A model generated the notes under the pieces. It saw nothing but the letters and a program-made list of their open reading frames with translations. It was not told where the DNA came from and searched no databases. Shown piece by piece: positions 1 through 64,000 of a stretch of 64,000 nt of DNA; position 1 is the stretch's first letter; the number at the start of each line of letters is the position of its first letter. A program made the translations under genes and the position numbers. The stretch is from Solidesulfovibrio carbinolicus (GTDB lineage Bacteria; Desulfobacterota; Desulfovibrionia; Desulfovibrionales; Desulfovibrionaceae): assembly GCF_004135975.1 (NCBI RefSeq), contig NZ_CP026538.1, positions 1,054,001 to 1,118,000 on the forward strand. The letters are read 5' to 3'.

Positions 1-955
1 CGGCTATCCGGCCGTGCGGGCCGCCCTGGCCGAGCACCTCTCCAAGGAGCAGGGCATCGCCATAGCCGCCGAGGATTTGCTTTTGACCTGCGGCGCAGCC
101 GGCGGCATCAACTGCTTTTTCCGGGCCGTCCTCACTCCGGGCGACGAAGTCATCTGCCCGAACCCGTATTTCGTGGAATACGGCTTCTACGCTGGCAATT
201 CCGGCGGCGTCCTCAAACCCGTAGCCACCAAGCCCGATTTCGACCTGGACATCGCGGCCATGGAAGCGGCCATCACCCCGCGCACCCGGGTGGTGCTCAT
301 CAATTCGCCCAACAACCCCACCGGCATGGTCTACAGCAAGGAGACGCTCACCGAACTGGCCGCTATGCTGACCCGGGCCTCGGCCGGCCGCGAGCGCCCC
401 ATTTATCTGTTGGCCGACGAACCCTACCGGTTTTTGGCCTACGACGGGGCGGACGTCCCCTCGGTGTTGCCGCTGTATCCCTATTCGTTGGTCATCGGCT
501 CGTTTTCCAAGAATCTGTCCCTGCCCGGCGAGCGGGTGGGGTATGTGGTCGTGTCGCCGCTCATGGAAGGCCGGGAGCAGCTCGTGGCCGGGCTGGTTTT
601 CGCCAACCGCATCCTGGGCTTCGTCAACGCGCCGGCCGTGGGCCAGGCCTTGCTGCTGCGGGCCCTGGGCCAGGAAGTGGACCGGGGCATCTACGAGCGC
701 CGCCGGGCGGCCATGGCCGGAGTGCTGACCCGGGCCGGCTACGAGTTCATCATGCCGCGCGGCGCGTTCTATTTCTTCCCGAAGTCGCCCGACGCCGACG
801 AATTGGTCTTTCTGGATCGTCTGGCCAAGGAACGCGTCCTGGCCGTGCCGGGACGCGGTTTTGGGATGCCGGGCTATTTCCGGCTGGCCTTCTGCGTGGA
901 CGAAGCGGTCATCAACCGTTCGGAAGCGGGGTTTGCCCGGGCCATTCGGGGCTAG
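1..955 (+). CDS. Class I/II pyridoxal-phosphate aminotransferase, 5' end outside the window
   Basis: The reading frame is open from base 2, so the gene begins upstream and only about 317 C-terminal residues are visible. The fold-type I aminotransferase family is recognised by the substrate/PLP motif NSPNNPTG, the DEPYR stretch with its Asp and Tyr, and the PLP-lysine context SFSKNLSLPGERVGY, where the Lys is about residue 170 of the visible part. Such enzymes move an amino group between an amino acid and a 2-oxo acid in the cytoplasm. The substrate cannot be told from sequence alone; aspartate or alanine type are both possible. The next gene starts 47 bases downstream on the same strand. Confidence 0.9.
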   Translation, partial: GYPAVRAALAEHLSKEQGIAIAAEDLLLTCGAAGGINCFFRAVLTPGDEVICPNPYFVEYGFYAGNSGGVLKPVATKPDFDLDIAAMEAAITPRTRVVLINSPNNPTGMVYSKETLTELAAMLTRASAGRERPIYLLADEPYRFLAYDGADVPSVLPLYPYSLVIGSFSKNLSLPGERVGYVVVSPLMEGREQLVAGLVFANRILGFVNAPAVGQALLLRALGQEVDRGIYERRRAAMAGVLTRAGYEFIMPRGAFYFFPKSPDADELVFLDRLAKERVLAVPGRGFGMPGYFRLAFCVDEAVINRSEAGFARAIRG

Positions 956-1002
956 TTCCGCGACTTTGACATTGGCCGGGTGTAACGTAGTGTGGCGTCA
1001 CT

Positions 1003-1599
1003 ATGCCTGTGCTGTCCCTGCGGCGGGTACGTGAAGCCGCCCCGCGTCTCCCCTGGCTCACGGCGCTGATCGAGGCCTGCTCCATCCTTGATCAGGGCGT
1101 GGCTCGGGCAATCGCGGGCTCAAGGCGTACGCCGGCTTGCGGCCCTGAATGCCATGCCTGTTGCAGCCAACTTATACCGGTCTCCACCATCGAGGCGCAG
1201 GGGCTGCGGTGGTTTGCCCTGAGCCATCTGCGCGGCGACGCGGCGTTGGCGGTGGGGCGGGCGCTTTTGGCGCAACGCCAGGAGCCTTGTCCGTTTCTTG
1301 TGGATGGCGTCTGCGCGGTCTATCCGCTGCGGCCCCTGGCTTGCCGGGAGTACATTGTTTTTGGCTCGCCCTGTCTGGCGGGGGAGCGTCCCGACGTGTC
1401 CCGGCCTCATGACGTTTTGCCGTTGCCGCGCATCGCCCAATTGCAGGCTTTTACCGTGTTGTTGCCCTTTTACGGGGTCATTGACAGCGACGCCAGGGAG
1501 GCGGCGCTGCAAAACCGATTGGTGCTGCGCGACACCCGGTTGTTGCAGCAGCTCGACTGGCAGGGGCTTGGCGCGGCGCTTTGCGGAAATAATCATTGA
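1003..1599 (+). CDS. YkgJ-family cysteine-cluster protein
   Basis: This 198-residue protein has the cysteine pattern of the YkgJ/CxxCxxCC family: CGPECHACC near residue 47, then CPFLVDGVCAVYPLRPLACR around residues 96-115 and a further Cys at about 124. Members are thought to bind zinc or an Fe-S cluster, and no reaction is established. There is no signal peptide or membrane segment. The ATG at 1003 lacks a clear Shine-Dalgarno sequence, so the start is moderately sure. It follows the aminotransferase on the same strand and may be co-transcribed with it. A TTGACA hexamer overlaps its stop codon and could serve the next gene. Confidence 0.8.
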   Translation: MPVLSLRRVREAAPRLPWLTALIEACSILDQGVARAIAGSRRTPACGPECHACCSQLIPVSTIEAQGLRWFALSHLRGDAALAVGRALLAQRQEPCPFLVDGVCAVYPLRPLACREYIVFGSPCLAGERPDVSRPHDVLPLPRIAQLQAFTVLLPFYGVIDSDAREAALQNRLVLRDTRLLQQLDWQGLGAALCGNNH

Positions 1600-1735
1600 C
1601 AGCGGTGCGCCCCATGCGTAGTTCTCGCCATCTTACAATGTTGGCTAAGTCTTTTTCCCAGTCTCCGAGGACCTGCGTGTTTGCAAGCTCCCGACGACCT
1701 TTGAAGAGTTAGCCCGAAATCTGGAGCGCAACGCG

Positions 1736-2029
1736 ATGTCCAAGAAACTCTATGTCGGCAATCTGCCCTTTTCCACCAACGAAGACGAAATCCGCGACCT
1801 GTTCGCCGCCTACGGCGACGTGACCTCGGTCAAGCTGATCGTGGATCGTGAAACCGGCCGTCTGCGCGGTTTCGGTTTTGTGGAAATGGCTTCCGACGGC
1901 GCCGACGCCGCCATGCAGGGCCTTAACGGCAAGGACTTCGGCGGCCGCGACCTGCGGGTCAACGAAGCCGAAGAGCGCCAACCCCGCGCCGGCGGCTACA
2001 ACGACCGTCCCCGTCGCAACAGCTGGTAG
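1736..2029 (+). CDS. Small RNA-binding protein with one RRM domain
   Basis: A 97-residue protein consisting of one RNA recognition motif. RNP2 is visible as KLYVGNL at residues 4-10 and RNP1 as RGFGFVEM around residues 41-48. A short Arg/Gly-containing tail follows. Single-RRM proteins of this kind bind single-stranded RNA in the cytoplasm and are often cold-induced in bacteria; that role is inferred from the family, not shown here. The start is supported by GGAG eight bases upstream. A strong rho-independent terminator lies 36 bases after the stop, so this is probably a monocistronic, highly expressed gene. Confidence 0.93.
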   Translation: MSKKLYVGNLPFSTNEDEIRDLFAAYGDVTSVKLIVDRETGRLRGFGFVEMASDGADAAMQGLNGKDFGGRDLRVNEAEERQPRAGGYNDRPRRNSW

Positions 2030-2065
2030 TCCTCGGACGCCCGGCATCGACTGAAAGACGCCATG

Positions 2066-2098
2066 GCCCCGTCCGCTCGCCGGACGGGGCTTTTTTTT
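2066..2098 (+). terminator. Rho-independent terminator after the RRM gene
   Basis: A perfect 10-bp stem (2066-2075 with 2081-2090) with a five-base loop is followed directly by eight T residues (2091-2098). It separates the RRM gene from ffh. Confidence 0.95.
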
Positions 2099-2192
2099 CC
2101 AGCCGCCGGGCCGGTCCCGGCGGCCTCTTGACGTCTGGACCACTTGCCGTTATCAAGTCAAACTTTGCCCTTTACCGAGGTGCGCCAGGACC

Positions 2193-3719
2193 ATGTTCGA
2201 CAGCCTTACAGACAGACTCGAAGACGTTTTCCGCAAGATCAGGGGCCAGGCCCGGCTGACCGAGGAAAACGTCCAGACCGCGTTGCGCGAAGTGCGTTTG
2301 GCCCTGCTTGAGGCCGACGTCAATTTCAAGGTCGTCAAGGACTTCGTCGAACGCGTCCGGGAACGGGCCGTCGGCCAGGACGTGCTCAAGAGCCTCAATC
2401 CCGGCCAGCAGGTGGTGAAGATCGTCCACGAGGAACTCATCGAGATCCTCGGCGGGCAGGCCACCGACCTCGACCTGTCCGGTTCGCCCTCCGTCATCAT
2501 GGTCGTGGGCCTGCAGGGCTCGGGCAAGACCACCACCTGCGCCAAGCTGGCCCTGAAGCTGCGCCGCGAATTCAAGCGCAAGCCCTATCTGGTCCCGGCC
2601 GACGTCTACCGCCCGGCGGCCATCGACCAGCTCCACAAGCTCGCCTCCCAGCTCGACATCGAGGCGTATCCGTCCACCCCGGACCAGAACCCGGTGGCCA
2701 TCTGCGCCGCCGCCCTGGCCGAGGCCAAGCGCACCGGCCACGACGTGGTGTTGCTGGACACCGCCGGCCGCCTGCACATCGACGAAACCCTCATGGACGA
2801 GCTGGCCGCCATCAAGGCCGGCTGCGCCCCCGGGGAAATCCTTTTCGTGGCCGACGCCATGACCGGCCAGGACGCCGTCACCGTGGCAGCCGCCTTCAAC
2901 GAGCGCCTGGACGTCACCGGCGTGGTCCTGACCAAGATGGACGGCGACGCCCGGGGCGGCGCTGCCCTGTCCGTGCGCCAGGTCACGGGCAAGCCCATCA
3001 AGCTCGTGGGCACGGGCGAAAAGGTCTCCGATCTGGAGCTTTTTTATCCCGACCGGGCCGCCTCGCGCATCCTGGGCATGGGCGACATTCTCACGCTCAT
3101 CGAGAAAGCCCAGACCGACGTCGACGCCGATGAAGCGGCCGAGATGGAGCGCAAGCTGCGCAAGGCCCAGTTCACCCTGGAAGACTTTCGCACCCAGATG
3201 CGCCGCATCAAAAAGCTCGGCTCCCTGGAAGGGCTATTGAAGCTCATTCCCGGCATGTCCCAGGTGCGCAAGCAGCTCGGCGACGTGCAGATGCCGGAAA
3301 AGGAGATGGCTCGGGTCGAGGCCATCATCAACTCCATGACCAAGGCCGAGCGCGACAATCCCAAGCTGATCAACACCAGCCGCCGGGAACGCATCGCCAA
3401 GGGTTCGGGTGTGACGGTCCTGGAAGTCAGCCAGTTGCTGAAAAATTTCACCCAGATGCAAAAGATGATGCAGCGCATGATGGGCGGCAAGGGGATGCCC
3501 TCCATGCCCAAGATGCCGCCTGGGATGAAGATGCCCGGAATGCCCCCGGGCGGGATGCCGGGAATGCCCGGCATGGGCGGCATGGGCGGAATGCCTGGGA
3601 TGCCGCCGGGCATGGGCGGCATGGGCGGGGCGCCCGCGCCGAGCAAGGCCGCCATCGAAAGCGCCCGGGCCGCCGCCAAGAAGAAGAAAGAACAACGGAA
3701 AAAACGGAAAAAACGCTAG
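2193..3719 (+). CDS. ffh: Signal recognition particle GTPase Ffh
   Basis: This 508-residue protein is the SRP54 homologue that binds 4.5S RNA and signal sequences and docks with FtsY to target membrane proteins. The N domain spans about residues 1-85. The G domain carries the P-loop [10 protein letters not shown] (about 109-118), DTAGR, TKMD and GTGEK. The methionine-rich M domain covers about 320-430. It is longer than the usual ~450 residues because of a tail from about 425 made of Met, Gly and Pro (repeated GMP/MPGM units) and a final run of Lys/Arg. It opens the ffh-rpsP-khpA-rimM-trmD-rplS block, an order common in deltaproteobacteria. Confidence 0.98.
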
Positions 3720-3780
3720 CCGCAAGGTTCGCGGGCTTCCACAACAGCAAATCGTCCACCACATAAAGGGGAGACACGTT

Positions 3781-4020
3781 ATGGCCATGAAACTGCGCCT
3801 GACCCGCATGGGTTGCAAGAAGCGCCCGTTCTACCGCATTGTCGCCATGAATTCCGAAACCCGCCGCGACGGCCGCGCCCTGGAATACCTGGGCTATTAC
3901 AACCCCATGGTTGACCCGGCCGAGATAAAAGTGGATGGTGATAAAGTACGGGCCTGGCTGGCGCGCGGCGCCGAGCCCACGGACACCGTGCGCGCCCTGC
4001 TCCAGAAGGCGGGCGTCTAG
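3781..4020 (+). CDS. rpsP: 30S ribosomal protein S16
   Basis: A 79-residue protein with the typical S16 start ([20 protein letters not shown]) and the conserved [14 protein letters not shown] segment. It assembles into the 5' domain of the 30S subunit. Length fits the family. GGGGAGA lies just upstream of the ATG. It sits 61 bases after ffh in the conserved translation cluster. Confidence 0.98.
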
Positions 4021-4161
4021 GCGCAAGCCGGCGGGTGACCGCCGGGCCGGTCCGGCCGGCAAGCCGCGACGCCGCCGCTTTGCTCCCGATAGCCGGGAGA
4101 TCTGCGGACTCGGAAGCGGAAGTCCTTCGCTTGCTCTGACGGTTACCCTCAGGAGGTGCGT

Positions 4162-4395
4162 ATGTTGAAGGACTTGATCGAATACGTGGCGAAATCGTTG
4201 GTGGATAATCCGGACCAGGTGCACGTGTCGGAGATTGAAGGCGAGCAGACCTCGGTCATCGAACTCAAGGTGGCCAAGGAAGATCTCGGCAAGGTCATCG
4301 GCAAGCAGGGCCGCACGGCCCGGGCCATGCGCACCATCCTCGGCGCGGCCTCCACCAAGGCCCGCAAGCGCTCCGTCCTGGAAATCCTCGAATAA
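4162..4395 (+). CDS. khpA: KH-domain RNA-binding protein KhpA
   Basis: A 77-residue single KH domain protein. The RNA-binding GxxG loop is seen in [15 protein letters not shown], around residues 46-60. KhpA-type proteins bind RNA, often with KhpB/EloR, and the gene classically lies between rpsP and rimM as here. The start is placed at ATG 4162 because AGGAGG at 4151-4156 gives five-base spacing; the in-frame GTG at 4156 overlaps that Shine-Dalgarno and is rejected. Confidence 0.95.
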
Positions 4396-4441
4396 CCCGG
4401 CCGGCGCGCACGGCCCGCGCCGCAACCAAGGCAGACGGTCC

Positions 4442-4996
4442 ATGGCCGCAAGCAAATACATCATCGTGGGGGTGGTTGCCCGCCCCCACGGCGTCCGGGG
4501 AGAACTCGTCGTGGACAGCCACGCCGATTCCCCAACCTACTTCGCCCGAGGTTCGACCCTGCGCCTGTCGCCGCCGTCGGACCCCGGGCGCGGCAGGGAC
4601 TATGTGGTGCGCGCCGCCCGGCCCCACCAGGACCGCATCCTCATCACCCTGGACAACGTCCCGGACCGCACCGCCGCCGAGGCCCTGCGGGGCTTGGCCA
4701 TGTGCGTGACGGCCGACAGGCTCGTCGCGGCCGCCGAAGACGAGGTGTTTCTCCATGACCTGCCCGGCCTGCGGGTGCGCCTGGCCGACGCCGCGCCAAC
4801 CGACCCCGACCTCGGGGTCATCGAGGACGTCCGCGACCACGGCGGACCGGAAATCTGGGTCATCCGCGACGCCAAGGGCCGCGAGATCCTCTTTCCCGCC
4901 ACCGACGACTTCGTGCCGGACGTCGACCTCGACGCCGGCGTCGTCACCATCGACCCGCCCCCGGGGCTGCTCGACATCTACCTCGTGGACGAGTAG
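4442..4996 (+). CDS. rimM: Ribosome maturation factor RimM
   Basis: A 184-residue protein that helps 30S subunit maturation by binding S19 and 16S rRNA. The N-terminal RimM motif GVVARPHGVRGELVV is at about residues 9-23. The C-terminal PRC-barrel region (about residues 100-180) contains GVIEDV and the segment ending ATDDFVPDVDLD. The open frame extends upstream into khpA, but the sequence there is a khpA shadow, so the ATG at 4442 is chosen. It lies 46 bases after khpA. Confidence 0.96.
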   Translation: MAASKYIIVGVVARPHGVRGELVVDSHADSPTYFARGSTLRLSPPSDPGRGRDYVVRAARPHQDRILITLDNVPDRTAAEALRGLAMCVTADRLVAAAEDEVFLHDLPGLRVRLADAAPTDPDLGVIEDVRDHGGPEIWVIRDAKGREILFPATDDFVPDVDLDAGVVTIDPPPGLLDIYLVDE

Positions 4997-5062
4997 CCGG
5001 GGCGGCGCCCCGGACCCGCCGGGGGATGATCCCCCCGGACCCCCCGATTGGGGGGCGGTAGA
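4997..5062 (+). repeat. GC-rich hairpin repeat between rimM and trmD
   Basis: Directly after the rimM stop codon come nested G/C palindromes: 4997-5013 (CCGGGGC...GCCCCGG type) and then a GGGGG/CCCCC segment ending CCGGACCCCCCGATTGGGGGG. The latter half resembles the repeats at 27345-27392 and 36925-36970. It holds no gene and has no T-run, so it is not an ordinary terminator. Confidence 0.6.
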
Positions 5063-5100
5063 ATGGGCGCGGTCTGGGCAACGCGCTCGGATGAGAGAAA

Positions 5101-6378
5101 ATGCAGTTTAACGTGTTGACGATCTTCCCGGAATTTTTCGATTCCTTCCTCTCCTGCGGGCTGATGGCCAAGGCGGTGGAGGCGGGCGTCGTGGCCGTGG
5201 CGCGCGTCAACCCCCGCGACTACGCCGCCGACCGCCACCACACCGTGGACGACCGGCCCTACGGCGGCGGCCCGGGCATGGTCATGGGCCTGCCCACCAT
5301 GGTCGCGGCCCTGCGCGCCCTGCCCGCGCCGGGAAAAATCCTCATGCTCTCGCCGGCCGGCAAGCCGCTGACCCAGGCCATGGCCGCCGAACTGGCCCAG
5401 GAGCCGAGCCTGACGCTGCTGTGCGGCCGCTACGAAGGCATCGACGCCCGCATTTTCGAGCTTTTCGATGTGACCCCGGTGTCCGTGGGCGATTTCGTGC
5501 TCTCGGGCGGCGAATCCGCCGCCGCCTGCCTCATGGAGGCCGTGGCGCGGCTGGTGCCGGGATTTATGGGCAAGGACGCCTCGGCCGACGAGGAGAGCTT
5601 TTCCGCCGGCCTGCTGGAATATCCGCATTACACCCGGCCCGAGGTCTTCGAGGGGCTGCCCGTGCCGCCGGAACTGCTCACCGGCAACCACGCCGCCATA
5701 GCGGCCTGGCGGCGGCGGCGCTCGCTGGAAACCACCCTGGCCCGCCGGCCCGATCTTTTCGACGCCACGCCGCTGTCTCCCGAGGACGCCGATTTTTTAA
5801 AGGGAACCCCGCGCCGCCGGTCTGGGCGCAACTGCCATATCGGCCTTGTCCACGGCCCGGTGCTCCTCAAGGACGGCTCTGTGGGCACAGTGTCTTTGAC
5901 AAATCTCGACGTCCACGATATAGCGCGCGTTTCCCGTACCTACGGTCTGGGCGGGTTCGAGGTGGTGACCCCGCTTCGTGACCAGCTGGCCCTGGCCGGG
6001 CGCATCGTGGAGCATTGGCGGGCCGGCCCTGGCGCGCGCTCCAATCCGGACCGGGCGAAGGCCCTGTCCCTGGTGCGGCTGCACGAGACCCTGGACGCGG
6101 CCCTGGCGGCGGTTTCGGCCGAACACGGCCGGCCGGCGGCCTTGGTCGCCACCAGCGCCCGGGGACCGGCCACGCTGTCGTTTAAGGCGGCGCGGGAGAT
6201 GATGGCGACGCGTCCCATGCTGGTGGTCCTGGGCACGGGCCATGGCCTGGCCGAGGACGTGCTGGAGCGGGCCGACGGGGTGTTGCCGGCGATCCGGCCG
6301 TTTTCGGATTACAACCACCTGTCGGTACGGGCAGCGGCCGGCATCTTGGTTGATAGGCTGATCGGCGATGCCCTGTAA
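5101..6378 (+). CDS. trmD: tRNA (guanine37-N1)-methyltransferase TrmD fused to a second SPOUT-like domain
   Basis: A 425-residue protein, against about 245 for ordinary TrmD. Residues 1-240 are TrmD, which makes m1G37 in tRNA using SAM. Visible family motifs are FNVLTIFPEFFDS, DDRPYGGGPGMVM, the knot loop GRYEGIDAR and DEESFS. Residues about 243-425 form an extra domain starting NCHIGLVHGPVLLKDG and containing LGTGHGLAED, matching the RNA-methyltransferase-like domain found alone in Aquifex and Thermotoga and fused in Desulfovibrio. Whether the second domain is catalytic is unknown. It follows the hairpin repeat after rimM and precedes rplS. Confidence 0.95.
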   Translation: MQFNVLTIFPEFFDSFLSCGLMAKAVEAGVVAVARVNPRDYAADRHHTVDDRPYGGGPGMVMGLPTMVAALRALPAPGKILMLSPAGKPLTQAMAAELAQEPSLTLLCGRYEGIDARIFELFDVTPVSVGDFVLSGGESAAACLMEAVARLVPGFMGKDASADEESFSAGLLEYPHYTRPEVFEGLPVPPELLTGNHAAIAAWRRRRSLETTLARRPDLFDATPLSPEDADFLKGTPRRRSGRNCHIGLVHGPVLLKDGSVGTVSLTNLDVHDIARVSRTYGLGGFEVVTPLRDQLALAGRIVEHWRAGPGARSNPDRAKALSLVRLHETLDAALAAVSAEHGRPAALVATSARGPATLSFKAAREMMATRPMLVVLGTGHGLAEDVLERADGVLPAIRPFSDYNHLSVRAAAGILVDRLIGDAL

Positions 6379-6438
6379 CGGGGCGTTCCCTTAATCATAC
6401 GCCAGTATTGTTAAGGAAAGATTTCGGGAGTAAGCGTC

Positions 6439-6484
6439 GAAGTCCGAAGTTCGGGCTTCGAGGGCGCGACGCCGCAGGCGTCGC
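6439..6484 (+). promoter_or_regulatory. Tandem hairpins in the rplS leader
   Basis: Two adjacent stem-loops lie in the 178-base trmD-rplS gap. The first is a 9-bp stem with a three-base loop (6439-6447 with 6451-6459, one G-U pair). The second is a perfect 8-bp stem (6466-6473 with 6477-6484) with loop GCA. No T-run follows, so they are not simple terminators. They could form an L19 autoregulatory leader; that is inference. Confidence 0.5.
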
Positions 6485-6556
6485 GGCGGCGAGACAACGA
6501 CATTCCAAGGCCGGACGGCGCGGGGCGCTTGCGGCTTTATCCGAGGAGAAAGCGTT

Positions 6557-6907
6557 ATGAACGTGATTGAACAGCTTGAACGCGAACAGATGCGCATGGA
6601 CATTCCGGCCTTCCGTCCCGGCGACACCATCAAGGTGCACCTGCGCATCATCGAGGGCGAAAAAGAGCGCATCCAGGTCTTCCAGGGCGCGGTGCTGCGC
6701 CTGCGCAAGGGCGGGGTGGACTCCACCTTCACCGTGCGCAAGGTTTCCGACGGCGTGGGCGTGGAGCGCGTGTTTCCCATGCACTCGCCGTTTATTGAGC
6801 GCATCGAAGTGGTTGCCCAGGGCAAGGTCCGCCGCAGCCGCCTGTACTACCTGCGCGCCCTGCGCGGCAAGGCTGCCCGCATCAAGACCCGCACCGCTTG
6901 GGATTAA
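6557..6907 (+). CDS. rplS: 50S ribosomal protein L19
   Basis: A 116-residue protein with the L19 hallmarks: [28 protein letters not shown] and the C-terminal [20 protein letters not shown]19 sits at the 30S/50S interface. A GAGGAGAAAG Shine-Dalgarno region precedes the ATG. The gene follows trmD, as in most bacteria, but is separated by the structured leader at 6439-6484. Confidence 0.98.
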
Positions 6908-7012
6908 ACTTGCGGCGATCCGCCGTGGTCCCCTTGGGGTTCCATCTCTCGGCCGCGGCCTGCCCGGCGTCCTTGTGGACGCGGGCGGGCGCGGCTTTTG
7001 GCGCTTGCGGCC

Positions 7013-7645
7013 ATGACTGAAACCGCGCAAGGCCGGCTCGTGGCCGGCGTGGACGAGGCCGGGCGCGGTTGTCTGGCCGGGCCGGTGGCCGCCGGCGCGG
7101 TCATCCTGCCCGAAGTTTACGATCTGCCGGGCCTGACCGATTCCAAGAAGCTCACCCCTGCCAAACGCGAGGCCCTGGCCCCGGCCATCAAGGCCCAAGC
7201 CCTGGCCTGGGCGGTGGCCTTTGTCTGGCCAGGCGAAATCGACCGCATCAACATCCTGCAAGCCACTTACGCGGCCATGGCCAAGGCCCTGGCCCATTTG
7301 CGCCTGCTCCCCGGGCTGGCCTGCATCGACGGCAACAAGACCATTCCCCAGGCGCGGCTGGGCCTTCTGGCCGGAACGTTGCGCCAGGAGTGCGTCATCG
7401 GCGGCGACGCCAGCGTCCCGGCCATATCCGCTGCCTCCATACTGGCCAAGACGGCCCGCGACCGGCTTCTTGACCTCTACGACCGCCGCCATCCCGGTTA
7501 CGGGTTTGCCGCCCACAAGGGCTACGGCGTGGCCGTCCATCTGGACGCCCTGCGCCGCCTGGGGCCTTGCCCCATCCACCGCCTGACCTTCCGGGGCGTG
7601 CTGCCGGACAAGACGCCGCGCCAGCTCGGCCTGCCGGGGCTTTAG
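7013..7645 (+). CDS. rnhB: Ribonuclease HII
   Basis: A 210-residue cytoplasmic nuclease that removes ribonucleotides from RNA-DNA hybrids. The metal-binding motif DEAGRG is at residues 14-19, followed by CIDGNK (about 104) and the conserved block containing [13 protein letters not shown] and [13 protein letters not shown]. The start is set at ATG 7013; a TTG five codons upstream is in frame but has no better ribosome-binding site. It lies 105 bases after rplS and 110 bases before yraN. Confidence 0.96.
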
Positions 7646-7755
7646 GCCGCCATGGCCGGCTGCCCGCGTTCTTTCTCACGGGATGGGTTTGGCGCTGCTT
7701 TCTCACCCGACTACGGCGGGGCGGTCAGGGCACGGACCGTCCCGGAGCGCCATCC

Positions 7756-8157
7756 ATGACCGCCAAACATCTCGAATTCGGCCGCGAAGGCGAAGCCGCC
7801 GCCGAGGCGCATCTCGTCGCCAAGGGCTTTGCCGTCGTGGCCCGCAATTACCGGGCGCGCGGGGGCGAAGTGGATCTGGTGTGCCGCGACGGCGACACGG
7901 TCGTCTTTGTGGAGGTCAAGGCTCGCGGGGAGGGGATGCGCGGCCGGCCCGAGGAGGCGGTCACCCCGGCCAAGCGGCGGCGCATTGTGCGGGCGGCGGC
8001 GCAGTTTTTGTCCGAGCGCGGCTGGTGGGACCGGCCGTGCCGGTTTGACGTGGTGGCCGTGGAGAGCCGAAGCGGCCACCTGACGGCCAGCCATGTGGCC
8101 GACGCCTTCAGTCTTGAGGACGCCGGCCCGGGCGGCGGCTTGTTTCAGCCCTGGTGA
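7756..8157 (+). CDS. YraN/UPF0102 family endonuclease-fold protein
   Basis: A 133-residue protein of the UPF0102 family. The family signature is clear: LEFGREGEAAAEAHL near the start, then RARGGEVDLVCRDGDTVVFVEVK, which carries the E...D...E-x-K arrangement of restriction-endonuclease-like folds. Biochemical function is not settled. The frame is open further upstream but homology begins at ATG 7756. Its place after rnhB is the common order. Confidence 0.92.
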   Translation: MTAKHLEFGREGEAAAEAHLVAKGFAVVARNYRARGGEVDLVCRDGDTVVFVEVKARGEGMRGRPEEAVTPAKRRRIVRAAAQFLSERGWWDRPCRFDVVAVESRSGHLTASHVADAFSLEDAGPGGGLFQPW

Positions 8158-8168
8158 CAGGGGCCACG

Positions 8169-8202
8169 TCCCTTGCGCAAGCGCTTGCGCATGTTCGGGA
8201 CG
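8169..8202. repeat. Palindrome between the convergent yraN and 144-residue genes
   Basis: An 18-bp perfect palindrome (8174-8191) is flanked by an outer GTCCC/GGGAC pair, forming one larger stem-loop between two genes that converge. No T-run follows on either strand. It may act as a structural barrier or factor-dependent terminator. Confidence 0.5.
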
Positions 8203-8258
8203 CGGTCCCCGGTGATCCGTATTGTGCGGCCGGCGTCGGCCAGAGGCGGGCGGCGACG

Positions 8259-8693
8259 CTAGTCTTCCTCGTCGACCTCGCCGCAGGGGCTGTCCTCGGG
8301 CAGGGAGAAGGCGTTGGCGGCTTCGATGATGCGGGCTTCGATGTAGGCCACGTCGTCGGCTTCGCCGGAGTCGAGGTCGAAGCAGTAGCCGTCCTGGGAG
8401 AGCAGGCCCCCGGGGATGAGGTCGCCGCGCTCTTCGGGGTCGGTGATGGTGTCGGCGTAGAAGCACACCGACAGGAACCGTTCGCCGTCAAGGGTGGCCA
8501 CGTCGACCATGGTGATGACGGGGCGGCCGCGATGGGGTTCGGCGCGCAGGCTGTAGCTCGCGGGCGGGCGGGGGACGAAGTTGACGGTGGCGCCCTGGAG
8601 GCTTTCGAGCACGGTCTTGAGGCGCACAAAAGCCTTTTTGACGCCGTTTGGATCGTCGGTCCACGAGTCGATGAAGGCGGCAAGTTCGGACAT
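8259..8693 (-). CDS. Conserved hypothetical protein, 144 residues
   Basis: I do not recognise this acidic soluble protein. It has no signal peptide and no membrane segment; the N-terminal half is predicted helical (AAFIDSWTDDPNGVKKAFVRLKTVLE region), and the C-terminus ends in an acidic tail EVDEED. Start: ATG preceded by TAGGAGAAACGAC, with GGAG eight bases upstream. It follows the 23-residue membrane microprotein gene with only ten bases between, so the two form an operon. Coding bias (G/C in third positions) supports a real gene. Confidence 0.75.
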   Translation of the reverse strand: MSELAAFIDSWTDDPNGVKKAFVRLKTVLESLQGATVNFVPRPPASYSLRAEPHRGRPVITMVDVATLDGERFLSVCFYADTITDPEERGDLIPGGLLSQDGYCFDLDSGEADDVAYIEARIIEAANAFSLPEDSPCGEVDEED

Positions 8694-8703
8694 GTCGTTT
8701 CTC

Positions 8704-8775
8704 CTAGAGGTAGAACAGCACGAGCAGGTAGGTAGATAGCCCGATCAGGGAGAAAATAAAATCCTTGGTTTTCAT
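8704..8775 (-). CDS. 23-residue single-pass membrane microprotein
   Basis: A short frame, ATG at 8775 to TAG at 8704, encodes a 23-residue peptide starting MKTKDF, followed by an uninterrupted hydrophobic stretch (IFSLIGLSTYLLVLFYL). It would make one membrane helix with a positively charged N-terminus. GAGG lies six bases before the ATG, and the stop codon TAG is part of the Shine-Dalgarno of the 144-residue gene downstream, implying coupled expression. It looks superficially like KdpF-type small subunits, but no kdp genes are nearby. Function unknown. Confidence 0.6.
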   Translation of the reverse strand: MKTKDFIFSLIGLSTYLLVLFYL

Positions 8776-8795
8776 GGGAACCTCAAAAAAAGTTG

Positions 8796-8824
8796 TTGCC
8801 AAGCCCGGCGGGTTTGGCTAGATA
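8796..8824 (+). promoter_or_regulatory. Sigma-70 type promoter of tRNA-Phe
   Basis: TTGCCA (8796-8801) and TAGATA (8819-8824) are separated by 17 bases, with the tRNA starting 15 bases after the -10. It is divergent from the microprotein gene start at 8775. Confidence 0.65.
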
Positions 8825-8839
8825 TCCCTTCTCGCCGCT

Positions 8840-8915
8840 GCCGAGGTAGCTCAGTCGGTAGAGCAGGGGACTGAAAATCCCCGTGTCGGGAGTTCAATTC
8901 TCTCCCTCGGCACCA
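8840..8915 (+). tRNA. tRNA-Phe (GAA)
   Basis: A 76-base cloverleaf: acceptor GCCGAGG pairs with CCTCGGC, the D arm contains GCTC...GAGC, and the anticodon stem GGGGA/TCCCC carries the loop CTGAAAA (anticodon GAA). The T arm has TTCAATT. CCA is encoded. Confidence 0.97.
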
Positions 8916-8923
8916 GAAAGTTC

Positions 8924-8958
8924 AAGGGTTTACGGTTGAAGAGCTGTAAACCCTTTTT
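8924..8958 (+). terminator. Terminator of tRNA-Phe
   Basis: A 10-bp stem (8924-8933 with 8946-8955) and a T-run at 8954-8958 immediately follow the tRNA. Confidence 0.85.
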
Positions 8959-8967
8959 CTTTTGGTG

Positions 8968-8998
8968 CGATTTGTCCCCCATCTGTCCCCCAAAATCA
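8968..8998. repeat. Direct repeat TGTCCCCC beside tRNA-Phe, possible attachment-site scar
   Basis: Two copies of TGTCCCCC, three bases apart, lie just after the tRNA terminator. Similar C-rich sequences often flank tRNA-integrated elements, and a lower-G+C gene follows. No integrase is present, so this is only a possible remnant. Confidence 0.3.
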
Positions 8999-9154
8999 AA
9001 GTATGCGCTGTGAAGCTAGGTGAAAATAGCCCAGGCCCACGGGGATGGGAAGCGGCCCACGGGGGACCTGCCTGCTTTGGGAACAGCCACGGCTGGACCT
9101 GTCTCGTGATCTTCCACCCCTGTTCAGCGTCTACGGCATAGCGTAAACAAGGGC

Positions 9155-9505
9155 ATGTTCCGTATCGCCTTCGCCATCCTCGGGGCAACGGCCCTGATTG
9201 TGAGATTCTGCCTTCTCGGCGGACTGGGTCTCGGGGCGACGCTTGCCATGCTCTATGCAATCTATTGGGCTGCACGACATGGCGGCTTGCCCGATGTCAG
9301 TTTGGCCAGTCTTTATGTGCGTGTATACGAGTATCTCTTGCCAGACCATTATATTGTTCTCAATACCCTCTTTATCCAATGCGTCAAGATGCCGCTTGTT
9401 GTGCTGCTCTGGGTGCTGTTTATCCTTGCCTTGTTGCTCGATAAATTTGTAAGCGCGCTGTTTTGGCGGATGGGAAGGGCTTTTGGGTCTGACGAAACAG
9501 CCTGA
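9155..9505 (+). CDS. Hypothetical membrane protein, 116 residues
   Basis: I do not recognise it. Hydrophobic segments at about residues 4-42 (one or two helices) and 75-101 suggest two to three membrane spans, with a cytoplasmic basic C-terminus. Base composition and third-codon positions are visibly more A/T than in neighbouring genes, which suggests later acquisition. No good Shine-Dalgarno is seen before ATG 9155. Its position just beyond tRNA-Phe fits a small island remnant. The call as a real gene is moderate. Confidence 0.5.
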   Translation: MFRIAFAILGATALIVRFCLLGGLGLGATLAMLYAIYWAARHGGLPDVSLASLYVRVYEYLLPDHYIVLNTLFIQCVKMPLVVLLWVLFILALLLDKFVSALFWRMGRAFGSDETA

Positions 9506-9691
9506 ACGGCGACAGGCCCAATCGGTGCGGTTGCGCCATACGGCCTGGTTCTCCCTTTCCTGGCGCGAAGCAAGCTTTGCCCGTGACGGCAATGGCGTGA
9601 GGAGCAAAGGGCGACGGCAACGCTTCTAGGCCGCCAGTGAGGAGCCGCGTCCGGCCGGGGCTTTCCCCGGGCTTGGCGGACAGGGCGGCGC

Positions 9692-11248
9692 TCACCGCCG
9701 GCTCTCGGCCTGGGCGCGCAGATGGCGCACGAAGGAAAAGAGGTTTTCACCCATGCCGCAAAGGACGATATAGCGCCGCAACCGGCTGGGGTTGCGCCAA
9801 GCGACGAGGGCCAGCTGCCGCCAGAACTGCCAACGCGCCTCCCCGGCCAGTCCCTGCCGCCAGATCAGGCGCAAAAGGGGCGTGACGTCCGGGCTGCGGT
9901 TTTGCTGGGGCACGGCCAGGGCGGGGTCGGCTTTCTTCTTGGGCGCGGCCCCTGGTCTGGAAGACCGGGTCGGCCGCATGGCCAGGGTGGCCCGAAAGGC
10001 CCGTCCCAGGTAGGCCCCTGGGGCGTACAGGGCGCTTAGGGCCGCCAGCTGTTCGGCGAAGATCGCCTCGATGGGGCGCTGGGGCGTGAAATTGGTCAGG
10101 GCGTCCCAGCCGCTTTCCTCAATGCCGTCATGGAGTCGGCCTTCGGCCTTGAGCCGGTCCCACAGGGCGGTCAGCGGCAGGGCGCGCAGGACGTTGACCA
10201 TGACCCAGGGCAAATCCGCCGCCTCGGCAAAGGCCTGCATGCGCTGGCCGGCCCCGGCCTTTTCGCCGTCCATGCCCAGGATGAAGCTGCCGATGACGCT
10301 CAGGCCATTGGCGTTTATGGCCCGCAGGGAGTCCAATAGCGGGTTGCGCACGTTTTGGTGCTTGCGCGCGGCGGTCAGAACGTCGTTGTCCGGGGATTCG
10401 ATGCCGACGAAGACATAGGAGAAATTGGCGGCGGTCAAAAGGTCGATCAGCGCGACGTCCTGCCCCAGGTTGATGGAGGCCTGGGTGATGAAATCAAAGG
10501 GTTCGCCGTGCCGGGCCTGCCATTGGATGATGCGCGAAAGCATGGCCACGGCCCGGGGACGGTTGCCGATGAAATTGTCGTCGGCCACGAACACCGTGCC
10601 CCGAAAGCCAAGCTGGCGGATGGCCTCCAGCTCGCCGATGACCTGCTCCGGCGTCTTGTGGCGCTGGATCCGGCCGAAAAGGCTCACGATGTCGCAGAAT
10701 TCGCAGGCAAAAGGACAGCCCCGGGAGGTTTGCAGGGACATGGATTCATAATCGCCCGGGGCGATGAGGTCGTAGCGGGGCGGGGGGGAGCCGGCCAGGG
10801 CGGGCTTGTCCGTGCAGACGAAACGGCCGCTTGTCTGGCCGGCCGCGATGGCGGCCACCAATTCCGGGATGGTGGTCTCTCCTTCGCCCTGGATGAGGAA
10901 GTCGCAACCCGCCTCCAGCACCTCGTCGGGCGCGGTGGTGGGGTAGGCCCCGCCGGCCGCCGTGAGGACGCCCCGGGCCTTGGCTTCCCGCAGCAGGCCC
11001 AGCAGGCTTTCGCGCTGCACCAGCATGCCCGAGACGAACAGCAGCTCAATGCCGTCCCAGTCCGCCTCGGTAAGCGGCCGGACATTGAGATCGACCAGCC
11101 GGATGTTCCACTCCCTGGGCAAAAGGGCGGCTGCGGTCAGCAGCCCCAAGGGCGGCAACAGGGCCTTTTTTCCGGTCATGGCCAGGGTTTCGTGAAAACT
11201 CCAGAAAGACAACGGCAACGGCGGGTGCAGCATGAGGACATTTGGCAT
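9692..11248 (-). CDS. B12-binding-domain radical SAM protein, DUF4070 type
   Basis: A 518-residue protein. Residues about 1-150 form a cobalamin-binding-like Rossmann domain. The radical SAM core follows with the cluster motif CPFACEFC (C-x3-C-x2-C) around residue 180, then FVADDNFIGN and FVGIESPD. A C-terminal region from about 330 matches the DUF4070 tail seen in HpnP-like and related proteins. Such enzymes use SAM and a [4Fe-4S] cluster, often for methylation or rearrangement of lipids or natural products. The substrate is not evident; no hopanoid gene is near. It is divergent from the exported protein at 11417. Confidence 0.88.
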   Translation of the reverse strand: MPNVLMLHPPLPLSFWSFHETLAMTGKKALLPPLGLLTAAALLPREWNIRLVDLNVRPLTEADWDGIELLFVSGMLVQRESLLGLLREAKARGVLTAAGGAYPTTAPDEVLEAGCDFLIQGEGETTIPELVAAIAAGQTSGRFVCTDKPALAGSPPPRYDLIAPGDYESMSLQTSRGCPFACEFCDIVSLFGRIQRHKTPEQVIGELEAIRQLGFRGTVFVADDNFIGNRPRAVAMLSRIIQWQARHGEPFDFITQASINLGQDVALIDLLTAANFSYVFVGIESPDNDVLTAARKHQNVRNPLLDSLRAINANGLSVIGSFILGMDGEKAGAGQRMQAFAEAADLPWVMVNVLRALPLTALWDRLKAEGRLHDGIEESGWDALTNFTPQRPIEAIFAEQLAALSALYAPGAYLGRAFRATLAMRPTRSSRPGAAPKKKADPALAVPQQNRSPDVTPLLRLIWRQGLAGEARWQFWRQLALVAWRNPSRLRRYIVLCGMGENLFSFVRHLRAQAESRR

Positions 11249-11416
11249 AGTGCAGCCCGACTACCACATCCGTAGCGCGCCCTCCATGCATCATTTCCGT
11301 TTTTTCCTTTTTCGCCCTTTTTGCTTGCACGGGCCGGAGGGGAGACGGACGCCCCTTTTGACAAGCCGACGCGGCATTGCTAGGCCGACGTCATCGGTCG
11401 GCAAAGGGGGCTGAGC

Positions 11417-11878
11417 ATGAAGAGCAGGGCGATGGCGGCGTGGTTGCTGCTGGTGGTCATGGCCGGGGTGGCCGATGTGGGTCCGGCCTTGGCCCAGAAA
11501 GCCGACGGCCGTGTCCTGCGGCCCTCCGAACCGCGCTACACGGCGGCGGCCCGCAGCCAGTTGGTTGATGAACTGTGCCAATGCGCCGTGGCGGCCCGCA
11601 TCACCGGGGCCATGGCCCTTGGCTCCAACGACCAGGAGACCCAGCGCAAGGCCGTGGGCAGAAGCCGGGAGTTCCTGACGGCGGCCAAGGCCTACATGTC
11701 GCCGCAATACGTCGATGCCCGGTACAAGTCCATGGCGCTGCCGCTTTTGACGCCCGAGCGCTTAAACGACGCCTCGGCCAACGCCTATATCTTGGAGCGC
11801 GCCCACATGTGCGCCTACATCCTGCAAAACACCCAGGAGCGCCTGCGCTACCTCAACGATCTCGCCAAGGGGCGATGA
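11417..11878 (+). CDS. Exported hypothetical protein, 153 residues
   Basis: An N-terminal signal peptide (basic MKSR, hydrophobic core, cleavage after ALA at about residue 26) shows export to the periplasm. The mature part, about 127 residues, is helical with two Cys near residue 55 (ELCQCAV) and one near residue 132 (AHMCAYI), which could form a disulfide. No family is recognised. The weak RBS GGGGGCTGAGC precedes the ATG. It lies 160 bases before the secreted Ntn hydrolase gene on the same strand. Confidence 0.7.
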   Translation: MKSRAMAAWLLLVVMAGVADVGPALAQKADGRVLRPSEPRYTAAARSQLVDELCQCAVAARITGAMALGSNDQETQRKAVGRSREFLTAAKAYMSPQYVDARYKSMALPLLTPERLNDASANAYILERAHMCAYILQNTQERLRYLNDLAKGR

Positions 11879-12038
11879 CTTCGGCCCAAGCGCGGCCGCT
11901 CCGACCAGAAGGAACGCGGCGGTCTCCCCTGGTTCCCATGCCTTGGCGGCTTATCCCGGCGTTTGAAGGGATGCGCGCCCCGCGCCGTGACCCGGCGCGT
12001 CCCGGCCGGCCAACCCCCAACGTCGTTGCGAGGGTTTC

Positions 12039-12956
12039 ATGGTTCAAGCCTCCCGTTTCCTGGTTGTCGCCAGTCTGTTGCTGCTGGCCGTCCTGGCCCT
12101 GCCCCGAGCCGCCCGGGCCTGCACCCTGTGGGCGGCAAACGGTTCGGATGTGGCCGGCGGCGGTTCCCTTTTGGTCAAAAACCGCGACTACCCGCCGGGC
12201 CATCCGACCTCGTTTGCCCTGGTGACCCCCAAGCACGGCCATAAGATCATGGCCATGCTGTCCACGGGCAAGGGGCAGCCGACCATGGTCGGCGGCGTCA
12301 ACGAAAAGGGGTTGGCCGTGATCACGGCGGCGGTGGGTTCCATCCCGCGCGCCGAGCGCAAAAGGCGCACCCAAGCGGGCGGGCTGGTCTATCCGGTGCG
12401 GCCCATGCTGGAGCGGTTCGCCACGGTGCGCCAAGTGGTGGCCGCCAAGGACCTGCTGGCCGGCGTGCGCCCCATTTTCGCCATAGTGGCCGACGCCCAT
12501 GAGGTGGCCGTGCTGGAATCCTCGGGCCAGGCCTGGAAGATCGAGGTCATGGCGCGCGACGCGTTCACGGCCCACGCCAACCATCCGCTGCTGGTCGATA
12601 CCCCGGACATGCGCCAGGAGCCGGACGCGCCCGGGAGCGTTGTGCGGTTAAACCGCATCCGGGAACTGTGGGCGGGGCTTTCAAAGCCGGCCGATCTGGC
12701 CGCCGCGGCCGCCCTGGCCCTGGATCAGGCCGACGGGCCGGACCGGTCGATCCTGCGCACCGGCTCGACCCCGGCCAAGGCCCGCACCGTGGGCCTGCTG
12801 GCCGCCTGGCTGCCGCCGGCCGGCGGCGCGCCAAAGGTCATCATCCGGGGCATCGACCCGCTGGGCGCGCGTCAGGCCGAGGCAAGCCTCACCCTGGACG
12901 ACGCCTTTTGGCGTACGGCCCCGCCTCCGGGACAGTCGCGCATCCTTTTGCAGTAG
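12039..12956 (+). CDS. Secreted Ntn hydrolase, C45/choloylglycine-hydrolase-like
   Basis: A 305-residue protein with a signal peptide of 27 residues ending ARA, followed directly by Cys28 in ACTLWAANG. Signal peptidase cleavage would therefore expose Cys28 as the N-terminal nucleophile of an Ntn hydrolase. The later VKNRDYP segment (residues 46-52) is typical of acyl-CoA:6-APA acyltransferase/bile-salt-hydrolase relatives. Expected chemistry is amide bond hydrolysis or acyl transfer in the periplasm; the substrate is unknown. The lipobox rule is not met (Arg at -2). GAGGG lies five bases before the ATG. Its stop codon abuts the 102-bp repeat at 12956. Confidence 0.85.
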   Translation: MVQASRFLVVASLLLLAVLALPRAARACTLWAANGSDVAGGGSLLVKNRDYPPGHPTSFALVTPKHGHKIMAMLSTGKGQPTMVGGVNEKGLAVITAAVGSIPRAERKRRTQAGGLVYPVRPMLERFATVRQVVAAKDLLAGVRPIFAIVADAHEVAVLESSGQAWKIEVMARDAFTAHANHPLLVDTPDMRQEPDAPGSVVRLNRIRELWAGLSKPADLAAAAALALDQADGPDRSILRTGSTPAKARTVGLLAAWLPPAGGAPKVIIRGIDPLGARQAEASLTLDDAFWRTAPPPGQSRILLQ

Positions 12957-13057
12957 TGTCGCGTCCACGAAAAACAGACAGGACAATTCGCGGGCAAAAG
13001 GCTAAAACCATTGTTTTTCTTAAAAAATACTATCGTATTTTTTAAGGGGCGCGACAC
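12956..13057 (-). repeat. 102-bp element with terminal inverted repeats, copy 1
   Basis: The element runs from GTGTCGCG (12956-12963) to CGCGACAC (13050-13057), an exact 8-bp terminal inverted repeat. Inside is a strong A/T hairpin (13019-13046, arms of 12 bases). The reverse complement matches 14176-14277 over its whole length with roughly three quarters identity. It is MITE- or REP-like, with no coding capacity. Its hairpin could also end transcription from both sides. Confidence 0.75.
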
Positions 13058-13070
13058 CGGGCCGGAACGC

Positions 13071-13331
13071 TTAGTCCATGTCGGGCAAAAGCACCGCGCC
13101 GTCGAACTTGCCGTCCGGGCCGATGTGCAGGCGCAGCATCCGGCCGCCGCTGTTTAAAATACCGATCTCAATGGAAAAGGTCTGGCCGTCCACGGAGTGC
13201 CAGCCGCCGACGTCATGCTTGACGTGTTTGCCCGACTTGTTGGCCTGGATGGCCTGCCAGATCTCGCAGACGTCCTTGGCGTTGACCTCGGCGAGGCTTT
13301 GCATGAGCTTGTGCAGATCCTGCATGTGCAT
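13071..13331 (-). CDS. Conserved hypothetical protein, 86 residues
   Basis: A small soluble protein without signal peptide or membrane segment; not recognised. The N-terminal half is helical (LHKLMQSLAEVNAKDVCEIWQAI) and the C-terminal half looks like beta strands (SIEIGILNSGGRMLRLHIG). The first ATG is preferred because GGAG lies eight bases upstream; a second ATG two codons later is possible. It follows the acyltransferase gene by 37 bases on the same strand, inside the segment bracketed by the two 102-bp repeats. Confidence 0.7.
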   Translation of the reverse strand: MHMQDLHKLMQSLAEVNAKDVCEIWQAIQANKSGKHVKHDVGGWHSVDGQTFSIEIGILNSGGRMLRLHIGPDGKFDGAVLLPDMD

Positions 13332-13368
13332 CGGCGGACTCCTGTTGATGGAGGGGTTGGGGCGCGGG

Positions 13369-14091
13369 TCAGAAGAGCCAGATGTGTTCGAGGTCAGCCC
13401 CGTCGCGGCCTTCGGTGCGCCGCTCCCGGATGACCTTGGCCGGCCGGCCGGCCGCCACCATGCCGTCGGGCACGTCGTGGACGACCAGGGAACCGGCGGC
13501 CACGATGGCCTGCCGGCCCACGGTCACGCCGGGCAGCAGGATCGCCCCGGCGTAGACCTTGGCGTAGTCGCCAACGGCCACCGGCCGGTAAATGCGCTCG
13601 ATGTGCGAGGCTTCGCCGTGGCTATGGGTGAAAATCCGCACGTCCTCGGCCAGGGCCACGCCGTCGCCCAGGGTCACGCCGCCCTTGGTGTCGAGATAGA
13701 CGTTGCGGTTGAGAAACACCCCCTCGCCCACCCGCAACAGTTGGGCGAAGTTGAAGCGCACGTTTTCCTCGGCGGTAAAGGCCGCCCCGCAGGCTCCGAA
13801 CAGCCGCCGGGCCAGCAGCCGGCGAAAGGGGATGGCAAAGGGCACGACGAGCGACAGGGGCAGCTTGTCGAAGGCGTCCCACAGGAAATGCATGTGGCGC
13901 TCGGCCGGGCTGAAGGGATGCTCCTCGGCCTTGGGCAGGGTTTCGGCGTAGAGGGAAATGCGGCTGACGGTGTCGTATTCCAGGGGCGGCGCTTCGATGA
14001 TGGCCAGAAGTTCCAGCACGGCCTCGGGTTCGTGGACGCGGGCAAGGAGTTCTTCCGCCTGGCGCAGGCGGCAGGAAAACCAGTGGGGCAC
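13369..14091 (-). CDS. Left-handed beta-helix acyltransferase
   Basis: A 240-residue protein. From about residue 108 to 222 it shows hexapeptide repeats of the LbetaH type (VGEGVFLNRNVYLDT, VTLGDGVALAEDVRIFTHSH, VAVGDYAKVYAGAILLPGVTVGRQAIVAAGSLV, GMVAAGRPAKVI). HSH in the middle supplies the likely catalytic His. These match the maltose/galactoside O-acetyltransferase group, which moves an acetyl group from acetyl-CoA to a sugar or similar acceptor. An N-terminal extension of about 100 residues is not recognised. No RBS is obvious. The acceptor is unknown. Confidence 0.88.
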   Translation of the reverse strand: MPHWFSCRLRQAEELLARVHEPEAVLELLAIIEAPPLEYDTVSRISLYAETLPKAEEHPFSPAERHMHFLWDAFDKLPLSLVVPFAIPFRRLLARRLFGACGAAFTAEENVRFNFAQLLRVGEGVFLNRNVYLDTKGGVTLGDGVALAEDVRIFTHSHGEASHIERIYRPVAVGDYAKVYAGAILLPGVTVGRQAIVAAGSLVVHDVPDGMVAAGRPAKVIRERRTEGRDGADLEHIWLF

Positions 14092-14175
14092 GGCATGTCC
14101 TCCTGGTGCGGCGGCAAGGCCGGGTTTGGGGCGTTTGCTGCAAAGTCCGTCGTCTGGCCCGGGGGCGGCTGCCTT

Positions 14176-14277
14176 GTGTAGCGCCCCTTAGAAATACGAG
14201 AATATTTTTTAAGAAGAACTTCTGGTTATACGCTGTTGCCTGCGAAATGCCCTCTACGCTTTTCGTGGATGCGCCAC
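14176..14277 (+). repeat. 102-bp element, copy 2, inverted relative to copy 1
   Basis: Starts GTGTAGCG and ends TGCGCCAC, imperfect terminal inverted repeats matching copy 1 ends. The internal CCCCTTA...TATTTTTTAAGAA block and the CTTTTCGTGGA block near the far end align with the reverse complement of 12956-13057. With copy 1 it brackets the acyltransferase and 86-residue genes. The 14092-14479 gap holds this element, about 120 bases of featureless GC-rich sequence, and the mucR terminator. Confidence 0.75.
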
Positions 14278-14403
14278 GAGTCGGGCGCTGTCCCGCGTCG
14301 TTGTCGCTTCGGTGTCGCGGGCGCGGGGCGAGACTGGCCCAGGATAGGCGAGAGGGCCGCGCCAGGGCAAGGGCCGAGAGGATTGCCGGTCGGGCGGGAC
14401 AAT

Positions 14404-14440
14404 AAAAAAAGACCGGCCGTCCCTGGCGGGACGTCCGGTC
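14404..14440 (-). terminator. Terminator of the MucR-family gene
   Basis: On the minus strand two 6-bp helices (14435-14440 with 14411-14416; 14428-14433 with 14418-14423) separated by one mismatch are followed by seven T residues (14404-14410 as A on the plus strand). It ends transcription 39 bases after the stop codon. Confidence 0.9.
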
Positions 14441-14479
14441 CTTGCGCCGGCGGCTGGGCCGCGCCCGGGCAGGGGCGCG

Positions 14480-14881
14480 TTATTCAGGCTTCTGGCGGCG
14501 TTCCCAGAGCTTCATGTCCTTCATCTTGGCCCGACGTTCCCGCGCCAGGGACTTGCAGGCCAGGGCCTGGGTCTTTTTGAAGCCGTACTTGGCCCGGTAC
14601 TCCTCGGGAGTCAGACCGTGGGAGGCCAGGTGCTTGCGGGTGATGACCTTGAAGGACTTGCCGCACTCCAGGCAGGTGATGGAGGCTTCCTTGATGGACT
14701 TTTTGGGGTCCATGCCGGGAGTGGCCGCTTCTTCCTGGCCAAGGACGGGCTGGCCCGTGGTCAGGGCGGCAATGCCGCTGGCCACGGATTTGACCATGCT
14801 CAAAATTTCTTCCTCGGTCATGGGACGCGAGCCGGCCTGGGCTTTGACGATCTCCAGGGCGCTTTGCAGATACTCTTCCAT
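14480..14881 (-). CDS. MucR/Ros-family zinc-finger transcriptional regulator
   Basis: A 133-residue DNA-binding protein. The Ros/MucR zinc finger is C70-x2-C73-x10-H84-x3-H88 in ITCLECGKSFKVITRKHLASHG, followed by the family segment LTPEEYRAKYGF. In alphaproteobacteria these proteins control exopolysaccharide and virulence genes; several paralogues per genome are usual in Desulfovibrio. The N-terminal helix region (residues 1-40) could serve oligomerisation. A good promoter (14917-14945) and terminator make it a single-gene unit. Its targets are not evident, although the adjoining kinase is a candidate neighbour. Confidence 0.93.
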   Translation of the reverse strand: MEEYLQSALEIVKAQAGSRPMTEEEILSMVKSVASGIAALTTGQPVLGQEEAATPGMDPKKSIKEASITCLECGKSFKVITRKHLASHGLTPEEYRAKYGFKKTQALACKSLARERRAKMKDMKLWERRQKPE

Positions 14882-14916
14882 GGATTTCCTCTCAATGAAT
14901 TCAAATTGGAGTCGGC

Positions 14917-14945
14917 GGTATACAGAGTGTTCTGGTAGGAATCAA
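14917..14945 (-). promoter_or_regulatory. Sigma-70 promoter of the MucR-family gene
   Basis: On the minus strand TTGATT (14945-14940) and TATACC (14922-14917) are separated by exactly 17 bases, 36 bases before the ATG. Confidence 0.7.
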
Positions 14946-15281
14946 GTCCCATTCTACACGCTTTGGGGAATCCGTAAAGTGGATATTGGGTTCACGGGAT
15001 TTGGCCGTTTACTGCATTGTCCGTCCCGCCCGGGAGGGCGCGAACGTCTGGACCGCCGCAGTGCTGGCGCGGAATCTTTGCCCGGGTATTTCGCCGAGGG
15101 CGGCAGGACGGCGTTGCGAGGCGTTGTTTCGCCCGCTTGGGGAGTGTTGCCCGGAGCGGAGGGTGTTGCCCACATGTCCCAGGGGTGCTAACAATGGTTG
15201 TAATAACCACGACGGAGGAGGGTTGACCCGTCACCGGTTCGGAGCCTTCGGGTCGTGCGTGAGCGGGTAGAGGGGAATTCC
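14946..15281. other. Intergenic region upstream of the giant kinase
   Basis: Between the mucR promoter and the kinase start there is no supported gene; the overlapping frames have no coding bias. Immediately before the kinase ATG is GAGGGG with six-base spacing. No clear -35/-10 pair for the kinase was found. Confidence 0.5.
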
Positions 15282-18200
15282 ATGGTCGTTGCCTTGTCGG
15301 TCGATAGGGAGGAAGCAAGCGGCACGGGTTTCCCCGTAGCCGGGGTCGTGGCCGGGGATGCCGGTCGCCTCGGAAATTTTTTGGCTGCCCTGCCCGCCGA
15401 CTGCGCCGCCGCCGTGGTGGTGTTGGCGGATGGGCAAGACCCGTGGGAGCTGGCCGCCCTGGCCGGACCGGACCGGCTGCCCGTGGCCGCGGCCGAAAAC
15501 GGAGCGCGGCTTGCGGCGGGAACGGTTTATCTGGCCTCGGCCAGAGACGGCTGGACCGTGGCCGGCGGCCAGCTGCGGCAACATTCGCCGGGGCCGGCCG
15601 ATGACCCCGTTGATCTGTTTTTCGTCTCCCTGGCCCGGGAGTGCGGGGCATGCGCGGTCGCGATCCTGCTGGACGGGGACGTTACGGCCGGGGTTCGGGC
15701 TGTGCGGGCCGCCGGAGGGCTGGTGTTGGCCGCAGGCGGCGCGCAGGATGTCCCGGACGCCTTTGCCGGCCCCTGGAGCGGCGCGGCGCCTGACGCGGTC
15801 CTGCCGCCGGCCGCCATGGGGGCGGCCCTGGCCGCCTATTGGTCCGGCCTGGGCTGCGGCGCTCCAGGCGACCCGCCGGCCGTCCAGACGGACCCGCGCC
15901 AGACGGAATTGGAGCATGCGGCCCTGGGGCGGGTGCGGGAACTGCTGGCCGCCCTGGCCGGCCACGACGCCCAGGCCTACAAGACCGGCACACTGCTTCG
16001 CCGCTGCAAGAAACGCATGCTGTTGGCGGCAAGCCCGAGCCTGGCCGATTACGCCGACCGGCTGGCCGGCGATCCTGACGAGCTGGATCGGCTTTTCGAC
16101 GACATGCTCATCGGCGTCACCGCGTTTTTCCGCGATCCCGAAGCCTTTGCCCTGATCGAGAACACGGCCTTGCCCGACATCCTGGGCCGGCTGGAGCCCG
16201 GGGAAGTCATGCGGGTTTGGGCGGCGGCCTGTTCCACCGGCGAAGAGGCCTACAGTCTGGCCATGCTCCTGGCCGAACGTCCCGAGGTCCGGCAGGGGCG
16301 GCGGGCCATCAAGCTTTTCGCCACCGACATCGACGCAAAGGCCCTGGAGACGGCCCGGCGCGGCGTCTATCACGCCCGCCATGCCGCCGTGTTGTCCCCG
16401 GCCCGGCGCGAGGCCTTTTGCCGCCCCAGCGGCGACGCCTGCCAGATGGCCCGGCAGCTGCGCGAATCCATGGTCTTTGCCCAGCACAACCTGCTGCGCG
16501 ATCCGCCTTTTCTGGGCATGGACCTCATCGTGTGCCGCAATTTCCTGATCTACTTGAATCCCGAGGCCCAGGCCAAGGTGCTGTCCCTTTTTGCCCATGC
16601 CCTACGTCCCGGCGGCTATCTGCTCCTGGGGCCGGCCGAGGCCATCGGTTCGGCCCAGGCATTTTTCGACACCGTGGACAAGTCCTGGCGGCTGTTTCGG
16701 CGCATGCCCGCCACGGCCGCCGTGCCGTCGCCCACGCGGTTCGTGCCCCCGCCGGCCTTGGCCCATCCCAGCCTCGCGCCGCTTCGGGCCGTCGCCCCGA
16801 ACCATGAAGGCCTGGCCGAGGCCTCGCTTCTGGCCCGCTATGCTCCCCCGTCCGTGCTGGTGACGCCCCAGGAACAGATCGTGCGCCTTGTGGGCGACTT
16901 GAATCCTTTTTTGGAGCTGGCTCCGGGCGAGCCGAGCTTGTCCCTGGGCAAACTCGTGAAAAAAACCTTGCGTCCGGCCGTGCGCGAGGTGCTGGCCGCC
17001 GTGGCCCGGGACGGCGGCGAGCAGGCGGCCGGGCCGGCCTCGCTGCCCGGATTCGCCGGCGGCGTGCTGGTGCGCGGTCTGCCCGTGGCCGACGCCTGGG
17101 GCAACCAGGCCTTTACGCTGCTTGTCTTCGAACTCCAGGCCGCAGGGCCGGCCGTAGCGGCGGCCGCTACACCGCCGCCGCCCGAGCAGGTCGAGCTGGT
17201 CGTGCGCTACGAGACGGCTTTGGAGCGTCTGGGCGACGACCTGGGCCGGGCCGTGTCGCGATACGAAACCCTGACCGAAGAGTTGCGCGCCGCCAACGAG
17301 GAGCTTGTCGGAGCCAACGAGGAGCTGCAGTCCTCCAACGAGGAGATGGACGCCTCGCGCGAGGAACTCCAGTCGCTTAACGAGGAGCTCAATTTCGTCA
17401 ACGCCGAGCTCCAGCGCAAAGTCGATGAACTGGCCCAGGCCCGGGGCTTCGTGGAAAACCTCCTGGCCGCCGCCAACGTGCCGACCCTGGTCCTGGACGC
17501 CTCGCTGTCCGTGGTGCGCTTCACCCCGGCGACGACCTGCCTGTTTTATTTCGCGCCAACCGACATCGGCCGGCCCATCGCCAACATCAAGACCACGTTC
17601 GAGGGTTCGCACCTGCTCGATGACTGCCGGCAGGTCCTGGCCGGAGCCGGGATCATCGAACGCGAGGTGCGCTGCGAGGACGGCCGCTGGTTTGTCCTGC
17701 GGGCCTATCCCTTCCGGTCGCCCGAGGGCGCGGTGGACGGCGTGGTGCTGACCTTTGGCGAGGTGACGGCGCTCAAGGAGGCCGAGGCGGTGCTGCGCCG
17801 GGGCCAGGCCGAGCTTGAAGAACTGGTGGCCCGGCGCACCGAGGAACTGCGCGAAAAGGCCCGGCTCCTGGATCTGGCCCCGGTCATGGTGCGCGACCTC
17901 GACGGCCGGATCACCTATTGGAACACTGGCGCCCAGGAGCTTTTCGGCTACGCCCCGGAAGAAGCCCTGGGCCAGGTCTCCTGGGAGCTGCTGTCCACCG
18001 AGTTTCCCCAGCCGGTCCCGGTCATCATGGAGGAATTACTGCAAAAAGGCCGCTGGACCGGGGAACTGCACAAGCGCTCCAAGGACGGTCGGTTCATTGA
18101 TCTGGCCGTGACCTGGGTGCTCAACCGCGACGCGGCCAGCCGGCCGGTCTCCATCCTGGAGGTGGCCAGCGACGTCACCGAGCGCAACCGCCTGGAAGAG

Positions 18201-21200
18201 CAGGCCCGGCGCTGGGACCGGGTGTTTCAAAGCGCCGAGTTCGGCCTGGCCCATGTCAACGCCAAGGACAACACCTTCATCGAGGTCAATCCGGCCTTTG
18301 CCCGGCAGCGGGGCTACGAACCGGACGAACTCCTGGGCAAGCCGCTCTTCCAGCTCATCCCCGAGGAGGACCGCCTCCGGGTCGGCCAGGCCATTGCCGG
18401 CTTTGACGCAGCGGGCCACGGCGTGGTGGAGACCGAGCATATCCGCAAGGACGGCAGCCGGTTCCCGGTCCTGGTGGAAGTGACCACCCTGCGCGACGCC
18501 GCCGGCGCCACGATTTCGCGCGTGGCCTACGCCCTGGACATCTCCGAGCGCAAGCAGGCCGAGGAGGCGCTTCGCGACATGGCCCGTTTCCCGGGGGAAA
18601 ACCCCAATCCGGTGCTGCGCGTCCTGCCCGATTTCACTGTGGCCTACGCCAATCCGGCCAGCCTGGAGCCGCTTGAGACCTTGGGCGGCGCGCCGGGCCA
18701 GCTCCTGCCTGAGGCCTTGCGCCCCCTGGCCGCAGCGGCCTTTGGCCAGGGCGTGCGGGCCAGCGGCGAAATCGGCGTGGGTTCCCGCCTGTTCGCCTTT
18801 TTCGTCCAGCCCGTGGCCGGGCGCGGCTACGCCAACGCCTACGGCCTGGACATCACCGAGCGCAAACGGGCCGAGGCGGCCCTGGCCGCCAGTGAGGCCC
18901 GCTACCACGGCCTGTTCGAAGCCATGGCCGAAGGCATGTGCCTGCTGGCCATGGTGCGCGACGCGAACGGGCAGGTGGTCGATTACCGCATCCTGGACGT
19001 CAACCCCGGCTACGCGGCCATTCTTGGCGTTGCCCGGGAACAGGCCATAGGCGGCAGCGTACGGGAGATCTACGGGATGGACGCGCCGCCCAATCTCGAC
19101 GTCTACGGGCGTATCGTGGAAACCGGTCGGCCCGAGACCTTCGAGACGTATTTCCCGCCCCTGCGAAAACACCTGGGCATCTCGGCCATGCGCACCGGGC
19201 CGGACCAGTTCGCCGTGGTTTTCGAGGACGCCACGGCCCGGGTCGAGGCGACAAACGCCCTGGCCCGCAGCGAGGAACGGCTGCGCCAGCTCGTGGAGTC
19301 CGCCCCGGACGCCATCATGGTGCAGTGCCAGGGCCGGTTTGCCCTGGTCAATCCGGCGGCGGCCCGCCTGTTTGGCGCGGCCAGTCCCGAAGCGCTGCTG
19401 GGCCGGGACATCGTGTCCATGATGCATCCGGATTCCCGGGAAATCGTGCGCCAGCGCATCCGGGACGTCAACGAGGGCCGCCGGCCCCAGCCCCTGGTGG
19501 AATTACGATACCAGCGCCTGGATGGCGCCTTTGTCGATGTCGAGGCCGTGGCCGTCCCCTTCGAGTTCCAGGGCCAGCCGTCCAGCCTGGTCTTTAGCCG
19601 CGACATCACCGAACGCGTGCGCGCGGCCGAGGAAAAGCGTCGCCAGGACGCCTTGACCGAAGCCGTGTCCCGCATCCAGGGGGCCTACGTCTCGGGCCAG
19701 TCCGCCGAGGCGATTTTCGCGGCGGCCCTGGCCGAGGTGGTGGCCGCCACCGACAGCCGCTTCGGCTACGTGGCCGAACTCGTGGAAGACGTCCCGGGAC
19801 GGCCCGTCCAGCGACTATTGGCCGTGTCCGACCTCGGCTGGGAGGCGGTTTCGGCTTCGATGCTGTCGCCTGATGAAGCCCGCAGCCTGATCTTCGACGC
19901 CACGGACGGGCTGTTGGCCGCCGCCTGCCAAACCGGAGGACCGGTCATCGCCAATGACCCGGCCGGCGATCCCAGGTCCAGCGGCCGATTGCCCGAGGGC
20001 CATCCGTCCCTGGAGGCGTTTCTGGGACTTCCCTTGCAGCACGGCCAGGAGTGCGTGGGGGCCATCGGCCTGGCCAACCGGCAGGGCGGTTACGACGCCG
20101 CCCTGGCCGAGCAGATCCGTCCCCTGGCCGAGGCCTGCGCCCGGATCATCGAACGGCTGCGCCTGGACCGCCGGCTCATTGCCGCTAAAAAAGCCGCCGA
20201 GGCGGCCAGCCGCTCCAAGTCGGAATTTCTGGCCAACATGAGCCACGAGATCCGAACGCCCTTAAACGGCGTGCTCGGGATGCTCCAGTTGCTCGACGGC
20301 ACGGACCTCGACGCGGAACAGGGCGAATACGTGGACAACGCGGTCAAGGCCTCCAAGCGGCTCACGCGCCTGCTCTCGGACATCCTCGACCTGTCCCTGG
20401 TGGAGTCCGGCCGGTTGGTCATCCGCCAGGAAGCCGTGGACCCGGCCGATCTGCGCGGCGCGGTCATGGACCTGTTTTCCCTGCCGGCCCGGGAAAAGGG
20501 CCTGTCCCTGTCCGTGGGACTCGATCCGTCCCTGCCCGGGCGTTTGTGGGCCGACGAGGCCAGACTGCGGCAGATTCTCTTCAACCTCGTGGGCAACGCC
20601 GTCAAATTTACCGACGCCGGGGGCGTGTCCGTGCATATCGCTCCGGCCTCACGGCGGTTCGACGCGGGCTTTCATCTGCTTATCACCGTGAGCGACACCG
20701 GCATCGGCATCCCCGACGACGAACTGGGCGTTATTTTCGAGCCGTTTGGCCAGGTGGAGGGCGTTTATGTGCGCCGGTTTGGCGGGGCTGGGCTGGGGCT
20801 TTCCATCGTGCGCCGGCTGGTGCGGCTCATGGGCGGGGAACTCGCGGTGGAAAGCGAGCTTGGCCAGGGCACGTCCATCCACGTGTCGCTGCCTTTGGCC
20901 CGCCAGTCGCCGGCCGGACACAGCGCAGTCCAGGCGTCGGCCGGGCCGGCCCGGGGCGGCCTGCGGCCTTTGCTCCTGCTTTTGGCCGAGGACGACGCCG
21001 TCAGCCTCATGAGCTTCGCCCGGATGCTCGAGAAGGCCGGCCATGAGGTGGACGTGGCCGAGAACGGGGCCGAGGCCGCGGCTATGGCGGCGCGCAAAAC
21101 CTACGACTGCATCCTCATGGACGTGCAGATGCCGGTGATGGACGGCGTGGCCGCCACCCGGGCCATCCGCGAAAACGCCGCCCTGGGGGACAGGGCCGCC

Positions 21201-21356
21201 ACGCCCATCGTGGCCATGACCGCCTACGCCATGGCCGGGGACCGGGAAAAGTTTCTGGCCGCCGGCATGGACGACTACGTGAGCAAACCCGTGGACGCCA
21301 AGGAACTGGAGCGGGTGTTGGCCCGGGTGACCGGACACGGGCAAACAGCGGAGTAG
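15282..21356 (+). CDS. CheB-like/CheR-multi-PAS-GAF hybrid sensor histidine kinase
   Basis: A protein of about 2024 residues. Order: degenerate CheB-like domain (about 8-200); CheR methyltransferase (about 208-480) with SAM motif AACSTGEEAYSLAM and CRNFLIYL; glutamate-rich coiled coil (about 640-716, repeated NEEL); about six PAS domains (about 720-1446); GAF (about 1457-1630); HisKA with phosphoacceptor His1655 in MSHEIRTPLNG; HATPase (about 1760-1883); receiver (about 1900-2020) with Asp1947 in LMDVQMPVMDG. It would sense several inputs, methylate a partner glutamate and run an internal phosphorelay. The catalytic Ser and His regions of CheB are not conserved. ATG 15282 is chosen over GTG 15255 because GAGGGG is spaced six bases from it. 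Confidence 0.92.
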   Translation: MVVALSVDREEASGTGFPVAGVVAGDAGRLGNFLAALPADCAAAVVVLADGQDPWELAALAGPDRLPVAAAENGARLAAGTVYLASARDGWTVAGGQLRQHSPGPADDPVDLFFVSLARECGACAVAILLDGDVTAGVRAVRAAGGLVLAAGGAQDVPDAFAGPWSGAAPDAVLPPAAMGAALAAYWSGLGCGAPGDPPAVQTDPRQTELEHAALGRVRELLAALAGHDAQAYKTGTLLRRCKKRMLLAASPSLADYADRLAGDPDELDRLFDDMLIGVTAFFRDPEAFALIENTALPDILGRLEPGEVMRVWAAACSTGEEAYSLAMLLAERPEVRQGRRAIKLFATDIDAKALETARRGVYHARHAAVLSPARREAFCRPSGDACQMARQLRESMVFAQHNLLRDPPFLGMDLIVCRNFLIYLNPEAQAKVLSLFAHALRPGGYLLLGPAEAIGSAQAFFDTVDKSWRLFRRMPATAAVPSPTRFVPPPALAHPSLAPLRAVAPNHEGLAEASLLARYAPPSVLVTPQEQIVRLVGDLNPFLELAPGEPSLSLGKLVKKTLRPAVREVLAAVARDGGEQAAGPASLPGFAGGVLVRGLPVADAWGNQAFTLLVFELQAAGPAVAAAATPPPPEQVELVVRYETALERLGDDLGRAVSRYETLTEELRAANEELVGANEELQSSNEEMDASREELQSLNEELNFVNAELQRKVDELAQARGFVENLLAAANVPTLVLDASLSVVRFTPATTCLFYFAPTDIGRPIANIKTTFEGSHLLDDCRQVLAGAGIIEREVRCEDGRWFVLRAYPFRSPEGAVDGVVLTFGEVTALKEAEAVLRRGQAELEELVARRTEELREKARLLDLAPVMVRDLDGRITYWNTGAQELFGYAPEEALGQVSWELLSTEFPQPVPVIMEELLQKGRWTGELHKRSKDGRFIDLAVTWVLNRDAASRPVSILEVASDVTERNRLEEQARRWDRVFQSAEFGLAHVNAKDNTFIEVNPAFARQRGYEPDELLGKPLFQLIPEEDRLRVGQAIAGFDAAGHGVVETEHIRKDGSRFPVLVEVTTLRDAAGATISRVAYALDISERKQAEEALRDMARFPGENPNPVLRVLPDFTVAYANPASLEPLETLGGAPGQLLPEALRPLAAAAFGQGVRASGEIGVGSRLFAFFVQPVAGRGYANAYGLDITERKRAEAALAASEARYHGLFEAMAEGMCLLAMVRDANGQVVDYRILDVNPGYAAILGVAREQAIGGSVREIYGMDAPPNLDVYGRIVETGRPETFETYFPPLRKHLGISAMRTGPDQFAVVFEDATARVEATNALARSEERLRQLVESAPDAIMVQCQGRFALVNPAAARLFGAASPEALLGRDIVSMMHPDSREIVRQRIRDVNEGRRPQPLVELRYQRLDGAFVDVEAVAVPFEFQGQPSSLVFSRDITERVRAAEEKRRQDALTEAVSRIQGAYVSGQSAEAIFAAALAEVVAATDSRFGYVAELVEDVPGRPVQRLLAVSDLGWEAVSASMLSPDEARSLIFDATDGLLAAACQTGGPVIANDPAGDPRSSGRLPEGHPSLEAFLGLPLQHGQECVGAIGLANRQGGYDAALAEQIRPLAEACARIIERLRLDRRLIAAKKAAEAASRSKSEFLANMSHEIRTPLNGVLGMLQLLDGTDLDAEQGEYVDNAVKASKRLTRLLSDILDLSLVESGRLVIRQEAVDPADLRGAVMDLFSLPAREKGLSLSVGLDPSLPGRLWADEARLRQILFNLVGNAVKFTDAGGVSVHIAPASRRFDAGFHLLITVSDTGIGIPDDELGVIFEPFGQVEGVYVRRFGGAGLGLSIVRRLVRLMGGELAVESELGQGTSIHVSLPLARQSPAGHSAVQASAGPARGGLRPLLLLLAEDDAVSLMSFARMLEKAGHEVDVAENGAEAAAMAARKTYDCILMDVQMPVMDGVAATRAIRENAALGDRAATPIVAMTAYAMAGDREKFLAAGMDDYVSKPVDAKELERVLARVTGHGQTAE

Positions 21357-21397
21357 GGATGGCGGCGGCCAGGAAAAGTCTCCTGCCTGACGGCCGC

Positions 21398-21432
21398 AAA
21401 AAAGCCCGCGACGGCGAACCGTCGCGGGCTTT
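21398..21432. terminator. Bidirectional terminator between the kinase and maeB
   Basis: A perfect 12-bp stem (21403-21414 with 21419-21430) with loop CGAA. A-run on the left gives a T-run for the minus-strand maeB transcript, and a short TT follows on the plus strand. Confidence 0.9.
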
Positions 21433-21462
21433 GTCGTGTGTGCCGGCCCGGCAGGGCGTCGG

Positions 21463-22782
21463 CTAGAAGTCGTAGTTGTAGGAAGCCACGTAGTCCTTGA
21501 TGCGCTTGTGGGCGGCGTCGATGCGGGTACGCAGGTCCTTTTTATACTGCTGCAGGTCCAGGGTCTTGGTGGCAACGCCCGTGTCCATGGCCGCCTTGGC
21601 CACGGCCGGGGCTTCCCATTCCAGCATACGGAAGTCCAGGGCCTTGGGGATGACGTAGTCGATGCCGAACTTCACGTCCTTTTCGCCGTACATGTCCATG
21701 ACCTCGACGGGCACGGGCTCCTTGGCCAGGGCGGCCAGGGACTTGGCGGCGGCCATCTTCATTTCCTCGTTGATCTTCTTGGAGCCGGCGTCAAGCGCCC
21801 CGCGGAAGATGAACGGGAACCCCGAGACGTTGTTGACCTGGTTGGGGAAGTCCGAGCGGCCGGTGCCCATGATGGCGTCGGGGCGGGCTTCCTTGGCGTC
21901 GTTGTAGGGGATCTCCGGGTCCGGGTTGGCCATGGCGAAGATGATGGGGTTTTTGGCCATGCTCTTGACCATGTCCTTGCTGACCAGTCCCTTGGTGGAC
22001 AGGCCCAGGAACACGTCGGCGTCCTTGAAGGCTTCGGCCATGTTGGCGAAGGCCTTTTTCTGGGCGAACTGGGCCTTGGTGGGGTGCAGGTCGGTGCGGC
22101 CGGCGTGGATGTGGCCCTTGGAGTCGAACATGGCGATGTTGGCCTGATCGACGCCCAGCGCCACATAGAACTTGGAGCAGGCGATGGCCGCCGCGCCCGC
22201 GCCGGAGACCACGATCTTGAGGTCCTCGATCTTTTTGCCGGCGATCTCCAGGGCGTTGATGATGCCCGCGCCGGAGATGATGGCCGTGCCGTGCTGGTCG
22301 TCGTGGAACACCGGAATGTCCATGATCTCGATCAGGCGCTGTTCGATCTCGAAGCACTCCGGGGCCTTGATGTCTTCGAGGTTGATGGCCCCGAAGGTCG
22401 GCTCGAGGAGTTTGACCGTCTCGATGATCTTCTCGGGGTCCTTGGTGTTGAGGTTGATGTCGTAGACGTCGATGTCGGCGAAGGTCTTAAAGAGCACGCC
22501 CTTGCCTTCCATGACCGGCTTGCCGGCCAGCGCGCCGATGTTGCCCAGGCCCAGGACGGCCGTGCCGTTGGAGACCACGGCCACGAGGTTGCCGCGGTTG
22601 GTGTACTTCCAGCCAAGCTCGGGATCGGCGGCGATGGCCAGGCAGGCCTGGGCCACGCCCGGCGAATAGGCCAGGGAGAGGTCTTTCTGGTTCCGGCAGG
22701 GCTTGATGGGCACGACTTCCAGTTTGCCCGTGCGCCAGACCGAATGGTAGTTCAGGGCTTCTTCCTTGGTGAAAAGCGCCAT
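21463..22782 (-). CDS. maeB: Malic enzyme, probably NADP-dependent, short form
   Basis: A 439-residue decarboxylating malate dehydrogenase converting malate to pyruvate and CO2. Family features: [62 protein letters not shown], and the Rossmann motif [14 protein letters not shown]. There is no phosphotransacetylase extension, unlike E. coli MaeB. It is the last gene of the dctA-frd-fum-nfn-mae run and is followed by a strong terminator. A GAGG site lies upstream of the ATG. With NfnAB next to it, the NADPH produced could be turned into NADH and reduced ferredoxin. The cofactor assignment is inference. Confidence 0.93.
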
Positions 22783-22815
22783 TGTGATACCTCGCTTGGT
22801 TGGTTTCCCGCGTTG

Positions 22816-24294
22816 TTACGCGTCGGCGGAATCTTCCGCCGCGTTGTCCGGTGGTTGCTTGCCCGCCGCGCCGCCGAGCAGGCGGTCGGCGATGGCCTTG
22901 GCCGCCCGGCGTCCCGCGCCCATGGCCGAGATGACGGTGGCCGCGCCGGTGACGATGTCGCCGCCGGCGAAGACATTGGGAATGGACGTCTCGCCCGTGG
23001 CCGGATCGGCCACGATGTAGCCCCGGCGATAGGTGTCCAGGCCCGGGGTGGTCTGGCTGATGAGCGGGTTGGCTCCAGTGCCCACGGCCACGATGGCCAT
23101 GTCCGCTTCCAGGGTGCAGGTGTCGCCCTGGCAGGCCACCGGCGAGCAGCGGCCCGACTCGTCGGGTTCGCCAAGCTCCATGCGCTGGAGCACGATTTGT
23201 TTGAGCCGCCCGGCTTCGTCGCCGATAAATTCCACCGGGGCGTTCAGGCACAGGATGTCGAGGCCTTCTTCCTTGGCGTGGTGGAGTTCCTCGCGGCGAC
23301 ACGGCATTTCGTGTTCGGTGCGGCGGTAGGCCAGGGAGACCTTGTCCGCGCCCAGGCGCATGGCCGTGCGTGCGGCGTCCATGGCCACGTTGCCGCCGCC
23401 GAAGACGACGACATGCTTGGCCGGGAAGGTCGGGGTGTCGGTGGCCGGGAACTTGTAGGCCCGGCCCAGGTTCACCCGGGTCAGGTACTCGTTGGCCGAG
23501 AACACGCCGATGAGGTTTTCGCCGGGCACGCCCAGAAAGCGCGGCAGGCCGGCTCCGACGCCGATGAAGACGGCGCTGTAGCCCGACTCCAGCAGCTCGG
23601 GCACGGTGATGGTCTTGCCGCCGACCCAGTTTGTTTTAAATTCCACGCCCAGGGCCTTCATGGCCTCGACTTCCTGGCGCACCACGGCCTTGGGCAGGCG
23701 GAATTCGGGAATGCCGTAGACGAGCACGCCGCCGACCTCGTGCAGGGCCTCGAAGACCGTGACCGGGATGCCCCGGGCGGCCAGATAGCCGGCGCAGGTG
23801 AGACTGGCCGGCCCCGAGCCGATGCAGGCGACTTTCAGGTCGTCGCGCGGCATGGAACAAGCCGGGCCGCCGGTGACGGTCTCGCAGGCGGTCTTGGCCA
23901 GGTGGGTGTCGGCCACAAAGCGTTCCAGCCGGCCGATGGCCACGGGTTCGCCTTTTTTGCCGACGATGCACGATCCCTCGCACTGGGTCTCCTGGGGGCA
24001 GACCCGGCCGCACACGGCCGGCAGGGAATTGGTCTGGCGCAGCACGGCGTAGGCTTCGTCAAGGTCGCCGGCCGCGATCTGTTTGATGAACCCGGGGATG
24101 TCGATCTCCACGGGACAGCCCTTGCGGCAGGCGGGTTTTTTGCATTGCAGACAGCGCGCGGCCTCGGCCAGGGCCATCTCGGCCGTGTAGCCCAGGGCCA
24201 CTTCCTCGAAGTTGCGGGCCCGGACCTTGGGATCCTGCTCGGGCATGGCCGTGCGGGGGGCTTTCGCTTTCTTACTTGGAGCAGTTGCAGCCAT
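22816..24294 (-). CDS. nfnB: NfnB/GltA-like NADPH oxidoreductase subunit
   Basis: A 492-residue flavoprotein of the glutamate-synthase small-subunit/NfnB group. It starts with a double [4Fe-4S] region, CLQCKKPACRKGCPV near residue 48 and CGRVCPQETQCEGSC near residue 94, then a FAD site IGSGPASLTCAGYLAARG near residue 156, and an NAD(P) site VVFGGGNVAMDAARTA near residue 288. The last FAD segment VFAGGDIVTGAATV is near residue 443. With NfnA it forms NADH-dependent reduced ferredoxin:NADP+ oxidoreductase, which couples (bifurcates) electrons between NADPH, NAD+ and ferredoxin. It overlaps nfnA by 23 bases. The extended acidic tail after about 465 is unremarkable. Confidence 0.92.
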   Translation of the reverse strand: MAATAPSKKAKAPRTAMPEQDPKVRARNFEEVALGYTAEMALAEAARCLQCKKPACRKGCPVEIDIPGFIKQIAAGDLDEAYAVLRQTNSLPAVCGRVCPQETQCEGSCIVGKKGEPVAIGRLERFVADTHLAKTACETVTGGPACSMPRDDLKVACIGSGPASLTCAGYLAARGIPVTVFEALHEVGGVLVYGIPEFRLPKAVVRQEVEAMKALGVEFKTNWVGGKTITVPELLESGYSAVFIGVGAGLPRFLGVPGENLIGVFSANEYLTRVNLGRAYKFPATDTPTFPAKHVVVFGGGNVAMDAARTAMRLGADKVSLAYRRTEHEMPCRREELHHAKEEGLDILCLNAPVEFIGDEAGRLKQIVLQRMELGEPDESGRCSPVACQGDTCTLEADMAIVAVGTGANPLISQTTPGLDTYRRGYIVADPATGETSIPNVFAGGDIVTGAATVISAMGAGRRAAKAIADRLLGGAAGKQPPDNAAEDSADA

Positions 24295-25123
24295 GGCTCT
24301 TGAACTCCTCGTAGGAAAGACGTTCCTGATCCTTGAAAGCCGTCAGCCGGGCTCCAAGCTCGCCGAAATCCACGGCATGGCCGTCGAATTCCGGACCGTC
24401 CACACAGGCGAAACGCGTCTCGCCGCCAACGCTCACCCGGCAGGCGCCGCACATGCCGATGCCGTCAACCATGATGGAATTGAGGCTGACCGTGGTCTTG
24501 ACGCCAAACGGCCGGGTGGCCTCGGCCACGGCCCGCATCATGGGCACCGGGCCGACGGCCACCACTTCGGCCACGGTCTTGTCGTTTTCGAGCATTTCGA
24601 CGAGCAGGTCCGTGACCAGCCCTTGCCTGCCGCAGCTGCCGTCGTTGGTGGCAATGAGCACCTCGGGGCAAAAGGAGCACAACTCGTCTCGAAACAGCAG
24701 CAGATCCTCGCAGCGCGCGCCGATGATGGTCACCACCCGGTTGCCGGCCATGTGGTGGCCCTTGGCGATGTGGTGCATGGCCGCGATCCCGGTGCCGCCG
24801 CCGACGCAGATGACCGGGCCGTCCACTTTGTGGATCTCGGTCGCGCGTCCCAGCGGTCCGCACAGGTCCAGGATGTCGTCGCCGGCATCCAGGGTCTCAA
24901 GATGGGCGGTGGTCTTGCCCATGACGAGATAGACCAGGGTGATGGTGCCTGCCTCTTTGTCGGCGTCGGCGATGGTCAGGGGAATGCGTTCCCCGTCCTC
25001 CCACACCCGAAGGATCACGAAGTTGCCGGGCAAGGCCTTGGCCGCGATATGCGGGGCCTCGATGACCAGCTCGCTGGTCATGCCCGGAATCAGTTTGCGC
25101 TTGCGCAGGATCCGGCTTGGCAT
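24272..25123 (-). CDS. nfnA: NfnA-type FAD/NAD-binding [2Fe-2S] subunit
   Basis: A 283-residue protein of the dihydroorotate dehydrogenase electron-transfer/sulfide dehydrogenase family. FAD-binding barrel residues are at about 1-100 (ERIPLTIADAD), the NAD site CVGGGTGIAAMH follows at about 106-118, and the C-terminal [2Fe-2S] motif is MCGACRVSVGGETRFACVDGP. It is the NADH-reactive partner of NfnB, and the two genes overlap, the usual nfnAB arrangement. It follows fumB by 30 bases. In sulfate reducers the complex balances NADPH, NADH and ferredoxin during organic acid oxidation. Confidence 0.92.
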   Translation of the reverse strand: MPSRILRKRKLIPGMTSELVIEAPHIAAKALPGNFVILRVWEDGERIPLTIADADKEAGTITLVYLVMGKTTAHLETLDAGDDILDLCGPLGRATEIHKVDGPVICVGGGTGIAAMHHIAKGHHMAGNRVVTIIGARCEDLLLFRDELCSFCPEVLIATNDGSCGRQGLVTDLLVEMLENDKTVAEVVAVGPVPMMRAVAEATRPFGVKTTVSLNSIMVDGIGMCGACRVSVGGETRFACVDGPEFDGHAVDFGELGARLTAFKDQERLSYEEFKSHGCNCSK

Positions 25124-25153
25124 TGGGGCTCCGATGCGCGCCGCGCGGCGCGT

Positions 25154-25696
25154 CTAGCCGAGGTTCGGTTTCACGTACAGCTCCCCGCCATGACAATCGT
25201 TGATGACCAGAAGCGGGAAGTCCTTCACCGTCAACTCCCGTATAGCCTCAGGGCCAAGGTCTTCGTAGGCGATGACCTTGGCGTCGGTGATGCGCTGCGA
25301 CAGCAGCGCGCCAGCTCCGCCGGTGGCGCCCAGGTAGACCGCCTTGTGTTCGGCCAGGGCGGCCTTGACCTCGTCGCTGCGCTTGCCCTTGCCGATGGTG
25401 CCCTTGAGCCCCAGCGAATGCAGACGCGGGGCATAGGTGTCCATGCGGTAGCTCGTGGTCGGACCGGCCGAGCCGATGGGGCGTCCCGGAGGCGCGGGAG
25501 AAGGCCCGACATAGTAGATGAGCGCGCCCTTCAGGTCAAAGGGCAGGGATTTTCCGGCGTCCAGGGTCTCGACGAGCCGTTTGTGGGCGGCGTCGCGGGC
25601 GGTGTAGATGTGGCCGGTGATGAACACCACGTCGCCGGTCTTGAGCTTTTCGACGTCGGCGTCGGTGATGGGCGTGGTCAGATGATGTTCGGCCAT
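25154..25696 (-). CDS. fumB: Class I fumarase, beta (C-terminal) subunit
   Basis: A 180-residue subunit of the two-subunit class I fumarate hydratase/tartrate dehydratase family. Visible motifs are GDVVFITGHIYTARDAAHKR, GPTTSYRMD and KGTIGKGKR, the segments that shape the active site with the Fe-S alpha subunit. The ATG at 25696 shares its A with the alpha subunit stop (TAATG), so the two are translationally coupled. The longer in-frame upstream extension is alpha-subunit sequence and is rejected. It interconverts fumarate and malate in the cytoplasm. The symbol follows the two-subunit naming, not E. coli fumB. Confidence 0.93.
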   Translation of the reverse strand: MAEHHLTTPITDADVEKLKTGDVVFITGHIYTARDAAHKRLVETLDAGKSLPFDLKGALIYYVGPSPAPPGRPIGSAGPTTSYRMDTYAPRLHSLGLKGTIGKGKRSDEVKAALAEHKAVYLGATGGAGALLSQRITDAKVIAYEDLGPEAIRELTVKDFPLLVINDCHGGELYVKPNLG

Positions 25697-26535
25697 TAGA
25701 AGATGACCTCCTTGTGGCGGGCGCTGTGGCACTGGATGTTGACGGCCAGGGGCAGGCTGGCCAAGTGGCACGGCGCGACCAGGATCTTGACGGCCAGGCT
25801 CGTGGTCTTGCCGCCAAGGCCCATGGGGCCGATGCCCAGGGCGTTAATGGCGGCCAGCAGTTCGTCCTCGAGCTTGGCGATCTCGGGGTCTGGATGGGTG
25901 TCGTCCAGTTCGCGCATGAGCGCTTTTTTGGAATTGACCGCGGCCAGTTCGAAGTTGCCGCCGATGCCGACGCCGACGATGGTGGGCGGGCAGGGGTTGG
26001 GGCCGGCCTCGGCCACGCGGTTGACCACGAAGTCCTTGATGCCCTTCCAGCCCTGGGCCGGGGAGAGCATGGTGACGCGCGACATGTTTTCCGAGCCGCC
26101 GCCCTTGGCCATCATGGTGATTTTGAGCGTGTCGCCGGGCACGATGTCGAAGTGGATGATGGAGGGCGAGTTGTCGCCGGTATTCTTGCGGGTAAAGGGA
26201 TCGCAGGAGGATTTGCGCAGAAATCCGTCCTTGTAGCCGGCGATCATGCCGTCGTTTATCGCCTCGCGCAGGGTGGAGCCTTCCACGCGCACGTCTTCGC
26301 CGACCTCGACGAAAAAGACGGCCAGACCGCAGTCCTGGCACAGCGGCAGCCCGGTGTCCCGGGCCAGATCGGCGTTTTCCAGGAGCTGGCGGAAGATTTC
26401 CTTGGCGGCCGGGGCCTCTTCGGCGGCGTGGGCAGCCTCGAAGGCGGCGCGCACGTCGGCGGGCAGCTCGCGGTTGGCCGCGATGCACATGGCGGCCACG
26501 GCTTCGCGGATGTCCTTGGCTTGTACGATCTTCAT
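25696..26535 (-). CDS. fumA: Class I fumarase, alpha (N-terminal, Fe-S) subunit
   Basis: A 279-residue subunit carrying the oxygen-sensitive [4Fe-4S] cluster. The Cys ligands are seen in LPLCQDCGLAVFF (about residue 65), SSCDPFTRKNTGD and NPCPPTIVGVGIGG. Spacing to the preceding frdB stop is one base, so it is part of the same transcript. It ends in TAATG with the beta subunit. The start at 26535 agrees with family starts (MKIVQAKDIREAV). Expected role: hydration of fumarate to malate or the reverse, linking FrdABC and malic enzyme. Confidence 0.94.
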   Translation of the reverse strand: MKIVQAKDIREAVAAMCIAANRELPADVRAAFEAAHAAEEAPAAKEIFRQLLENADLARDTGLPLCQDCGLAVFFVEVGEDVRVEGSTLREAINDGMIAGYKDGFLRKSSCDPFTRKNTGDNSPSIIHFDIVPGDTLKITMMAKGGGSENMSRVTMLSPAQGWKGIKDFVVNRVAEAGPNPCPPTIVGVGIGGNFELAAVNSKKALMRELDDTHPDPEIAKLEDELLAAINALGIGPMGLGGKTTSLAVKILVAPCHLASLPLAVNIQCHSARHKEVIF

Positions 26536-26536
26536 G

Positions 26537-27292
26537 CTAGAAGTCCTTTTTGAGGAACTTGGGCAGGATGTTTTTGACGGCGGCCAAAGCCATCTTGCGG
26601 CGCAGCTTGCCGAGCTGTTCCTGGAGCGGAATCTGCTTGGGGCAGACGTCTTCGCAGGCGAGCAAGCCCATGCAGCCGAAGATGCCTTCGTCGGTGCCGA
26701 CGATATCGAAGTAATCTTTCTCGGTGCGCTGGTCGCGGGGATCAAGAATGAACCGGGCGAGCCTGTTTAGGGCCACCGCGCCGAGGAAGTCCTCGCGCAT
26801 GAGCGCTGTGCCGCAGGCGCCCACGCAGCAGCCGCATTCGATGCAGCGGTCCAGTTCGTAGATCTGCTCGGCCAGGGCGTTGTCCATGCGCTCTTCCTGA
26901 GCCTTGGGGTCGAATTTCTTGTCGGTGTGCACCCAGGATTCGACCTTCTGGTACATGCCGCGAAACCAGGTGCCGGTATCGACGGACAGGTCGCCCACCA
27001 GCTTGAAGACCGGCAAGGGCATGAGCGTGATCTCGGCGGGCATTTCCTTGGTCTTGGTGTGGCAGGCCAGGCCCGGCCGGCCGTTAATGACCATGGCGCA
27101 AGCGCCGCAGATGCCGGCCCGGCAGCAGAAGTCGAACATCAGGGTCGGGTCGATTTCCTCGCGGATGCGGTTGAGCGCAATAAAAAGGGTCATGCGCTCG
27201 GTTTCGTCTAGGGTGAATTTGTCCATATGCGGCGAGGACGCCGGATCGGACGGGTTGTACCGGAATATATTGAAAGTCAGCGTTCTGCCCAT
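26537..27292 (-). CDS. frdB: Fumarate reductase iron-sulfur subunit
   Basis: A 251-residue subunit with three cluster motifs: plant-type [2Fe-2S] FCCRAGICGACAMVINGRPGLAC near residues 55-80, [4Fe-4S] CIECGCCVGAC near residue 150, and the third set CMGLLACEDVCPKQIP near residue 207 for [3Fe-4S]. It carries electrons from the FrdC hemes to FAD in FrdA. The start is ATG 27292 with AAGGAG eight bases upstream; the upstream frame extension is not family-like. A hairpin repeat lies in the 121-base gap after frdA. Confidence 0.96.
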   Translation of the reverse strand: MGRTLTFNIFRYNPSDPASSPHMDKFTLDETERMTLFIALNRIREEIDPTLMFDFCCRAGICGACAMVINGRPGLACHTKTKEMPAEITLMPLPVFKLVGDLSVDTGTWFRGMYQKVESWVHTDKKFDPKAQEERMDNALAEQIYELDRCIECGCCVGACGTALMREDFLGAVALNRLARFILDPRDQRTEKDYFDIVGTDEGIFGCMGLLACEDVCPKQIPLQEQLGKLRRKMALAAVKNILPKFLKKDF

Positions 27293-27344
27293 TTTCTTCT
27301 CCTTTTCGCTCACAAACTGCGACACTGCCTCGCCGCTGCGTCAT

Positions 27345-27392
27345 CCCCCATATCGGGGGTCCGGGGGGCTGAGCCCCCCGGCCGCCGGAGGC
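27345..27392 (-). repeat. Dispersed GC hairpin repeat between frdA and frdB
   Basis: Read on the minus strand this is GCCTCCGGCGGCCGGGGGGC then TCAGCCCCCCGGACCCCC and a G-rich end, almost the same as 36925-36970. The core CCGGGGGGCT/AGCCCCCCGG is a near-perfect palindrome. It lies inside an operon, 20 bases after the frdA stop, in the same orientation relative to transcription as the copy after katA. Confidence 0.8.
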
Positions 27393-27413
27393 ATCTTCTC
27401 TCCACTCCCCGCA

Positions 27414-29237
27414 TTACCCATTCATGGGAATGATCTTGCCGCCGCCGTAGCCGCGGTCGCCGGGGGGCATTTCAAAGATGTGGGTGGCCGGTTCGTAGTT
27501 GAGCGTCGGCAGATCGGCCCCGTCGGCCCAGGTGGCCAGGGTGCGGGTCAGCCAGTCGCGGTCGTTGCGTTCGGGGAAGTCCTCGCGGGTGTGCGCGCCG
27601 CGCGATTCGGTGCGCTTAAGCGCCCCGTAGGCCACGCACAGGGCGAGCTTGACCATGCCTTCGATTTTGAGCGCCATGGTCAGCTCGGGATTGGCTCCCT
27701 TGCCGCTACTGCGCAGGCCGACGCGGCGGGCGCGGCCCAGGATCTCCTGGAGTTCGGCCACGCAGGTTTCGAGATCCTTGCCGTTACGGAAGATGCCGGC
27801 TCCCTTCATGATGGAGTCGAACATGGCGTTGCGCACGGTGTAGGGGTTCTCGCTGCCGTTTTTGCAGGCGACGAGGTCGGCGATGCGGGCGTTTTGCTTG
27901 TCCATGGCGTCGCGCACCGAGGCGGTCTTGATGACGGTCTCGGCGCCTTTGAGGAATTCCACGATCTTGCCGCCGATGATCATGCCGGCGACCACGGTTT
28001 CGGCCAGGGAGTTGCCGCCCAGGCGGTTAAAGCCGTGCATGTCCCAGCAGGAGGCTTCGCCGGCCGAGAACAGGCCTTTAAGGCCGTAAGCCGCGCCGTC
28101 CTTGTTGGTGCGCACGCCGCCCATGGAATAGTGCTGGGTGGGGCGCACGGGGATGAGCTGGTAGACCGGATCGACGCCAAGGAACGACTGGCAGATTTCA
28201 TCGACCTCGCGCAGCTTGGTGCGGATGTGGGCTTCGCCCAGGTGGCGGATGTCGAGCCAGAGGTGGTCGCCGTAGGGGGAAGGCACGCCCAGGCCCTTGC
28301 GCATGTGTTCGGTCATGCGGCGGCTGACCACGTCGCGGGAGGCCAGTTCGGCCTTTTCCGGTTCGTAGTCCGGCATGAAGCGGTACTCGTTTTTGTCGAG
28401 CAAGGTGCCGCCGTCGCCGCGGCAGCCTTCGGTGACGAGGATGTCAGTGGGCACGATGCCGGTGGGGTGGAACTGCACGGCTTCCATGTTGCCCAGGGGC
28501 ACCACGCCGGTGTCCAGGGCGGTAATGAGGCCGCCGCCGTCGCAGATGACGGCGTTGGTGGACTCGCGGTAGATGCGGCCGAAACCGCCGGTGGCAATGA
28601 GCGTGGCCTTGGCCAGATAGGCGGTCAGCTCGCCGGTCTTGAGACAGCGGGCGATGACGCCCATGCAGGTGTCGCCATCGTGGATGAGCGCGATGGCCTC
28701 GACCTTGTCGATGACGCTGACCCCCATCTGGGCGGCCCGGTTGTCCAGGGTATACAGGACGCAGTGCCCGGTGCCGTCGGAGGTGTAGCAGGTGCGCCAC
28801 TTGGCCGTGCCGCCGAAGTTGCGCGAGTGGATGAGCCCCTCGTTTTCGGGCTTTTCAAAGGCCGTGAAGGGCTTGCCGCCTTTATAGTAGGTCTGCTCGC
28901 CGGGCACGACGCGGTTCCAGGGCACGCCCCAGAAGGCCATCTGGCGCATGGCGATGGGGGCGGCGTCGACAAAGAGCCTGGCCACTTCCTGGTCGCAGCC
29001 CCAGTCGGAGCCTTTGACGGTGTCGGCGAAGTGGACGTCGGGGGAGTCGCCCTCGCCCATGGCCGAGTTGCCCAGCGCCGCCTGCATGCCGCCCTGGGCG
29101 GCCGAGGAGTGGGAGCGCCTGGCCGGCACGATGGACAGGCAGATGACGGAAAAACCGTTGTCAGCGGCCTCGATGGCCACGCGCTCGCCGGCCAGTCCCG
29201 CGCCGACGCACAAAAGATCGGTCTGTATGATTTTCAT
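27414..29237 (-). CDS. frdA: Fumarate reductase flavoprotein subunit
   Basis: A 607-residue flavoprotein. The FAD Rossmann motif GAGLAGE is at residues 12-18 and the covalent-FAD histidine is His43 in RRSHSSAAQGG, the same number as in Wolinella. Further motifs are VQFHPTG and HYSMGGVRTN (active-site region) and GEASCWDMHGFNRLGGNSL. It reduces fumarate to succinate, or the reverse, with FrdB and FrdC at the membrane; the domain faces the cytoplasm in this family. ATG 29237 is chosen because the upstream extension is unrelated to the family. It starts ten bases after frdC. Confidence 0.97.
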   Translation of the reverse strand: MKIIQTDLLCVGAGLAGERVAIEAADNGFSVICLSIVPARRSHSSAAQGGMQAALGNSAMGEGDSPDVHFADTVKGSDWGCDQEVARLFVDAAPIAMRQMAFWGVPWNRVVPGEQTYYKGGKPFTAFEKPENEGLIHSRNFGGTAKWRTCYTSDGTGHCVLYTLDNRAAQMGVSVIDKVEAIALIHDGDTCMGVIARCLKTGELTAYLAKATLIATGGFGRIYRESTNAVICDGGGLITALDTGVVPLGNMEAVQFHPTGIVPTDILVTEGCRGDGGTLLDKNEYRFMPDYEPEKAELASRDVVSRRMTEHMRKGLGVPSPYGDHLWLDIRHLGEAHIRTKLREVDEICQSFLGVDPVYQLIPVRPTQHYSMGGVRTNKDGAAYGLKGLFSAGEASCWDMHGFNRLGGNSLAETVVAGMIIGGKIVEFLKGAETVIKTASVRDAMDKQNARIADLVACKNGSENPYTVRNAMFDSIMKGAGIFRNGKDLETCVAELQEILGRARRVGLRSSGKGANPELTMALKIEGMVKLALCVAYGALKRTESRGAHTREDFPERNDRDWLTRTLATWADGADLPTLNYEPATHIFEMPPGDRGYGGGKIIPMNG

Positions 29238-29247
29238 GGCAACACCC

Positions 29248-29907
29248 TTATTGGAGCGGCAGGAAGTAGTAACGCAGGAGAGCAAGGACGCCGATGCCGA
29301 TGAAAATGGCGGTCAGCAGGTTTTCCTTTTTCTTAAGCGTCCAGCGGCCCGGACGGTCGACGAAGCCCCATTTGACCATGATGCGGTAGAAGCCGATGCC
29401 GACGTGGAGCTCGACCATGGGCAACAGGAACAGGTAGAAGACGAACCAGAACCCGGACTGGATGCGGGCGGCGGACTTCTCGGCGGTAATGGGCAGGTTG
29501 GTCAGGATCACCCAGAGGTGGATGGCCCCCATGATGAGGATGCCCATGGCCGTGACGGCCTGGACGACCCACAGCCAGGTGTCGGGATGGCGCAGGCGCT
29601 GGGCATTGGAGAGCATGACGCGCTGCTGTTTGGTGTTGAAGGGAATCTTGCGGGCGGCCAGGACAAAGTGGACTAAAAAGGTGAGGAAAATAAGCGGCCC
29701 GCCGACTTGCGCCATGTAGGTGGCTTCGAAAAACCAGGCCAGGGCGTTCATGACCTTGGGCCCGAGCAGGATGCTCGAAACCAGGATCAGGTGCGACCAC
29801 ATGAAAAGGATCAGGACCGCGCCGGTGAGCATCTGCACCCAGTCGAGATAGGCCGAGAGCTTGCCGACGGGCAGCCCCTCGTGGGTGGCGGTGGTTGGAA
29901 CGGACAT
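29248..29907 (-). CDS. frdC: Fumarate reductase diheme cytochrome b subunit
   Basis: A 219-residue membrane anchor with five hydrophobic segments. Histidines at 39, 80, 130 and 168 lie at the places of the four axial ligands of the Wolinella succinogenes diheme subunit, and Glu61 and Glu166 match the glutamates used there for quinol oxidation and proton transfer (position equivalence is my hand alignment). It exchanges electrons with menaquinone. The ATG at 29907 has GGAGG seven bases upstream; an in-frame TTG at 29913 is rejected. dctA ends 24 bases upstream, so all are one transcript. Confidence 0.94.
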   Translation of the reverse strand: MSVPTTATHEGLPVGKLSAYLDWVQMLTGAVLILFMWSHLILVSSILLGPKVMNALAWFFEATYMAQVGGPLIFLTFLVHFVLAARKIPFNTKQQRVMLSNAQRLRHPDTWLWVVQAVTAMGILIMGAIHLWVILTNLPITAEKSAARIQSGFWFVFYLFLLPMVELHVGIGFYRIMVKWGFVDRPGRWTLKKKENLLTAIFIGIGVLALLRYYFLPLQ

Positions 29908-29931
29908 GGGCAATCCTCCGTCGAGTGTTGG

Positions 29932-31293
29932 CTATTTGGAGTTGGAAGAGGGGAGGGACTCGGCCGATTCTTCGAGGATGAGCATGTCCTCGGGGTCGTC
30001 GGCGTATTCGTCGTCGTTGCCGGACAGCACGGCCTGGAGCTTGGCTTCGTTGAGCGCGCCTTCCCACTTGGCCACGACCAGGGTGGCGATGCCGTTGCCG
30101 ATCAAGTTGGTGATGGCCCGGGCTTCGGACATGAAGCGATCAACGCCCAGAAGCAGGGTCAGCGAGGCCACGGGGATGGTGCCCACGGTCTGCAGGGTGG
30201 CGGCCAAGGTGATGAAGCCGCCGCCGGTGACGGCCGCCGCGCCCTTGGAAGTCAAAAGCAGGACGAAGAGCAGGTAGAGCTGGTGGCTGAGGTCCAGGGG
30301 CGTGTTGGTGGCCTGGGCCAGGAACACGGCGGCCATGGTCAGGTAGATGCAGGTGCCGTCGAGGTTGAACGAGTAGCCCATGGGCAGGCACAGGCCGACC
30401 ACGGACTTGTCCGCGCCGGCGTTTTCGAGCTTGGCCATCATGCGGGGCAGGGCCGCCTCGGAGGAGGAGGTGCCGAGCACAAGCAGGATTTCTTCCTTGA
30501 TGTAGCACAGGTAGCGCCACAGCGAGAAGCCGGCCATTTTGCAGACCAGGGCCAGGACCACGAAGATGAAGATGATGCAGGTCGTGTAGACGCCGAGCAT
30601 GAGGTAGAGGAGCTTTAAAAGCGCCTCGTGGCCCTGGGAGGAGACCACGTAGGCCATGGCTCCGAACGCGCCAAGTGGCGCGAAATACATGATGTAGTGA
30701 ACGACCTTGAACAGGCCCCTCCCGAATTCATCAATGATCTTGACGATGTTCTTGGCCTTGTCGCCGATGTTGGCCAAGCCGACGCCGAAGAGAATGGAGA
30801 AGAACAGCACCTGCAGGATCTCGCCCTTGGCAAAGGCGTCCACCACGGAGGTGGGCACGATGTTCATGAGGAAGTCCACGGTGGACATCTTCTTGGCCTT
30901 GCCGGCGAAGTCCTCGACCTTGGCGATTTCCTTCTGGTTGGCCTGCATCTTGGCGGCATAGTCGTCCATGCCGGCCCCGGGCTTGTAGAGGTTGACCACG
31001 ACCAGGCCGATGGCCAGGGCGAAAAGGGTCATGCTCCAGAAATAGAGCATGCATTTGATGCCCACGCGGCCGACTTTCCCCATGTCGCCCATCTTGGCAA
31101 TGCCGGTGACGACGGTGCAGAAGATGATGGGCGCGATGATCATCTTGACCATTCGGATAAAGGCCGTGCCAAACGGTTGCATGGACTCGGCGAATCCCTT
31201 GGTGGCCGGAACGAGGCCCAGGACGATGCCGACGACGATGCCCATGATGACCCAGAAATACAGAGACTTGTAAATCGCTTTGTGGCCGCTCAT
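29932..31293 (-). CDS. dctA: C4-dicarboxylate:cation symporter (DAACS family)
   Basis: A 453-residue polytopic membrane protein with 8 or more hydrophobic stretches and two hairpin loops. Family motifs are [11 protein letters not shown] (about 290, the serine-rich hairpin), [19 protein letters not shown] (about 325, with the NLDGT substrate motif), and [15 protein letters not shown] near the C-terminus. It would import fumarate, malate or succinate with Na+ or H+. The ATG at 31293 has AAGGAG seven bases before; GTG 31299 is too close to that site. A sigma-54 promoter lies at 31455-31471. It leads the frd-fum-nfn-mae genes, which fits dicarboxylate substrates. Confidence 0.93.
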
Positions 31294-31454
31294 GCCCACG
31301 CTCCTTGCGGGAAGCTCGTCCGCAGATCAGTGCGTCCCGCGTTTGGCCGGTTAGGCCGTGAAGTGCGCCAAGGACGGAGTAAGGCGTTTCCGTCCTGCCT
31401 TGGCCGACAGACCCTGTCAGGCGCTTTCGCGCCAAAGACGTTTGCGCCATTATA

Positions 31455-31471
31455 GGCAAAGAGTGTGCCAA
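31455..31471 (-). promoter_or_regulatory. Sigma-54 (-24/-12) promoter of the dctA operon
   Basis: On the minus strand the sequence is TTGGCACACTCTTTGCC: TGGCAC, five bases, TTGC, with GG and GC at the correct spacing. It reads toward dctA and leaves a leader of about 150 bases. The regulator upstream has a GAFTGA sigma-54 contact motif. Confidence 0.85.
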
Positions 31472-31553
31472 TAGTTCGGAAACGAAGAACATGCCTTATG
31501 TACCTATTTTGTTTGTTTTTTATATGAGAAAAGGTGGAAAGGGATGCAGCGAT

Positions 31554-31616
31554 GTGTGGCGCGCACATGTGGCATGTGCGCCACACGTGTGGCGCAATGT
31601 GTGACATATGCCACAC
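31554..31616. promoter_or_regulatory. Two inverted-repeat enhancer sites for the sigma-54 regulator
   Basis: Site 1 (31554-31586) has arms GTGTGGCGC and GCGCCACAC with inner ACATG/CATGT. Site 2 (31588-31616) has arms TGTGGC and GCCACA. Their centres are about 31 bases apart, roughly three helical turns, and lie some 100 and 135 bases upstream of the -24 element. They fit upstream activator sites for the protein encoded at 31632-34406. The rest of 31294-31631 has no gene. Confidence 0.75.
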
Positions 31617-31631
31617 ATTGCCGGCCCCGGT

Positions 31632-34406
31632 TCAGCCGACGCCCAGCCGGGCCATGTTCCGGTAGAGCGTGCGTCGGTCCACGCCGAGCAGTCGCGCCGC
31701 CTGGGCGCGATTGCCCGCCGCCTGGCGCAGGGCCCCGTCGATGGCCTGGCGGGTGAGCCCTCCCCGCCAGGGCCGGCCGAGGGACTCTACGGCTGCCGGC
31801 GGCCCGGGCGCAAGCAGCTCGCGCGGCAGATGGACGGCCATGATCTCGCCCTCCGGGCAAACCACGCAGGCGTGCTCCATGGCGTACTTGAGTTCGCGCA
31901 CGTTGCCCGGCCAGGCATAGTCCATGAGGATGCCCATGACCTCCTCGGAAAGCCGGGTGATGGTCTTGCCGAAGTTGGCCGCGAAGTGGCGCAGGAAGTG
32001 TTCCGAGAGGAGCGGAATGTCCTCGGCCCGGTCCCGCAAGGGCGGCAGATGCACCTGCACCACCTTGAGGCGGTAATACAGATCGGCCCGAAACAGCCCG
32101 GCCCGGATGCGCTCGGGCAGGTCCACGTTGGTGGCGGCGATGACCCGGACGTCGGCCTTGCGCGTCTTGGCCTCGCCCACCCGCTCGAATTCCTTGGTCT
32201 CCAGCACCCGCAGAAGCCCCAGCTGCAGACGCGGCGACACGTCGCCGATTTCGTCGAGCAGGATGGTGCCACCCTGGGCCGCCTCGAAGCGGCCGACCTT
32301 GTCCCGGATGGCCCCGGTAAAGGCCCCGCGCACATGCCCGAACAGTTCGCTGCCGAGAAGTTCGTCGGACAGGGCCGAGCAGTTGACCCGGATGAAGGGC
32401 TTTTTTGCCCTGGGGCCGCCGTAGTGGACGGCCTCGGCCACCAGCTCCTTGCCCGTGCCGGATTCGCCGGTGACCAGCACCGTGGTGTCCACCTCGCCGA
32501 GCTGGTCGAGCATGGGGTAGATGTCGCGCATGGGCTTGGACTTGCCGATGATGCCCCGGTGGCTGTGCAGGTCGGTCAGCCGCCGCTCCAGGTCGGCCAG
32601 GCGGGTGATGTCGCGGATGATGAGCACCGCGCCGACAAAGGCCCCGGCCTCGCCGGTCAGGGGCATGGAATTGATGACCACCACCCGGCCCGGATTTTGG
32701 CCCAGGCACTCCACCCGGTATTCCACGACAGGCTTTTGGGTGGCGAGCGTCTCGCGCAGGGCGGCGAAACAGCCGCGCCGGCAGGCCCCGGCCACCACCT
32801 GCTGCCCGCCCGGGCCGGTCTTGATGTCGCCGACAAAACAGACGTCGGTGAGCGCCCGGTTGGTTTTTATGACCCGCATCCGGGTGTCCACCACCACGAT
32901 GGCGTCGGGAATGGCCCGGAAGATGGCTTCGAGGTTGAGGCGAAGGCTCTCTTTTTCGGCCAAGAGTTCGCGCATCTCCCCCTCGGCCCGCACCCGCTCG
33001 GTGACGTCCTGGACCATGGGCATGAGGTAGAGCGGCCGTCCGGCCACGTCGCGAATCAGCCGCACCGACAGATGGACCCAGACGATCTCGCCGTCCAGGC
33101 GCACGTAGCGCTTGTCGATCTCGTAGCGGTCGAACTCCCCGGCCATGAGCCGTTCGGCGAAACGCACGGTCTCGGCCACGTCGTCGGGATGGGTGACGGC
33201 CAGCATGGATTTGCCCTGCAGTTCCGAGGCGGCGTAGCCGGTGATGCGGCACAGGGCGTCGTTGACGCGAAGGAACCGGTAGTCCAGCGACAGGATGGAG
33301 GCCCCGATGGGCGACTGGTCAAAGGTGCGGCGAAATTTCTCCTCGCTTTCGCGCAGCACGCCCTCGGCCTGCTTGCGGTCGGCCACGTCGCGCACGATCC
33401 AGACGCTGTGGTGGGGGCCGTCCTTGTGGGGAAAACCGCTGGCCGAGACTTCCAGGGGCACGGTCTGGCCGTTGGGCCCAAGACCTGTCAACTCGCCGCG
33501 AAACCGCCCGGCCTCGGCCAGGGCGGCCAGGGCGGCCTCGCGCCGGCCGCCGTCGTCGGCAATGAGCCCGGCGATGCCGGCCCCGGCCAGTTCGGCCTGT
33601 TTGCGGCCGAAGATGCGTTCGGATTCCGGGTTGGCCGTGACGATGGCCCCGGAGGCGTCGCAGAGGATGACGCCGTCGATGCTGCCGGTGACGATGGAAC
33701 GGTAGCGCTCCAGGATGTCGTTATAGGCTTCCTCGGCCCGTTTGCGGGCCGTGATGTCGATGTTGAGGCCTTCGATGTAGCGGGCTTCGCCGGCCTCGTC
33801 GCATACGAGCCGGGCTGCCTGGGATATCCATTTGACGGAGCGGTCCTTGCGGTAAAAACGCGTTTCCAGCCCCGTGACCCGGCCGTCCCGGGAGAGATGC
33901 TCCAGGAGCCGGTCGCGGTCGGCCGGATCGACGTAGAGTTCGGCCCGCAGATCGGACAGGGTGGTGATCATGTCGGCCGGGCCGTCGTAGCCAAGGATGG
34001 CGGCCAGGGCCGGGTTGACGTCGAGGAAACGGCCGCCGGGGGTGGACTGGAAGATGCCTTCCACGGCGTTGGTGAAAAATCCCCGGTACTTGTCGAGGTC
34101 GGCCACCAGCGGCGTCACGTCGGCCAGGGAGAAGACGTAGACCGGTTCTCCGGCCAGGCGCAGAGGGCGGCGCGACAGCACGAACCAGCGCAGGCCCTCG
34201 TTCGGGGCATTGCGGGAGACCAGCGTTCCCCGGCCGGCCGGCGGCTCGTGGACCGATTCCGACAGGCCGAGCTGGGTCCAGCGCGGGGCCACCGCGCCCG
34301 AAAGGTCGAGACCGAGCAGCCGTCTGGCCTCGGCGTCGGCCTCGGCCACGGTCCCGTCGTCGCCGACGATGACCACGCCCACGGCCAAAGGATCGTAAGG
34401 CGGCAT
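31632..34406 (-). CDS. Sigma-54 dependent enhancer-binding regulator with multiple PAS domains
   Basis: A 924-residue regulator. Five or so PAS/PAC domains cover about residues 5-600. The AAA+ domain follows at about 620-860, with Walker A GESGTGKE (near 646), GAFTGA loop (near 693) for contact with sigma-54, Walker B ILLDEIGD and the second-region WPGNVREL. A Fis-type helix-turn-helix ends the protein (residues about 883-922, AAGNRAQAARLLGVDRRTLYRNM). There is no receiver domain, so the input is likely a ligand or redox signal in the PAS region. It lies immediately upstream of the dctA operon and its putative sites; it is twelve bases after creA. Confidence 0.94.
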   Translation of the reverse strand: MPPYDPLAVGVVIVGDDGTVAEADAEARRLLGLDLSGAVAPRWTQLGLSESVHEPPAGRGTLVSRNAPNEGLRWFVLSRRPLRLAGEPVYVFSLADVTPLVADLDKYRGFFTNAVEGIFQSTPGGRFLDVNPALAAILGYDGPADMITTLSDLRAELYVDPADRDRLLEHLSRDGRVTGLETRFYRKDRSVKWISQAARLVCDEAGEARYIEGLNIDITARKRAEEAYNDILERYRSIVTGSIDGVILCDASGAIVTANPESERIFGRKQAELAGAGIAGLIADDGGRREAALAALAEAGRFRGELTGLGPNGQTVPLEVSASGFPHKDGPHHSVWIVRDVADRKQAEGVLRESEEKFRRTFDQSPIGASILSLDYRFLRVNDALCRITGYAASELQGKSMLAVTHPDDVAETVRFAERLMAGEFDRYEIDKRYVRLDGEIVWVHLSVRLIRDVAGRPLYLMPMVQDVTERVRAEGEMRELLAEKESLRLNLEAIFRAIPDAIVVVDTRMRVIKTNRALTDVCFVGDIKTGPGGQQVVAGACRRGCFAALRETLATQKPVVEYRVECLGQNPGRVVVINSMPLTGEAGAFVGAVLIIRDITRLADLERRLTDLHSHRGIIGKSKPMRDIYPMLDQLGEVDTTVLVTGESGTGKELVAEAVHYGGPRAKKPFIRVNCSALSDELLGSELFGHVRGAFTGAIRDKVGRFEAAQGGTILLDEIGDVSPRLQLGLLRVLETKEFERVGEAKTRKADVRVIAATNVDLPERIRAGLFRADLYYRLKVVQVHLPPLRDRAEDIPLLSEHFLRHFAANFGKTITRLSEEVMGILMDYAWPGNVRELKYAMEHACVVCPEGEIMAVHLPRELLAPGPPAAVESLGRPWRGGLTRQAIDGALRQAAGNRAQAARLLGVDRRTLYRNMARLGVG

Positions 34407-34418
34407 GGACCGGGGCGG

Positions 34419-34874
34419 CTAGCGGGGAACGACGGTGGAGATGGAATTTTTCGGCGATCCCGAGACGATGCGGCGGCTCACGGCCAGATAGACCAGGGCC
34501 TTGCGCTTGTCGTCATAAAGGCGCGTCACTTCGGTGTCCTTGAACAGCACCGAGGTGCCTTCGGAGAACACCTTCTTTTTCTTGGGGAACTTCTCGGGCA
34601 ACGTCACCGGGCAGGTCTGCTGGCAGTCCAGGGAGAATTCCGAGGGGTCCTCGGCCAGCCCCACCGCCCCGGACACGCCGCCGGTGCGGGCCTGGCTCAT
34701 GTAGCAGGTGACGCAGGGCACGTCGGGGTCGTTAAAGGCGCTGACGCAGACCTTGTGGTTGGCCCCAAGGAGCTTCCATTCGGTGGTGACGCAGTCGATG
34801 TCCTCGGCCCGGGCCGGCAAGGCGGCTGCCAGGACGAGGAGGGTCAGGCACAGCGGACGGATGGTGCGGAACAT
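34419..34874 (-). CDS. creA: CreA-family periplasmic protein
   Basis: A 151-residue protein with a signal peptide (cleavage after ARA, about residue 23). The mature part matches CreA of E. coli in several places: HKVCVSAFNDPDVPCVTCYMSQARTGG, GLAEDPSEFSLDCQQTCPV, and the C-terminal RLYDDKRKALVYLAVS. Function is unknown. The start at 34874 is preferred over the longer frame because GGAGG stands about six bases upstream and the signal peptide then starts properly. It precedes the enhancer-binding regulator by twelve bases and may be transcribed with it. Confidence 0.9.
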   Translation of the reverse strand: MFRTIRPLCLTLLVLAAALPARAEDIDCVTTEWKLLGANHKVCVSAFNDPDVPCVTCYMSQARTGGVSGAVGLAEDPSEFSLDCQQTCPVTLPEKFPKKKKVFSEGTSVLFKDTEVTRLYDDKRKALVYLAVSRRIVSGSPKNSISTVVPR

Positions 34875-35433
34875 GGCGGCCTCCAGAGGTTTGGCCGCCA
34901 TGATACGCCAAAAACAGCCGGGCCGCCACCGGACCAAGGGGCTGGCCTCCTTGGCGACGATGTTCAACGATGTATGTAACCGTCATTATTTGTTGTCGGA
35001 AGGAGGGCACGGATGCCTGCAATGGGACGGATAAGGTTTGCTTTTGCGCGTCTGGTGGACGGCTGGAACCCCCTCGGGTCGCCATGGTTTTGGATATCGT
35101 CCCCCCAAAAAAAGAGAAATACACCTGGACGCGAGCGCGCAATATCCTCTATAAAGAAAGTCTCTCCCCGTTTTTTCGGGTGTCCGTCCTCAGACCGTTT
35201 TGTTGCGTGTCGTTTTGCGCCTTTTTTCGGATTTTTGCCCGCTGCGGCCAGAGGTTGCGGTTTCGCCAGGCGGCAGATCCCAAAGACCCGCCGGGCTGTC
35301 TGAAGAAATCGATTCCTCCCCTTGACGCAGGCAGTCTTTTATGGAAAATCATTTTCCATAAAGTTGGTCGCCAGCGGAGGGGCCAACACGCAAACGTTCT
35401 CCCGCCGTTGTCAGCCAAAAGGAGGCCATTCCC
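34875..35433. other. Intergenic region between creA and katA
   Basis: A 559-base divergent gap. It is more A/T-rich than its surroundings between about 35090 and 35240. A small frame at 35013-35303 has a good AAGGAGGG site but poor third-position bias and no recognisable sequence, so it is not called. The katA promoter and palindrome lie at the right end. Confidence 0.5.
35322..35362 (+). promoter_or_regulatory. katA promoter region with Fur/PerR-like palindrome
   Basis: A perfect 25-base palindrome is centred on C35350: TTTATGGAAAAT, C, ATTTTCCATAAA (35338-35362). The GGAAAATCATTTTCC core is close to the Desulfovibrio Fur consensus as I remember it. A TTGACG hexamer at 35322-35327 would place the -10 inside the palindrome, fitting repression by a Fur-family protein such as PerR. 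Confidence 0.6.
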
Positions 35434-36888
35434 ATGACCAAGAAACTGACCACCAACGCCGGAGCCCCGGTCGTCGACAACCAGAACGTCCTGACCGCCG
35501 GGCCGCGCGGGCCGCAACTGCTGCAAGACGTCTGGTTCCTGGAAAAGCTCGCCCACTTCGACCGCGAGGTGATTCCCGAGCGGCGCATGCACGCCAAGGG
35601 CTCGGGGGCCTTTGGCCACTTTACCGTCACCCACGACATCACCCGCTATACCAAGGCCAGGATCTTTTCGGAAATCGGCAAGAAAACCGAGCTGTTCGTG
35701 CGCTTCTCCACGGTGGCCGGCGAACGCGGCGCGGCCGACGCCGAACGCGACATCCGGGGATTCGCCATCAAGTTTTACACCGAGCAGGGCAACTGGGACC
35801 TCGTCGGCAACAACACGCCGGTCTTTTTCCTGCGCGATCCGCTCAAATTCCCGGATCTCAACCACGCCGTCAAACGCGACCCGCGCACCAACCTGCGCAG
35901 CGCCAAGAACAACTGGGACTTCTGGTCCTCCCTGCCCGAAGCCCTGCATCAGGTGACGGTGGTCATGAGCGACCGGGGCATCCCGGCCAGCTACCGCCAC
36001 ATGCACGGCTTCGGCAGCCACACCTTCAGCTTCATAAGCCCCCAAAACGAGCGCTTCTGGGTGAAGTTCCACTTCAGGACCCAGCAGGGCATCAAAAACC
36101 TCACCGACGCCGAGGCCGAAGCCCTGGTCGGCAAGTGCCGCGAAAGCCACCAGCGCGACCTCTACGACAGCATCGAGGCCGGGGACTTCCCGCGCTGGAC
36201 CATGTTCGTGCAGATCATGCCGGAAAAGGACGCCGAAACCTGCCCCTACCATCCCTTTGATCTGACCAAGGTCTGGTATCACGGCGACTATCCGCTGCTT
36301 GAAGTGGGCGTGCTGGAACTCAACCGCAACCCGGAAAACTACTTCGCCGACGTGGAACAGGCGGCCTTTAATCCGGCCAACGTCGTGCCCGGCATCGGGT
36401 TCTCGCCCGACAAGATGCTCCAGGGGCGGCTTTTCTCCTACGGCGATGCCCAGCGTTACCGCCTGGGCGTCAACCACCACCTCATCCCGGTCAACGCCGC
36501 CCGCTGCCCGGTGTCGAGCTACCACCGCGACGGGGCCATGCGCGTGGACGGCAACCACGGCAGCACCCTGGCCTACGAGCCCAACAGCTACGGCCAGTGG
36601 CAGGAACAGCCCGACTTCCGCGAGCCGCCCCTGGCCATTAACGGCGCGGCCGACCACTGGAACTTCCGCGAGGACGACGACGATTACTACACCCAGCCCG
36701 GCAAGCTCTTCCGCCTCATGAGCCCGGAGCAGCAGCAGGCGCTGTTTGGCAACACCGGCCGGGCCATGGGCGACGCGCCCAAGGACATCAAGCTGCGCCA
36801 CATCCGCAACTGCGCCAAGGCCGACCCGGCCTACGGCCAGGGCGTGGCCGAGGCTTTGGGACTGACGGTGGAAGAGGCGATGGGGTAG
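35434..36888 (+). CDS. katA: Monofunctional heme catalase
   Basis: A 484-residue catalase of the small-subunit type. The distal His is His53 ([12 protein letters not shown]), the distal Asn is Asn126 (VGNNTP), and the heme-ligand Tyr is in [14 protein letters not shown], around residue 337. It removes hydrogen peroxide in the cytoplasm, protecting the anaerobe during oxygen exposure. No signal peptide is seen. AAAAGGAGG lies nine bases before the ATG. The palindrome in the promoter suggests peroxide or iron control. The gene ends with a hairpin repeat and faces the GT41 gene. Confidence 0.97.
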
Positions 36889-36924
36889 TTTGGAGAGTAT
36901 GTTGCTGATATAGGAGGAGAAGAG

Positions 36925-36970
36925 GCCTCCGGCGGCCGGGGGGCTTAGCCCCCCGGACCCCCAACATGGG
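36925..36970 (+). repeat. Dispersed GC hairpin repeat after katA
   Basis: GCCTCCGGCGGCCGGGGGGC, then TTAGCCCCCCGGACCCCC, then AACATGGG. Same unit and same orientation relative to the upstream gene as at 27345-27392. The palindrome CCGGGGGGCT-T-AGCCCCCCGG is exact. Confidence 0.8.
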
Positions 36971-37005
36971 AGACGGTCGGCCGGATGGCGGGCGTCGGCC
37001 CCCAA

Positions 37006-37079
37006 CTCACCATGCGAAACAGGCGGATTTTGGCGCGAGGCCTTGCTCGCGCCAAAATCCGCCTGTTTCGCATGGTGGG
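37006..37079. repeat. 34-bp inverted repeat with six-base loop between katA and the GT41 gene
   Basis: Arms 37006-37039 and 37046-37079 are complementary throughout (33 Watson-Crick pairs and one G-U), with loop GCCTTG. It lies five bases beyond the GT41 stop and 118 bases beyond katA. There is no T-run. It may stop convergent transcription, or be the trace of a mobile element. Confidence 0.85.
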
Positions 37080-37083
37080 AGAA

Positions 37084-39102
37084 CTACCAGTATGTCGTCT
37101 CGTCCCGGCACAGCCGCCGGTCGCGGGGGATGGGGCGCAGGGCGTTTCGGGCGGCCAGTCGGGCGGCCCACCAGCCCTCGTAGTCGGCGATGTTCTGGAC
37201 CTCGGTCCCTTCGTGGTCAAAAGCGCTGCCCACTTCCAGATAGACGTCGAGGTTGGCCAGGTCCGGGCGGGGCAGACTACCGGCTTCATGGTCGCGCCAC
37301 ATGGCTTCGTAAAGGTCTTCCAGGCCGCGCACCAAGCCCGGCATGTCGAAAAGCACGCAGGAATCCTTGCCGGCGGCCAGCCGCTCCCGCAACGGGGCAA
37401 GGCTTGCCCGGTCGTTGCCGTAGGCCACGGCCCGTTCGACATAGTCCTGGGTGGTTTCGCACACCAGTTCCGGCAACCCGGCCGCGCGCACCAGACTGCC
37501 GCACACCCGCGAGGCAAAAGACCGGCCGCTGACGGTCAGGACCGGCACCCCCGACCACAGGGCGTCGGAGGCGGTGGTGTGCGCGCCGTAAGGCGTGGTG
37601 TCCAGAAACAGGTCGGCCAGGGGATAGCGGGCCAGATGGGCGGCGTTGGCGGTCTTTTTGGCGAAAACCAGCCGCTCCCGGGCGACGCCCTTGGCCGCAG
37701 CGTAGTCGGAAAGACGCGTGCTCACGCCCTCCTCGCCGCCAAGCAGCCACAAAACGCTCTCCGGCACGCGGGCCAGGATTTCCAGCCAGCGGTCGAAGGT
37801 GGCCCGGTGGATCTTGTGCGCGCCGTTGAAGCAGCAAAAGACCATGGCCTCCTCGGGCAGCCCGGCCTCGGCCCGGCTGGGCTTGTGGTCGGCCACGGTC
37901 CGAAAGCGGTTGCTTGGTTGGTAGCAGGGCAGGCGCAGCACCTTTTCCGAGAAATAGCCCTCATGCCCGGGCGGCACGATCCAGTCGTCGGCGATGAGGT
38001 AGTGGTGGTAGGGGCTGCCCATGGTGCCGGGATAGCCCAGCCAGTTGACGATGACCGGGGCCGGGCGCAAGGCCACGAGCTTTAAACGCGCGTCGCGGGT
38101 GTAGCCATTTAAATCGACAAGGATCTGGAGGCCGTCGTCGGCCATGAGCTTGGCCGCCGCCGCGTCGTCCAGGTGGCTGATGACCCGGAAATGGTCGCTT
38201 GCGGCCTGGAAATGGGCATGCATGGCGTCGGGGGAGTCCACGCCGCAGTAGTAGCTGAAGACTTCGACCCGGGAGCGGTCATGAAGCCCCGGCACCTCGG
38301 TCATGAGGTAGCCCACGGCGTGCTCGCGCAGGTCCGAGGACAGGTAGCCCACCCGCAGCGGGCCCTCGCCCTCCCGGACCGCTCCGGGCCAGGCCGTCAT
38401 GGTTCCGGCCGGCGAACCCACGTCGATCTGGTTGTAGTGGGCGGCCAGGGCCAGTTGCCACAGCGGGTCGTCGGTGAAGGCCCCGGCCGACAGCGGCGAC
38501 ATGCCGCGCACCAGCACCCCGGCGTCGAAGCGCTCGCCCGGCTCAAGGATAGGCCATTTGCACTGGCGCTGGCGCAGGGCCACCAGATGCTGCACCACCT
38601 CGGACTGGTTACGGTCGAGTTCCAGGCTTTCGCGCAGCATGGTCTCGGCCGGATCGTCCTGGCTGACGGCTTCCAGGGCCCGGGCGCTCTGGTTAAGGGT
38701 CGTGACTTTGTGGGACACGGCCGAGGGGTTGACCGCGGCCATGCGGGCTAACGCCGCCGACCATTGGACGATGGCCAGCCCGATCTTGCCCTGGCGTTCC
38801 AGCACCCGGCCGAGGTTGATGTAGGCCGGCATGAAGTCGGGGCTTAAGCCAATGGCCTGTTCCAGGGCCTGCTGGGCTTCGACGATCTTGCCGCTGTCGG
38901 TGAGCGCCACGGAATAGTTGAATAAAACAGCGTAGAGCAGCGGGTCCTGAGGATGGCTGGCGACCCAGGCGGCGTAGGCCGCCTCCACCGAGGCGAGCTG
39001 GCCGCTTTGCTTGAAGGTTTCCGTGGTGCGGATGAGGTCCGGGACGGAAAGTCCCGCCACCATGGACTGGATCAGGGCCGGAGACAGCACGTCTTTGAGC
39101 AT
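37084..39102 (-). CDS. TPR-containing GT41 (O-GlcNAc transferase-like) glycosyltransferase
   Basis: A 672-residue protein. Residues about 35-175 are TPR-like helices (TGKI/ALEQAIGLSPDFMPAYINLGRVLERQGK). The GT41 catalytic region spans about 248-600: VGYLSSDLREH with His261, ILVDLNGYTRDAR, APVIVNWLGYPGTMG, CCFNGAHKIH with Lys430, and DTTPYGAHTTASDALWSGVP with HTT at 508-510. These match human OGT motifs. Such enzymes transfer a sugar from UDP-GlcNAc or another nucleotide sugar onto Ser/Thr (or Asn in HMW1C) of proteins in the cytoplasm. It starts 154 bases after the giant Ser/Thr-rich repeat protein, the obvious candidate substrate. Confidence 0.93.
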   Translation of the reverse strand: MLKDVLSPALIQSMVAGLSVPDLIRTTETFKQSGQLASVEAAYAAWVASHPQDPLLYAVLFNYSVALTDSGKIVEAQQALEQAIGLSPDFMPAYINLGRVLERQGKIGLAIVQWSAALARMAAVNPSAVSHKVTTLNQSARALEAVSQDDPAETMLRESLELDRNQSEVVQHLVALRQRQCKWPILEPGERFDAGVLVRGMSPLSAGAFTDDPLWQLALAAHYNQIDVGSPAGTMTAWPGAVREGEGPLRVGYLSSDLREHAVGYLMTEVPGLHDRSRVEVFSYYCGVDSPDAMHAHFQAASDHFRVISHLDDAAAAKLMADDGLQILVDLNGYTRDARLKLVALRPAPVIVNWLGYPGTMGSPYHHYLIADDWIVPPGHEGYFSEKVLRLPCYQPSNRFRTVADHKPSRAEAGLPEEAMVFCCFNGAHKIHRATFDRWLEILARVPESVLWLLGGEEGVSTRLSDYAAAKGVARERLVFAKKTANAAHLARYPLADLFLDTTPYGAHTTASDALWSGVPVLTVSGRSFASRVCGSLVRAAGLPELVCETTQDYVERAVAYGNDRASLAPLRERLAAGKDSCVLFDMPGLVRGLEDLYEAMWRDHEAGSLPRPDLANLDVYLEVGSAFDHEGTEVQNIADYEGWWAARLAARNALRPIPRDRRLCRDETTYW

Positions 39103-39256
39103 GGCGGGTGGTCAATCCTTGCATGTTTGCGGCGTGGACGCGCTTTCGCGCCCCGGGTTACGGAGCACAGCCGTTTTCCGGGGTGAAATTGCGTCCATTG
39201 CCTGTCACGGCCGCCGCCTGGAAAAATGCCTCGGCGTCAAGGCCTGCCCTGCTGCC

Positions 39257-42200
39257 TTAGGCCAGGGCGCTTTGTATGGCGGCCAGCTGTTCCGATGTCA
39301 TACCGGCCAGCTGGGTCGTTGTAAACGCATCGATTTGGGTGGCGTTTAAGGCTTCCAGTTCGGTGGTCGTCAACTGGGCGATGGTGGTGGCGGACAGCCT
39401 GGACACCGTGGTGGTGGTCAGACCCGCCAGCTGGTTGGCCGAAAGCGCACCGATCTGGGTGGCGTCCATGGTTCCGAGCTGGGTGGCGGTGAGCGCCCCG
39501 ACCTGGGTCGAGGAGAGCGACGCCAGCTGGGCGGCGGTCAGGCTGGTCAGCTGCGTGCCGGCCAGGTTGCCCATCTGGGTGGCGCTAAGCGACGCCAGCT
39601 GGCTGGTGGACAGGGCCTTCACCTGCTCGCTGCCCAGGGCCCGCAGCTGCATCCGCTCCAGTCCGTCGATTTGGGTCACGGTCAGATCGGCGATCTGGTC
39701 CGCGGACAGCGAGGCGATGGCCGTGGGAGTCAGCGCCCCGATCTGGCTGGAGGTCAGGCCGGCGAATTGGGTTTCGGTCATGCCGTCGAGCTGGGTCGGG
39801 GTGAGGCCGGCCACGCCCAGGGTGGACAGGGCGCTGATCTGGTGCGCGCTCAACGCGGCGAACTGGGTTGTGGTCAGGGCGGCGGTCTGGGCGGCGGTCA
39901 GTCCGCTTAAGGTCGTGGTCGACAGCAGCTTCACCTGATCGGTGGTGAGGCTTCCGATCTGGGCGGCGGTCAGTCCCGAGACGCCGGTGGCCGAGAGGCT
40001 GCTGAACTGGGTGGTGGTCAGGGCGGCCAGTTCGGTGGTGGTCAGCCCGGCCACGGCCGTGGGCGTCAGCGCAGCGATCTGGGTGGCGGTCATGGCCGCC
40101 AGCTGGGTCAGGGTCAGGCCGGCGACCTGGCTCGCGGTCAGGCCGGACACGGCCGAGGTGGACAGCTGGGCCACCTGGGCGGCGGTGAGCCCGGCGATCT
40201 GGGCGGCGGTCAGGGCGGCGGCCTGGCGCGAGGTCATGCCGCCGAGTTCGGTCTTGGACAGGGCAGCGATCTGGCTTGTGCCCAGGCTGGCGATTTGGGT
40301 CGTGGTCAGGGCGGCCATGCCCGTGGCCGAAAGGCTGGCGATCTGGGCGGTTGTCAGGGCGGCCAGGGTCGTGGTGGACAGGCCGGCCAGGGCGGTGGTG
40401 GACAGGGCGTCCATCTGGCCGGCGGACAGCGCCGCCAGCTGCTCGCCGGAGAGGCTTTCAATCTGGGCGGCGGTCAGGCCGGCCACGCCGGCGTCGGCCA
40501 GGGCGGCGATCTGGGTGGTGCGAAGCGCCCCGATCTGGGTGGTGGACAGCGCGCCCACGCCCGTGGCGGTCAGGCCGGCCACCTGGGCAGCGGTCAGGTT
40601 GCGCAACTGGCTGGTGGTGAGTCCGGCCATTTGCGTTGTGGTCAGGGCGGCCATCTGGGTGGCGGCCAGGGCGGCCATCTGCTTGGTGGACAGGGCGGCC
40701 AGGGCGGTGGCGGTCAGGCCCGGGACGGCCGTGGTCGAAAGCTTGGCGATTTGGGTGGTGGTCAGGGCGGCCAGCTGGGTTTCGCCCATGGCGGCCAGCT
40801 GGGTGGAGGTCAGCCCGGCCACTTGCGTCGTGGTCAGGGCGGCGGTCTGGGCGGCGGACAGGGCGGCCAGCTGGGTGGCGGCCAGGCTGCCGATCTGGCT
40901 GGCGGTCAGGGCGGCCAGCTGGGTGGCGGCAAGCGCCTGGACGCGGCTGGTGGGCAGGGCGGCCAGTTGGGTGGCGCTCAGCCCGGCCATTTGCGTGGCG
41001 GTCAGGGCGGCGAACTGGCTGGTGGACAGGGCCGCGAACTGGGTTGGCGTCAGCCCGGCCACGGCCGTGGCGGACAGGGCCTTGGCCTGGGTGGTGGTCA
41101 GGGCGGCCATCTGGGTGGCGGACAGGGCCGCGACCTGGCTGGAGGTCAGGCCGCCGATTTCCGTGGCGGTCAGCGCGCCGAGCTGGGTGGCGTCGAGGCT
41201 ACTGATCTGGGTGGTGGTCAGCCCGGCCATCTGGGTGGGGGTCAGGGCGGCCAGTTGCCGGGTGCTCAGGGCGTCGAGCTGGGTCTCGCTTAAGCTTGCC
41301 AGGGCGGTGGTCCCAAGCCCGGCCATCTGGGTCACGGTCAGGCTGCCGAGCTGGGTGGCGTTGAGGGCGGCCATGAAGGTGGCGGTGAGCTTGCCAAGCT
41401 GGGTGGTGCTCAGGGCCGTCAGCTGGGTATCGGCCAGGGCGGCGATCTGGGTCGCGGTCATGGCTTCGAAGGCGTTGGCCGAAATGCCCCGGATCTGGGT
41501 CTGGGTCAGGGCGGCGATCTGGCTTACGACCAGTCCGCTCATCTGTGTTTCGGACAGCGCGCCGATCTGGACGGCGGTGAGCTGGCGCAGCTGGGTGGTG
41601 GTCAGGGCGGCCAGCTGGCCGGCGGTCAGCCCGGACACGGCGTCGGTGGACAGCGCGGCGGTCTGGGTGCCCGACAGGGCGGCAATCTGGCTGGTGGACA
41701 GGGCCGCGACCTGGGTTTCGGTCAATCCGGCGATTTCCGTGACCGTCAAAAGCCCCATCTGGGTCGTGGTCAGGGAGGAAAGCTGGCTGGCGGTCAGGGC
41801 CGCGAACTGGGTGGCGGTGAGCGCGGTCATCTGACGGGTGGTCAGGGCGGCCAGCTGGGACTCGGTCAGGCCGGCCACGGCGCTGGTGGACAGGCTGGCC
41901 ATCTGGGCCGTGCCCAGGGCGGCCAGCTGGGTGGTGGAAAGCTGGGCGATCTCGGTGGAGGTGAGCGCCTGGATCTGGCTGGTGGCCAGGCTGGAAATCT
42001 GGGTGGCGGTAAGCGAGCCGAGCTGGGTGGCGGTCAGGGCGGCCATGCCCGTGGCGCTGATGGCCCGCAGCTGGGTGGTGGTCAGCGCCGCCAGCTGGGC
42101 GGTGGTCAGGGCGGCGACCTGCTCGGCGTCAAGGCCGGCGATCTGGTCTGCGGTCAGGGCGGCCAGCTGGCTGGCGGACAGGGCCGCGATCTTGGTCGGC

Positions 42201-45200
42201 GTGAAGCCGTCAATGCCGGCCACGGTCAGGGCGGCCAACTGGCTGGCGGACATGGCGGCCAGTTGGGTGAAGCTGAGCGAGGCGACCTGGGTGTCGCTCA
42301 TGCCGCTGAGCTGGGTGGCGGTCAGGGCGGCCAACTGGCTGGTGGACAGGGCCGCGGTCTGGGTTTCGGTCAGCGCGCCGATCTGGGTGGAGGTCAGGGC
42401 GGCGGACTGGGTGGCGGCCAGGGCAGCCAGCTCCGTGGTGGTCAGGGCGGCCACGGCCGTGACGGACAGGGCCGCGATCTGGGTCGTGCCGAGGGCGGCC
42501 AGCTGGGTGAGGCTCAGCGCCGCGATCTGGCTGCCGGTCAGGGCGGCCATGTCGGCGGTGTCCAGGGCGGCAATCTGATTGGCTGTCAGGCTGGCCAGGC
42601 TGGTGGTGGACAGCGCCGCCACCGCCGTGCCGGTCATGGCCGCGACCTGGGTCGGGGTCAGGCCGGCCAGCTGTCCGGGAGTCAGGGCGGCGGCCTGGGT
42701 TTCGGTGATGCCGCGCAGTTGGGTGGCGGTCAGCCGTCCCCACTGGGTGGTGGTGAGCGCGCCGAGCTGGGTGGTGGTGAGCGCGCCGATCTGGGTGGCG
42801 GTCAGGGCCGCGAGTTGGGTGTTGGACAGGGCGGCCAGGGCGGTGGCGGACAGGCCGGCCAGGGCCGTGGCCGACAGGGCCGCGATCTGGGTGGCGGTCA
42901 AGGCCGCGATCTGGCTTTCCGGCATGGCGGCCAGCTGGGTGGAGGTCAGGTTGCCGACGCCGGTGGCGGTCAGGGCGGCCAACTGGGTGGCGGACAGGGC
43001 GGCCAGCTGGTCGGCGCTGAAGTCGCTGATCTGGGTGGCCGACAGCCCCCGCAACTGGGTGGTGGTGAGGCTGCCCATCTGGGTGGTGGTCATGGCCGCG
43101 ATCTGGCTGTCGCTTAAAGCCGAAAGTTCCGTGGCGGTCAGGGCCGCGATCTGGCTCGGTGCCAGAGCCGCCACCTGGGTGGTGGTCAGTCCGGCCACGG
43201 CCGTGGCGGAGAGGGCGGCGATCTGGCTGGTGGACAGTCCGGCCAGCTGGCTGGTGGTCATGGACCCGATCTGCACGCCGTCAAGTCCGGCCAGGGCGGC
43301 GGGGGTCAGTCCGGCCAGCTGGGTGGCGGTCAGGGCGGCCATCTGCCCGGTGGTCAGCCCGGCGACCTGGGTGGCGGTCATGGCCGCCAGCTGGGCGGCG
43401 CTCATGGCCGCGAACTGGCTGGTGGTCAGGCCGGCCACGGCCGTGGCGGTCAGGGCCGTGATCTGGCTGGCGGACAAGGCGGAAAGCTGGGTGGCGCTGA
43501 GTTGGCCAAGGCCGGTGGAGGTCAGGCCGGCCAGGGCCGTGGTGGTCATGGCGGCCAGTTGCGTGGTGGTGAGGGCGGCCAGTTGGGACTGGTTCATGGC
43601 GCCGACCACGGTTGCGGACAGCCCCTTGACCTGGGTGGTGGTGAGCACGCCGATCTGCTCGGCGGTCATGCCGGCCAGGGCCGTGGCGGTCAGGGCCGCG
43701 AACTGGGCGGCGGTCAGGGCGGCCAGTTGGGTCGCGCCCAGTTCGGCCATGTCGTCGGCGCCAAGGCCGGCGATCTGGGCGGCCGTCAGGCTGGCCAGCT
43801 GGGTCCGGGACAGGGCGGCCATCTGGGCGGCGGACAGGGCGCTCACGTCGGCGGCCGGCAGGGCGCGCAACTGGGTGGTGGTCAGGGCGGCCACCTGGGT
43901 GGCGGTCAGGGCGGCGGCCGTGGTGGAGCTCATGGACGCCAGCTGGGTGGTGGTGAGGCCCTTGATCTGGGTCGCGGACAGGGCGGCCACCTGGGTGGCG
44001 TCCAGGGCGGTCAGGGCCGTGGTGGACAGGGCCGCGACCTGAGCGGCGGACAGGGCGGCCAGCTGGGTCACACTCAAGGCCCGCACGGCGGTTTCCGTGA
44101 GTCCGGCCACGGCCGAGACGGACAGGCCGGCGATCTGGGCCGGGGTCATGACGGCGGTCTGGGTGCCGTCGAGGCCCGAACCGGACGTCTTGGTCAGGCT
44201 CTTGAGCTGGGCGGCGGACAGGGCGGTCAACTGCTCGGCGGTCAGGCTGCCGATGGCATCGTGGCTCAGGGCGGCCAGTTGCGAGGTGGTCATGGCGGCC
44301 AGGTCGCTGGCGGTCAGTTCGGCCATGTCGGTGGTGGTCAGGCCGGCGATTTGCGTGGCGGCCAGGCTGGCCAGCTGGGTGTCGGACAGGGCGGCCATCT
44401 GTTCGGCGGACAGGGCCGACAGGGCGGTGGAGGACAACCGGCGCAGCTGGGCGGTGCTCAGGGCGGCGAGCTGGGCCGGAGTCAGGCCGGCGGCCGTGGC
44501 GGGGTCGAGGCCGGCCAGCTGGGCGGCGGTCAGGCCCGAAAGCTGGGTGGTGGTCAGGCCGGCGATCTGGGTCGAGGACAGCCCGGCCAGGGAGGTGGTG
44601 GTGAGCGACGCGATTTGGGTCGGGGTCAGGGCGGCCAGCTGGGTTTCGGACAGCGCGGCCAGGCTCGTGGCGGTCAGGGCGGCCAGGGCGGCGGCGCTTA
44701 AGGCGGCGACCTGGGCGGCGGTCATGGCGGAAAGCTGCGTGGTGGACAGGGCGGCGGCCTGGGTGGCGGTCAGTCCCTTGGCCTGGCTGGCGGAAAACCC
44801 GGCCAGCTGGGTTTCGCTCAAGCCGCCAAGGGCGGTGGTGGTCAGGCCGGAGAGCTGGGTGGCGGTCAGGCCGGCGATCTGGGTGGCGGTCAGCTCGGCG
44901 ACGTCGGTCTCGCTCAGGCCGGCCAGTTGGCCCGAGGACAGGGCGGCCAGCTGGGTGGCGGAAAACGCGGCCATTTGCTCGGCGCTCAGCGCCGAGAGGG
45001 CCGTGGCGGACAAGCCGCGCATCTGGGTGGTGGTGAGGCTGGCCAGTTGTTGGCTGGTCAGGCCGGCGGCGGCGTCGGTGGTGATGACCACCATTTGCAG
45101 GGCCGAGAAGCGGGCCAGCTGGGTGATGGTGAGGCTGCCGAGCTGGTCGGCGGACAGGGCGTTGACCTGAAGCAGGGTCAGGGCGGAAATCTGGGCGGTC

Positions 45201-47701
45201 CCCAAACCGGAAAGCTGGGTGGTGGTCAGGTTGGCGATCTGGGTGGTGGTCAGTCCGGCCACGGCGGTGGTGGACAGGGAGCCGAGGAAGGTCGCGTCCA
45301 GGGCGGCCAGCTGGGTTTCGTCCAGGGCGGCCACGGCGGCGCTGCTTAAGGACCGGATCTGCGTGGCGGTAAGGCTTTGGAGCTGGCTGGCGTCCAGACC
45401 CTTGGCGGCGGTGGCGGTGAGCGCGCCGACCTGGGTGGCGGACAGGGCGGCCAGGGTGGCGGCGGACAGTTCGGCGGCGTCGGCGCTGGTCAGACCCTTG
45501 AGCTGCGTGGCGGTCAGCACGGCGATCTGGGTGGCGGTCAGGGCGTCCATCTGGGTGGAGGTCAAGCGGCTTATGGCCGTGGCCGTGAGCGCCTTGATCT
45601 GGGTGGTGGTCAGGGCGGCGATCTGCGTGATGGTCAGGGCATCGACGGCGGTCATGGACAGCCCGGCGATTTGCGTGGCGGTGAGGCTGGCCAGTTGGGC
45701 GGTGGTCATGGCCGCGAGCTGGCTCTCGGTGACGGCACCGGCCTGGGCGGCGGTCATGGCCGCGATCTGGGTGGTGGCCAGGGCGGCGAACTGGGTCTCG
45801 GTGAGGCCGGTGATGGCCGTGATGGAAAGCCCTTTGATTTGGGTGGTGGTGAGCGCCGCGACCTGAGTGGCGGCCAGGGAGGCGAACTGGGTCTCGGTGA
45901 GGCCGGCCAGGGCGGCGGCGGTCAGTCCCTTGACCTGGGTGGTGGTCAGGGCGGCCAGCTGCGTTTCGGAAAGCCCGGCCAGGGCGGTGGCGGTCAGCGA
46001 GGCCAGCTGGGTGCTGGAGAGGCTGGCCAGCTCGGTGGTGGTCAGTTCGGCCATGTCCGTGGCCGTGAGCGCCTTGATCTGGGTGGCGGTCAGGGCGGCC
46101 AGCTGGACGGCTGACAAGGCGGCCATCTGCTCGCCGGAGAGCTGGCTCACGGCGGCGGCGGACAGAGCCCGCACCTGGGTGGTGGACAGGGCAGCCAATT
46201 CCTCGGTGGTCAGCCCGGCCGCGGCCGTGGCCGTGAGGCCGGCCATCTGGGTGGCGGTCAGGGCCTTCACCTGGCTTGTGGACAACGAACCGACCTGGTC
46301 GGCCGAGAGGTTTTTGACCTGGGTGGCGGTGAGGGCGGAAATCCGGGTGGCGTCGAGGGCGGCCAGTTGGGTGACGGCCAGGCTGGCGATGACCGTCGTA
46401 GTGAGCTTGGCCACGGCGGTGGCGGACAGGGCGGCGAATTGTTCGGATGACAGCGCGGCCACCTGGCCGGCGGACAGGGCGGCCGCGCCGGTGGCGTTGA
46501 GGGCGGCCAGTTGGGTGGTGGTGAGGCTGGCCAGCTGTTCTTCGGTGAGTCCCTTGATCTGGGTGGCGGTCATGGCGGCCATCTGGGTGGTGGTCAGGGC
46601 AGCCAGGCTGGTGGTGGTGAGTTCGGCCATGTCCGTGGCCGAGAGTCCCTTGATCTGGGTGGCGGTCATGGCGGCGAGCTGGGTTTCGGACAGGCTGGCG
46701 GCCTGGGTGCCGGACAGGGCGCTGAGCCAGGTGGCGCGAAGGGCCGTAATCTGGGTGGTGGTGAGGCAGGCCAGCTGGCCCTGGTTCAGGGCGGCGATGG
46801 CCGTGGTGCTCAGCGAGGAAATCTGGGTTCCGGTCATGGCCCCGATCTGGGTGGCAGTCAGGGCGGCGGTCATGTCGCCGTCAATGGCGGCGATCTGGGC
46901 GGTGGTCAGGGCGGCGACCTGGGTGGCGCTCAGGCTGGCCAGCTGGTCGGGGCTCATGGCCGCGACCGTGGCGGTCGAGAGGGCCTTGACCTGGGTAGAA
47001 TTGAAGGCGGCCAGCTGGTCCGCGGAGAACGAAGCCGCCTGGGTGGCGGTGAAAGCGGCCACGCAGAGGTTGGACAGGGCGGCGATCTGGACGGTTTCAA
47101 GGCCGGCGACCTGTTCCTCGGTCAGGCTGCTGATCTGGGTGGCGGTCAGGCCCTTGACCTGGGTGGCGGTCAGAGCGTCGAGGTGGGTTTCATCCAGGCT
47201 GCCCACGGCTGTGGCGGAAATGGCCTTGACCTGGGTGGCGGTCAGGGCGCCCAGCTGATCGACGCTCAGTGCGTTGATCTGGGTGGCGGAAAGCGCGGCC
47301 ATCTGGGTGGCGCTCAGGGCAGACAGCTGGGTGGTGGACAGGGCGGCCAGCTGGGTGGTGGTCAACGAGGCGATCTGGGTGGTGGTCAGCTCGCGAATGT
47401 CGGAGGCGGTGAGTCCGGCCAGCTGGGTGGGGGACAGGGCGGCAATTTCGTCCTCCGCGAACACGGCGATCTGGGTCTTGGTCAGGGCGGAGAACTGGGC
47501 TGCGCTGAAGTAGACGAGCTGGTCGATGGTCAGCGCCTTGGCCTGGCCCGTGGTCAGGGAGGCCATCTGGACGGTGCTGAGCGCCTCGACCTGGGTTTCC
47601 AGGAGATCGGCGAAATCCGTGGCGGCAAGGGAGCGAAGCGCCGTCGTCGTCAGGGCGGCGATGGCTTCGGCCGAATAGGAGGATATGGGGGCTACGCTCA
47701 C
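39257..47701 (-). CDS. Giant octapeptide-repeat protein, 2814 residues
   Basis: Start is GTG 47701 with AAGGAG nine bases upstream. After about 15 residues the whole protein is a run of eight-residue units, consensus A/G-L-S/T-x-T-Q-I/L/V/M-A, 349 units with no phase slip, ending AIQSALA. Hydrophobic positions 2 and 7 and an S/T-x-x-Q cap suggest a short-helix solenoid; this is inference. It has no signal peptide, membrane segment or recognised domain, very few Cys, and is very rich in Ser, Thr, Ala, Leu and Gln. A surface or structural role is plausible; a repeat-poor secretion signal is not seen. It lies between a methyltransferase gene and the GT41 gene on the same strand. Confidence 0.9.
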   Translation of the reverse strand: MSVAPISSYSAEAIAALTTTALRSLAATDFADLLETQVEALSTVQMASLTTGQAKALTIDQLVYFSAAQFSALTKTQIAVFAEDEIAALSPTQLAGLTASDIRELTTTQIASLTTTQLAALSTTQLSALSATQMAALSATQINALSVDQLGALTATQVKAISATAVGSLDETHLDALTATQVKGLTATQISSLTEEQVAGLETVQIAALSNLCVAAFTATQAASFSADQLAAFNSTQVKALSTATVAAMSPDQLASLSATQVAALTTAQIAAIDGDMTAALTATQIGAMTGTQISSLSTTAIAALNQGQLACLTTTQITALRATWLSALSGTQAASLSETQLAAMTATQIKGLSATDMAELTTTSLAALTTTQMAAMTATQIKGLTEEQLASLTTTQLAALNATGAAALSAGQVAALSSEQFAALSATAVAKLTTTVIASLAVTQLAALDATRISALTATQVKNLSADQVGSLSTSQVKALTATQMAGLTATAAAGLTTEELAALSTTQVRALSAAAVSQLSGEQMAALSAVQLAALTATQIKALTATDMAELTTTELASLSSTQLASLTATALAGLSETQLAALTTTQVKGLTAAALAGLTETQFASLAATQVAALTTTQIKGLSITAITGLTETQFAALATTQIAAMTAAQAGAVTESQLAAMTTAQLASLTATQIAGLSMTAVDALTITQIAALTTTQIKALTATAISRLTSTQMDALTATQIAVLTATQLKGLTSADAAELSAATLAALSATQVGALTATAAKGLDASQLQSLTATQIRSLSSAAVAALDETQLAALDATFLGSLSTTAVAGLTTTQIANLTTTQLSGLGTAQISALTLLQVNALSADQLGSLTITQLARFSALQMVVITTDAAAGLTSQQLASLTTTQMRGLSATALSALSAEQMAAFSATQLAALSSGQLAGLSETDVAELTATQIAGLTATQLSGLTTTALGGLSETQLAGFSASQAKGLTATQAAALSTTQLSAMTAAQVAALSAAALAALTATSLAALSETQLAALTPTQIASLTTTSLAGLSSTQIAGLTTTQLSGLTAAQLAGLDPATAAGLTPAQLAALSTAQLRRLSSTALSALSAEQMAALSDTQLASLAATQIAGLTTTDMAELTASDLAAMTTSQLAALSHDAIGSLTAEQLTALSAAQLKSLTKTSGSGLDGTQTAVMTPAQIAGLSVSAVAGLTETAVRALSVTQLAALSAAQVAALSTTALTALDATQVAALSATQIKGLTTTQLASMSSTTAAALTATQVAALTTTQLRALPAADVSALSAAQMAALSRTQLASLTAAQIAGLGADDMAELGATQLAALTAAQFAALTATALAGMTAEQIGVLTTTQVKGLSATVVGAMNQSQLAALTTTQLAAMTTTALAGLTSTGLGQLSATQLSALSASQITALTATAVAGLTTSQFAAMSAAQLAAMTATQVAGLTTGQMAALTATQLAGLTPAALAGLDGVQIGSMTTSQLAGLSTSQIAALSATAVAGLTTTQVAALAPSQIAALTATELSALSDSQIAAMTTTQMGSLTTTQLRGLSATQISDFSADQLAALSATQLAALTATGVGNLTSTQLAAMPESQIAALTATQIAALSATALAGLSATALAALSNTQLAALTATQIGALTTTQLGALTTTQWGRLTATQLRGITETQAAALTPGQLAGLTPTQVAAMTGTAVAALSTTSLASLTANQIAALDTADMAALTGSQIAALSLTQLAALGTTQIAALSVTAVAALTTTELAALAATQSAALTSTQIGALTETQTAALSTSQLAALTATQLSGMSDTQVASLSFTQLAAMSASQLAALTVAGIDGFTPTKIAALSASQLAALTADQIAGLDAEQVAALTTAQLAALTTTQLRAISATGMAALTATQLGSLTATQISSLATSQIQALTSTEIAQLSTTQLAALGTAQMASLSTSAVAGLTESQLAALTTRQMTALTATQFAALTASQLSSLTTTQMGLLTVTEIAGLTETQVAALSTSQIAALSGTQTAALSTDAVSGLTAGQLAALTTTQLRQLTAVQIGALSETQMSGLVVSQIAALTQTQIRGISANAFEAMTATQIAALADTQLTALSTTQLGKLTATFMAALNATQLGSLTVTQMAGLGTTALASLSETQLDALSTRQLAALTPTQMAGLTTTQISSLDATQLGALTATEIGGLTSSQVAALSATQMAALTTTQAKALSATAVAGLTPTQFAALSTSQFAALTATQMAGLSATQLAALPTSRVQALAATQLAALTASQIGSLAATQLAALSAAQTAALTTTQVAGLTSTQLAAMGETQLAALTTTQIAKLSTTAVPGLTATALAALSTKQMAALAATQMAALTTTQMAGLTTSQLRNLTAAQVAGLTATGVGALSTTQIGALRTTQIAALADAGVAGLTAAQIESLSGEQLAALSAGQMDALSTTALAGLSTTTLAALTTAQIASLSATGMAALTTTQIASLGTSQIAALSKTELGGMTSRQAAALTAAQIAGLTAAQVAQLSTSAVSGLTASQVAGLTLTQLAAMTATQIAALTPTAVAGLTTTELAALTTTQFSSLSATGVSGLTAAQIGSLTTDQVKLLSTTTLSGLTAAQTAALTTTQFAALSAHQISALSTLGVAGLTPTQLDGMTETQFAGLTSSQIGALTPTAIASLSADQIADLTVTQIDGLERMQLRALGSEQVKALSTSQLASLSATQMGNLAGTQLTSLTAAQLASLSSTQVGALTATQLGTMDATQIGALSANQLAGLTTTTVSRLSATTIAQLTTTELEALNATQIDAFTTTQLAGMTSEQLAAIQSALA
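39281..47656 (-). repeat. 24-bp coding repeat array, 349 units
   Basis: The DNA repeats every 24 bases in phase with the octapeptide. Because the period is a multiple of three, the other strand and the other frames stay open over long stretches, giving many false antisense frames. It is not a CRISPR array: there are no unique spacers. Confidence 0.9.
43745..46624 (-). repeat. Five-fold higher-order repeat of 576 bp (24 octads) inside the giant gene
   Basis: A marker octad ending D-[MVA]-A followed by E-L recurs at residues 359, 551, 743, 935, 1127 and 1319, each exactly 192 residues apart. In DNA the same marker begins at 46621, 46045, 45469, 44893, 44317 and 43741, exactly 576 bp apart. Neighbouring octads (EQMA, then two or three before the marker) recur as well. 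Past 43.7 kb the register changes. Confidence 0.85.
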
Positions 47702-47923
47702 GGCTTGGGACTCCTTGCGAGGGATGAAACAGCTTTCCCGGCCAACGCCGGCCGGGGGGAAATTTTTTCCCGCTCTGCCGGCCCTGGCGTATGCCTCGCA
47801 AGAAAAGCGCCAAGAAGACGCTCCTATCGAGCTTTCCGATAATTCAAGACTGATTGGGGAAACGCGTGCCCAGGGCGCGGGAGCATCGCCGTGCGACCGC
47901 CGGGGTGGCGGTCGGACGCCGGC

Positions 47924-49000
47924 TCAGCCCTTGGGGCCGGGTTCGGGATAGCGCAGGGAGCCGACCAGATCGGCCGGGGCGAGTCGGGACCAGTCGAAGT
48001 CCGGCACGTCGCGGGTTTTGCGGCACAGGATTTCGCTGTGGCAGTAAAGCCCGGTGACGGGGCGGCCGCGCAGATAGGGATCGGCCAGGGAGGAAAAGCG
48101 GCCCACGATAGGATTGGACAGGCCCGCCTCCAGGCACTCGAAGCCCAGGGCCGGGGAGAACAGCGCCCGTAGCGCCATGTCGCTGTACTGGAAAAAATGC
48201 CAGGGCCGCTCGTGAGAAGAAAAGGAGAAGTGGGTCTCCAGGGCCAGATGTCCTCCCAGTTTGAGGCATTTGGCCATTTCCACGGCTGCGACCCAGGGCA
48301 TGGCCAGGTGTTCCAGCACGGCAAAGGAGACGATGAGGTCAAAGGGCTCGTCAAAATAGGCGGAGAGTCGGTGAGCGTCGCCCACCACATCCACGTTTTT
48401 GCCGGGGTAATAGTCGAAGCCGACGTAGGTGGCCGTATCGAACCGCTCCCGGCCGCGCGGCCCCCGGCCCTCGGCCGTGACGGCCCGACTGCCCACTTCG
48501 AGCACCCGCAGGCCCGGACGGTTGCCCAGGGAAACCACATGGTCCCAGAAGTTGGCATGGGACAGGGCCTCGGCCATGGGGACATCCTGGTGGAGGTAGA
48601 CATGGTCATGGGCGGCGTCGGACACGGCGTCCATGGGAACCACGGAAAGCCGGGCCAGGACGGTCTCCCGGCTTGGGGAGCAGGCCACGAGGCTCGCCTC
48701 GGCAAAATCCGGGACCACGGCGTCGAAGCCCCGGCAAGGCGGCAGGGCGCGGCCCTCCTTGGCCAGCCGTCGGGCCACGTCGGGTCGGGCGTGCCGCAGT
48801 TCCAGAGGCGCTTGGCCGTTGTCGGCGCGGAGAACGAGGCGCGGGGCGTCGGCCTCGGGAGCAGGCGCGGCCCAGCCGACGAGGCGCAAGCCGCGCGAGC
48901 GGTCGACGACGGCCCGGTGGCGGGGGCAGTCCAGGCCAAAGCCGGCCAGGCCAGGGTCGCTTGCGGCGGCGTGGGCGATGACGATGCCGTGATGTTGCAT
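47924..49000 (-). CDS. SAM-dependent methyltransferase with N-terminal accessory domain
   Basis: A 358-residue protein. The methyltransferase core occupies about residues 150-290: LRVLEVGSRAVTAEG (SAM motif I), YVGFDYYPGKNVDVVGDAH, and FDLIVSFAVLEHLAMPW. An N-terminal region (residues 1-115) looks like a beta-rich accessory domain. ATG 49000 is chosen with GGAG seven bases upstream; the longer frame has no support. It lies 222 bases before the giant repeat gene on the same strand, so it may modify the same product, for example by methylating a glycan. Substrate not known. Confidence 0.88.
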   Translation of the reverse strand: MQHHGIVIAHAAASDPGLAGFGLDCPRHRAVVDRSRGLRLVGWAAPAPEADAPRLVLRADNGQAPLELRHARPDVARRLAKEGRALPPCRGFDAVVPDFAEASLVACSPSRETVLARLSVVPMDAVSDAAHDHVYLHQDVPMAEALSHANFWDHVVSLGNRPGLRVLEVGSRAVTAEGRGPRGRERFDTATYVGFDYYPGKNVDVVGDAHRLSAYFDEPFDLIVSFAVLEHLAMPWVAAVEMAKCLKLGGHLALETHFSFSSHERPWHFFQYSDMALRALFSPALGFECLEAGLSNPIVGRFSSLADPYLRGRPVTGLYCHSEILCRKTRDVPDFDWSRLAPADLVGSLRYPEPGPKG

Positions 49001-49398
49001 GGGCGTCTCCGGAAGGCCGTTGCGGTCGTTTCGTGACGGCCGGGCCACGGTAGGCGAGAAGCCCCCTGCAGACAAGACCGCGACGCGGCGGGAAATGGCC
49101 CTGGCTCCCGGGCTGTCCCGAAGTTCTGGCCGCCATTGGTCCGGCGACGGCTACGACAGGCGTTGGTCTTGCGTCGGAAAGGATGGCGCAGAAATGGTTT
49201 ATTATAATATTTATTCCATTTGTAATGATATTTCTCAATGGTTCGGGATGACGACGAGTTATTGTTGCCATGCGTGGATAGTCGTGGGTGTAGAGCTGGT
49301 AAAGATAAACGTTTCTCTTGATTTTCATTGCCTGGGTGCTAGTGTGTGCCAAGCTGTTTTGTTTTCGCAGTCGTCTGTCAAACTACGAGGAGGAGCGT
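49001..49398. other. A/T-rich divergent intergenic region
   Basis: This 398-base gap separates the methyltransferase and the small exported protein. It is strikingly A/T-rich at 49195-49240, with TATAAT at 49204-49209. A candidate promoter for the small gene is TTGATT (49318-49323), 16 bases, TAGTGT (49340-49345) with an extended -10 TG. No further gene is supported. Confidence 0.5.
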
Positions 49399-49650
49399 AT
49401 GAAAAAGAGAATTGCTGCCCTGTTGTTTGCCGTCGCGTGCGTGTTCGCCCTGTCCGCCGCTCCGGCCATGGCCGGCACCGCCGCCAATGTGGCCACGAGC
49501 TGGCAGGCCTCCACCACTGCGGTGGAAAACTTCAACTTCGGCAATGCGTTCGGCACCAGCGCCACCAAACTGCCCGAACAGACCCAGTTGGCCCTGACGG
49601 TTGGCTACTGGGAGACCTTCCTGCTGACGTTCCTGGTTTTCGGCAACTAG
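49399..49650 (+). CDS. Small exported protein, 83 residues
   Basis: Signal peptide MKKRIAALLFAVACVFALSA..AMA with cleavage after about residue 25. The mature 58 residues are Thr/Asn/Ala-rich, with NFNFGNAFGTSATKLPEQTQ, and end in a hydrophobic stretch WETFLLTFLVFG. It has no Cys in the mature part. No family is recognised. A strong AGGAGGAG site, an extended -10 promoter candidate and a perfect terminator suggest high expression of a single-gene unit. It could be a small periplasmic or membrane-associated structural protein. The longer in-frame upstream start is rejected because it would bury the signal peptide. Confidence 0.8.
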   Translation: MKKRIAALLFAVACVFALSAAPAMAGTAANVATSWQASTTAVENFNFGNAFGTSATKLPEQTQLALTVGYWETFLLTFLVFGN

Positions 49651-49657
49651 CCGTTTT

Positions 49658-49698
49658 CGGGACGGGGCCTTATGAGGACGAAGGCCCCGTCCCGTTTT
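49658..49698 (+). terminator. Terminator of the small exported protein gene
   Basis: A 14-bp perfect stem (49658-49671 with 49681-49694) and four T residues, eight bases after the stop codon. Confidence 0.92.
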
Positions 49699-49784
49699 GT
49701 CCGGCCTAGCCCCTCTCCCGTCCCGCTTGACGTCACCCGCGGGCCGCGCTAAACAGTTTTCAACAACTCGGAGGATTCCCTGCC

Positions 49785-49868
49785 ATGACCGCCAACCGCT
49801 TCCCGCTAGCTTTCCCGCATATGTCGGCTTGCGCGGTCGTAGTAGGCGTCGTCGTTACGGCGCCTTAA
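49785..49868 (+). CDS. Valine-rich leader peptide of ilvB, 27 residues
   Basis: ATG 49785 to TAA 49868 encodes a short peptide starting MTANRFPLAF and containing VVVGVVVT at residues 18-25, six Val codons in a window of seven. GGAGG lies ten bases upstream. It is followed by an attenuator terminator and ilvB, the same arrangement as E. coli ivbL-ilvB. Ribosome stalling at the Val codons when valyl-tRNA is scarce would prevent terminator formation. One Leu codon CTA at position 8 is also present. Confidence 0.85.
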   Translation: MTANRFPLAFPHMSACAVVVGVVVTAP

Positions 49869-49932
49869 GCGGGGATACTCACTTTTTTTCGTGAAAACCA
49901 AGCCCCCGCCGGCGCGCCGGCGGGGGCTTTTT
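49868..49932 (+). promoter_or_regulatory. Transcription attenuator before ilvB
   Basis: Terminator: a 12-bp stem (49901-49912 with 49917-49928), loop CGCG, then five T residues (49928-49932). Competing antiterminator: AGCGGGG at 49868-49874 can pair with CCCCGC at 49904-49909, part of the terminator 5' arm. A ribosome held at the Val codons (49836-49856) would leave 49868 onward free. Confidence 0.8.
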
Positions 49933-49978
49933 ATTGGGAGCTTTCCGTCGTGCGTCTCGGGGCTTAACGGAGCCAGAC

Positions 49979-51673
49979 ATGACACGGATGACGGGAGCGC
50001 GCCTCATCGCCGACAGCCTTGTGCGCCATGGCATCAAAGCCGTGGCCGGCATTCCCGGCGGGGCCAACCTGCCCCTTTTCGACGCCATCGGCCAAACCCC
50101 GACCCGCATCGTCCTGGCCCGCCACGAGCAGGGGGCCGGATTCATCGCCCAGGGCATGGCCCGGGTCACGGGGCAGGCGCAAGTCTGCCTGGCCACCTCC
50201 GGCCCAGGCGTCATGAACCTGCTTACCGCCATCGCCGACGCCAAGGCCGATTCCGTGCCCCTGGTGTGCCTCGCCGGCCAGGTGCCCCGGGCGCTTCTGG
50301 GCACCGACGCCTTTCAGGAAGTCGATGTCTACGGCCTGACCATCCCCATCGCCAAACACAACGTGCTGGTGCGCCGGGCGGCCGATCTGCCCCGGATCAT
50401 GGAAGAGGCTTTTGCCATCGCCGTTTCCGGCCGGCCCGGGCCGGTGGTGGTGGACGTGCCCCGGGACGTCCAGACCGAGGAATTCGATTTCACTGGCTGG
50501 CCGTCGCCGCGTGCCGGTTCCGGCTGGACCGAGGTCCCGGGTTTGCCCGGTCCGGCCGATCTGGCCTTCGCCGCCTCCCTTCTGGCTCGTTGCGAGCGTC
50601 CGGTCCTCTACTGCGGCGGCGGGGCGCGGGGAGCCGGCGCGGAAATCGCCGTTCTGGCCGAGCTGCTCGACGCCCCGGTGGTCACCACGCTCATGGGTCT
50701 GGGCCTGCTCCCCCCGGGCCATTCCCGCCTGGCCGGCATGATCGGGATGCACGGCGCGCCGGCGGCCAACCATCTGCTCACCCGCTGCGACATGCTCGTG
50801 GCCATCGGCGCGCGCTTCGACGACCGGGCCACCGGCGACCCCAAGCGCTTTTGCCCCGGGGCCTCGGTCGTCCACATCGACATCGACCCGTCCGAGCACG
50901 ACAAGAACCGCGCGGCCCACGTCCCCCTGGCCGGCGACGCGGTCCGTACCCTGAACGCGCTCATGCCCCTGGTCCCGGCCCGCTCCCGCCCGGCCTGGGC
51001 GGCCATTCGGGCAAGCCTGGGGCTGGCCCATCCCTTTGCCCTGCCGGGGCTGGACGACTCCAAAAGCCCTTATGGCGTGCTGGCCGCCGCCGCTGCGATC
51101 CTGGGCCCCGAGGCCGTGGTGGCCACCGACGTCGGCCAAAGCCAGATGCGCGCCGCCCAGGTCTGGCCCTGCCACAGCCCGGGAAAATTCCTCACCTCCG
51201 GCGGCCTGGGCACCATGGGCTTCGGCTTGCCGGCGGCCATTGGCGCGGCCCTGGCCGATCCGACCCGGCCGGTGGCCTGCGTGGTCGGCGACGGCGGCTT
51301 GCTCATGAACGTCCAGGAGCTGGCCACCCTGGCCGAGTTGGGGCTGCCGGTCAAAATTCTGCTCATGGACAACGGCGTGCTTGGGCTCGTGCGCCAGCAG
51401 CAGGCGCTGTTCGTGGGCGGCCGCTACACCGCCTCGACCTTTGCCGCCAGGCCCGATTTCGTGGCCCTGGCCGCCGCCTTTGGCATCGCCGCCATTGATC
51501 TCGAACCCTGCCGCGACGTCCGGGCCGCCCTGGCCGCCGTCCTGGCCGCACCGGGACCGGCCCTGGCCCGCATCCCGGTCGATCCCGACGCCCACGTCTA
51601 TCCCATGGTGCCGCCCGGCGCCGCCAACCATGAAATGATCCTGGAGAAACGCCATGACCACGCCCATTCGTGA
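49979..51673 (+). CDS. ilvB: Acetolactate synthase large (catalytic) subunit
   Basis: A 564-residue thiamine-diphosphate enzyme that condenses two pyruvates to acetolactate, the first step to valine and leucine. The catalytic Glu is Glu50 in RHEQGAGFIAQGMAR. The ThDP-binding motif is VGDGGLLMNVQELATLAELGLPVKILLMDN near residues 438-467. It has the usual three-domain length. ATG 49979 is preferred (GGAG seven bases upstream). Regulation by the leader peptide attenuator is expected. The small subunit gene overlaps its end by 20 bases. Confidence 0.95.
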   Translation: MTRMTGARLIADSLVRHGIKAVAGIPGGANLPLFDAIGQTPTRIVLARHEQGAGFIAQGMARVTGQAQVCLATSGPGVMNLLTAIADAKADSVPLVCLAGQVPRALLGTDAFQEVDVYGLTIPIAKHNVLVRRAADLPRIMEEAFAIAVSGRPGPVVVDVPRDVQTEEFDFTGWPSPRAGSGWTEVPGLPGPADLAFAASLLARCERPVLYCGGGARGAGAEIAVLAELLDAPVVTTLMGLGLLPPGHSRLAGMIGMHGAPAANHLLTRCDMLVAIGARFDDRATGDPKRFCPGASVVHIDIDPSEHDKNRAAHVPLAGDAVRTLNALMPLVPARSRPAWAAIRASLGLAHPFALPGLDDSKSPYGVLAAAAAILGPEAVVATDVGQSQMRAAQVWPCHSPGKFLTSGGLGTMGFGLPAAIGAALADPTRPVACVVGDGGLLMNVQELATLAELGLPVKILLMDNGVLGLVRQQQALFVGGRYTASTFAARPDFVALAAAFGIAAIDLEPCRDVRAALAAVLAAPGPALARIPVDPDAHVYPMVPPGAANHEMILEKRHDHAHS

Positions 51674-51956
51674 AACACACGCTTGCGAGTCTCCCCGGGC
51701 CGAACTGGAACTGGCCACCCGGGACGCCCTTGGCGCGCTGCGCCATGTGGCCGCCTGTCTGGCCCGGCGCTCCCACGAGCTGCTGGGGCTTTCCTGCCTG
51801 CCCGGCCCGGCCGGTCAGGGACGGCTGGTGGTGGCCGTGGCCGACGACGGCCGGCTGGAGCGGCTGTTGGCCGAACTGCGCGCCCTGCCCGAGGTCAGCG
51901 GGGCGCGATTGTCGCGCCTGGCGGGGGCGTCCCTGACCGAGCCGGTCGCGGCTTGA
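51654..51956 (+). CDS. ilvN: ACT-domain small subunit of acetolactate synthase
   Basis: A 100-residue protein with one ACT-like domain (ALGALRHVAACLARRSHELLGLSCLPGP, then RLVVAVADDGRLERLLAELRALPEVSGARL). The first half shows the beta-alpha-beta pattern of IlvN/IlvM regulatory subunits, which bind valine and give feedback control. It overlaps ilvB by 20 bases, with GGAG eight bases before its ATG. At 100 residues it is the short E. coli IlvN type. A hairpin without T-run follows at 51956-51992. Confidence 0.82.
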   Translation: MTTPIRETHACESPRAELELATRDALGALRHVAACLARRSHELLGLSCLPGPAGQGRLVVAVADDGRLERLLAELRALPEVSGARLSRLAGASLTEPVAA

Positions 51957-52057
51957 GGCGCCAAAGGCCGGTGACGCGGCCTTTGGCCGCCTCTGGACGG
52001 CCCCGGCCGCCTGCGTTATGCACGGTATGGCGGCTGTCGCCGTTCGGAGGTTGTTGT

Positions 52058-53197
52058 ATGAGCGCGCGGCTTCTCCCACTATTTTCCGACGAGCGGTCGT
52101 CCGAGCAGGCCGTAGACCGGCAGGCCAGGCTTTTCGCCGAAAGCCCGGCCCCGGGCATTCTCGACCATCTTCCCCAGGGCGTGGCGGTCTTTAACGCCCA
52201 CCGCCAGATCGTCTACGCCAACAAGGCCTTTGGCGATTTGTCGGCCGAGGGTCGCGACGCTTGCGAGGTCGTGGGGCTGCGCCTGGGCGAGGCCTTGTCC
52301 TGCTTTGGGACCAAAATCGACAACGGCGTGTGTGGCACGACGGAGCTGTGCCGTTCCTGCGGCGCGGCCCGGTCCCTGGCCGCCTCCCTGGCCGGCAAAA
52401 ATGCCGTCAGCGGCGACTGCTCCATCAGCCGCCAGGGCGTGGAGCATCTGGAAACCCTGGATTTCCGCATCTGGATCTGGTCCATGCGCCACGGCCAGGA
52501 GACCTTCCATGTGGCCCTTCTGGCCGACATCCGGGCGGAAAAGCGCCTCGACCTCATGGAGCGCATCTTCTACCACGATATCCTCAACCTCGTGTCCGGC
52601 ATGCAGGGCGTGTGCGAACTCATGCGCGAAGAGGAAGAGGGCACGCGAAACGCCGAACTCGATCTGCTGCTTTTTGCCGTGGAGCGGGTAAATGACCTCA
52701 TCCAGGCCCAGCGCGACCTGTCCTTTGCCGAGCGCGGCGACTACGAAGTGGCCGTCAACAAAATGGGGTCGCTGTCGCTGTTATCCGACATCACGGCGCT
52801 CATGCGCCGGGACAGCTCCTGCAAGGGCAAGGCGTTGGCCGTCGCGCCGGAAAGCGAGGACGTCTTTTTTGCCTCCGACCGCAAACTGCTCACCCGCATC
52901 CTGGTCAATTTCCAAAAAAACGCCCTGGAGGCCACGCCGGCCGGCGGGGGCGTGTCCGTGGGCTGCGACCGGCAGGACGGCCGGGTGCGTTTTTGGGTGC
53001 GCAATTCAGCTCTCGTGCCCGAGGAAGCAAGACCTCAGATTTTTCGCCGGGCCTTTTCCACCAAGGGGCGCGGCCGGGGCCTGGGCACCTACGGGGCCAA
53101 GCTCTTTGCCGAAAGCTACCTTGGCGGCACGGTGGGCTTTCGCAGCCAGGAAGGCGAGGGCACGACCTTTTTCGTGAGCCTGCCCTGCCTGGAGTAG
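52058..53197 (+). CDS. PAS histidine kinase with cysteine cluster
   Basis: A 379-residue sensor. A PAS domain covers about residues 28-160 and contains Cys69, 82, 92, 98, 101 and 121 (VCGTTELCRSCGAARS), an arrangement seen in many deltaproteobacterial kinases and perhaps a redox or metal site. The phosphoacceptor is probably His173 in FYHDILNLVSG. The HATPase domain covers about 250-378, with NFQKNALEATP (N box), FRRAFSTKGRGRGLGTYGAK and EGTTFFVSLP. No membrane segment is predicted, so it is cytoplasmic. ATG 52058 with GGAGG seven bases upstream. No response regulator is adjacent. Confidence 0.88.
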   Translation: MSARLLPLFSDERSSEQAVDRQARLFAESPAPGILDHLPQGVAVFNAHRQIVYANKAFGDLSAEGRDACEVVGLRLGEALSCFGTKIDNGVCGTTELCRSCGAARSLAASLAGKNAVSGDCSISRQGVEHLETLDFRIWIWSMRHGQETFHVALLADIRAEKRLDLMERIFYHDILNLVSGMQGVCELMREEEEGTRNAELDLLLFAVERVNDLIQAQRDLSFAERGDYEVAVNKMGSLSLLSDITALMRRDSSCKGKALAVAPESEDVFFASDRKLLTRILVNFQKNALEATPAGGGVSVGCDRQDGRVRFWVRNSALVPEEARPQIFRRAFSTKGRGRGLGTYGAKLFAESYLGGTVGFRSQEGEGTTFFVSLPCLE

Positions 53198-53332
53198 GCG
53201 CGCCGCGAGGCGAGCCGACCGTTCCCAAGGTCGGCCGGGACCGGGCGTCGGTGCGGCCGGGCGCTGCATCGCTGGCGCACGCCGCCTCGCTGCCAGTCCC
53301 CCAAGAACGTTGTTTCGCGGAGAGACGCGGCC

Positions 53333-54469
53333 CTAAGCCGCCTCGCCGCAGGCCAGCCGCACCAGGGCCATGGCCCGGCCCATTTCGGCGGTCAGTCCCG
53401 GATCGGCCAGGGCGTCGGCCAGGACGGCGTCGCGGATGAGAAACCGGTAGGAATGCCGCAGCGGCACGATGCCCGCCGCGTCGTCCTCCTCCAGGGCCAG
53501 GGCCAACCCTTCGGCCAGGGCCACGGCCACGGCCAATCGGGCTTCGGCCAGCCCGGCCCCCCCGTCTTCCAGTTCGACCCAGCCCGGCCCGTGGTGCAGG
53601 CGCACGGCCTGCCCCACGGCGGCCGGCAGCTCGAAGCGTTGGCACACGGCCCAGCCGGCCGCGCCGTGGTGGTCGCCCCAACACGCGACCTCTTCCTGGG
53701 GCGGCCGGCTGCGTCGCTCGGCCGCCCCGGCCGGCAGAGCCAGCTTGCCCACGTCGTGGAGCAGCCCGGCAGTGTAGGCCATGGCCGGATCAAGGCCGGG
53801 CAGGGCCGGGGCGATGCGCCGGGCCAGCACGGCCGTGCGGGCCATGTGGGTCACAAGCCCCTGCCTCGCTGCCCGGGACAGCCCGGCTTGGCTGCCGCCC
53901 TGTTCCAGAAGCTCGGAAAATACCAGCGCCTTCAAGTTGGCCAGGCCGATGACGGCCACGGCTTTTTCCACGTCGGCCAGTTGGCCGCGCAGGCCAAATA
54001 GCGGGCTGTTGGCGATGGTGAGCACCTGGCCGGCCAGGATCGGATCGGCCGAGACCAGCGAGGCCACCACGCCAAGAGGCGTGGCCGGGTCGCCCAGGCG
54101 GGCCAGCAAACCGCTGCCGGCGGCCAGCCCGCCCAGGCGCTTGGCGGCGGCGGCGACGGCCGGAGGGCTGGGGCGCGGCCTGGCGAACATGCCGGCGCAG
54201 CCGGGAGGCAGGGGCGTGGGTTCAGCGAAAAGCCGCTCCAGACCGAAGGCCAGGCGTTCCAGCATGTGCGCGGTCGTGGCCTCGGACAGGCCGGCCGGAG
54301 CCAACGGGTCGGTAGGGCCGGCCTTGGCGGCGAAAAAGGGCGTAACGGGCGGGCGGGACGCGGCCTTGGTCCGAAGCCAAGACGCGTCGCCGCGCCGCAA
54401 GCGCGGCAGCAGCACAGCCGCCCCCGCCGCCCCGCAAGCAGCGGCCAGGAGCGCATATTCCCATGGCAT
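53333..54469 (-). CDS. HDOD-domain signalling protein with N-terminal membrane anchor
   Basis: A 378-residue protein. Residues about 5-22 (YALLAAACGAAGAAVLLP) look like a membrane anchor. An HDOD domain starts near residue 110: ATPLGVVASLVSADPILAGQVLTIANSPLFGLRG, then AVIGLANLKALVFSELL and the HD-like segment GLLHDVGKLALP (about residue 229). HDOD proteins act in c-di-GMP-linked and stress signalling; metal-binding residues are only partly conserved. ATG 54469 is chosen because the anchor begins there; there is no good RBS, so the start is moderately sure. It is convergent with the kinase gene. Confidence 0.85.
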   Translation of the reverse strand: MPWEYALLAAACGAAGAAVLLPRLRRGDASWLRTKAASRPPVTPFFAAKAGPTDPLAPAGLSEATTAHMLERLAFGLERLFAEPTPLPPGCAGMFARPRPSPPAVAAAAKRLGGLAAGSGLLARLGDPATPLGVVASLVSADPILAGQVLTIANSPLFGLRGQLADVEKAVAVIGLANLKALVFSELLEQGGSQAGLSRAARQGLVTHMARTAVLARRIAPALPGLDPAMAYTAGLLHDVGKLALPAGAAERRSRPPQEEVACWGDHHGAAGWAVCQRFELPAAVGQAVRLHHGPGWVELEDGGAGLAEARLAVAVALAEGLALALEEDDAAGIVPLRHSYRFLIRDAVLADALADPGLTAEMGRAMALVRLACGEAA

Positions 54470-54933
54470 AGAAGTTGGACGCGGCGTGGCCGCAGGCTGG
54501 CGAACGGGGCGACCGGGATGGTCACGTCTCCAACAAACCGACCGTGGTTGCAAAGACGCGCCATCTGTCGGCGGCAGTCCTTCGGGCTGGCCCGGGAAGG
54601 ACGACCGTGCCCACCGGATACCAGCCCGGGGGGGCTTGGGCAAGGGGTCTGCTGCCGCGGGAGGCCTCGCAGTGCCGCCCCGACCTGGGCGACGGCCGAA
54701 CCCCACGGACGCCTGGCCACAGGGGTGAGGGAGTCCGGCTTGATGCACTGCCGACAGTTCCCTCGGGGTTTTCCCCCATGCCCTGCGGGATCAATCCCAT
54801 CGACCCCTCTCCCGCCTTGGCGTTACCAGGGAATTGTGCAGAAGGTCGGCCTCTGCCTGCCGCCTCAATACCAGGAACGCCATGCCCGCTCCTCGCTCCT
54901 CCCGCAGCCAGAGCAGCGCCGGCGTCGTGGAAG
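54470..54933. other. Intergenic region before the PilZ gene
   Basis: A gap of about 460 bases with open frames on both strands that have no family-like sequence or RBS. The region between 54519 and 54565 has a weak resemblance to a c-di-GMP riboswitch but lacks its tetraloop. Nothing else is supported. Confidence 0.5.
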
Positions 54934-54949
54934 TGGCACGCGTCTTGCT
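54934..54949 (+). promoter_or_regulatory. Sigma-54 promoter of the PilZ gene
   Basis: TGGCACGCGTCTTGCT is an exact -24/-12 consensus (TGGCACG, four bases, TTGCT), 77 bases before the ATG at 55027. No enhancer-binding protein gene is adjacent. Confidence 0.8.
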
Positions 54950-55026
54950 TTCTTTGCTTCGTGTCCCTCTGCAGCGTTGGGCTGGTCAATCAGCCCGCGC
55001 CGGTGCTGCAAACCGCCGAGCTGAAC

Positions 55027-55464
55027 ATGCCCCTAGTTGAACTGAAGAAATGTCCACAATGCGGAACCACGGCCTGGCACGAACTCGTCGACCACGGTCC
55101 GCCGACGCCGTGCTATTGGCGTTGCCGGACCTGCGGCGAACGCCGGGCCGCCAGACGCATCCAACTCAGTCAGGAACATGCCCTGCACCGGGGTTCTGTG
55201 CAAAAGCCGACATGCGCCGCCCAAGTCCAGATTCTCGACCTGAGCGTCCTGGGAGCCCGGCTGCGCCTGACCGGCGAAGAGGACTTCCCGGTCGAGCAAA
55301 AGGAGCGGCTGCTGTTTAATGCCAAACTGCAGCCGGTGGGTCCGCTGGGCGTTTTTCACCGAGCCACCGTGCGCTGGGTGAAGGGAGACGAATTCGGCAT
55401 AGCCTTCCAAAAGCCCTTGTACGCCGGTGCTGCTGATCTCTTGTGCATGATCAAAGGGTGTTGA
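55027..55464 (+). CDS. Zinc-ribbon/PilZ domain protein
   Basis: A 145-residue protein. N-terminal zinc-ribbon cysteines C9-x2-C12 and C33-x2-C36. Then a PilZ domain with RAARR at about 40-44 and D-L-S-V-L-G at residues 71-76, the two motifs for c-di-GMP binding. The domain ends near residue 140. It could couple c-di-GMP levels to a motility or envelope target; sigma-54 control would agree with a flagellar or surface role. There is no clear RBS before ATG 55027. The longer upstream frame is rejected. Confidence 0.85.
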   Translation: MPLVELKKCPQCGTTAWHELVDHGPPTPCYWRCRTCGERRAARRIQLSQEHALHRGSVQKPTCAAQVQILDLSVLGARLRLTGEEDFPVEQKERLLFNAKLQPVGPLGVFHRATVRWVKGDEFGIAFQKPLYAGAADLLCMIKGC

Positions 55465-55569
55465 TCCTCAGTCGCGTGGACAGGACTCGAAGGGCGCTTG
55501 GACAGGACCCAAGGCGCGCCGCCGTGGCAAGCCGATGGCAAGCCGGCGGCGACGCGCCCTGGCGAAGGG

Positions 55570-58500
55570 TCAGGAAGCGGTGGCCGGGGCTGTCTTTGCC
55601 GGGCGGCGGCCGCCCATGCGCCGTTTGAGCCACTCCTGGAAGGCGTCGAGATAGATGTAATAGACCGGCGTGAAATAGAGCGTGAGCAGCTGCGACACCA
55701 TCAACCCGCCGACCACGCACAGGCCCAGGGGACGGCGGGCCTCGGCCCCGGCTCCGATGCCCAGGGCAATGGGCAAGGTGCCCATGAGCGCCGCCATGGT
55801 GGTCATCATGATGGGGCGAAAGCGCACCAGCGCCCCTTCGTAGATGGCCTCCCGGGCGGCCATGCCCTGGCCGCGTTGGGCCTCCAGGGCGAAGTCGATC
55901 ATCATGATGGCGTTTTTCTTGACGATGCCGATGAGCATGATGATGCCGACAAAGCCGTAGATGTTGAGATCCAGCCCAAAGAGCATGAGCGTGGCCAGGG
56001 CCCCGACGCCGGCCGAGGGCAGGCCCGAGAGGATGGTCAGGGGATGGATGAAGCTTTCATAAAGGATGCCCAGCACGATGTAGATGACCAGCACGGCCAT
56101 GGCCAGCAGCACCGACAGCCCGGTCAGCGAACTCTGGAAGGCCTGGGCCTCGCCCTGGAAGCTCGTGAAGATCGACCCCGGCAGCTCGCGCCGGGCCAGG
56201 TCCTCGATGGCGTCCACCACCGAGCCCAGGGACGTGCCCGGGCGCAGGTTAAACGAGATGGTCACGGCCGGGGACTGGCCCTGGTGGTTGATGGACAGGG
56301 GGCCAACGGCCACGGCCCGGGTGATAAGCGTGTCCAGGGGCACGAGCTGGCCGTCGCTTGAGCGCACGTAGAGCATGGACAGGGCTTCGGGGTTGGCTTG
56401 ATAGTTCGGGGCCAGTTCCATGACGACCTGATAGGTGTCGTTTGGCGCGTAGATGGTCGAGATCTGCTTGTTGCCGTAGGACGTGGCCAGGGCGGTTTCG
56501 ATCTGGTAGGCCGAGATGCCCAGGGCCGAAGCCTTGTCGCGGTCGATGTCGATGCGCAGCTCGGGATTTTTGATCTGCAGGTCGCTGGTGACGTCCTGGA
56601 TGCCGGACAGGTGGCGCAGTTTGTCCTCGAAAGCCGTGGCCGCGGCAAAAAGTTCATCCGTGCTCGTGGCTTGCAGAGTGAACTGGTACTGGCCCTTGGA
56701 AGCCCGGCCGCCGATGCGGATGGCCGGCGGATTTTGCAGGTAGGAACGCAGCCCCGGGACCTTGGCGAACTCGGCGCGCAGGCGCTGGAGCACCTCGTCG
56801 GCGCTATGCTGGCGTTCCTCCAGGGGTTTGAGCGACAGCATGAGTCGGCCGTTGTTGGAGGTGTTGTTGGGGCCGCCGCCGCCCACCACGGACATGAAAT
56901 TTTCCACGTCCGGGTCGTTTTTGAGGATGTCGTTTAAGCGCTTTTGGCGTTCCACCATGACGGCGAAGGACACGCCTTCCTCGGCCTCGGTGGTCACCGA
57001 CAGCTGGCCGGTGTCCTCGCTGGGCAAAAAGCCCTTGGGGATGGCCCCGAACAGCCAGACCGTGACGCCCAAAAGCGCCAGGGAGAAGATCATGGTGGCG
57101 GCGTGGTGTTTGAGCACGAAGCGCAGGGAGGCGTCGTAGCCGTCGCGCAGGCTGTCGAAGGCGCGCTCGATGGCGTTGTAGACCCGGCCGTGGCGCTGGG
57201 CCGCATGGGGCTTCAGCACGAGGTTGCACAGCATGGGGGTCAGCGAAATGGACACGAAGCCGGAGATGAGGATGGCGGTCATGATGGTGACGGCGAATTC
57301 GTGAAACAGCCGTCCGACCACGCCGCCCATGAAAAAGACCGGCAAGAACACGGCGGCCAGGGAAATGGTCATGGAGACGATGGTGAAGCTGATCTCCTTG
57401 GACCCTTCCATGGCGGCGGCAAAGGGCGATTTGCCCATTTCCATGTGGCGCACGATGTTTTCGAGCATGACGATGGCGTCGTCGACGACAAAGCCCACCG
57501 AAAGCGTGAGCGCCATGAGCGAGATGTTGTCCAGGCTGAACCCGAGCTGGTACATGACGGCAAAGGCCCCGACCACGGACATGGGCAGGGCCAGGCTCGG
57601 GATGATGGTGGCCGGGATGTTTCGCAAAAATAGAAAGATCACCATGATGACCAGGGCCACGGTGAGGACCAGAGTGAACTTCACGTCGGCCACGGATTCG
57701 CGGATGGAGACGGAGCGGTCGTAGAGGATCTTGAGGCCCACCGAAGCCGGCAGTTGGGACTGGAAGTGGGGCAAAAGCTTTTTGACGGCGTCCACCACTT
57801 CCACGGAGTTGGCCCCGGGCTGGCGCTGCACGGCCAGGACCATGCCCGGCGTGCCGGAAAACCAGTTGAGCCGCCGGGTCTCTTCCACGGAGTCGGAGAC
57901 CGTGGCGATTTCCGACAGGCGCACCGGCGAGCCGTTTCTCCAGGCCACGATCAGCGGCCGGTAGGCGGCGGCGTCCATGAGCTTGCCGCTGGAGCGCACG
58001 GTGTATTCCCGGGACGGCCCCGAAACCGTGCCCACGGGCAGATTGACGTTGCCGCGCTTGACCGCTTCCGCAGCCTCGTCCACGCCGATGCCCTTGGAGG
58101 CCATGGCCTCGGGATCGAGCTGGATGCGCACGGCGTATTTTTTTGAGCCGTACACCGACACCTGGGCCACGCCGGGCACCATGGAGATGCGCTGGGCCAT
58201 CATGTTTTCGGCGTACTCGTTGACGTCGGAGGAACGCATGACGTCGGAGGAGATGGCCAGATACAGGACGGGCATGTCGGCCGGGTTGACCTTGCGAAAC
58301 GACGGCGGCGAGGGCAGGTCGTCGGGCAGGTCCTTGCCGGCGGTGGTCATGGCCGACTGTACGTCCAGGGCGGCGGCGTCGATGCTGCGGCCCAGGGCAA
58401 ACTGCAAGGTGACGCGGGTGGAGCCCACGGTGTTGACCGAGGTCATGGAATCCAGGCCCGCGATGGTGGAGAACTGCTTTTCCAGCGGGTTGGCCACGGC

Positions 58501-58683
58501 GGCGGCCATGGTCTCGGGGCTGGCCCCAGGCAGCGACACCCGCACCTCGATGGTGGGGAAATCGACGTTTGGCAGGTCGGACACGGGCAGGCGCGTATAG
58601 GCCATGACGCCGAAAATGAGGATGGCGATCATGACCAGGGTGGTCATGACCGGCCGGGTGATGAAAATGGCGGCCGGATTCAC
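55570..58683 (-). CDS. RND efflux pump inner-membrane transporter (HAE1/MdtBC type)
   Basis: A 1037-residue transporter with 12 predicted membrane spans and two large periplasmic loops. The N-terminal MNPAAIFITRPVMTTLVMIAIL and motif LPNVDFPTIEV are typical. Proton-relay residues occur in SVGFVVDDAIVMLENIVRHME, and a late motif is GIVKKNAIMMIDFAL. It extrudes drugs or lipophilic compounds with proton influx. It starts with GTG 58683 overlapping the MFP stop codon as GTGA. With TetR and MFP it forms one operon. No outer membrane channel gene is in the unit. Confidence 0.95.
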   Translation of the reverse strand: MNPAAIFITRPVMTTLVMIAILIFGVMAYTRLPVSDLPNVDFPTIEVRVSLPGASPETMAAAVANPLEKQFSTIAGLDSMTSVNTVGSTRVTLQFALGRSIDAAALDVQSAMTTAGKDLPDDLPSPPSFRKVNPADMPVLYLAISSDVMRSSDVNEYAENMMAQRISMVPGVAQVSVYGSKKYAVRIQLDPEAMASKGIGVDEAAEAVKRGNVNLPVGTVSGPSREYTVRSSGKLMDAAAYRPLIVAWRNGSPVRLSEIATVSDSVEETRRLNWFSGTPGMVLAVQRQPGANSVEVVDAVKKLLPHFQSQLPASVGLKILYDRSVSIRESVADVKFTLVLTVALVIMVIFLFLRNIPATIIPSLALPMSVVGAFAVMYQLGFSLDNISLMALTLSVGFVVDDAIVMLENIVRHMEMGKSPFAAAMEGSKEISFTIVSMTISLAAVFLPVFFMGGVVGRLFHEFAVTIMTAILISGFVSISLTPMLCNLVLKPHAAQRHGRVYNAIERAFDSLRDGYDASLRFVLKHHAATMIFSLALLGVTVWLFGAIPKGFLPSEDTGQLSVTTEAEEGVSFAVMVERQKRLNDILKNDPDVENFMSVVGGGGPNNTSNNGRLMLSLKPLEERQHSADEVLQRLRAEFAKVPGLRSYLQNPPAIRIGGRASKGQYQFTLQATSTDELFAAATAFEDKLRHLSGIQDVTSDLQIKNPELRIDIDRDKASALGISAYQIETALATSYGNKQISTIYAPNDTYQVVMELAPNYQANPEALSMLYVRSSDGQLVPLDTLITRAVAVGPLSINHQGQSPAVTISFNLRPGTSLGSVVDAIEDLARRELPGSIFTSFQGEAQAFQSSLTGLSVLLAMAVLVIYIVLGILYESFIHPLTILSGLPSAGVGALATLMLFGLDLNIYGFVGIIMLIGIVKKNAIMMIDFALEAQRGQGMAAREAIYEGALVRFRPIMMTTMAALMGTLPIALGIGAGAEARRPLGLCVVGGLMVSQLLTLYFTPVYYIYLDAFQEWLKRRMGGRRPAKTAPATAS

Positions 58684-59879
58684 GACTTGGCTCCGTCGCC
58701 GGCCGGTTTGGGGCCGGCGGGCTGGCCGTTGGCCGGCTTGGCCTCGGCCGGTTTGGCCTCGCCCTTGCCCTCGGGCGCGCCCGGCGTCTTGATTTCCGCC
58801 CTGGCTCCGGGGGCCAGGCGCACCTGGCCGTCAGTGACCACCATTTCGCCCGGGGCCAGCCCCTTGTCGATGACGGTTTCGTCGTCCACGATGGGGCCGG
58901 GCACGACCTTTCGGGCCTCGGCCTTGCCGTCGGCCACCACGTAGACATACGGCCCGGACACGCCGTCCATGACCGCCCGGGTGGGGATGACCACGGCGTT
59001 TTGGCGGGTTTCGATGGTCAGCCCCACGCGCAGGAACTGGCCGGGCCACAGGCTGTGGTCGGCGTTGGGCGCTTCGGCCTTGAGGCGTATGGTGCCGGTT
59101 TTGACGTCCACGGCGTTGTCCACGGACACGATGGGGGCCGTGACGGCTCCGGCCTCAGGCGCGCCGGGCGGGGCGGCGGCGATTTCCAGACCGCCCTGCT
59201 TCATTTTTGCCATAATGGCGGGCAGGTAGCGTTCAGGCACGGAGAAGGCGATGTAGATGGGGCTGATCTGATTGATGACGCAGGCCGTGGCCTCGTTGGC
59301 CTTGACCACGTTGCCGGTGGTCAAAAGCACCGAGCCGACCCGGCCGGCGATGGGGGCGCGCACCTCGGCGTATTCGAGATCGAGCTTGGCCCGGTCCAGG
59401 GTGGCCTGGTTGAGTTTTATCGTGCCTTCCAGGGTCTTGGCCTGGGCAAAGGTCTCGTCGTACTGGCCCTGGGCCACCACGTCCTTGGTCTTGAGCGTGG
59501 TGTAGCGCTTGAGGTCTTCCTCGGCCTTAAAAAGCAGCGCCTTGTCGCGTTCGAGCTTGGCCTGGGATTCCCGGATGGCCAGCTCGAAGGGGCGGGGATC
59601 GATGCGAAAGAGCACGTCGCCCTTGCGCACCCTGGCTCCGTCCGTGACGAGCTGGGCCACGATGGCCCCGGCCACCTGCGGTTTGACGGCCACGGTGGCC
59701 ATGGGTTCGACGTTGCCCACGGCCTTGACCGTGACCGGCACGTCGGCGGCCTTGGCCGCCACGGCTTCGACCGGGGCGGGCCGGGCTTCGCGGCTGGCTT
59801 TTTGTTCCGAGCCGCTGCACGACCAGACGCAAAGCAAAAGCGCCGCGTAGGCGGCGCAGCGAAAAAGCGGGAGGTTCAA
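58680..59879 (-). CDS. RND membrane fusion protein (periplasmic adaptor), lipoprotein
   Basis: A 399-residue adaptor of the HlyD/AcrA family. The first 25 residues form a lipoprotein signal (LLLCVWSC, Cys as the likely lipidated residue, with an unusual Trp at -2). The biotinyl-lipoyl hairpin and barrel (VAVKPQVAGAIVAQLVTDGARVRKGDVLFRIDPRPFEL; VRAPIAGRVGSVLLTTGNVVKANE) follow. A Lys/Glu/Ala/Pro-rich tail ends the protein. It starts at TTG 59879, whose TTGA overlaps the TetR stop; AGGAG is seven bases upstream. Its end overlaps the RND gene by GTGA. Confidence 0.92.
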   Translation of the reverse strand: MNLPLFRCAAYAALLLCVWSCSGSEQKASREARPAPVEAVAAKAADVPVTVKAVGNVEPMATVAVKPQVAGAIVAQLVTDGARVRKGDVLFRIDPRPFELAIRESQAKLERDKALLFKAEEDLKRYTTLKTKDVVAQGQYDETFAQAKTLEGTIKLNQATLDRAKLDLEYAEVRAPIAGRVGSVLLTTGNVVKANEATACVINQISPIYIAFSVPERYLPAIMAKMKQGGLEIAAAPPGAPEAGAVTAPIVSVDNAVDVKTGTIRLKAEAPNADHSLWPGQFLRVGLTIETRQNAVVIPTRAVMDGVSGPYVYVVADGKAEARKVVPGPIVDDETVIDKGLAPGEMVVTDGQVRLAPGARAEIKTPGAPEGKGEAKPAEAKPANGQPAGPKPAGDGAKS

Positions 59880-60556
59880 AGCACGTCTCCTGAGTGGGGT
59901 TCCAGTTGCGGCGGGGCAAAGTCGCTGGTTTGGTAGCCGCGAAGGGCGGCCAGGGAAAAGCGGGCCACATGGGCGGCCAGGGCGTCGAGGCCCCCCAGTC
60001 CGGTTTCGGTTTCGGGGTAGAGCCGGGCGATCACCGGCCGGTCGATGACGAAGTGGCGGCATTGGCCGACCACGCTCTGGGCGCAGCGGGCCACGGCCAG
60101 GGCGTCGGCCCCGGGGCCGAGGATGTCGGCCACGATGGCGCGCAGCACGGCGTTGGCCGGGGCCAGGCAGCGTTCCACCACTCCGGCGAGCTGGGGCGTG
60201 GGGTCGGCCATCTCCCGGGCCATGAGGCGAGACAGCCAGGCGTGGCGGTTTTTTTCGGTCAGCCGCATAAGCAGGGCGCGAACATAGGCGAAAAGACGCG
60301 TCTCGGGCGAGGCGTCGGGCGGCAGGCCCAGTTCCGGCGGATACAGCCGCATGGCCTCGGTGTGGGCATGTTCCAGCACGGCCAAATACAGGCGGTCCTT
60401 GCTGCCGAAATGGTAGTGGATGGCGGCGACGTTGGCGCGCGCCGTTTTGGTGATCTCGCGCACGGTGGCGGCGTGAAATCCCTTGCAGGAAAAAATCTCT
60501 CCGGCCGCGTCCAGAAGCCGCGCCCGGGTTTCGTCCTCACGACCGCTGCTGGTCAT
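59876..60556 (-). CDS. TetR-family repressor, CecR-like
   Basis: A 226-residue regulator. Helix-turn-helix at residues about 25-55 (GFHAATVREITKTARANVAAIHYHFGSKDRLYLAVL). The C-terminal ligand domain (MADPTPQLAGVVERCLAPANAVLRAIVADILG) resembles the CecR/YbiH group with DUF1956. It leads the efflux operon; its stop codon overlaps the MFP start. It probably represses its own operon and releases it upon binding a toxic ligand. No operator could be fixed; a GTGAACAC stretch upstream is a weak candidate. Confidence 0.9.
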   Translation of the reverse strand: MTSSGREDETRARLLDAAGEIFSCKGFHAATVREITKTARANVAAIHYHFGSKDRLYLAVLEHAHTEAMRLYPPELGLPPDASPETRLFAYVRALLMRLTEKNRHAWLSRLMAREMADPTPQLAGVVERCLAPANAVLRAIVADILGPGADALAVARCAQSVVGQCRHFVIDRPVIARLYPETETGLGGLDALAAHVARFSLAALRGYQTSDFAPPQLEPHSGDVL

Positions 60557-60740
60557 CTGGCCGCCTTACGTCAAGCATGTGTTCACTTTAGGGATACGGG
60601 CCTTCCGGGCAAGGGTCAATACTTTCGCGCCGGTCGGGGGGAGGCTTACGGATTTGACATGGCACGTCCGGCCAAACGGTTGACCCCGCTCCCCAAAGCG
60701 CCTAGCCCGGAAGCATCGACAACTAAGAAGGAGCATCCCC

Positions 60741-61046
60741 ATGGCCGAACCCGTCGTTCACGTCGTCGCCCGCTTCAAGGCCAAGCCCGGCAAGGAGGCC
60801 GCCCTCAAAGCCGGTCTGACCGCCCTGGTCGCGCCCACCCAGAAAGACCCCGGCTATATCGCCTACGATCTTTTCGAGTCCGTGGAAAGCCCCGGCAGCT
60901 TCGTGCTGGTCGAAGCCTGGGAAAGCCGGGAACTCCTGGCCGCCCACCTGGATACGCCGCACTTAAACGGCTTCAAGGCCGCCGCCCCGGAGCTGCTGGC
61001 CGAACCCATGTCCGTCAAGCTCTACGCCGAGGCCCCGGGGTTGTAG
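60741..61046 (+). CDS. Antibiotic biosynthesis monooxygenase (ABM/YgiN-like) domain protein
   Basis: A 101-residue protein with the dimeric ferredoxin-like ABM fold: VVHVVARFKAKPGKEAALKAGL, DPGYIAYDLFESVESPGSFVLVEAWESRELLAAHL and HLNGFK near residues 73-78. Members oxidise quinols or polyketides without cofactor, but many have no known substrate. AAGGAG lies nine bases before the ATG. It diverges from the TetR-MFP-RND operon and is followed by a terminator. Confidence 0.88.
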   Translation: MAEPVVHVVARFKAKPGKEAALKAGLTALVAPTQKDPGYIAYDLFESVESPGSFVLVEAWESRELLAAHLDTPHLNGFKAAAPELLAEPMSVKLYAEAPGL

Positions 61047-61088
61047 GCCAGGCCGCTCCGGCGGCCGCAACAAACACCGCAACAAACA

Positions 61089-61119
61089 AGGCGCGACCGG
61101 AATCCCCGGCCGCGCCTTT
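61089..61119. terminator. Terminator between the ABM gene and the esterase gene
   Basis: Arms 61089-61100 and 61106-61117 form a stem with one mismatch and loop AATCC, followed by TTTC. It is placed between convergent genes and could serve both. Confidence 0.75.
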
Positions 61120-61140
61120 CGCGTGTGGAGAGCGGGAACG

Positions 61141-62528
61141 TTACTGCACGGCCTCGGGCAGGGTCACCAGCCACAATTCGGTCTTTTCGCCCGTGGGTAC
61201 AATGGCAAAGGTCGTGTCCACGGGCTTGCCCTCGTAGCTGGCCTTGCCGTCCGGGCTAAGCTCGTAGTCGGTGGGGTCGGCGACGGGCTTGCCGTCCTTG
61301 TCGGCGGCCGGCTTCTCGACCTTGCCGGCCAAGCCGAAATCGTTGTCCGAGGCCACGACCAGGGTCTTGCCGTCCGGGAGCAGGGCCAGGCCTTCGGCCT
61401 TTTCGGCTTTCAGCCCAGTTCGCGCAGATCAAAAAGCCGCTTCTTGGCCGCCGGTACGACGCCAAGCCCCTCCAGGGCGGCAAGATCGGCCACGGTTTCC
61501 AGGGCCGAGCCGTCCGGCGCGGTCTTGCCGGCCAAGTCCGTGGCCTTGGCAAGGTCCACGACATACACGGTGTTGCGCATGACCTTGTCCGCGCCCTTGG
61601 CCTGCTCCACGGTGACGAGGCGACCGGGGCCGGCGGCGGTCAGGTCGCCGAGCTTGGCGTCGGCGTTTTTCTTGTAGATGGCCACATCGTGGGGATAGGC
61701 GAACATGCGGACGGCGCCGGTTGCCGGATCAAGCTCCACCAGCCGGATGAACGGGGCCTTGGAAGCCTTGACCTTGCCGTCGACGTCGAGGATCGACTGC
61801 ACGGCGGCGATGACCTTGCCGTCGGGCATAACGGCCAGACCCTCGAAGCCTCGGTTGGGCTGGCGCTTGGCCAGAATTTCGGGCAGCCCCTGGCCCGGGG
61901 CGAACTTATTGAGGATCTTGCCCGTGGCCGCTTCCACCTTGATGAGAAACGGGCCGTACTCGTCGCACAGCCACAGGTTGCCGTCGGTGGGGTCCACGGC
62001 GATGCCCTCGGGATCGACGCCGTCGGCGTCCATGGGCAGGACGCCCAGATCCGGGCCAAGGCCGGTCTCGCCGGTGGAGCCGGTGGTTCCGGCCGGAATG
62101 GGCCGGCCGGACAAGAGCTTACCCTCGGCCGTGCGCAAGGGCTTGACCTCAAGCACTTCCACGGCGTCGCCTTTCAGGCGCAGCTTGGCGATGGACGGGG
62201 CGTAGTCCGGGGCTGGGAAGAACTTGGCCGGCACGGGCTTGGCGTCCGGGGCGGCGCGGTAGTTCGGGGCGTCGGCGTTGGGGCCTCGGTCGCCCACGGC
62301 CCACAGCAGTATGGAGCCGTCGGCGTCGCGGCCGGCATAGGCCACGCCCGAGCCCAGGCCCAGGGGGAAACCAGTCGGAAAGGCGGCGGCCAGGGCGGCC
62401 GGGGCAGGCACGTTGGCGGAAGCGGGCGCTTCGACCAGGTATTTTTGGACGGTGGGGGCCTCGGCGGCCAGGGCCGGCCCGGCCCCGAGCAGCACGGCCA
62501 GGGCGGCCGGCAGGAAACGGCTTGTCAT
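61141..62528 (-). pseudogene. Phytase-like secreted esterase with a frameshift near its C-terminus
   Basis: ATG 62528 (AAGGAG six bases upstream) starts a protein with signal peptide (cleavage after ALA, about residue 22) and the esterase-like-phytase family pattern: GFPLGLGSGVAYAG, LWAVGDRGPNADAPNY, PEGIAVDPTDGNLWLCDEYGPFLIKVE, NRGFEGLAVMPDG. The frame stops at 61410 after LFDLRELG. In another frame the expected continuation (LKAEKAEGLALLPDGKTLV...ASDNDFGLAG) runs to 61141. A single lost base near 61408-61412 explains this. It may be a pseudogene, a sequencing error, or less likely a programmed shift. Expected activity is a periplasmic phosphoesterase-type beta-propeller. Confidence 0.8.
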
Positions 62529-62602
62529 GGAGCGCTCCTTGGAAGTTTGCCAAGGATTGCACCCTGCCGTGCCGTGTTGGCGACGGCGTGGCGACAGCCC
62601 GG

Positions 62603-63586
62603 TTACGACATGGCCGGCAGGGCGGCGGCGGCCGGCGCGGCCGGGAGCAGCATGGTCAGATTCGGGGCAATCAGGCTGGCGGCCACGGCGCACAGCCCGA
62701 TCAGGGCCAGGACCGCGCCGAAAAAGCCGGCCACCAGCAGCAGCTTGTGGCGCAGGGCGTTTTCCTGAGGCATGACGAAGCCGAAGCAGACCAGGGCCAG
62801 CAACAGCCCGGTGCCGTAACTCCCCAGGGACATGGCCAGGGTGGTAGTCAGCTCGCCGGCCAGGGGTAAAAGCCCCAACCCCAGCCAGGCCACGCCGGCC
62901 AAGGAGAGCAGCAGGCCGCCAAAGGCGAAGCGCGCGGTCAGGCGCATGGTGAAATTGTAGTAGTCGCGCCCGAAATCGTCCCGGTCGCGCCGCCAGACCA
63001 GCCAGGCAGCGGTGTAGGCCCCGGCCAGGCCCACCGACAGGGGCAGCCCCGTGGCCAGGAAACGCCAGAAAAGCGAATTGCCCGGCGGCAGCAGGAAGAC
63101 GGCGTCGGTGGCCGGGGCCAGCCCCAGGGCCAGGGGCCGCGAGGCGGCCAGGCCGACGTAGAAGGCGGCCCACAACAGCAGCGTGGCGGAGAGGCCGATG
63201 AGTCCGTGCAGGGGCTTTTGGGTCTTGAAGCGCTGCCAGGAGCCGCGATAGGTCAAAAAGGCGGTCGCGCCACCGAGCACCGTGGCGGCCACCGCGCCAA
63301 GGGGCAGGGGCAGACCAAGGTAGTAGGGCGCTTTGGCCGGGGCCAGGAACCATACCGCCGCCAGCACGGCGGCCAGGACGCAAAACAGCCACAACCCGCC
63401 AAGCAGGGCAAAGGTGGCGGCCTGCTGGCCGAATTTGTCGGTGAAGATCTTGAGGCGCTTGACCTTGCTTAGGCCCACCACCGACGTGATGGAAGGGATG
63501 GCGGCGGCGGCCAGAGCCAGGCCGAGATGCACGGCGAAAAGGACCATGACCGCCCAGAACACGGTGATGCGGACAGTCTCGGGCAT
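62603..63586 (-). CDS. Polytopic membrane protein, 327 residues
   Basis: I do not recognise the family. About eight or nine hydrophobic segments lie along the protein (for example residues 5-30, 55-85, 90-110, 130-150, 175-205, 235-260 and 270-300). A basic loop LTYRGSWQRFKTQKP and a charged loop RRDRDDFGRDYYNFTMR separate them. The C-terminus is Ala/Pro rich. ATG 63586 is used with AAGGAG ten bases upstream; the much longer in-frame extension is unrelated sequence. It precedes the esterase gene by 74 bases on the same strand. No function is assigned. Confidence 0.7.
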   Translation of the reverse strand: MPETVRITVFWAVMVLFAVHLGLALAAAAIPSITSVVGLSKVKRLKIFTDKFGQQAATFALLGGLWLFCVLAAVLAAVWFLAPAKAPYYLGLPLPLGAVAATVLGGATAFLTYRGSWQRFKTQKPLHGLIGLSATLLLWAAFYVGLAASRPLALGLAPATDAVFLLPPGNSLFWRFLATGLPLSVGLAGAYTAAWLVWRRDRDDFGRDYYNFTMRLTARFAFGGLLLSLAGVAWLGLGLLPLAGELTTTLAMSLGSYGTGLLLALVCFGFVMPQENALRHKLLLVAGFFGAVLALIGLCAVAASLIAPNLTMLLPAAPAAAALPAMS

Positions 63587-63812
63587 GGGGCGTCTTCTCC
63601 TTGCGGCCTGGGGTTCGTTGCCTGCCGGCGCGGCGCGCGCGGCGCGGCGCGCCAGCGGCTTTGCAGACGGCTTGTGCCCTAATTCCGCTAAAGATGCAAC
63701 AAAACCGGCCGACTCCGGGGCCGGGTTCCAGAATCGGCTTGCGAAAACCGCGCCTGTCACGTAGTTTCTTTCCAAATATGAAAGGTCTTGCAGCGTTAGG
63801 ATAACCACGGCG

Positions 63813-64000
63813 ATGAAACGACGCTCCCTGTCCCTGGCGGCGTCGGCCATGATGCTGGCCGGCGGCCTGCTTGCCGGCTGCGGCCCGGGCAATACCCTGG
63901 CCGTGGGCAAGGGCAGCGACGACTTTCGCCTGCGCGCCGTGGAATCCTCCTTGCAAAAAGCCCAGGACGAACTGAAGGCCATCGCCGGCCGCCAGCAGCA
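63813..64000 (+). CDS. Lipoprotein, 3' end outside the window
   Basis: The ATG at 63813 begins MKRRSLSLAASAMMLAGG, followed by the lipobox LLAGC; Cys at about residue 23 would be lipidated. The visible mature part (about 40 residues) is helical, with LRAVESSLQKAQDELKAIAG, perhaps a coiled coil. The gene continues past the window, so no family can be given. It is divergent from the polytopic membrane protein. Confidence 0.75.
   Translation, partial: MKRRSLSLAASAMMLAGGLLAGCGPGNTLAVGKGSDDFRLRAVESSLQKAQDELKAIAGRQQ

Follow-up and report, generated by a model that had tools for sequence, protein, structure and literature searches.

The giant repeat protein encoded in this DNA consists of 349 eight-residue units in one unbroken register. 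It carries a pitch of about 3.42 octads in its sequence together with separate stripes of opposite charge, and its gene is paired with a gene for a TPR-containing glycosyltransferase of family 41 (GT41). We propose that the protein forms a sided rod of ~100 nm with a predicted alpha-solenoid fold, and we infer that it is O-glycosylated by this dedicated enzyme, exported and assembled, a reading to which we give a probability of roughly 0.65. The repeat family, Pfam PF20080, is named, but we found no described function for it, and a literature search returned nothing on ALTTAQ, PF20080 or HeliScrew. The pitch, the stripes and the GT41 pairing of PF20080 proteins are described here. Below, the window denotes the whole stretch analysed, 64,000 nucleotides of Solidesulfovibrio carbinolicus.

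The octad array and its predicted fold

39257..47701, minus strand: giant ALTTAQ-repeat (PF20080) protein, 2814 aa, GTG start (ORF and profile match)
47657..47701, minus strand: N-terminal 15 residues, preceding the first octad
39281..47656, minus strand: octad array, 349 in-phase units, residues 16-2807 (octad parse)
39260..39280, minus strand: C-terminal tail of 7 residues beyond the last octad, with similar short ends in orthologs

A sequence-only reading of this DNA had counted 349 octads over residues 16-2807 without a slip, and a phase-tracking parse, which found no register break inside the array, bears this out. Position 2 of the octad is L/M/F/I/V in all 349 units, position 7 is L/I/V/M/F/A in 340 and position 6 is Q in 250. 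The same reading knew of no named domain for the unit. This was mistaken, since a Pfam search identifies PF20080, the ALTTAQ repeat, with 996 bits over 109 stretches (curated cut-off 26.4 bits). Other Pfam matches (CAAP1, LRR_EndoS, Sigma70_r4_2, DUF7785) were discounted, as none of them had a stretch that was significant by itself. No family matching the octad repeat was found in NCBIfam or PHROGs, and one 112-aa block of the repeat had no match in phage and plasmid collections; a BFVD fold search returned four phage proteins at E <= 0.001.

Structure prediction on residues 1-240 and 352-591 gave all-helical AF2 models (pLDDT 94.3 and 96.0, respectively) with one helix of 4-6 residues per octad. 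Neither model contains the beta coils of a beta-solenoid or ice-nucleation-type octapeptide protein. The period of 8 and the lack of predicted strands set the protein apart from leucine-rich repeats, and kinship with these was rejected, as the profile matches are far weaker than that to PDB 9zem and look compositional. In the prediction the N-terminus becomes part of the solenoid at about residue 6, and the N-terminal stretch is still recognisable at loci L037 and L038 (labelled Myxococcota/Verrucomicrobiota). The earlier proposal of a solenoid that does not tolerate slips is supported in the sense that slips are few: besides the confident helical models, the 21,331 octads of 76 loci show 90 register shifts, and the octad count is identical in five of the eight genus orthologs that are complete, including three that share just 57-59% identity.

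Secretion genes and the proposed export

Genes for a type I HlyD adaptor and an HlyB-type ABC protein adjoin the repeat in 10 of the 76 loci, and in seven of these they share the strand of the repeat and immediately precede its frame. No HlyD cluster is present in the remaining 66 loci, and the window contains no type I pair. Among Solidesulfovibrio genomes a type I adaptor over cut-off is encoded elsewhere in 13 of 14, the repeat-bearing G006 being without one. A nucleotide-sugar dehydratase/epimerase lies near the repeat in 10/76 loci and an FkbM methyltransferase in 7/76.

These observations bear on an alternative in which the rod is intracellular, serves as a scaffold, ruler or cytoskeletal element, is modified or bound by GT41 and is never exported. 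Inspection of the sequence by eye revealed no signal peptide, the predicted fold begins near residue 6, OGT-type enzymes work in the cytoplasm and the window is without an adjacent type I pair; the octad count shared by five of eight orthologs is ruler-like. However, type I substrates require no N-terminal signal, the secretion genes just described point to export, and the number of octads ranges from 63 to 704 across the 76 loci, counting cut ORFs, so we regard a purely intracellular rod as unlikely.

The GT41 partner enzyme

37084..39102, minus strand: TPR and glycosyltransferase 41 (OGT-like) gene, 672 aa, 154 nt downstream of the repeat gene

The enzyme of our preferred reading, glycosylation followed by export, is the product of the sole PF13844 gene found in the genome. 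It matches the Glyco_transf_41 profile with 278 bits (cut-off 25), has TPR_12 at 93-164 ahead of the catalytic part, and by phmmer matches human OGT (7e-91) and XcOGT (6e-82). H261 and K430, which align with human OGT columns, are invariant in 12 clade enzymes; we take the equivalent His and Lys to have a role in OGT.

GT41 lies directly downstream of the repeat in 11/11 genus loci with the 3' end on the contig. Over the wider set it is found <=300 nt from the repeat in 55 of 69 testable loci (7 of the 76 were set aside as cut by contig or locus ends), a figure that overstates family-wide linkage because the 76 loci are the best matches to a genus query. In 12/76 loci the fetched stretch contains no GT41. 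A GT41 tree places 66 of 67 repeat-adjacent enzymes in one clade (SH-aLRT 100), that of L100 falling outside. In an even sample of 241 Alphaproteobacteria, the clade enzyme occurs in four genomes, each with the repeat (Fisher 4e-6 without the centre genome); positives are few, and two of the six repeat genomes are without the clade enzyme. It is also absent from the repeat-bearing genomes of L071, L094 and L104, and no GT41 at all was found in those of L091 and L094. The GT41 gene had no match in viral contigs. Literature on Glyco_transf_41 yielded only plant transcriptome work and, as judged from titles and abstract openings, nothing on a repeat-GT41 system.

Could the enzyme leave the repeat protein unmodified, with its TPR part a chaperone or an escort for export, or with the two proteins merely sharing a pathway? 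Six repeat-bearing genomes do without the clade enzyme. The composition of octad position 5 speaks on both sides. The Thr fraction there is higher beside the enzyme (median 0.72, 55 loci) than elsewhere (0.50, 12 loci; p = 8e-6, kinship ignored), and is 0.15 in L094, in whose genome no GT41 was found. Yet without the clade enzyme it is still 0.74 in L104 and 0.58 in L091, and it is low despite the enzyme in L059 (0.21) and L088 (0.12). The invariance of the two OGT-aligned residues argues for a catalyst, and we consider a non-modifying role rather improbable.

Super-repeat, sequence pitch and charge stripes

46601..46648, minus strand: marker octad pair 1 (octads 43-44; this and the following by marker scan)
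46025..46072, minus strand: marker octad pair 2 (octads 67-68)
45449..45496, minus strand: marker octad pair 3 (octads 91-92)
44873..44920, minus strand: marker octad pair 4 (octads 115-116)
44297..44344, minus strand: marker octad pair 5 (octads 139-140)
43721..43768, minus strand: marker octad pair 6 (octads 163-164)

The sequence-only reading had described a marker octad recurring six times at 576-bp steps, and indeed the marker D[MVA]A-EL lies at octads 43, 67, 91, 115, 139 and 163, with a constant spacing of exactly 24 octads (576 bp). The autocorrelation agrees: octad similarity at lag 24 reaches z = 10.6, against 4.87 for the maximum at any lag over 500 shuffles of octad order, and the DNA self-match of the gene peaks at 576 and 1152 bp. 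The recent duplication of 24-octad blocks that had been proposed as its origin was rejected for the window gene. Octad identity is 48.5% at lag 24 (mean over lags 41.7%), DNA identity at the 576-bp lag is 63.8%, with a maximum of 78% for any 192-bp stretch at this lag. Recent 24- and 48-octad duplications are present in relatives of the gene.

A second periodicity offers an account of the step. The top Fourier peak lies at 3.42-3.43 octads in the window protein and eight genus entries, with a power of 5.3-7.3 against shuffle maxima of 2.1-2.4. Among 77 related ORFs of at least 60 octads (from L032-L108) the strongest peak falls within 3.3-3.55 octads in 56 (median 3.425) and outside it in 21, 18 of these at exactly 2 octads; the shuffle maximum exceeds the 3.4 band in two ORFs, L046 and L055. 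The 24-octad step thus likely corresponds to 7 turns of a 3.425-octad pitch. Since 24 octads make 7.0 turns, duplicating 24 or 48 of them would leave each residue on its own side of the rod, which would explain the super-repeat. Changes in length appear to follow the same rule, duplications and indels being mostly of whole turns. Octad counts of genus orthologs differ by 0, +31 (9.05 turns) or -7 (2.04 turns), and in a duplication test of 76 ORFs (L046, with <70 octads, left out) 14 of 16 ORFs with recent duplications have their main lag <=0.1 turn from a whole number; some secondary lags are off whole turns. A relation between pitch and helix length in the AF2 model was unsupported (power 1.96 at 0.292, whereas the highest peak, 4.35, lay at 0.420).

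The stripes keep this pitch. In the window protein K/R residues centre at -110 degrees and D/E residues at +101 degrees, and the stripe phase stays at 115-159 degrees throughout ~102 turns. Separate K/R and D/E stripes were both found in 43 of 49 loci (ORFs with >=100 octads, >=12 K/R and >=12 D/E), against 0.33 expected when the shuffling is kept inside the Q and the non-Q class.

It might be objected that the 24-octad step is a mere old duplication block, with the 3.42-octad pitch as its structurally meaningless overtone. Such a block yields a comb at k/24, and the spectrum does show further peaks close to 5/24, 10/24 and 12/24. We judge this very unlikely: the ~7/24 peak is strongest in 46 of the 61 ORFs in which no recent duplication was detected (L046 had too few octads for that test), blocks of 17, 31, 34, 48, 55 and 62 octads also lie within 0.1 turn of whole numbers, and the charge stripes track the pitch.

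Coding and expression signals

47711..47716, minus strand: Shine-Dalgarno-like AAGGAG, 9 nt ahead of the repeat-gene GTG start
47798..47812, minus strand: sigma-54-like site TGGCGCTTTTCTTGC, consensus match upstream of the repeat gene
39228..39243, minus strand: weak terminator-like hairpin between the repeat and GT41 genes, consensus match only

A scan finds the sigma-54-like site, named for what we take to be the sigma-54 consensus, in 8/11 genus upstream stretches. Terminator-like hairpins in the window number four, against 1.6 expected. The upstream methyltransferase (47924-49075) was rejected as a member of the system, since tblastn at 1e-10 found it in none of 12 genus loci. That the frame is an antisense or chance product of GC-rich, low-complexity DNA, as the long overlapping antisense ORFs might suggest, is hardly credible and already contradicted by the GC of the three codon positions on the repeat-gene strand (0.62/0.59/0.92), by the differences from L023, which fall mostly at third positions (109/48/186 at positions 1/2/3, over 2815 codons in frame), and by relatives that keep the ribosome site and promoter-like box.

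Proposed mechanism

We propose a single-domain alpha-solenoid rod in which each octad would form one short helix. Going by the octad consensus and by where the helices are predicted, Leu at position 2 and the hydrophobic residue at position 7 would make the core contacts, and Thr/Ser at position 3 and Gln at position 6 would act as a helix-capping pair. At ~105 degrees per octad and 3.425 octads per turn, 349 octads would complete about 102 turns; with an ARM-type spacing, which we take to be ~1 nm per turn, these would span ~100 nm. The sides of the rod would be a stripe with frequent non-Gln residues at position 6, a K/R stripe at position 8 and a D/E stripe at positions 4/5. With its sides fixed, the rod is likely to pack against further rods or against a surface. 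The TPR-GT41 protein, as dedicated partner, would most likely O-glycosylate Thr/Ser in the cytoplasm, after which the rod would be exported, in some lineages perhaps by the adjacent type I secretion pair.

More tentatively, at somewhat less than even odds, this may be a widespread, patchy bacterial system of glycosylated sided rods, tens to hundreds of nm long, each with a devoted OGT-clade enzyme and type I export (the genes being adjacent in some lineages). Neutral, basic and acidic stripes, in phase over ~100 turns, could zip rods into an ordered sheet, bundle or surface coat, and lengthening mostly by whole turns would keep the sides aligned.

The GT41 pairing gives the repeat family a testable role as the substrate of an OGT-like enzyme, and this bacterial OGT clade gains one obvious candidate substrate. 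The hidden pitch provides a helical ruler from sequence alone and a prediction of the duplications that survive. Protein designers would also take an interest in a rod whose sides are coded and whose length can be adjusted.

Comparison with known systems

The octad of the PF20080 ALTTAQ repeat is identical to that of the window protein and spans the whole protein. The 120-aa chain of PDB 9zem, HeliScrew4, whose name suggests a designed protein, shares the octad period and the L-T/S-x-x-Q/E-hydrophobic pattern (profile E 3e-28). Judged by sequence, it differs in having only ~14 octads and Pro-Glu in place of Thr-Thr; it was absent among the fold-search matches listed. Mesothelin, whose repeats are irregular, and ARM/HEAT solenoids gave weak Foldseek/VIA matches (TM 0.2-0.4, middling Z), a likeness of the models that would reflect similar arrangement, not demonstrated kinship.

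HMW1 is a repeat surface protein with its own glycosyltransferase, HMW1C, an N-glycosyltransferase. The serine-rich repeat adhesins (SRRPs) are marked by an accessory Sec signal and an LPXTG-type anchor, neither of which was seen by eye in the repeat protein. The repeats of both are unrelated to ALTTAQ octads, and SRRPs are exported via accessory Sec. SRRPs are likewise large repeat surface proteins with their own glycosyltransferase (PMC6973325). FlmG of Caulobacter is a soluble glycosyltransferase in two parts, of which the N-terminal one is argued to choose a secreted Ser/Thr substrate before export (PMC7591256). It differs in its substrate, flagellin, and in its sugar, pseudaminic acid. 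Among GT41 enzymes, OGT, SPINDLY and XcOGT align with the window enzyme over both TPR and catalytic parts; unlike these general intracellular modifiers, it belongs to a separate clade bound to one repeat protein.

The octad array, its gene and its family

The analysis concerns two adjacent genes.
39257-47701, reverse strand: gene for the repeat protein
37084-39102: gene for a protein with TPR and Glyco_transf_41 (GT41) domains, next to the repeat gene

From residue 16 to residue 2807 the repeat protein consists of 349 octads, all in a single phase, and position 2 is hydrophobic in 349/349. A phase-tracking parse sees no slip in the window array, as the sequence-only reading had held, and the 24-octad super-repeat that it proposed also stands: octad similarity at lag 24 has a z of 10.6 against a shuffle maximum of 4.87 at any lag (500 shuffles), and the D[MVA]A-EL marker recurs at octads 43, 67, 91, 115, 139 and 163. 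Its view that the unit had no named domain was mistaken, the protein matching the ALTTAQ repeat (PF20080) at 996 bits. The nearest solved chain by sequence is PDB 9zem, HeliScrew4.

The strand of the repeat ORF is coding, since GC by codon position is 0.62/0.59/0.92 and differences from a close relative (2815 codons in frame) peak at third codon positions. An AAGGAG box stands before the GTG start, and ~100 nt upstream of the gene lies TGGCGCTTTTCTTGC, which from the consensus we take to be a sigma-54-like site. Of 11 stretches scanned, 8 have a site of this kind (the window and genus loci L021, L023, L024, L026, L027, L029 and L030); in alignment, by eye only, L022 and L028 show a GG-N10-GC match and L020 just the beginning of the box. 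Automatic search missed the start codon in L020 and L024.

The repeat is matched in 13 of 59 genomes searched (12 of the 13 exceed the cut-off): its own, 11/13 of the same genus and, weakly (E 4e-4), one from another genus of the family. A genome-collection scan gave at least 594 repeat stretches, at least 498 of them confirmed; among the 76 loci that are the best of these, Alphaproteobacteria predominate, alongside Verrucomicrobiota, Acidobacteriota, Magnetococcales, one Burkholderiaceae and contigs labelled Marinimicrobia or Deltaproteobacteria. Three (L032, L033, L078) are from Solidesulfovibrio, the window's own genus. In 241 genomes drawn evenly from the class of G062 (Pseudoroseomonas deserti, Alphaproteobacteria), the family occurs in 6 and is therefore patchy. 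ALTTAQ arrays of 53-148 octads also occur on viral contigs (L109-L113), with no GT41 found within the fetched stretches and with Thr at position 5 scarce except in L113; L109 and L110 match phrog_15773 and L113 does not. The IMG/VR contig L108, also classed as viral, has a repeat ORF of 352 octads.

AlphaFold2 models of residues 352-591 (36 rows; mean pLDDT 96.0, pTM 0.87) and 1-240 (6 rows; 94.3, 0.83) are both free of strands, with roughly one helix per octad, 4-6 residues long. The predicted helix starts at position 4, and position 3 is T/S in 296/349 octads. By the rules of helix capping, position 3 would serve as N-cap with the Q of position 6 as its partner, and a hydrophobic staple would be formed by positions 2 and 7. 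Foldseek places mesothelin and ARM-type solenoids as the nearest solved folds, with weak matches.

A hidden pitch, whole-turn growth and charge stripes

The top Fourier period of residue identities along the octads is 3.42-3.43 octads in the window and in 8/8 other genus rows tested, with power of 5.3-7.3 against shuffle maxima of 2.1-2.4; the stripe phase of the window array stays within 115-159 degrees across all 349 octads. In 77/77 ORFs of the related loci some peak exceeds all 60 of the ORF's own shuffles, and in 56 the top peak lies within 3.3-3.55 octads (median 3.425). The other 21 peak at exactly 2 octads (18), at 2.40 (L044) or near 8.5 (L059, L088); 19 of them still have a peak in the 3.2-3.7 band above the shuffle maximum, and L046 and L055 have none there. 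The 2-octad peak, in ORFs that often have Gly at position 1 (e.g. L047, L058, L066), is not explained by the 3.425-octad pitch. With the 16 recently duplicated ORFs removed, the top peak stays in band in 46/61.

At 24/7 = 3.43, a 24-octad block would correspond to seven turns. The octad number of complete orthologs within the genus departs from that of the window by 0 (5/8), +31 (2/8) or -7 (1/8), the last two being 9.05 and 2.04 turns. Recent duplications, defined as 192 bp at ≥90%, are found in 16 of the 76 ORFs tested (L046 is too short for the test), and their main lag lies ≤0.1 turn from a whole number in 14/16, where 20% is expected (binomial 1e-8, kinship ignored). L055 (4 octads) and L059 (85) depart from this, and some secondary lags are likewise off whole turns. 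In the even sample, 24-octad duplications occur in L153, L154 and, weakly, L155, and L156 has one of 62 octads (18.1 turns). Ortholog lengths and duplication lags thus agree with the pitch as independent checks. At L055 (Magnetococcales HCHbin5) and genome G071 (C92:27095-35212), a different unit, GLTSTQLD, makes up a reading frame of 704 octads or more, with an exact 2-octad period and recent 4-octad copies; a 3781-aa frame with several successive GT41 matches lies in the same genome.

Measured from the non-Gln octads (0 by definition), the stripes of the window array are centred at -110 degrees for K/R at position 8 and at +101 degrees for D/E at positions 4/5; these angles are octad phases, not side-chain azimuths, since positions 4/5 and 8 face different ways within the octad. 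No angular preference is seen in the window for T at positions 3 and 5 or for T/S at position 4. Both charge stripes have nR2 > 3 in 43/49 testable loci, against 0.33 loci expected when octads are shuffled inside the Gln and non-Gln classes, and their angles are alike in most (K/R -29 to -177 in 39/43; D/E +25 to +124 in 40/43). Because the octads of a perfect screw are all equivalent, a composition that varies with the pitch points to fixed sides, which may reflect packing with other rods, contact with a surface or a non-round cross-section.

A paired GT41 gene

The GT41 gene is close to human OGT and bacterial XcOGT and is the only PF13844 gene found in its genome. GT41 follows the repeat gene in 11/11 genus loci (the window and 10 others) whose 3' end is on the contig, and in 7/10 relatives none of the other window neighbours tested has a close match within the fetched stretch. 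G010 has neither the repeat nor a partner-type GT41, though other GT41s are present, and G007 (89% complete) has no repeat and no PF13844 match. By stop-to-stop frames, a GT41 lies ≤300 nt from the repeat in 55/76 loci (on the repeat's own strand in 51 downstream and 1 upstream; upstream and divergent in 3); it is farther off in 2 and absent from the fetched stretch in 12, and 7 loci are not judgeable.

In a quick-method tree of 99 rows, one clade of 74 (SH-aLRT 100) holds 66/67 adjacent GT41s, that of L100 falling outside. Seven clade rows were at first labelled non-adjacent. L132 and L134 adjoin a second repeat ORF and L128 lies divergently beside one; L136 has the same sequence as the adjacent enzyme at L075; the contig of L138 is 5.8 kb long; and for L129 and L147 the 18-19 kb fetched contain no repeat. 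L108 also carries a clade GT41, whose nearest tree row is L084, from an Alphaproteobacteria MAG. A 12-row profile scores clade GT41s at 937 bits or more and the other matches listed at 516 or less.

Among the 241 even-sample genomes, with at most 4 GT41 candidates scored per genome, 4 have enzyme and repeat, 2 the repeat only, 0 the enzyme only and 235 neither (Fisher 1e-7; 4e-6 without the centre genome). In the three non-centre positives the two lie ≤6 kb apart (adjacent in G248, separated by ~5.8 kb in G223 and G304). The clade enzyme is missing from the repeat-bearing genomes of L071, L094 and L104 and from G109 and G198, and the repeat-bearing L091 genome has no GT41 match. In G248 two repeat ORFs, one cut by the fetched end, flank one clade GT41 (L156), and a third (L155) lies elsewhere. 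A second GT41, from another clade, adjoins the first in Roseomonas-like loci (L049, L062, L073, L077, L079, L080, L092, L096), and two enzymes may therefore serve glycosylation at these loci.

Other neighbours

ORF clustering of the 76 loci gives a GT41 cluster (55 loci). Three further large clusters (55, 40 and 17 loci) lie mostly inside GT41 frames (105/106, 45/57 and 17/17 members), followed by an ABC transporter (14 loci), an HlyD-type adaptor (10), a nucleotide-sugar dehydratase/epimerase (10) and an FkbM methyltransferase (7). The six other representatives scanned match nothing in Pfam, and several of them resemble alternative frames of the genes just listed. Adaptor representatives exceed the NCBI type I HlyD cut-off in 4/4 loci tested (L046, L049, L081, L086); for the ABC representatives (L049, L081, L086, L093) the best-matching model is type I HlyB, at scores below its cut-off. 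All 10 HlyD loci also contain an ABC cluster member. Both genes stand just upstream of the repeat on the same strand in seven, labelled Roseomonas-like, Acetobacteraceae or Rhodospirillales (L046, L049, L063, L073, L077, L079, L092); the other three are L081 and L086 (Acidobacteria) and L093. The window holds no HlyD/ABC pair. Elsewhere in the genome, 13/14 genus members carry type I adaptors that pass the cut-off (three in the window's own genome); G006 has the repeat and no such adaptor.

A methyltransferase gene upstream of the repeat gene (47924-49075, reverse strand) has no match in 12 genus loci, including L023 with its 95%-identical repeat protein. The window also encodes a 2033-aa CheB-CheR-PAS-histidine kinase-receiver fusion (15255-21356, forward strand). 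The tRNA-Ala that ARAGORN reports at 54355-54437 (reverse strand), inside an HDOD gene and with an odd anticodon position, is probably false.

Proposed function

In our best reading, the repeat protein would form a rod of ~100 nm, be glycosylated on Thr/Ser in the cytoplasm by its paired GT41 enzyme and then be exported, via type I secretion at loci with adjacent secretion genes, with sides that would dock onto some partner. Thr at position 5 has a median of 0.72 beside the enzyme versus 0.50 otherwise, and is low in L094 (0.15) and L157 (0.21). However, L104 (0.74) and L091 (0.58) lack the clade enzyme, and L059 and L088 possess it and are low in this Thr. Position 5 is therefore at best a weak candidate for the glycosylation target.

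The repeat family is already named and dedicated enzyme-substrate pairs are already known, HMW1C among them. Two more are FlmG with flagellin (PMC7591256) and SRRP with its own glycosyltransferase (PMC6973325). As far as a search of the open-access literature could show, the pitch, the whole-turn growth, the charge stripes and the GT41 pairing are new.
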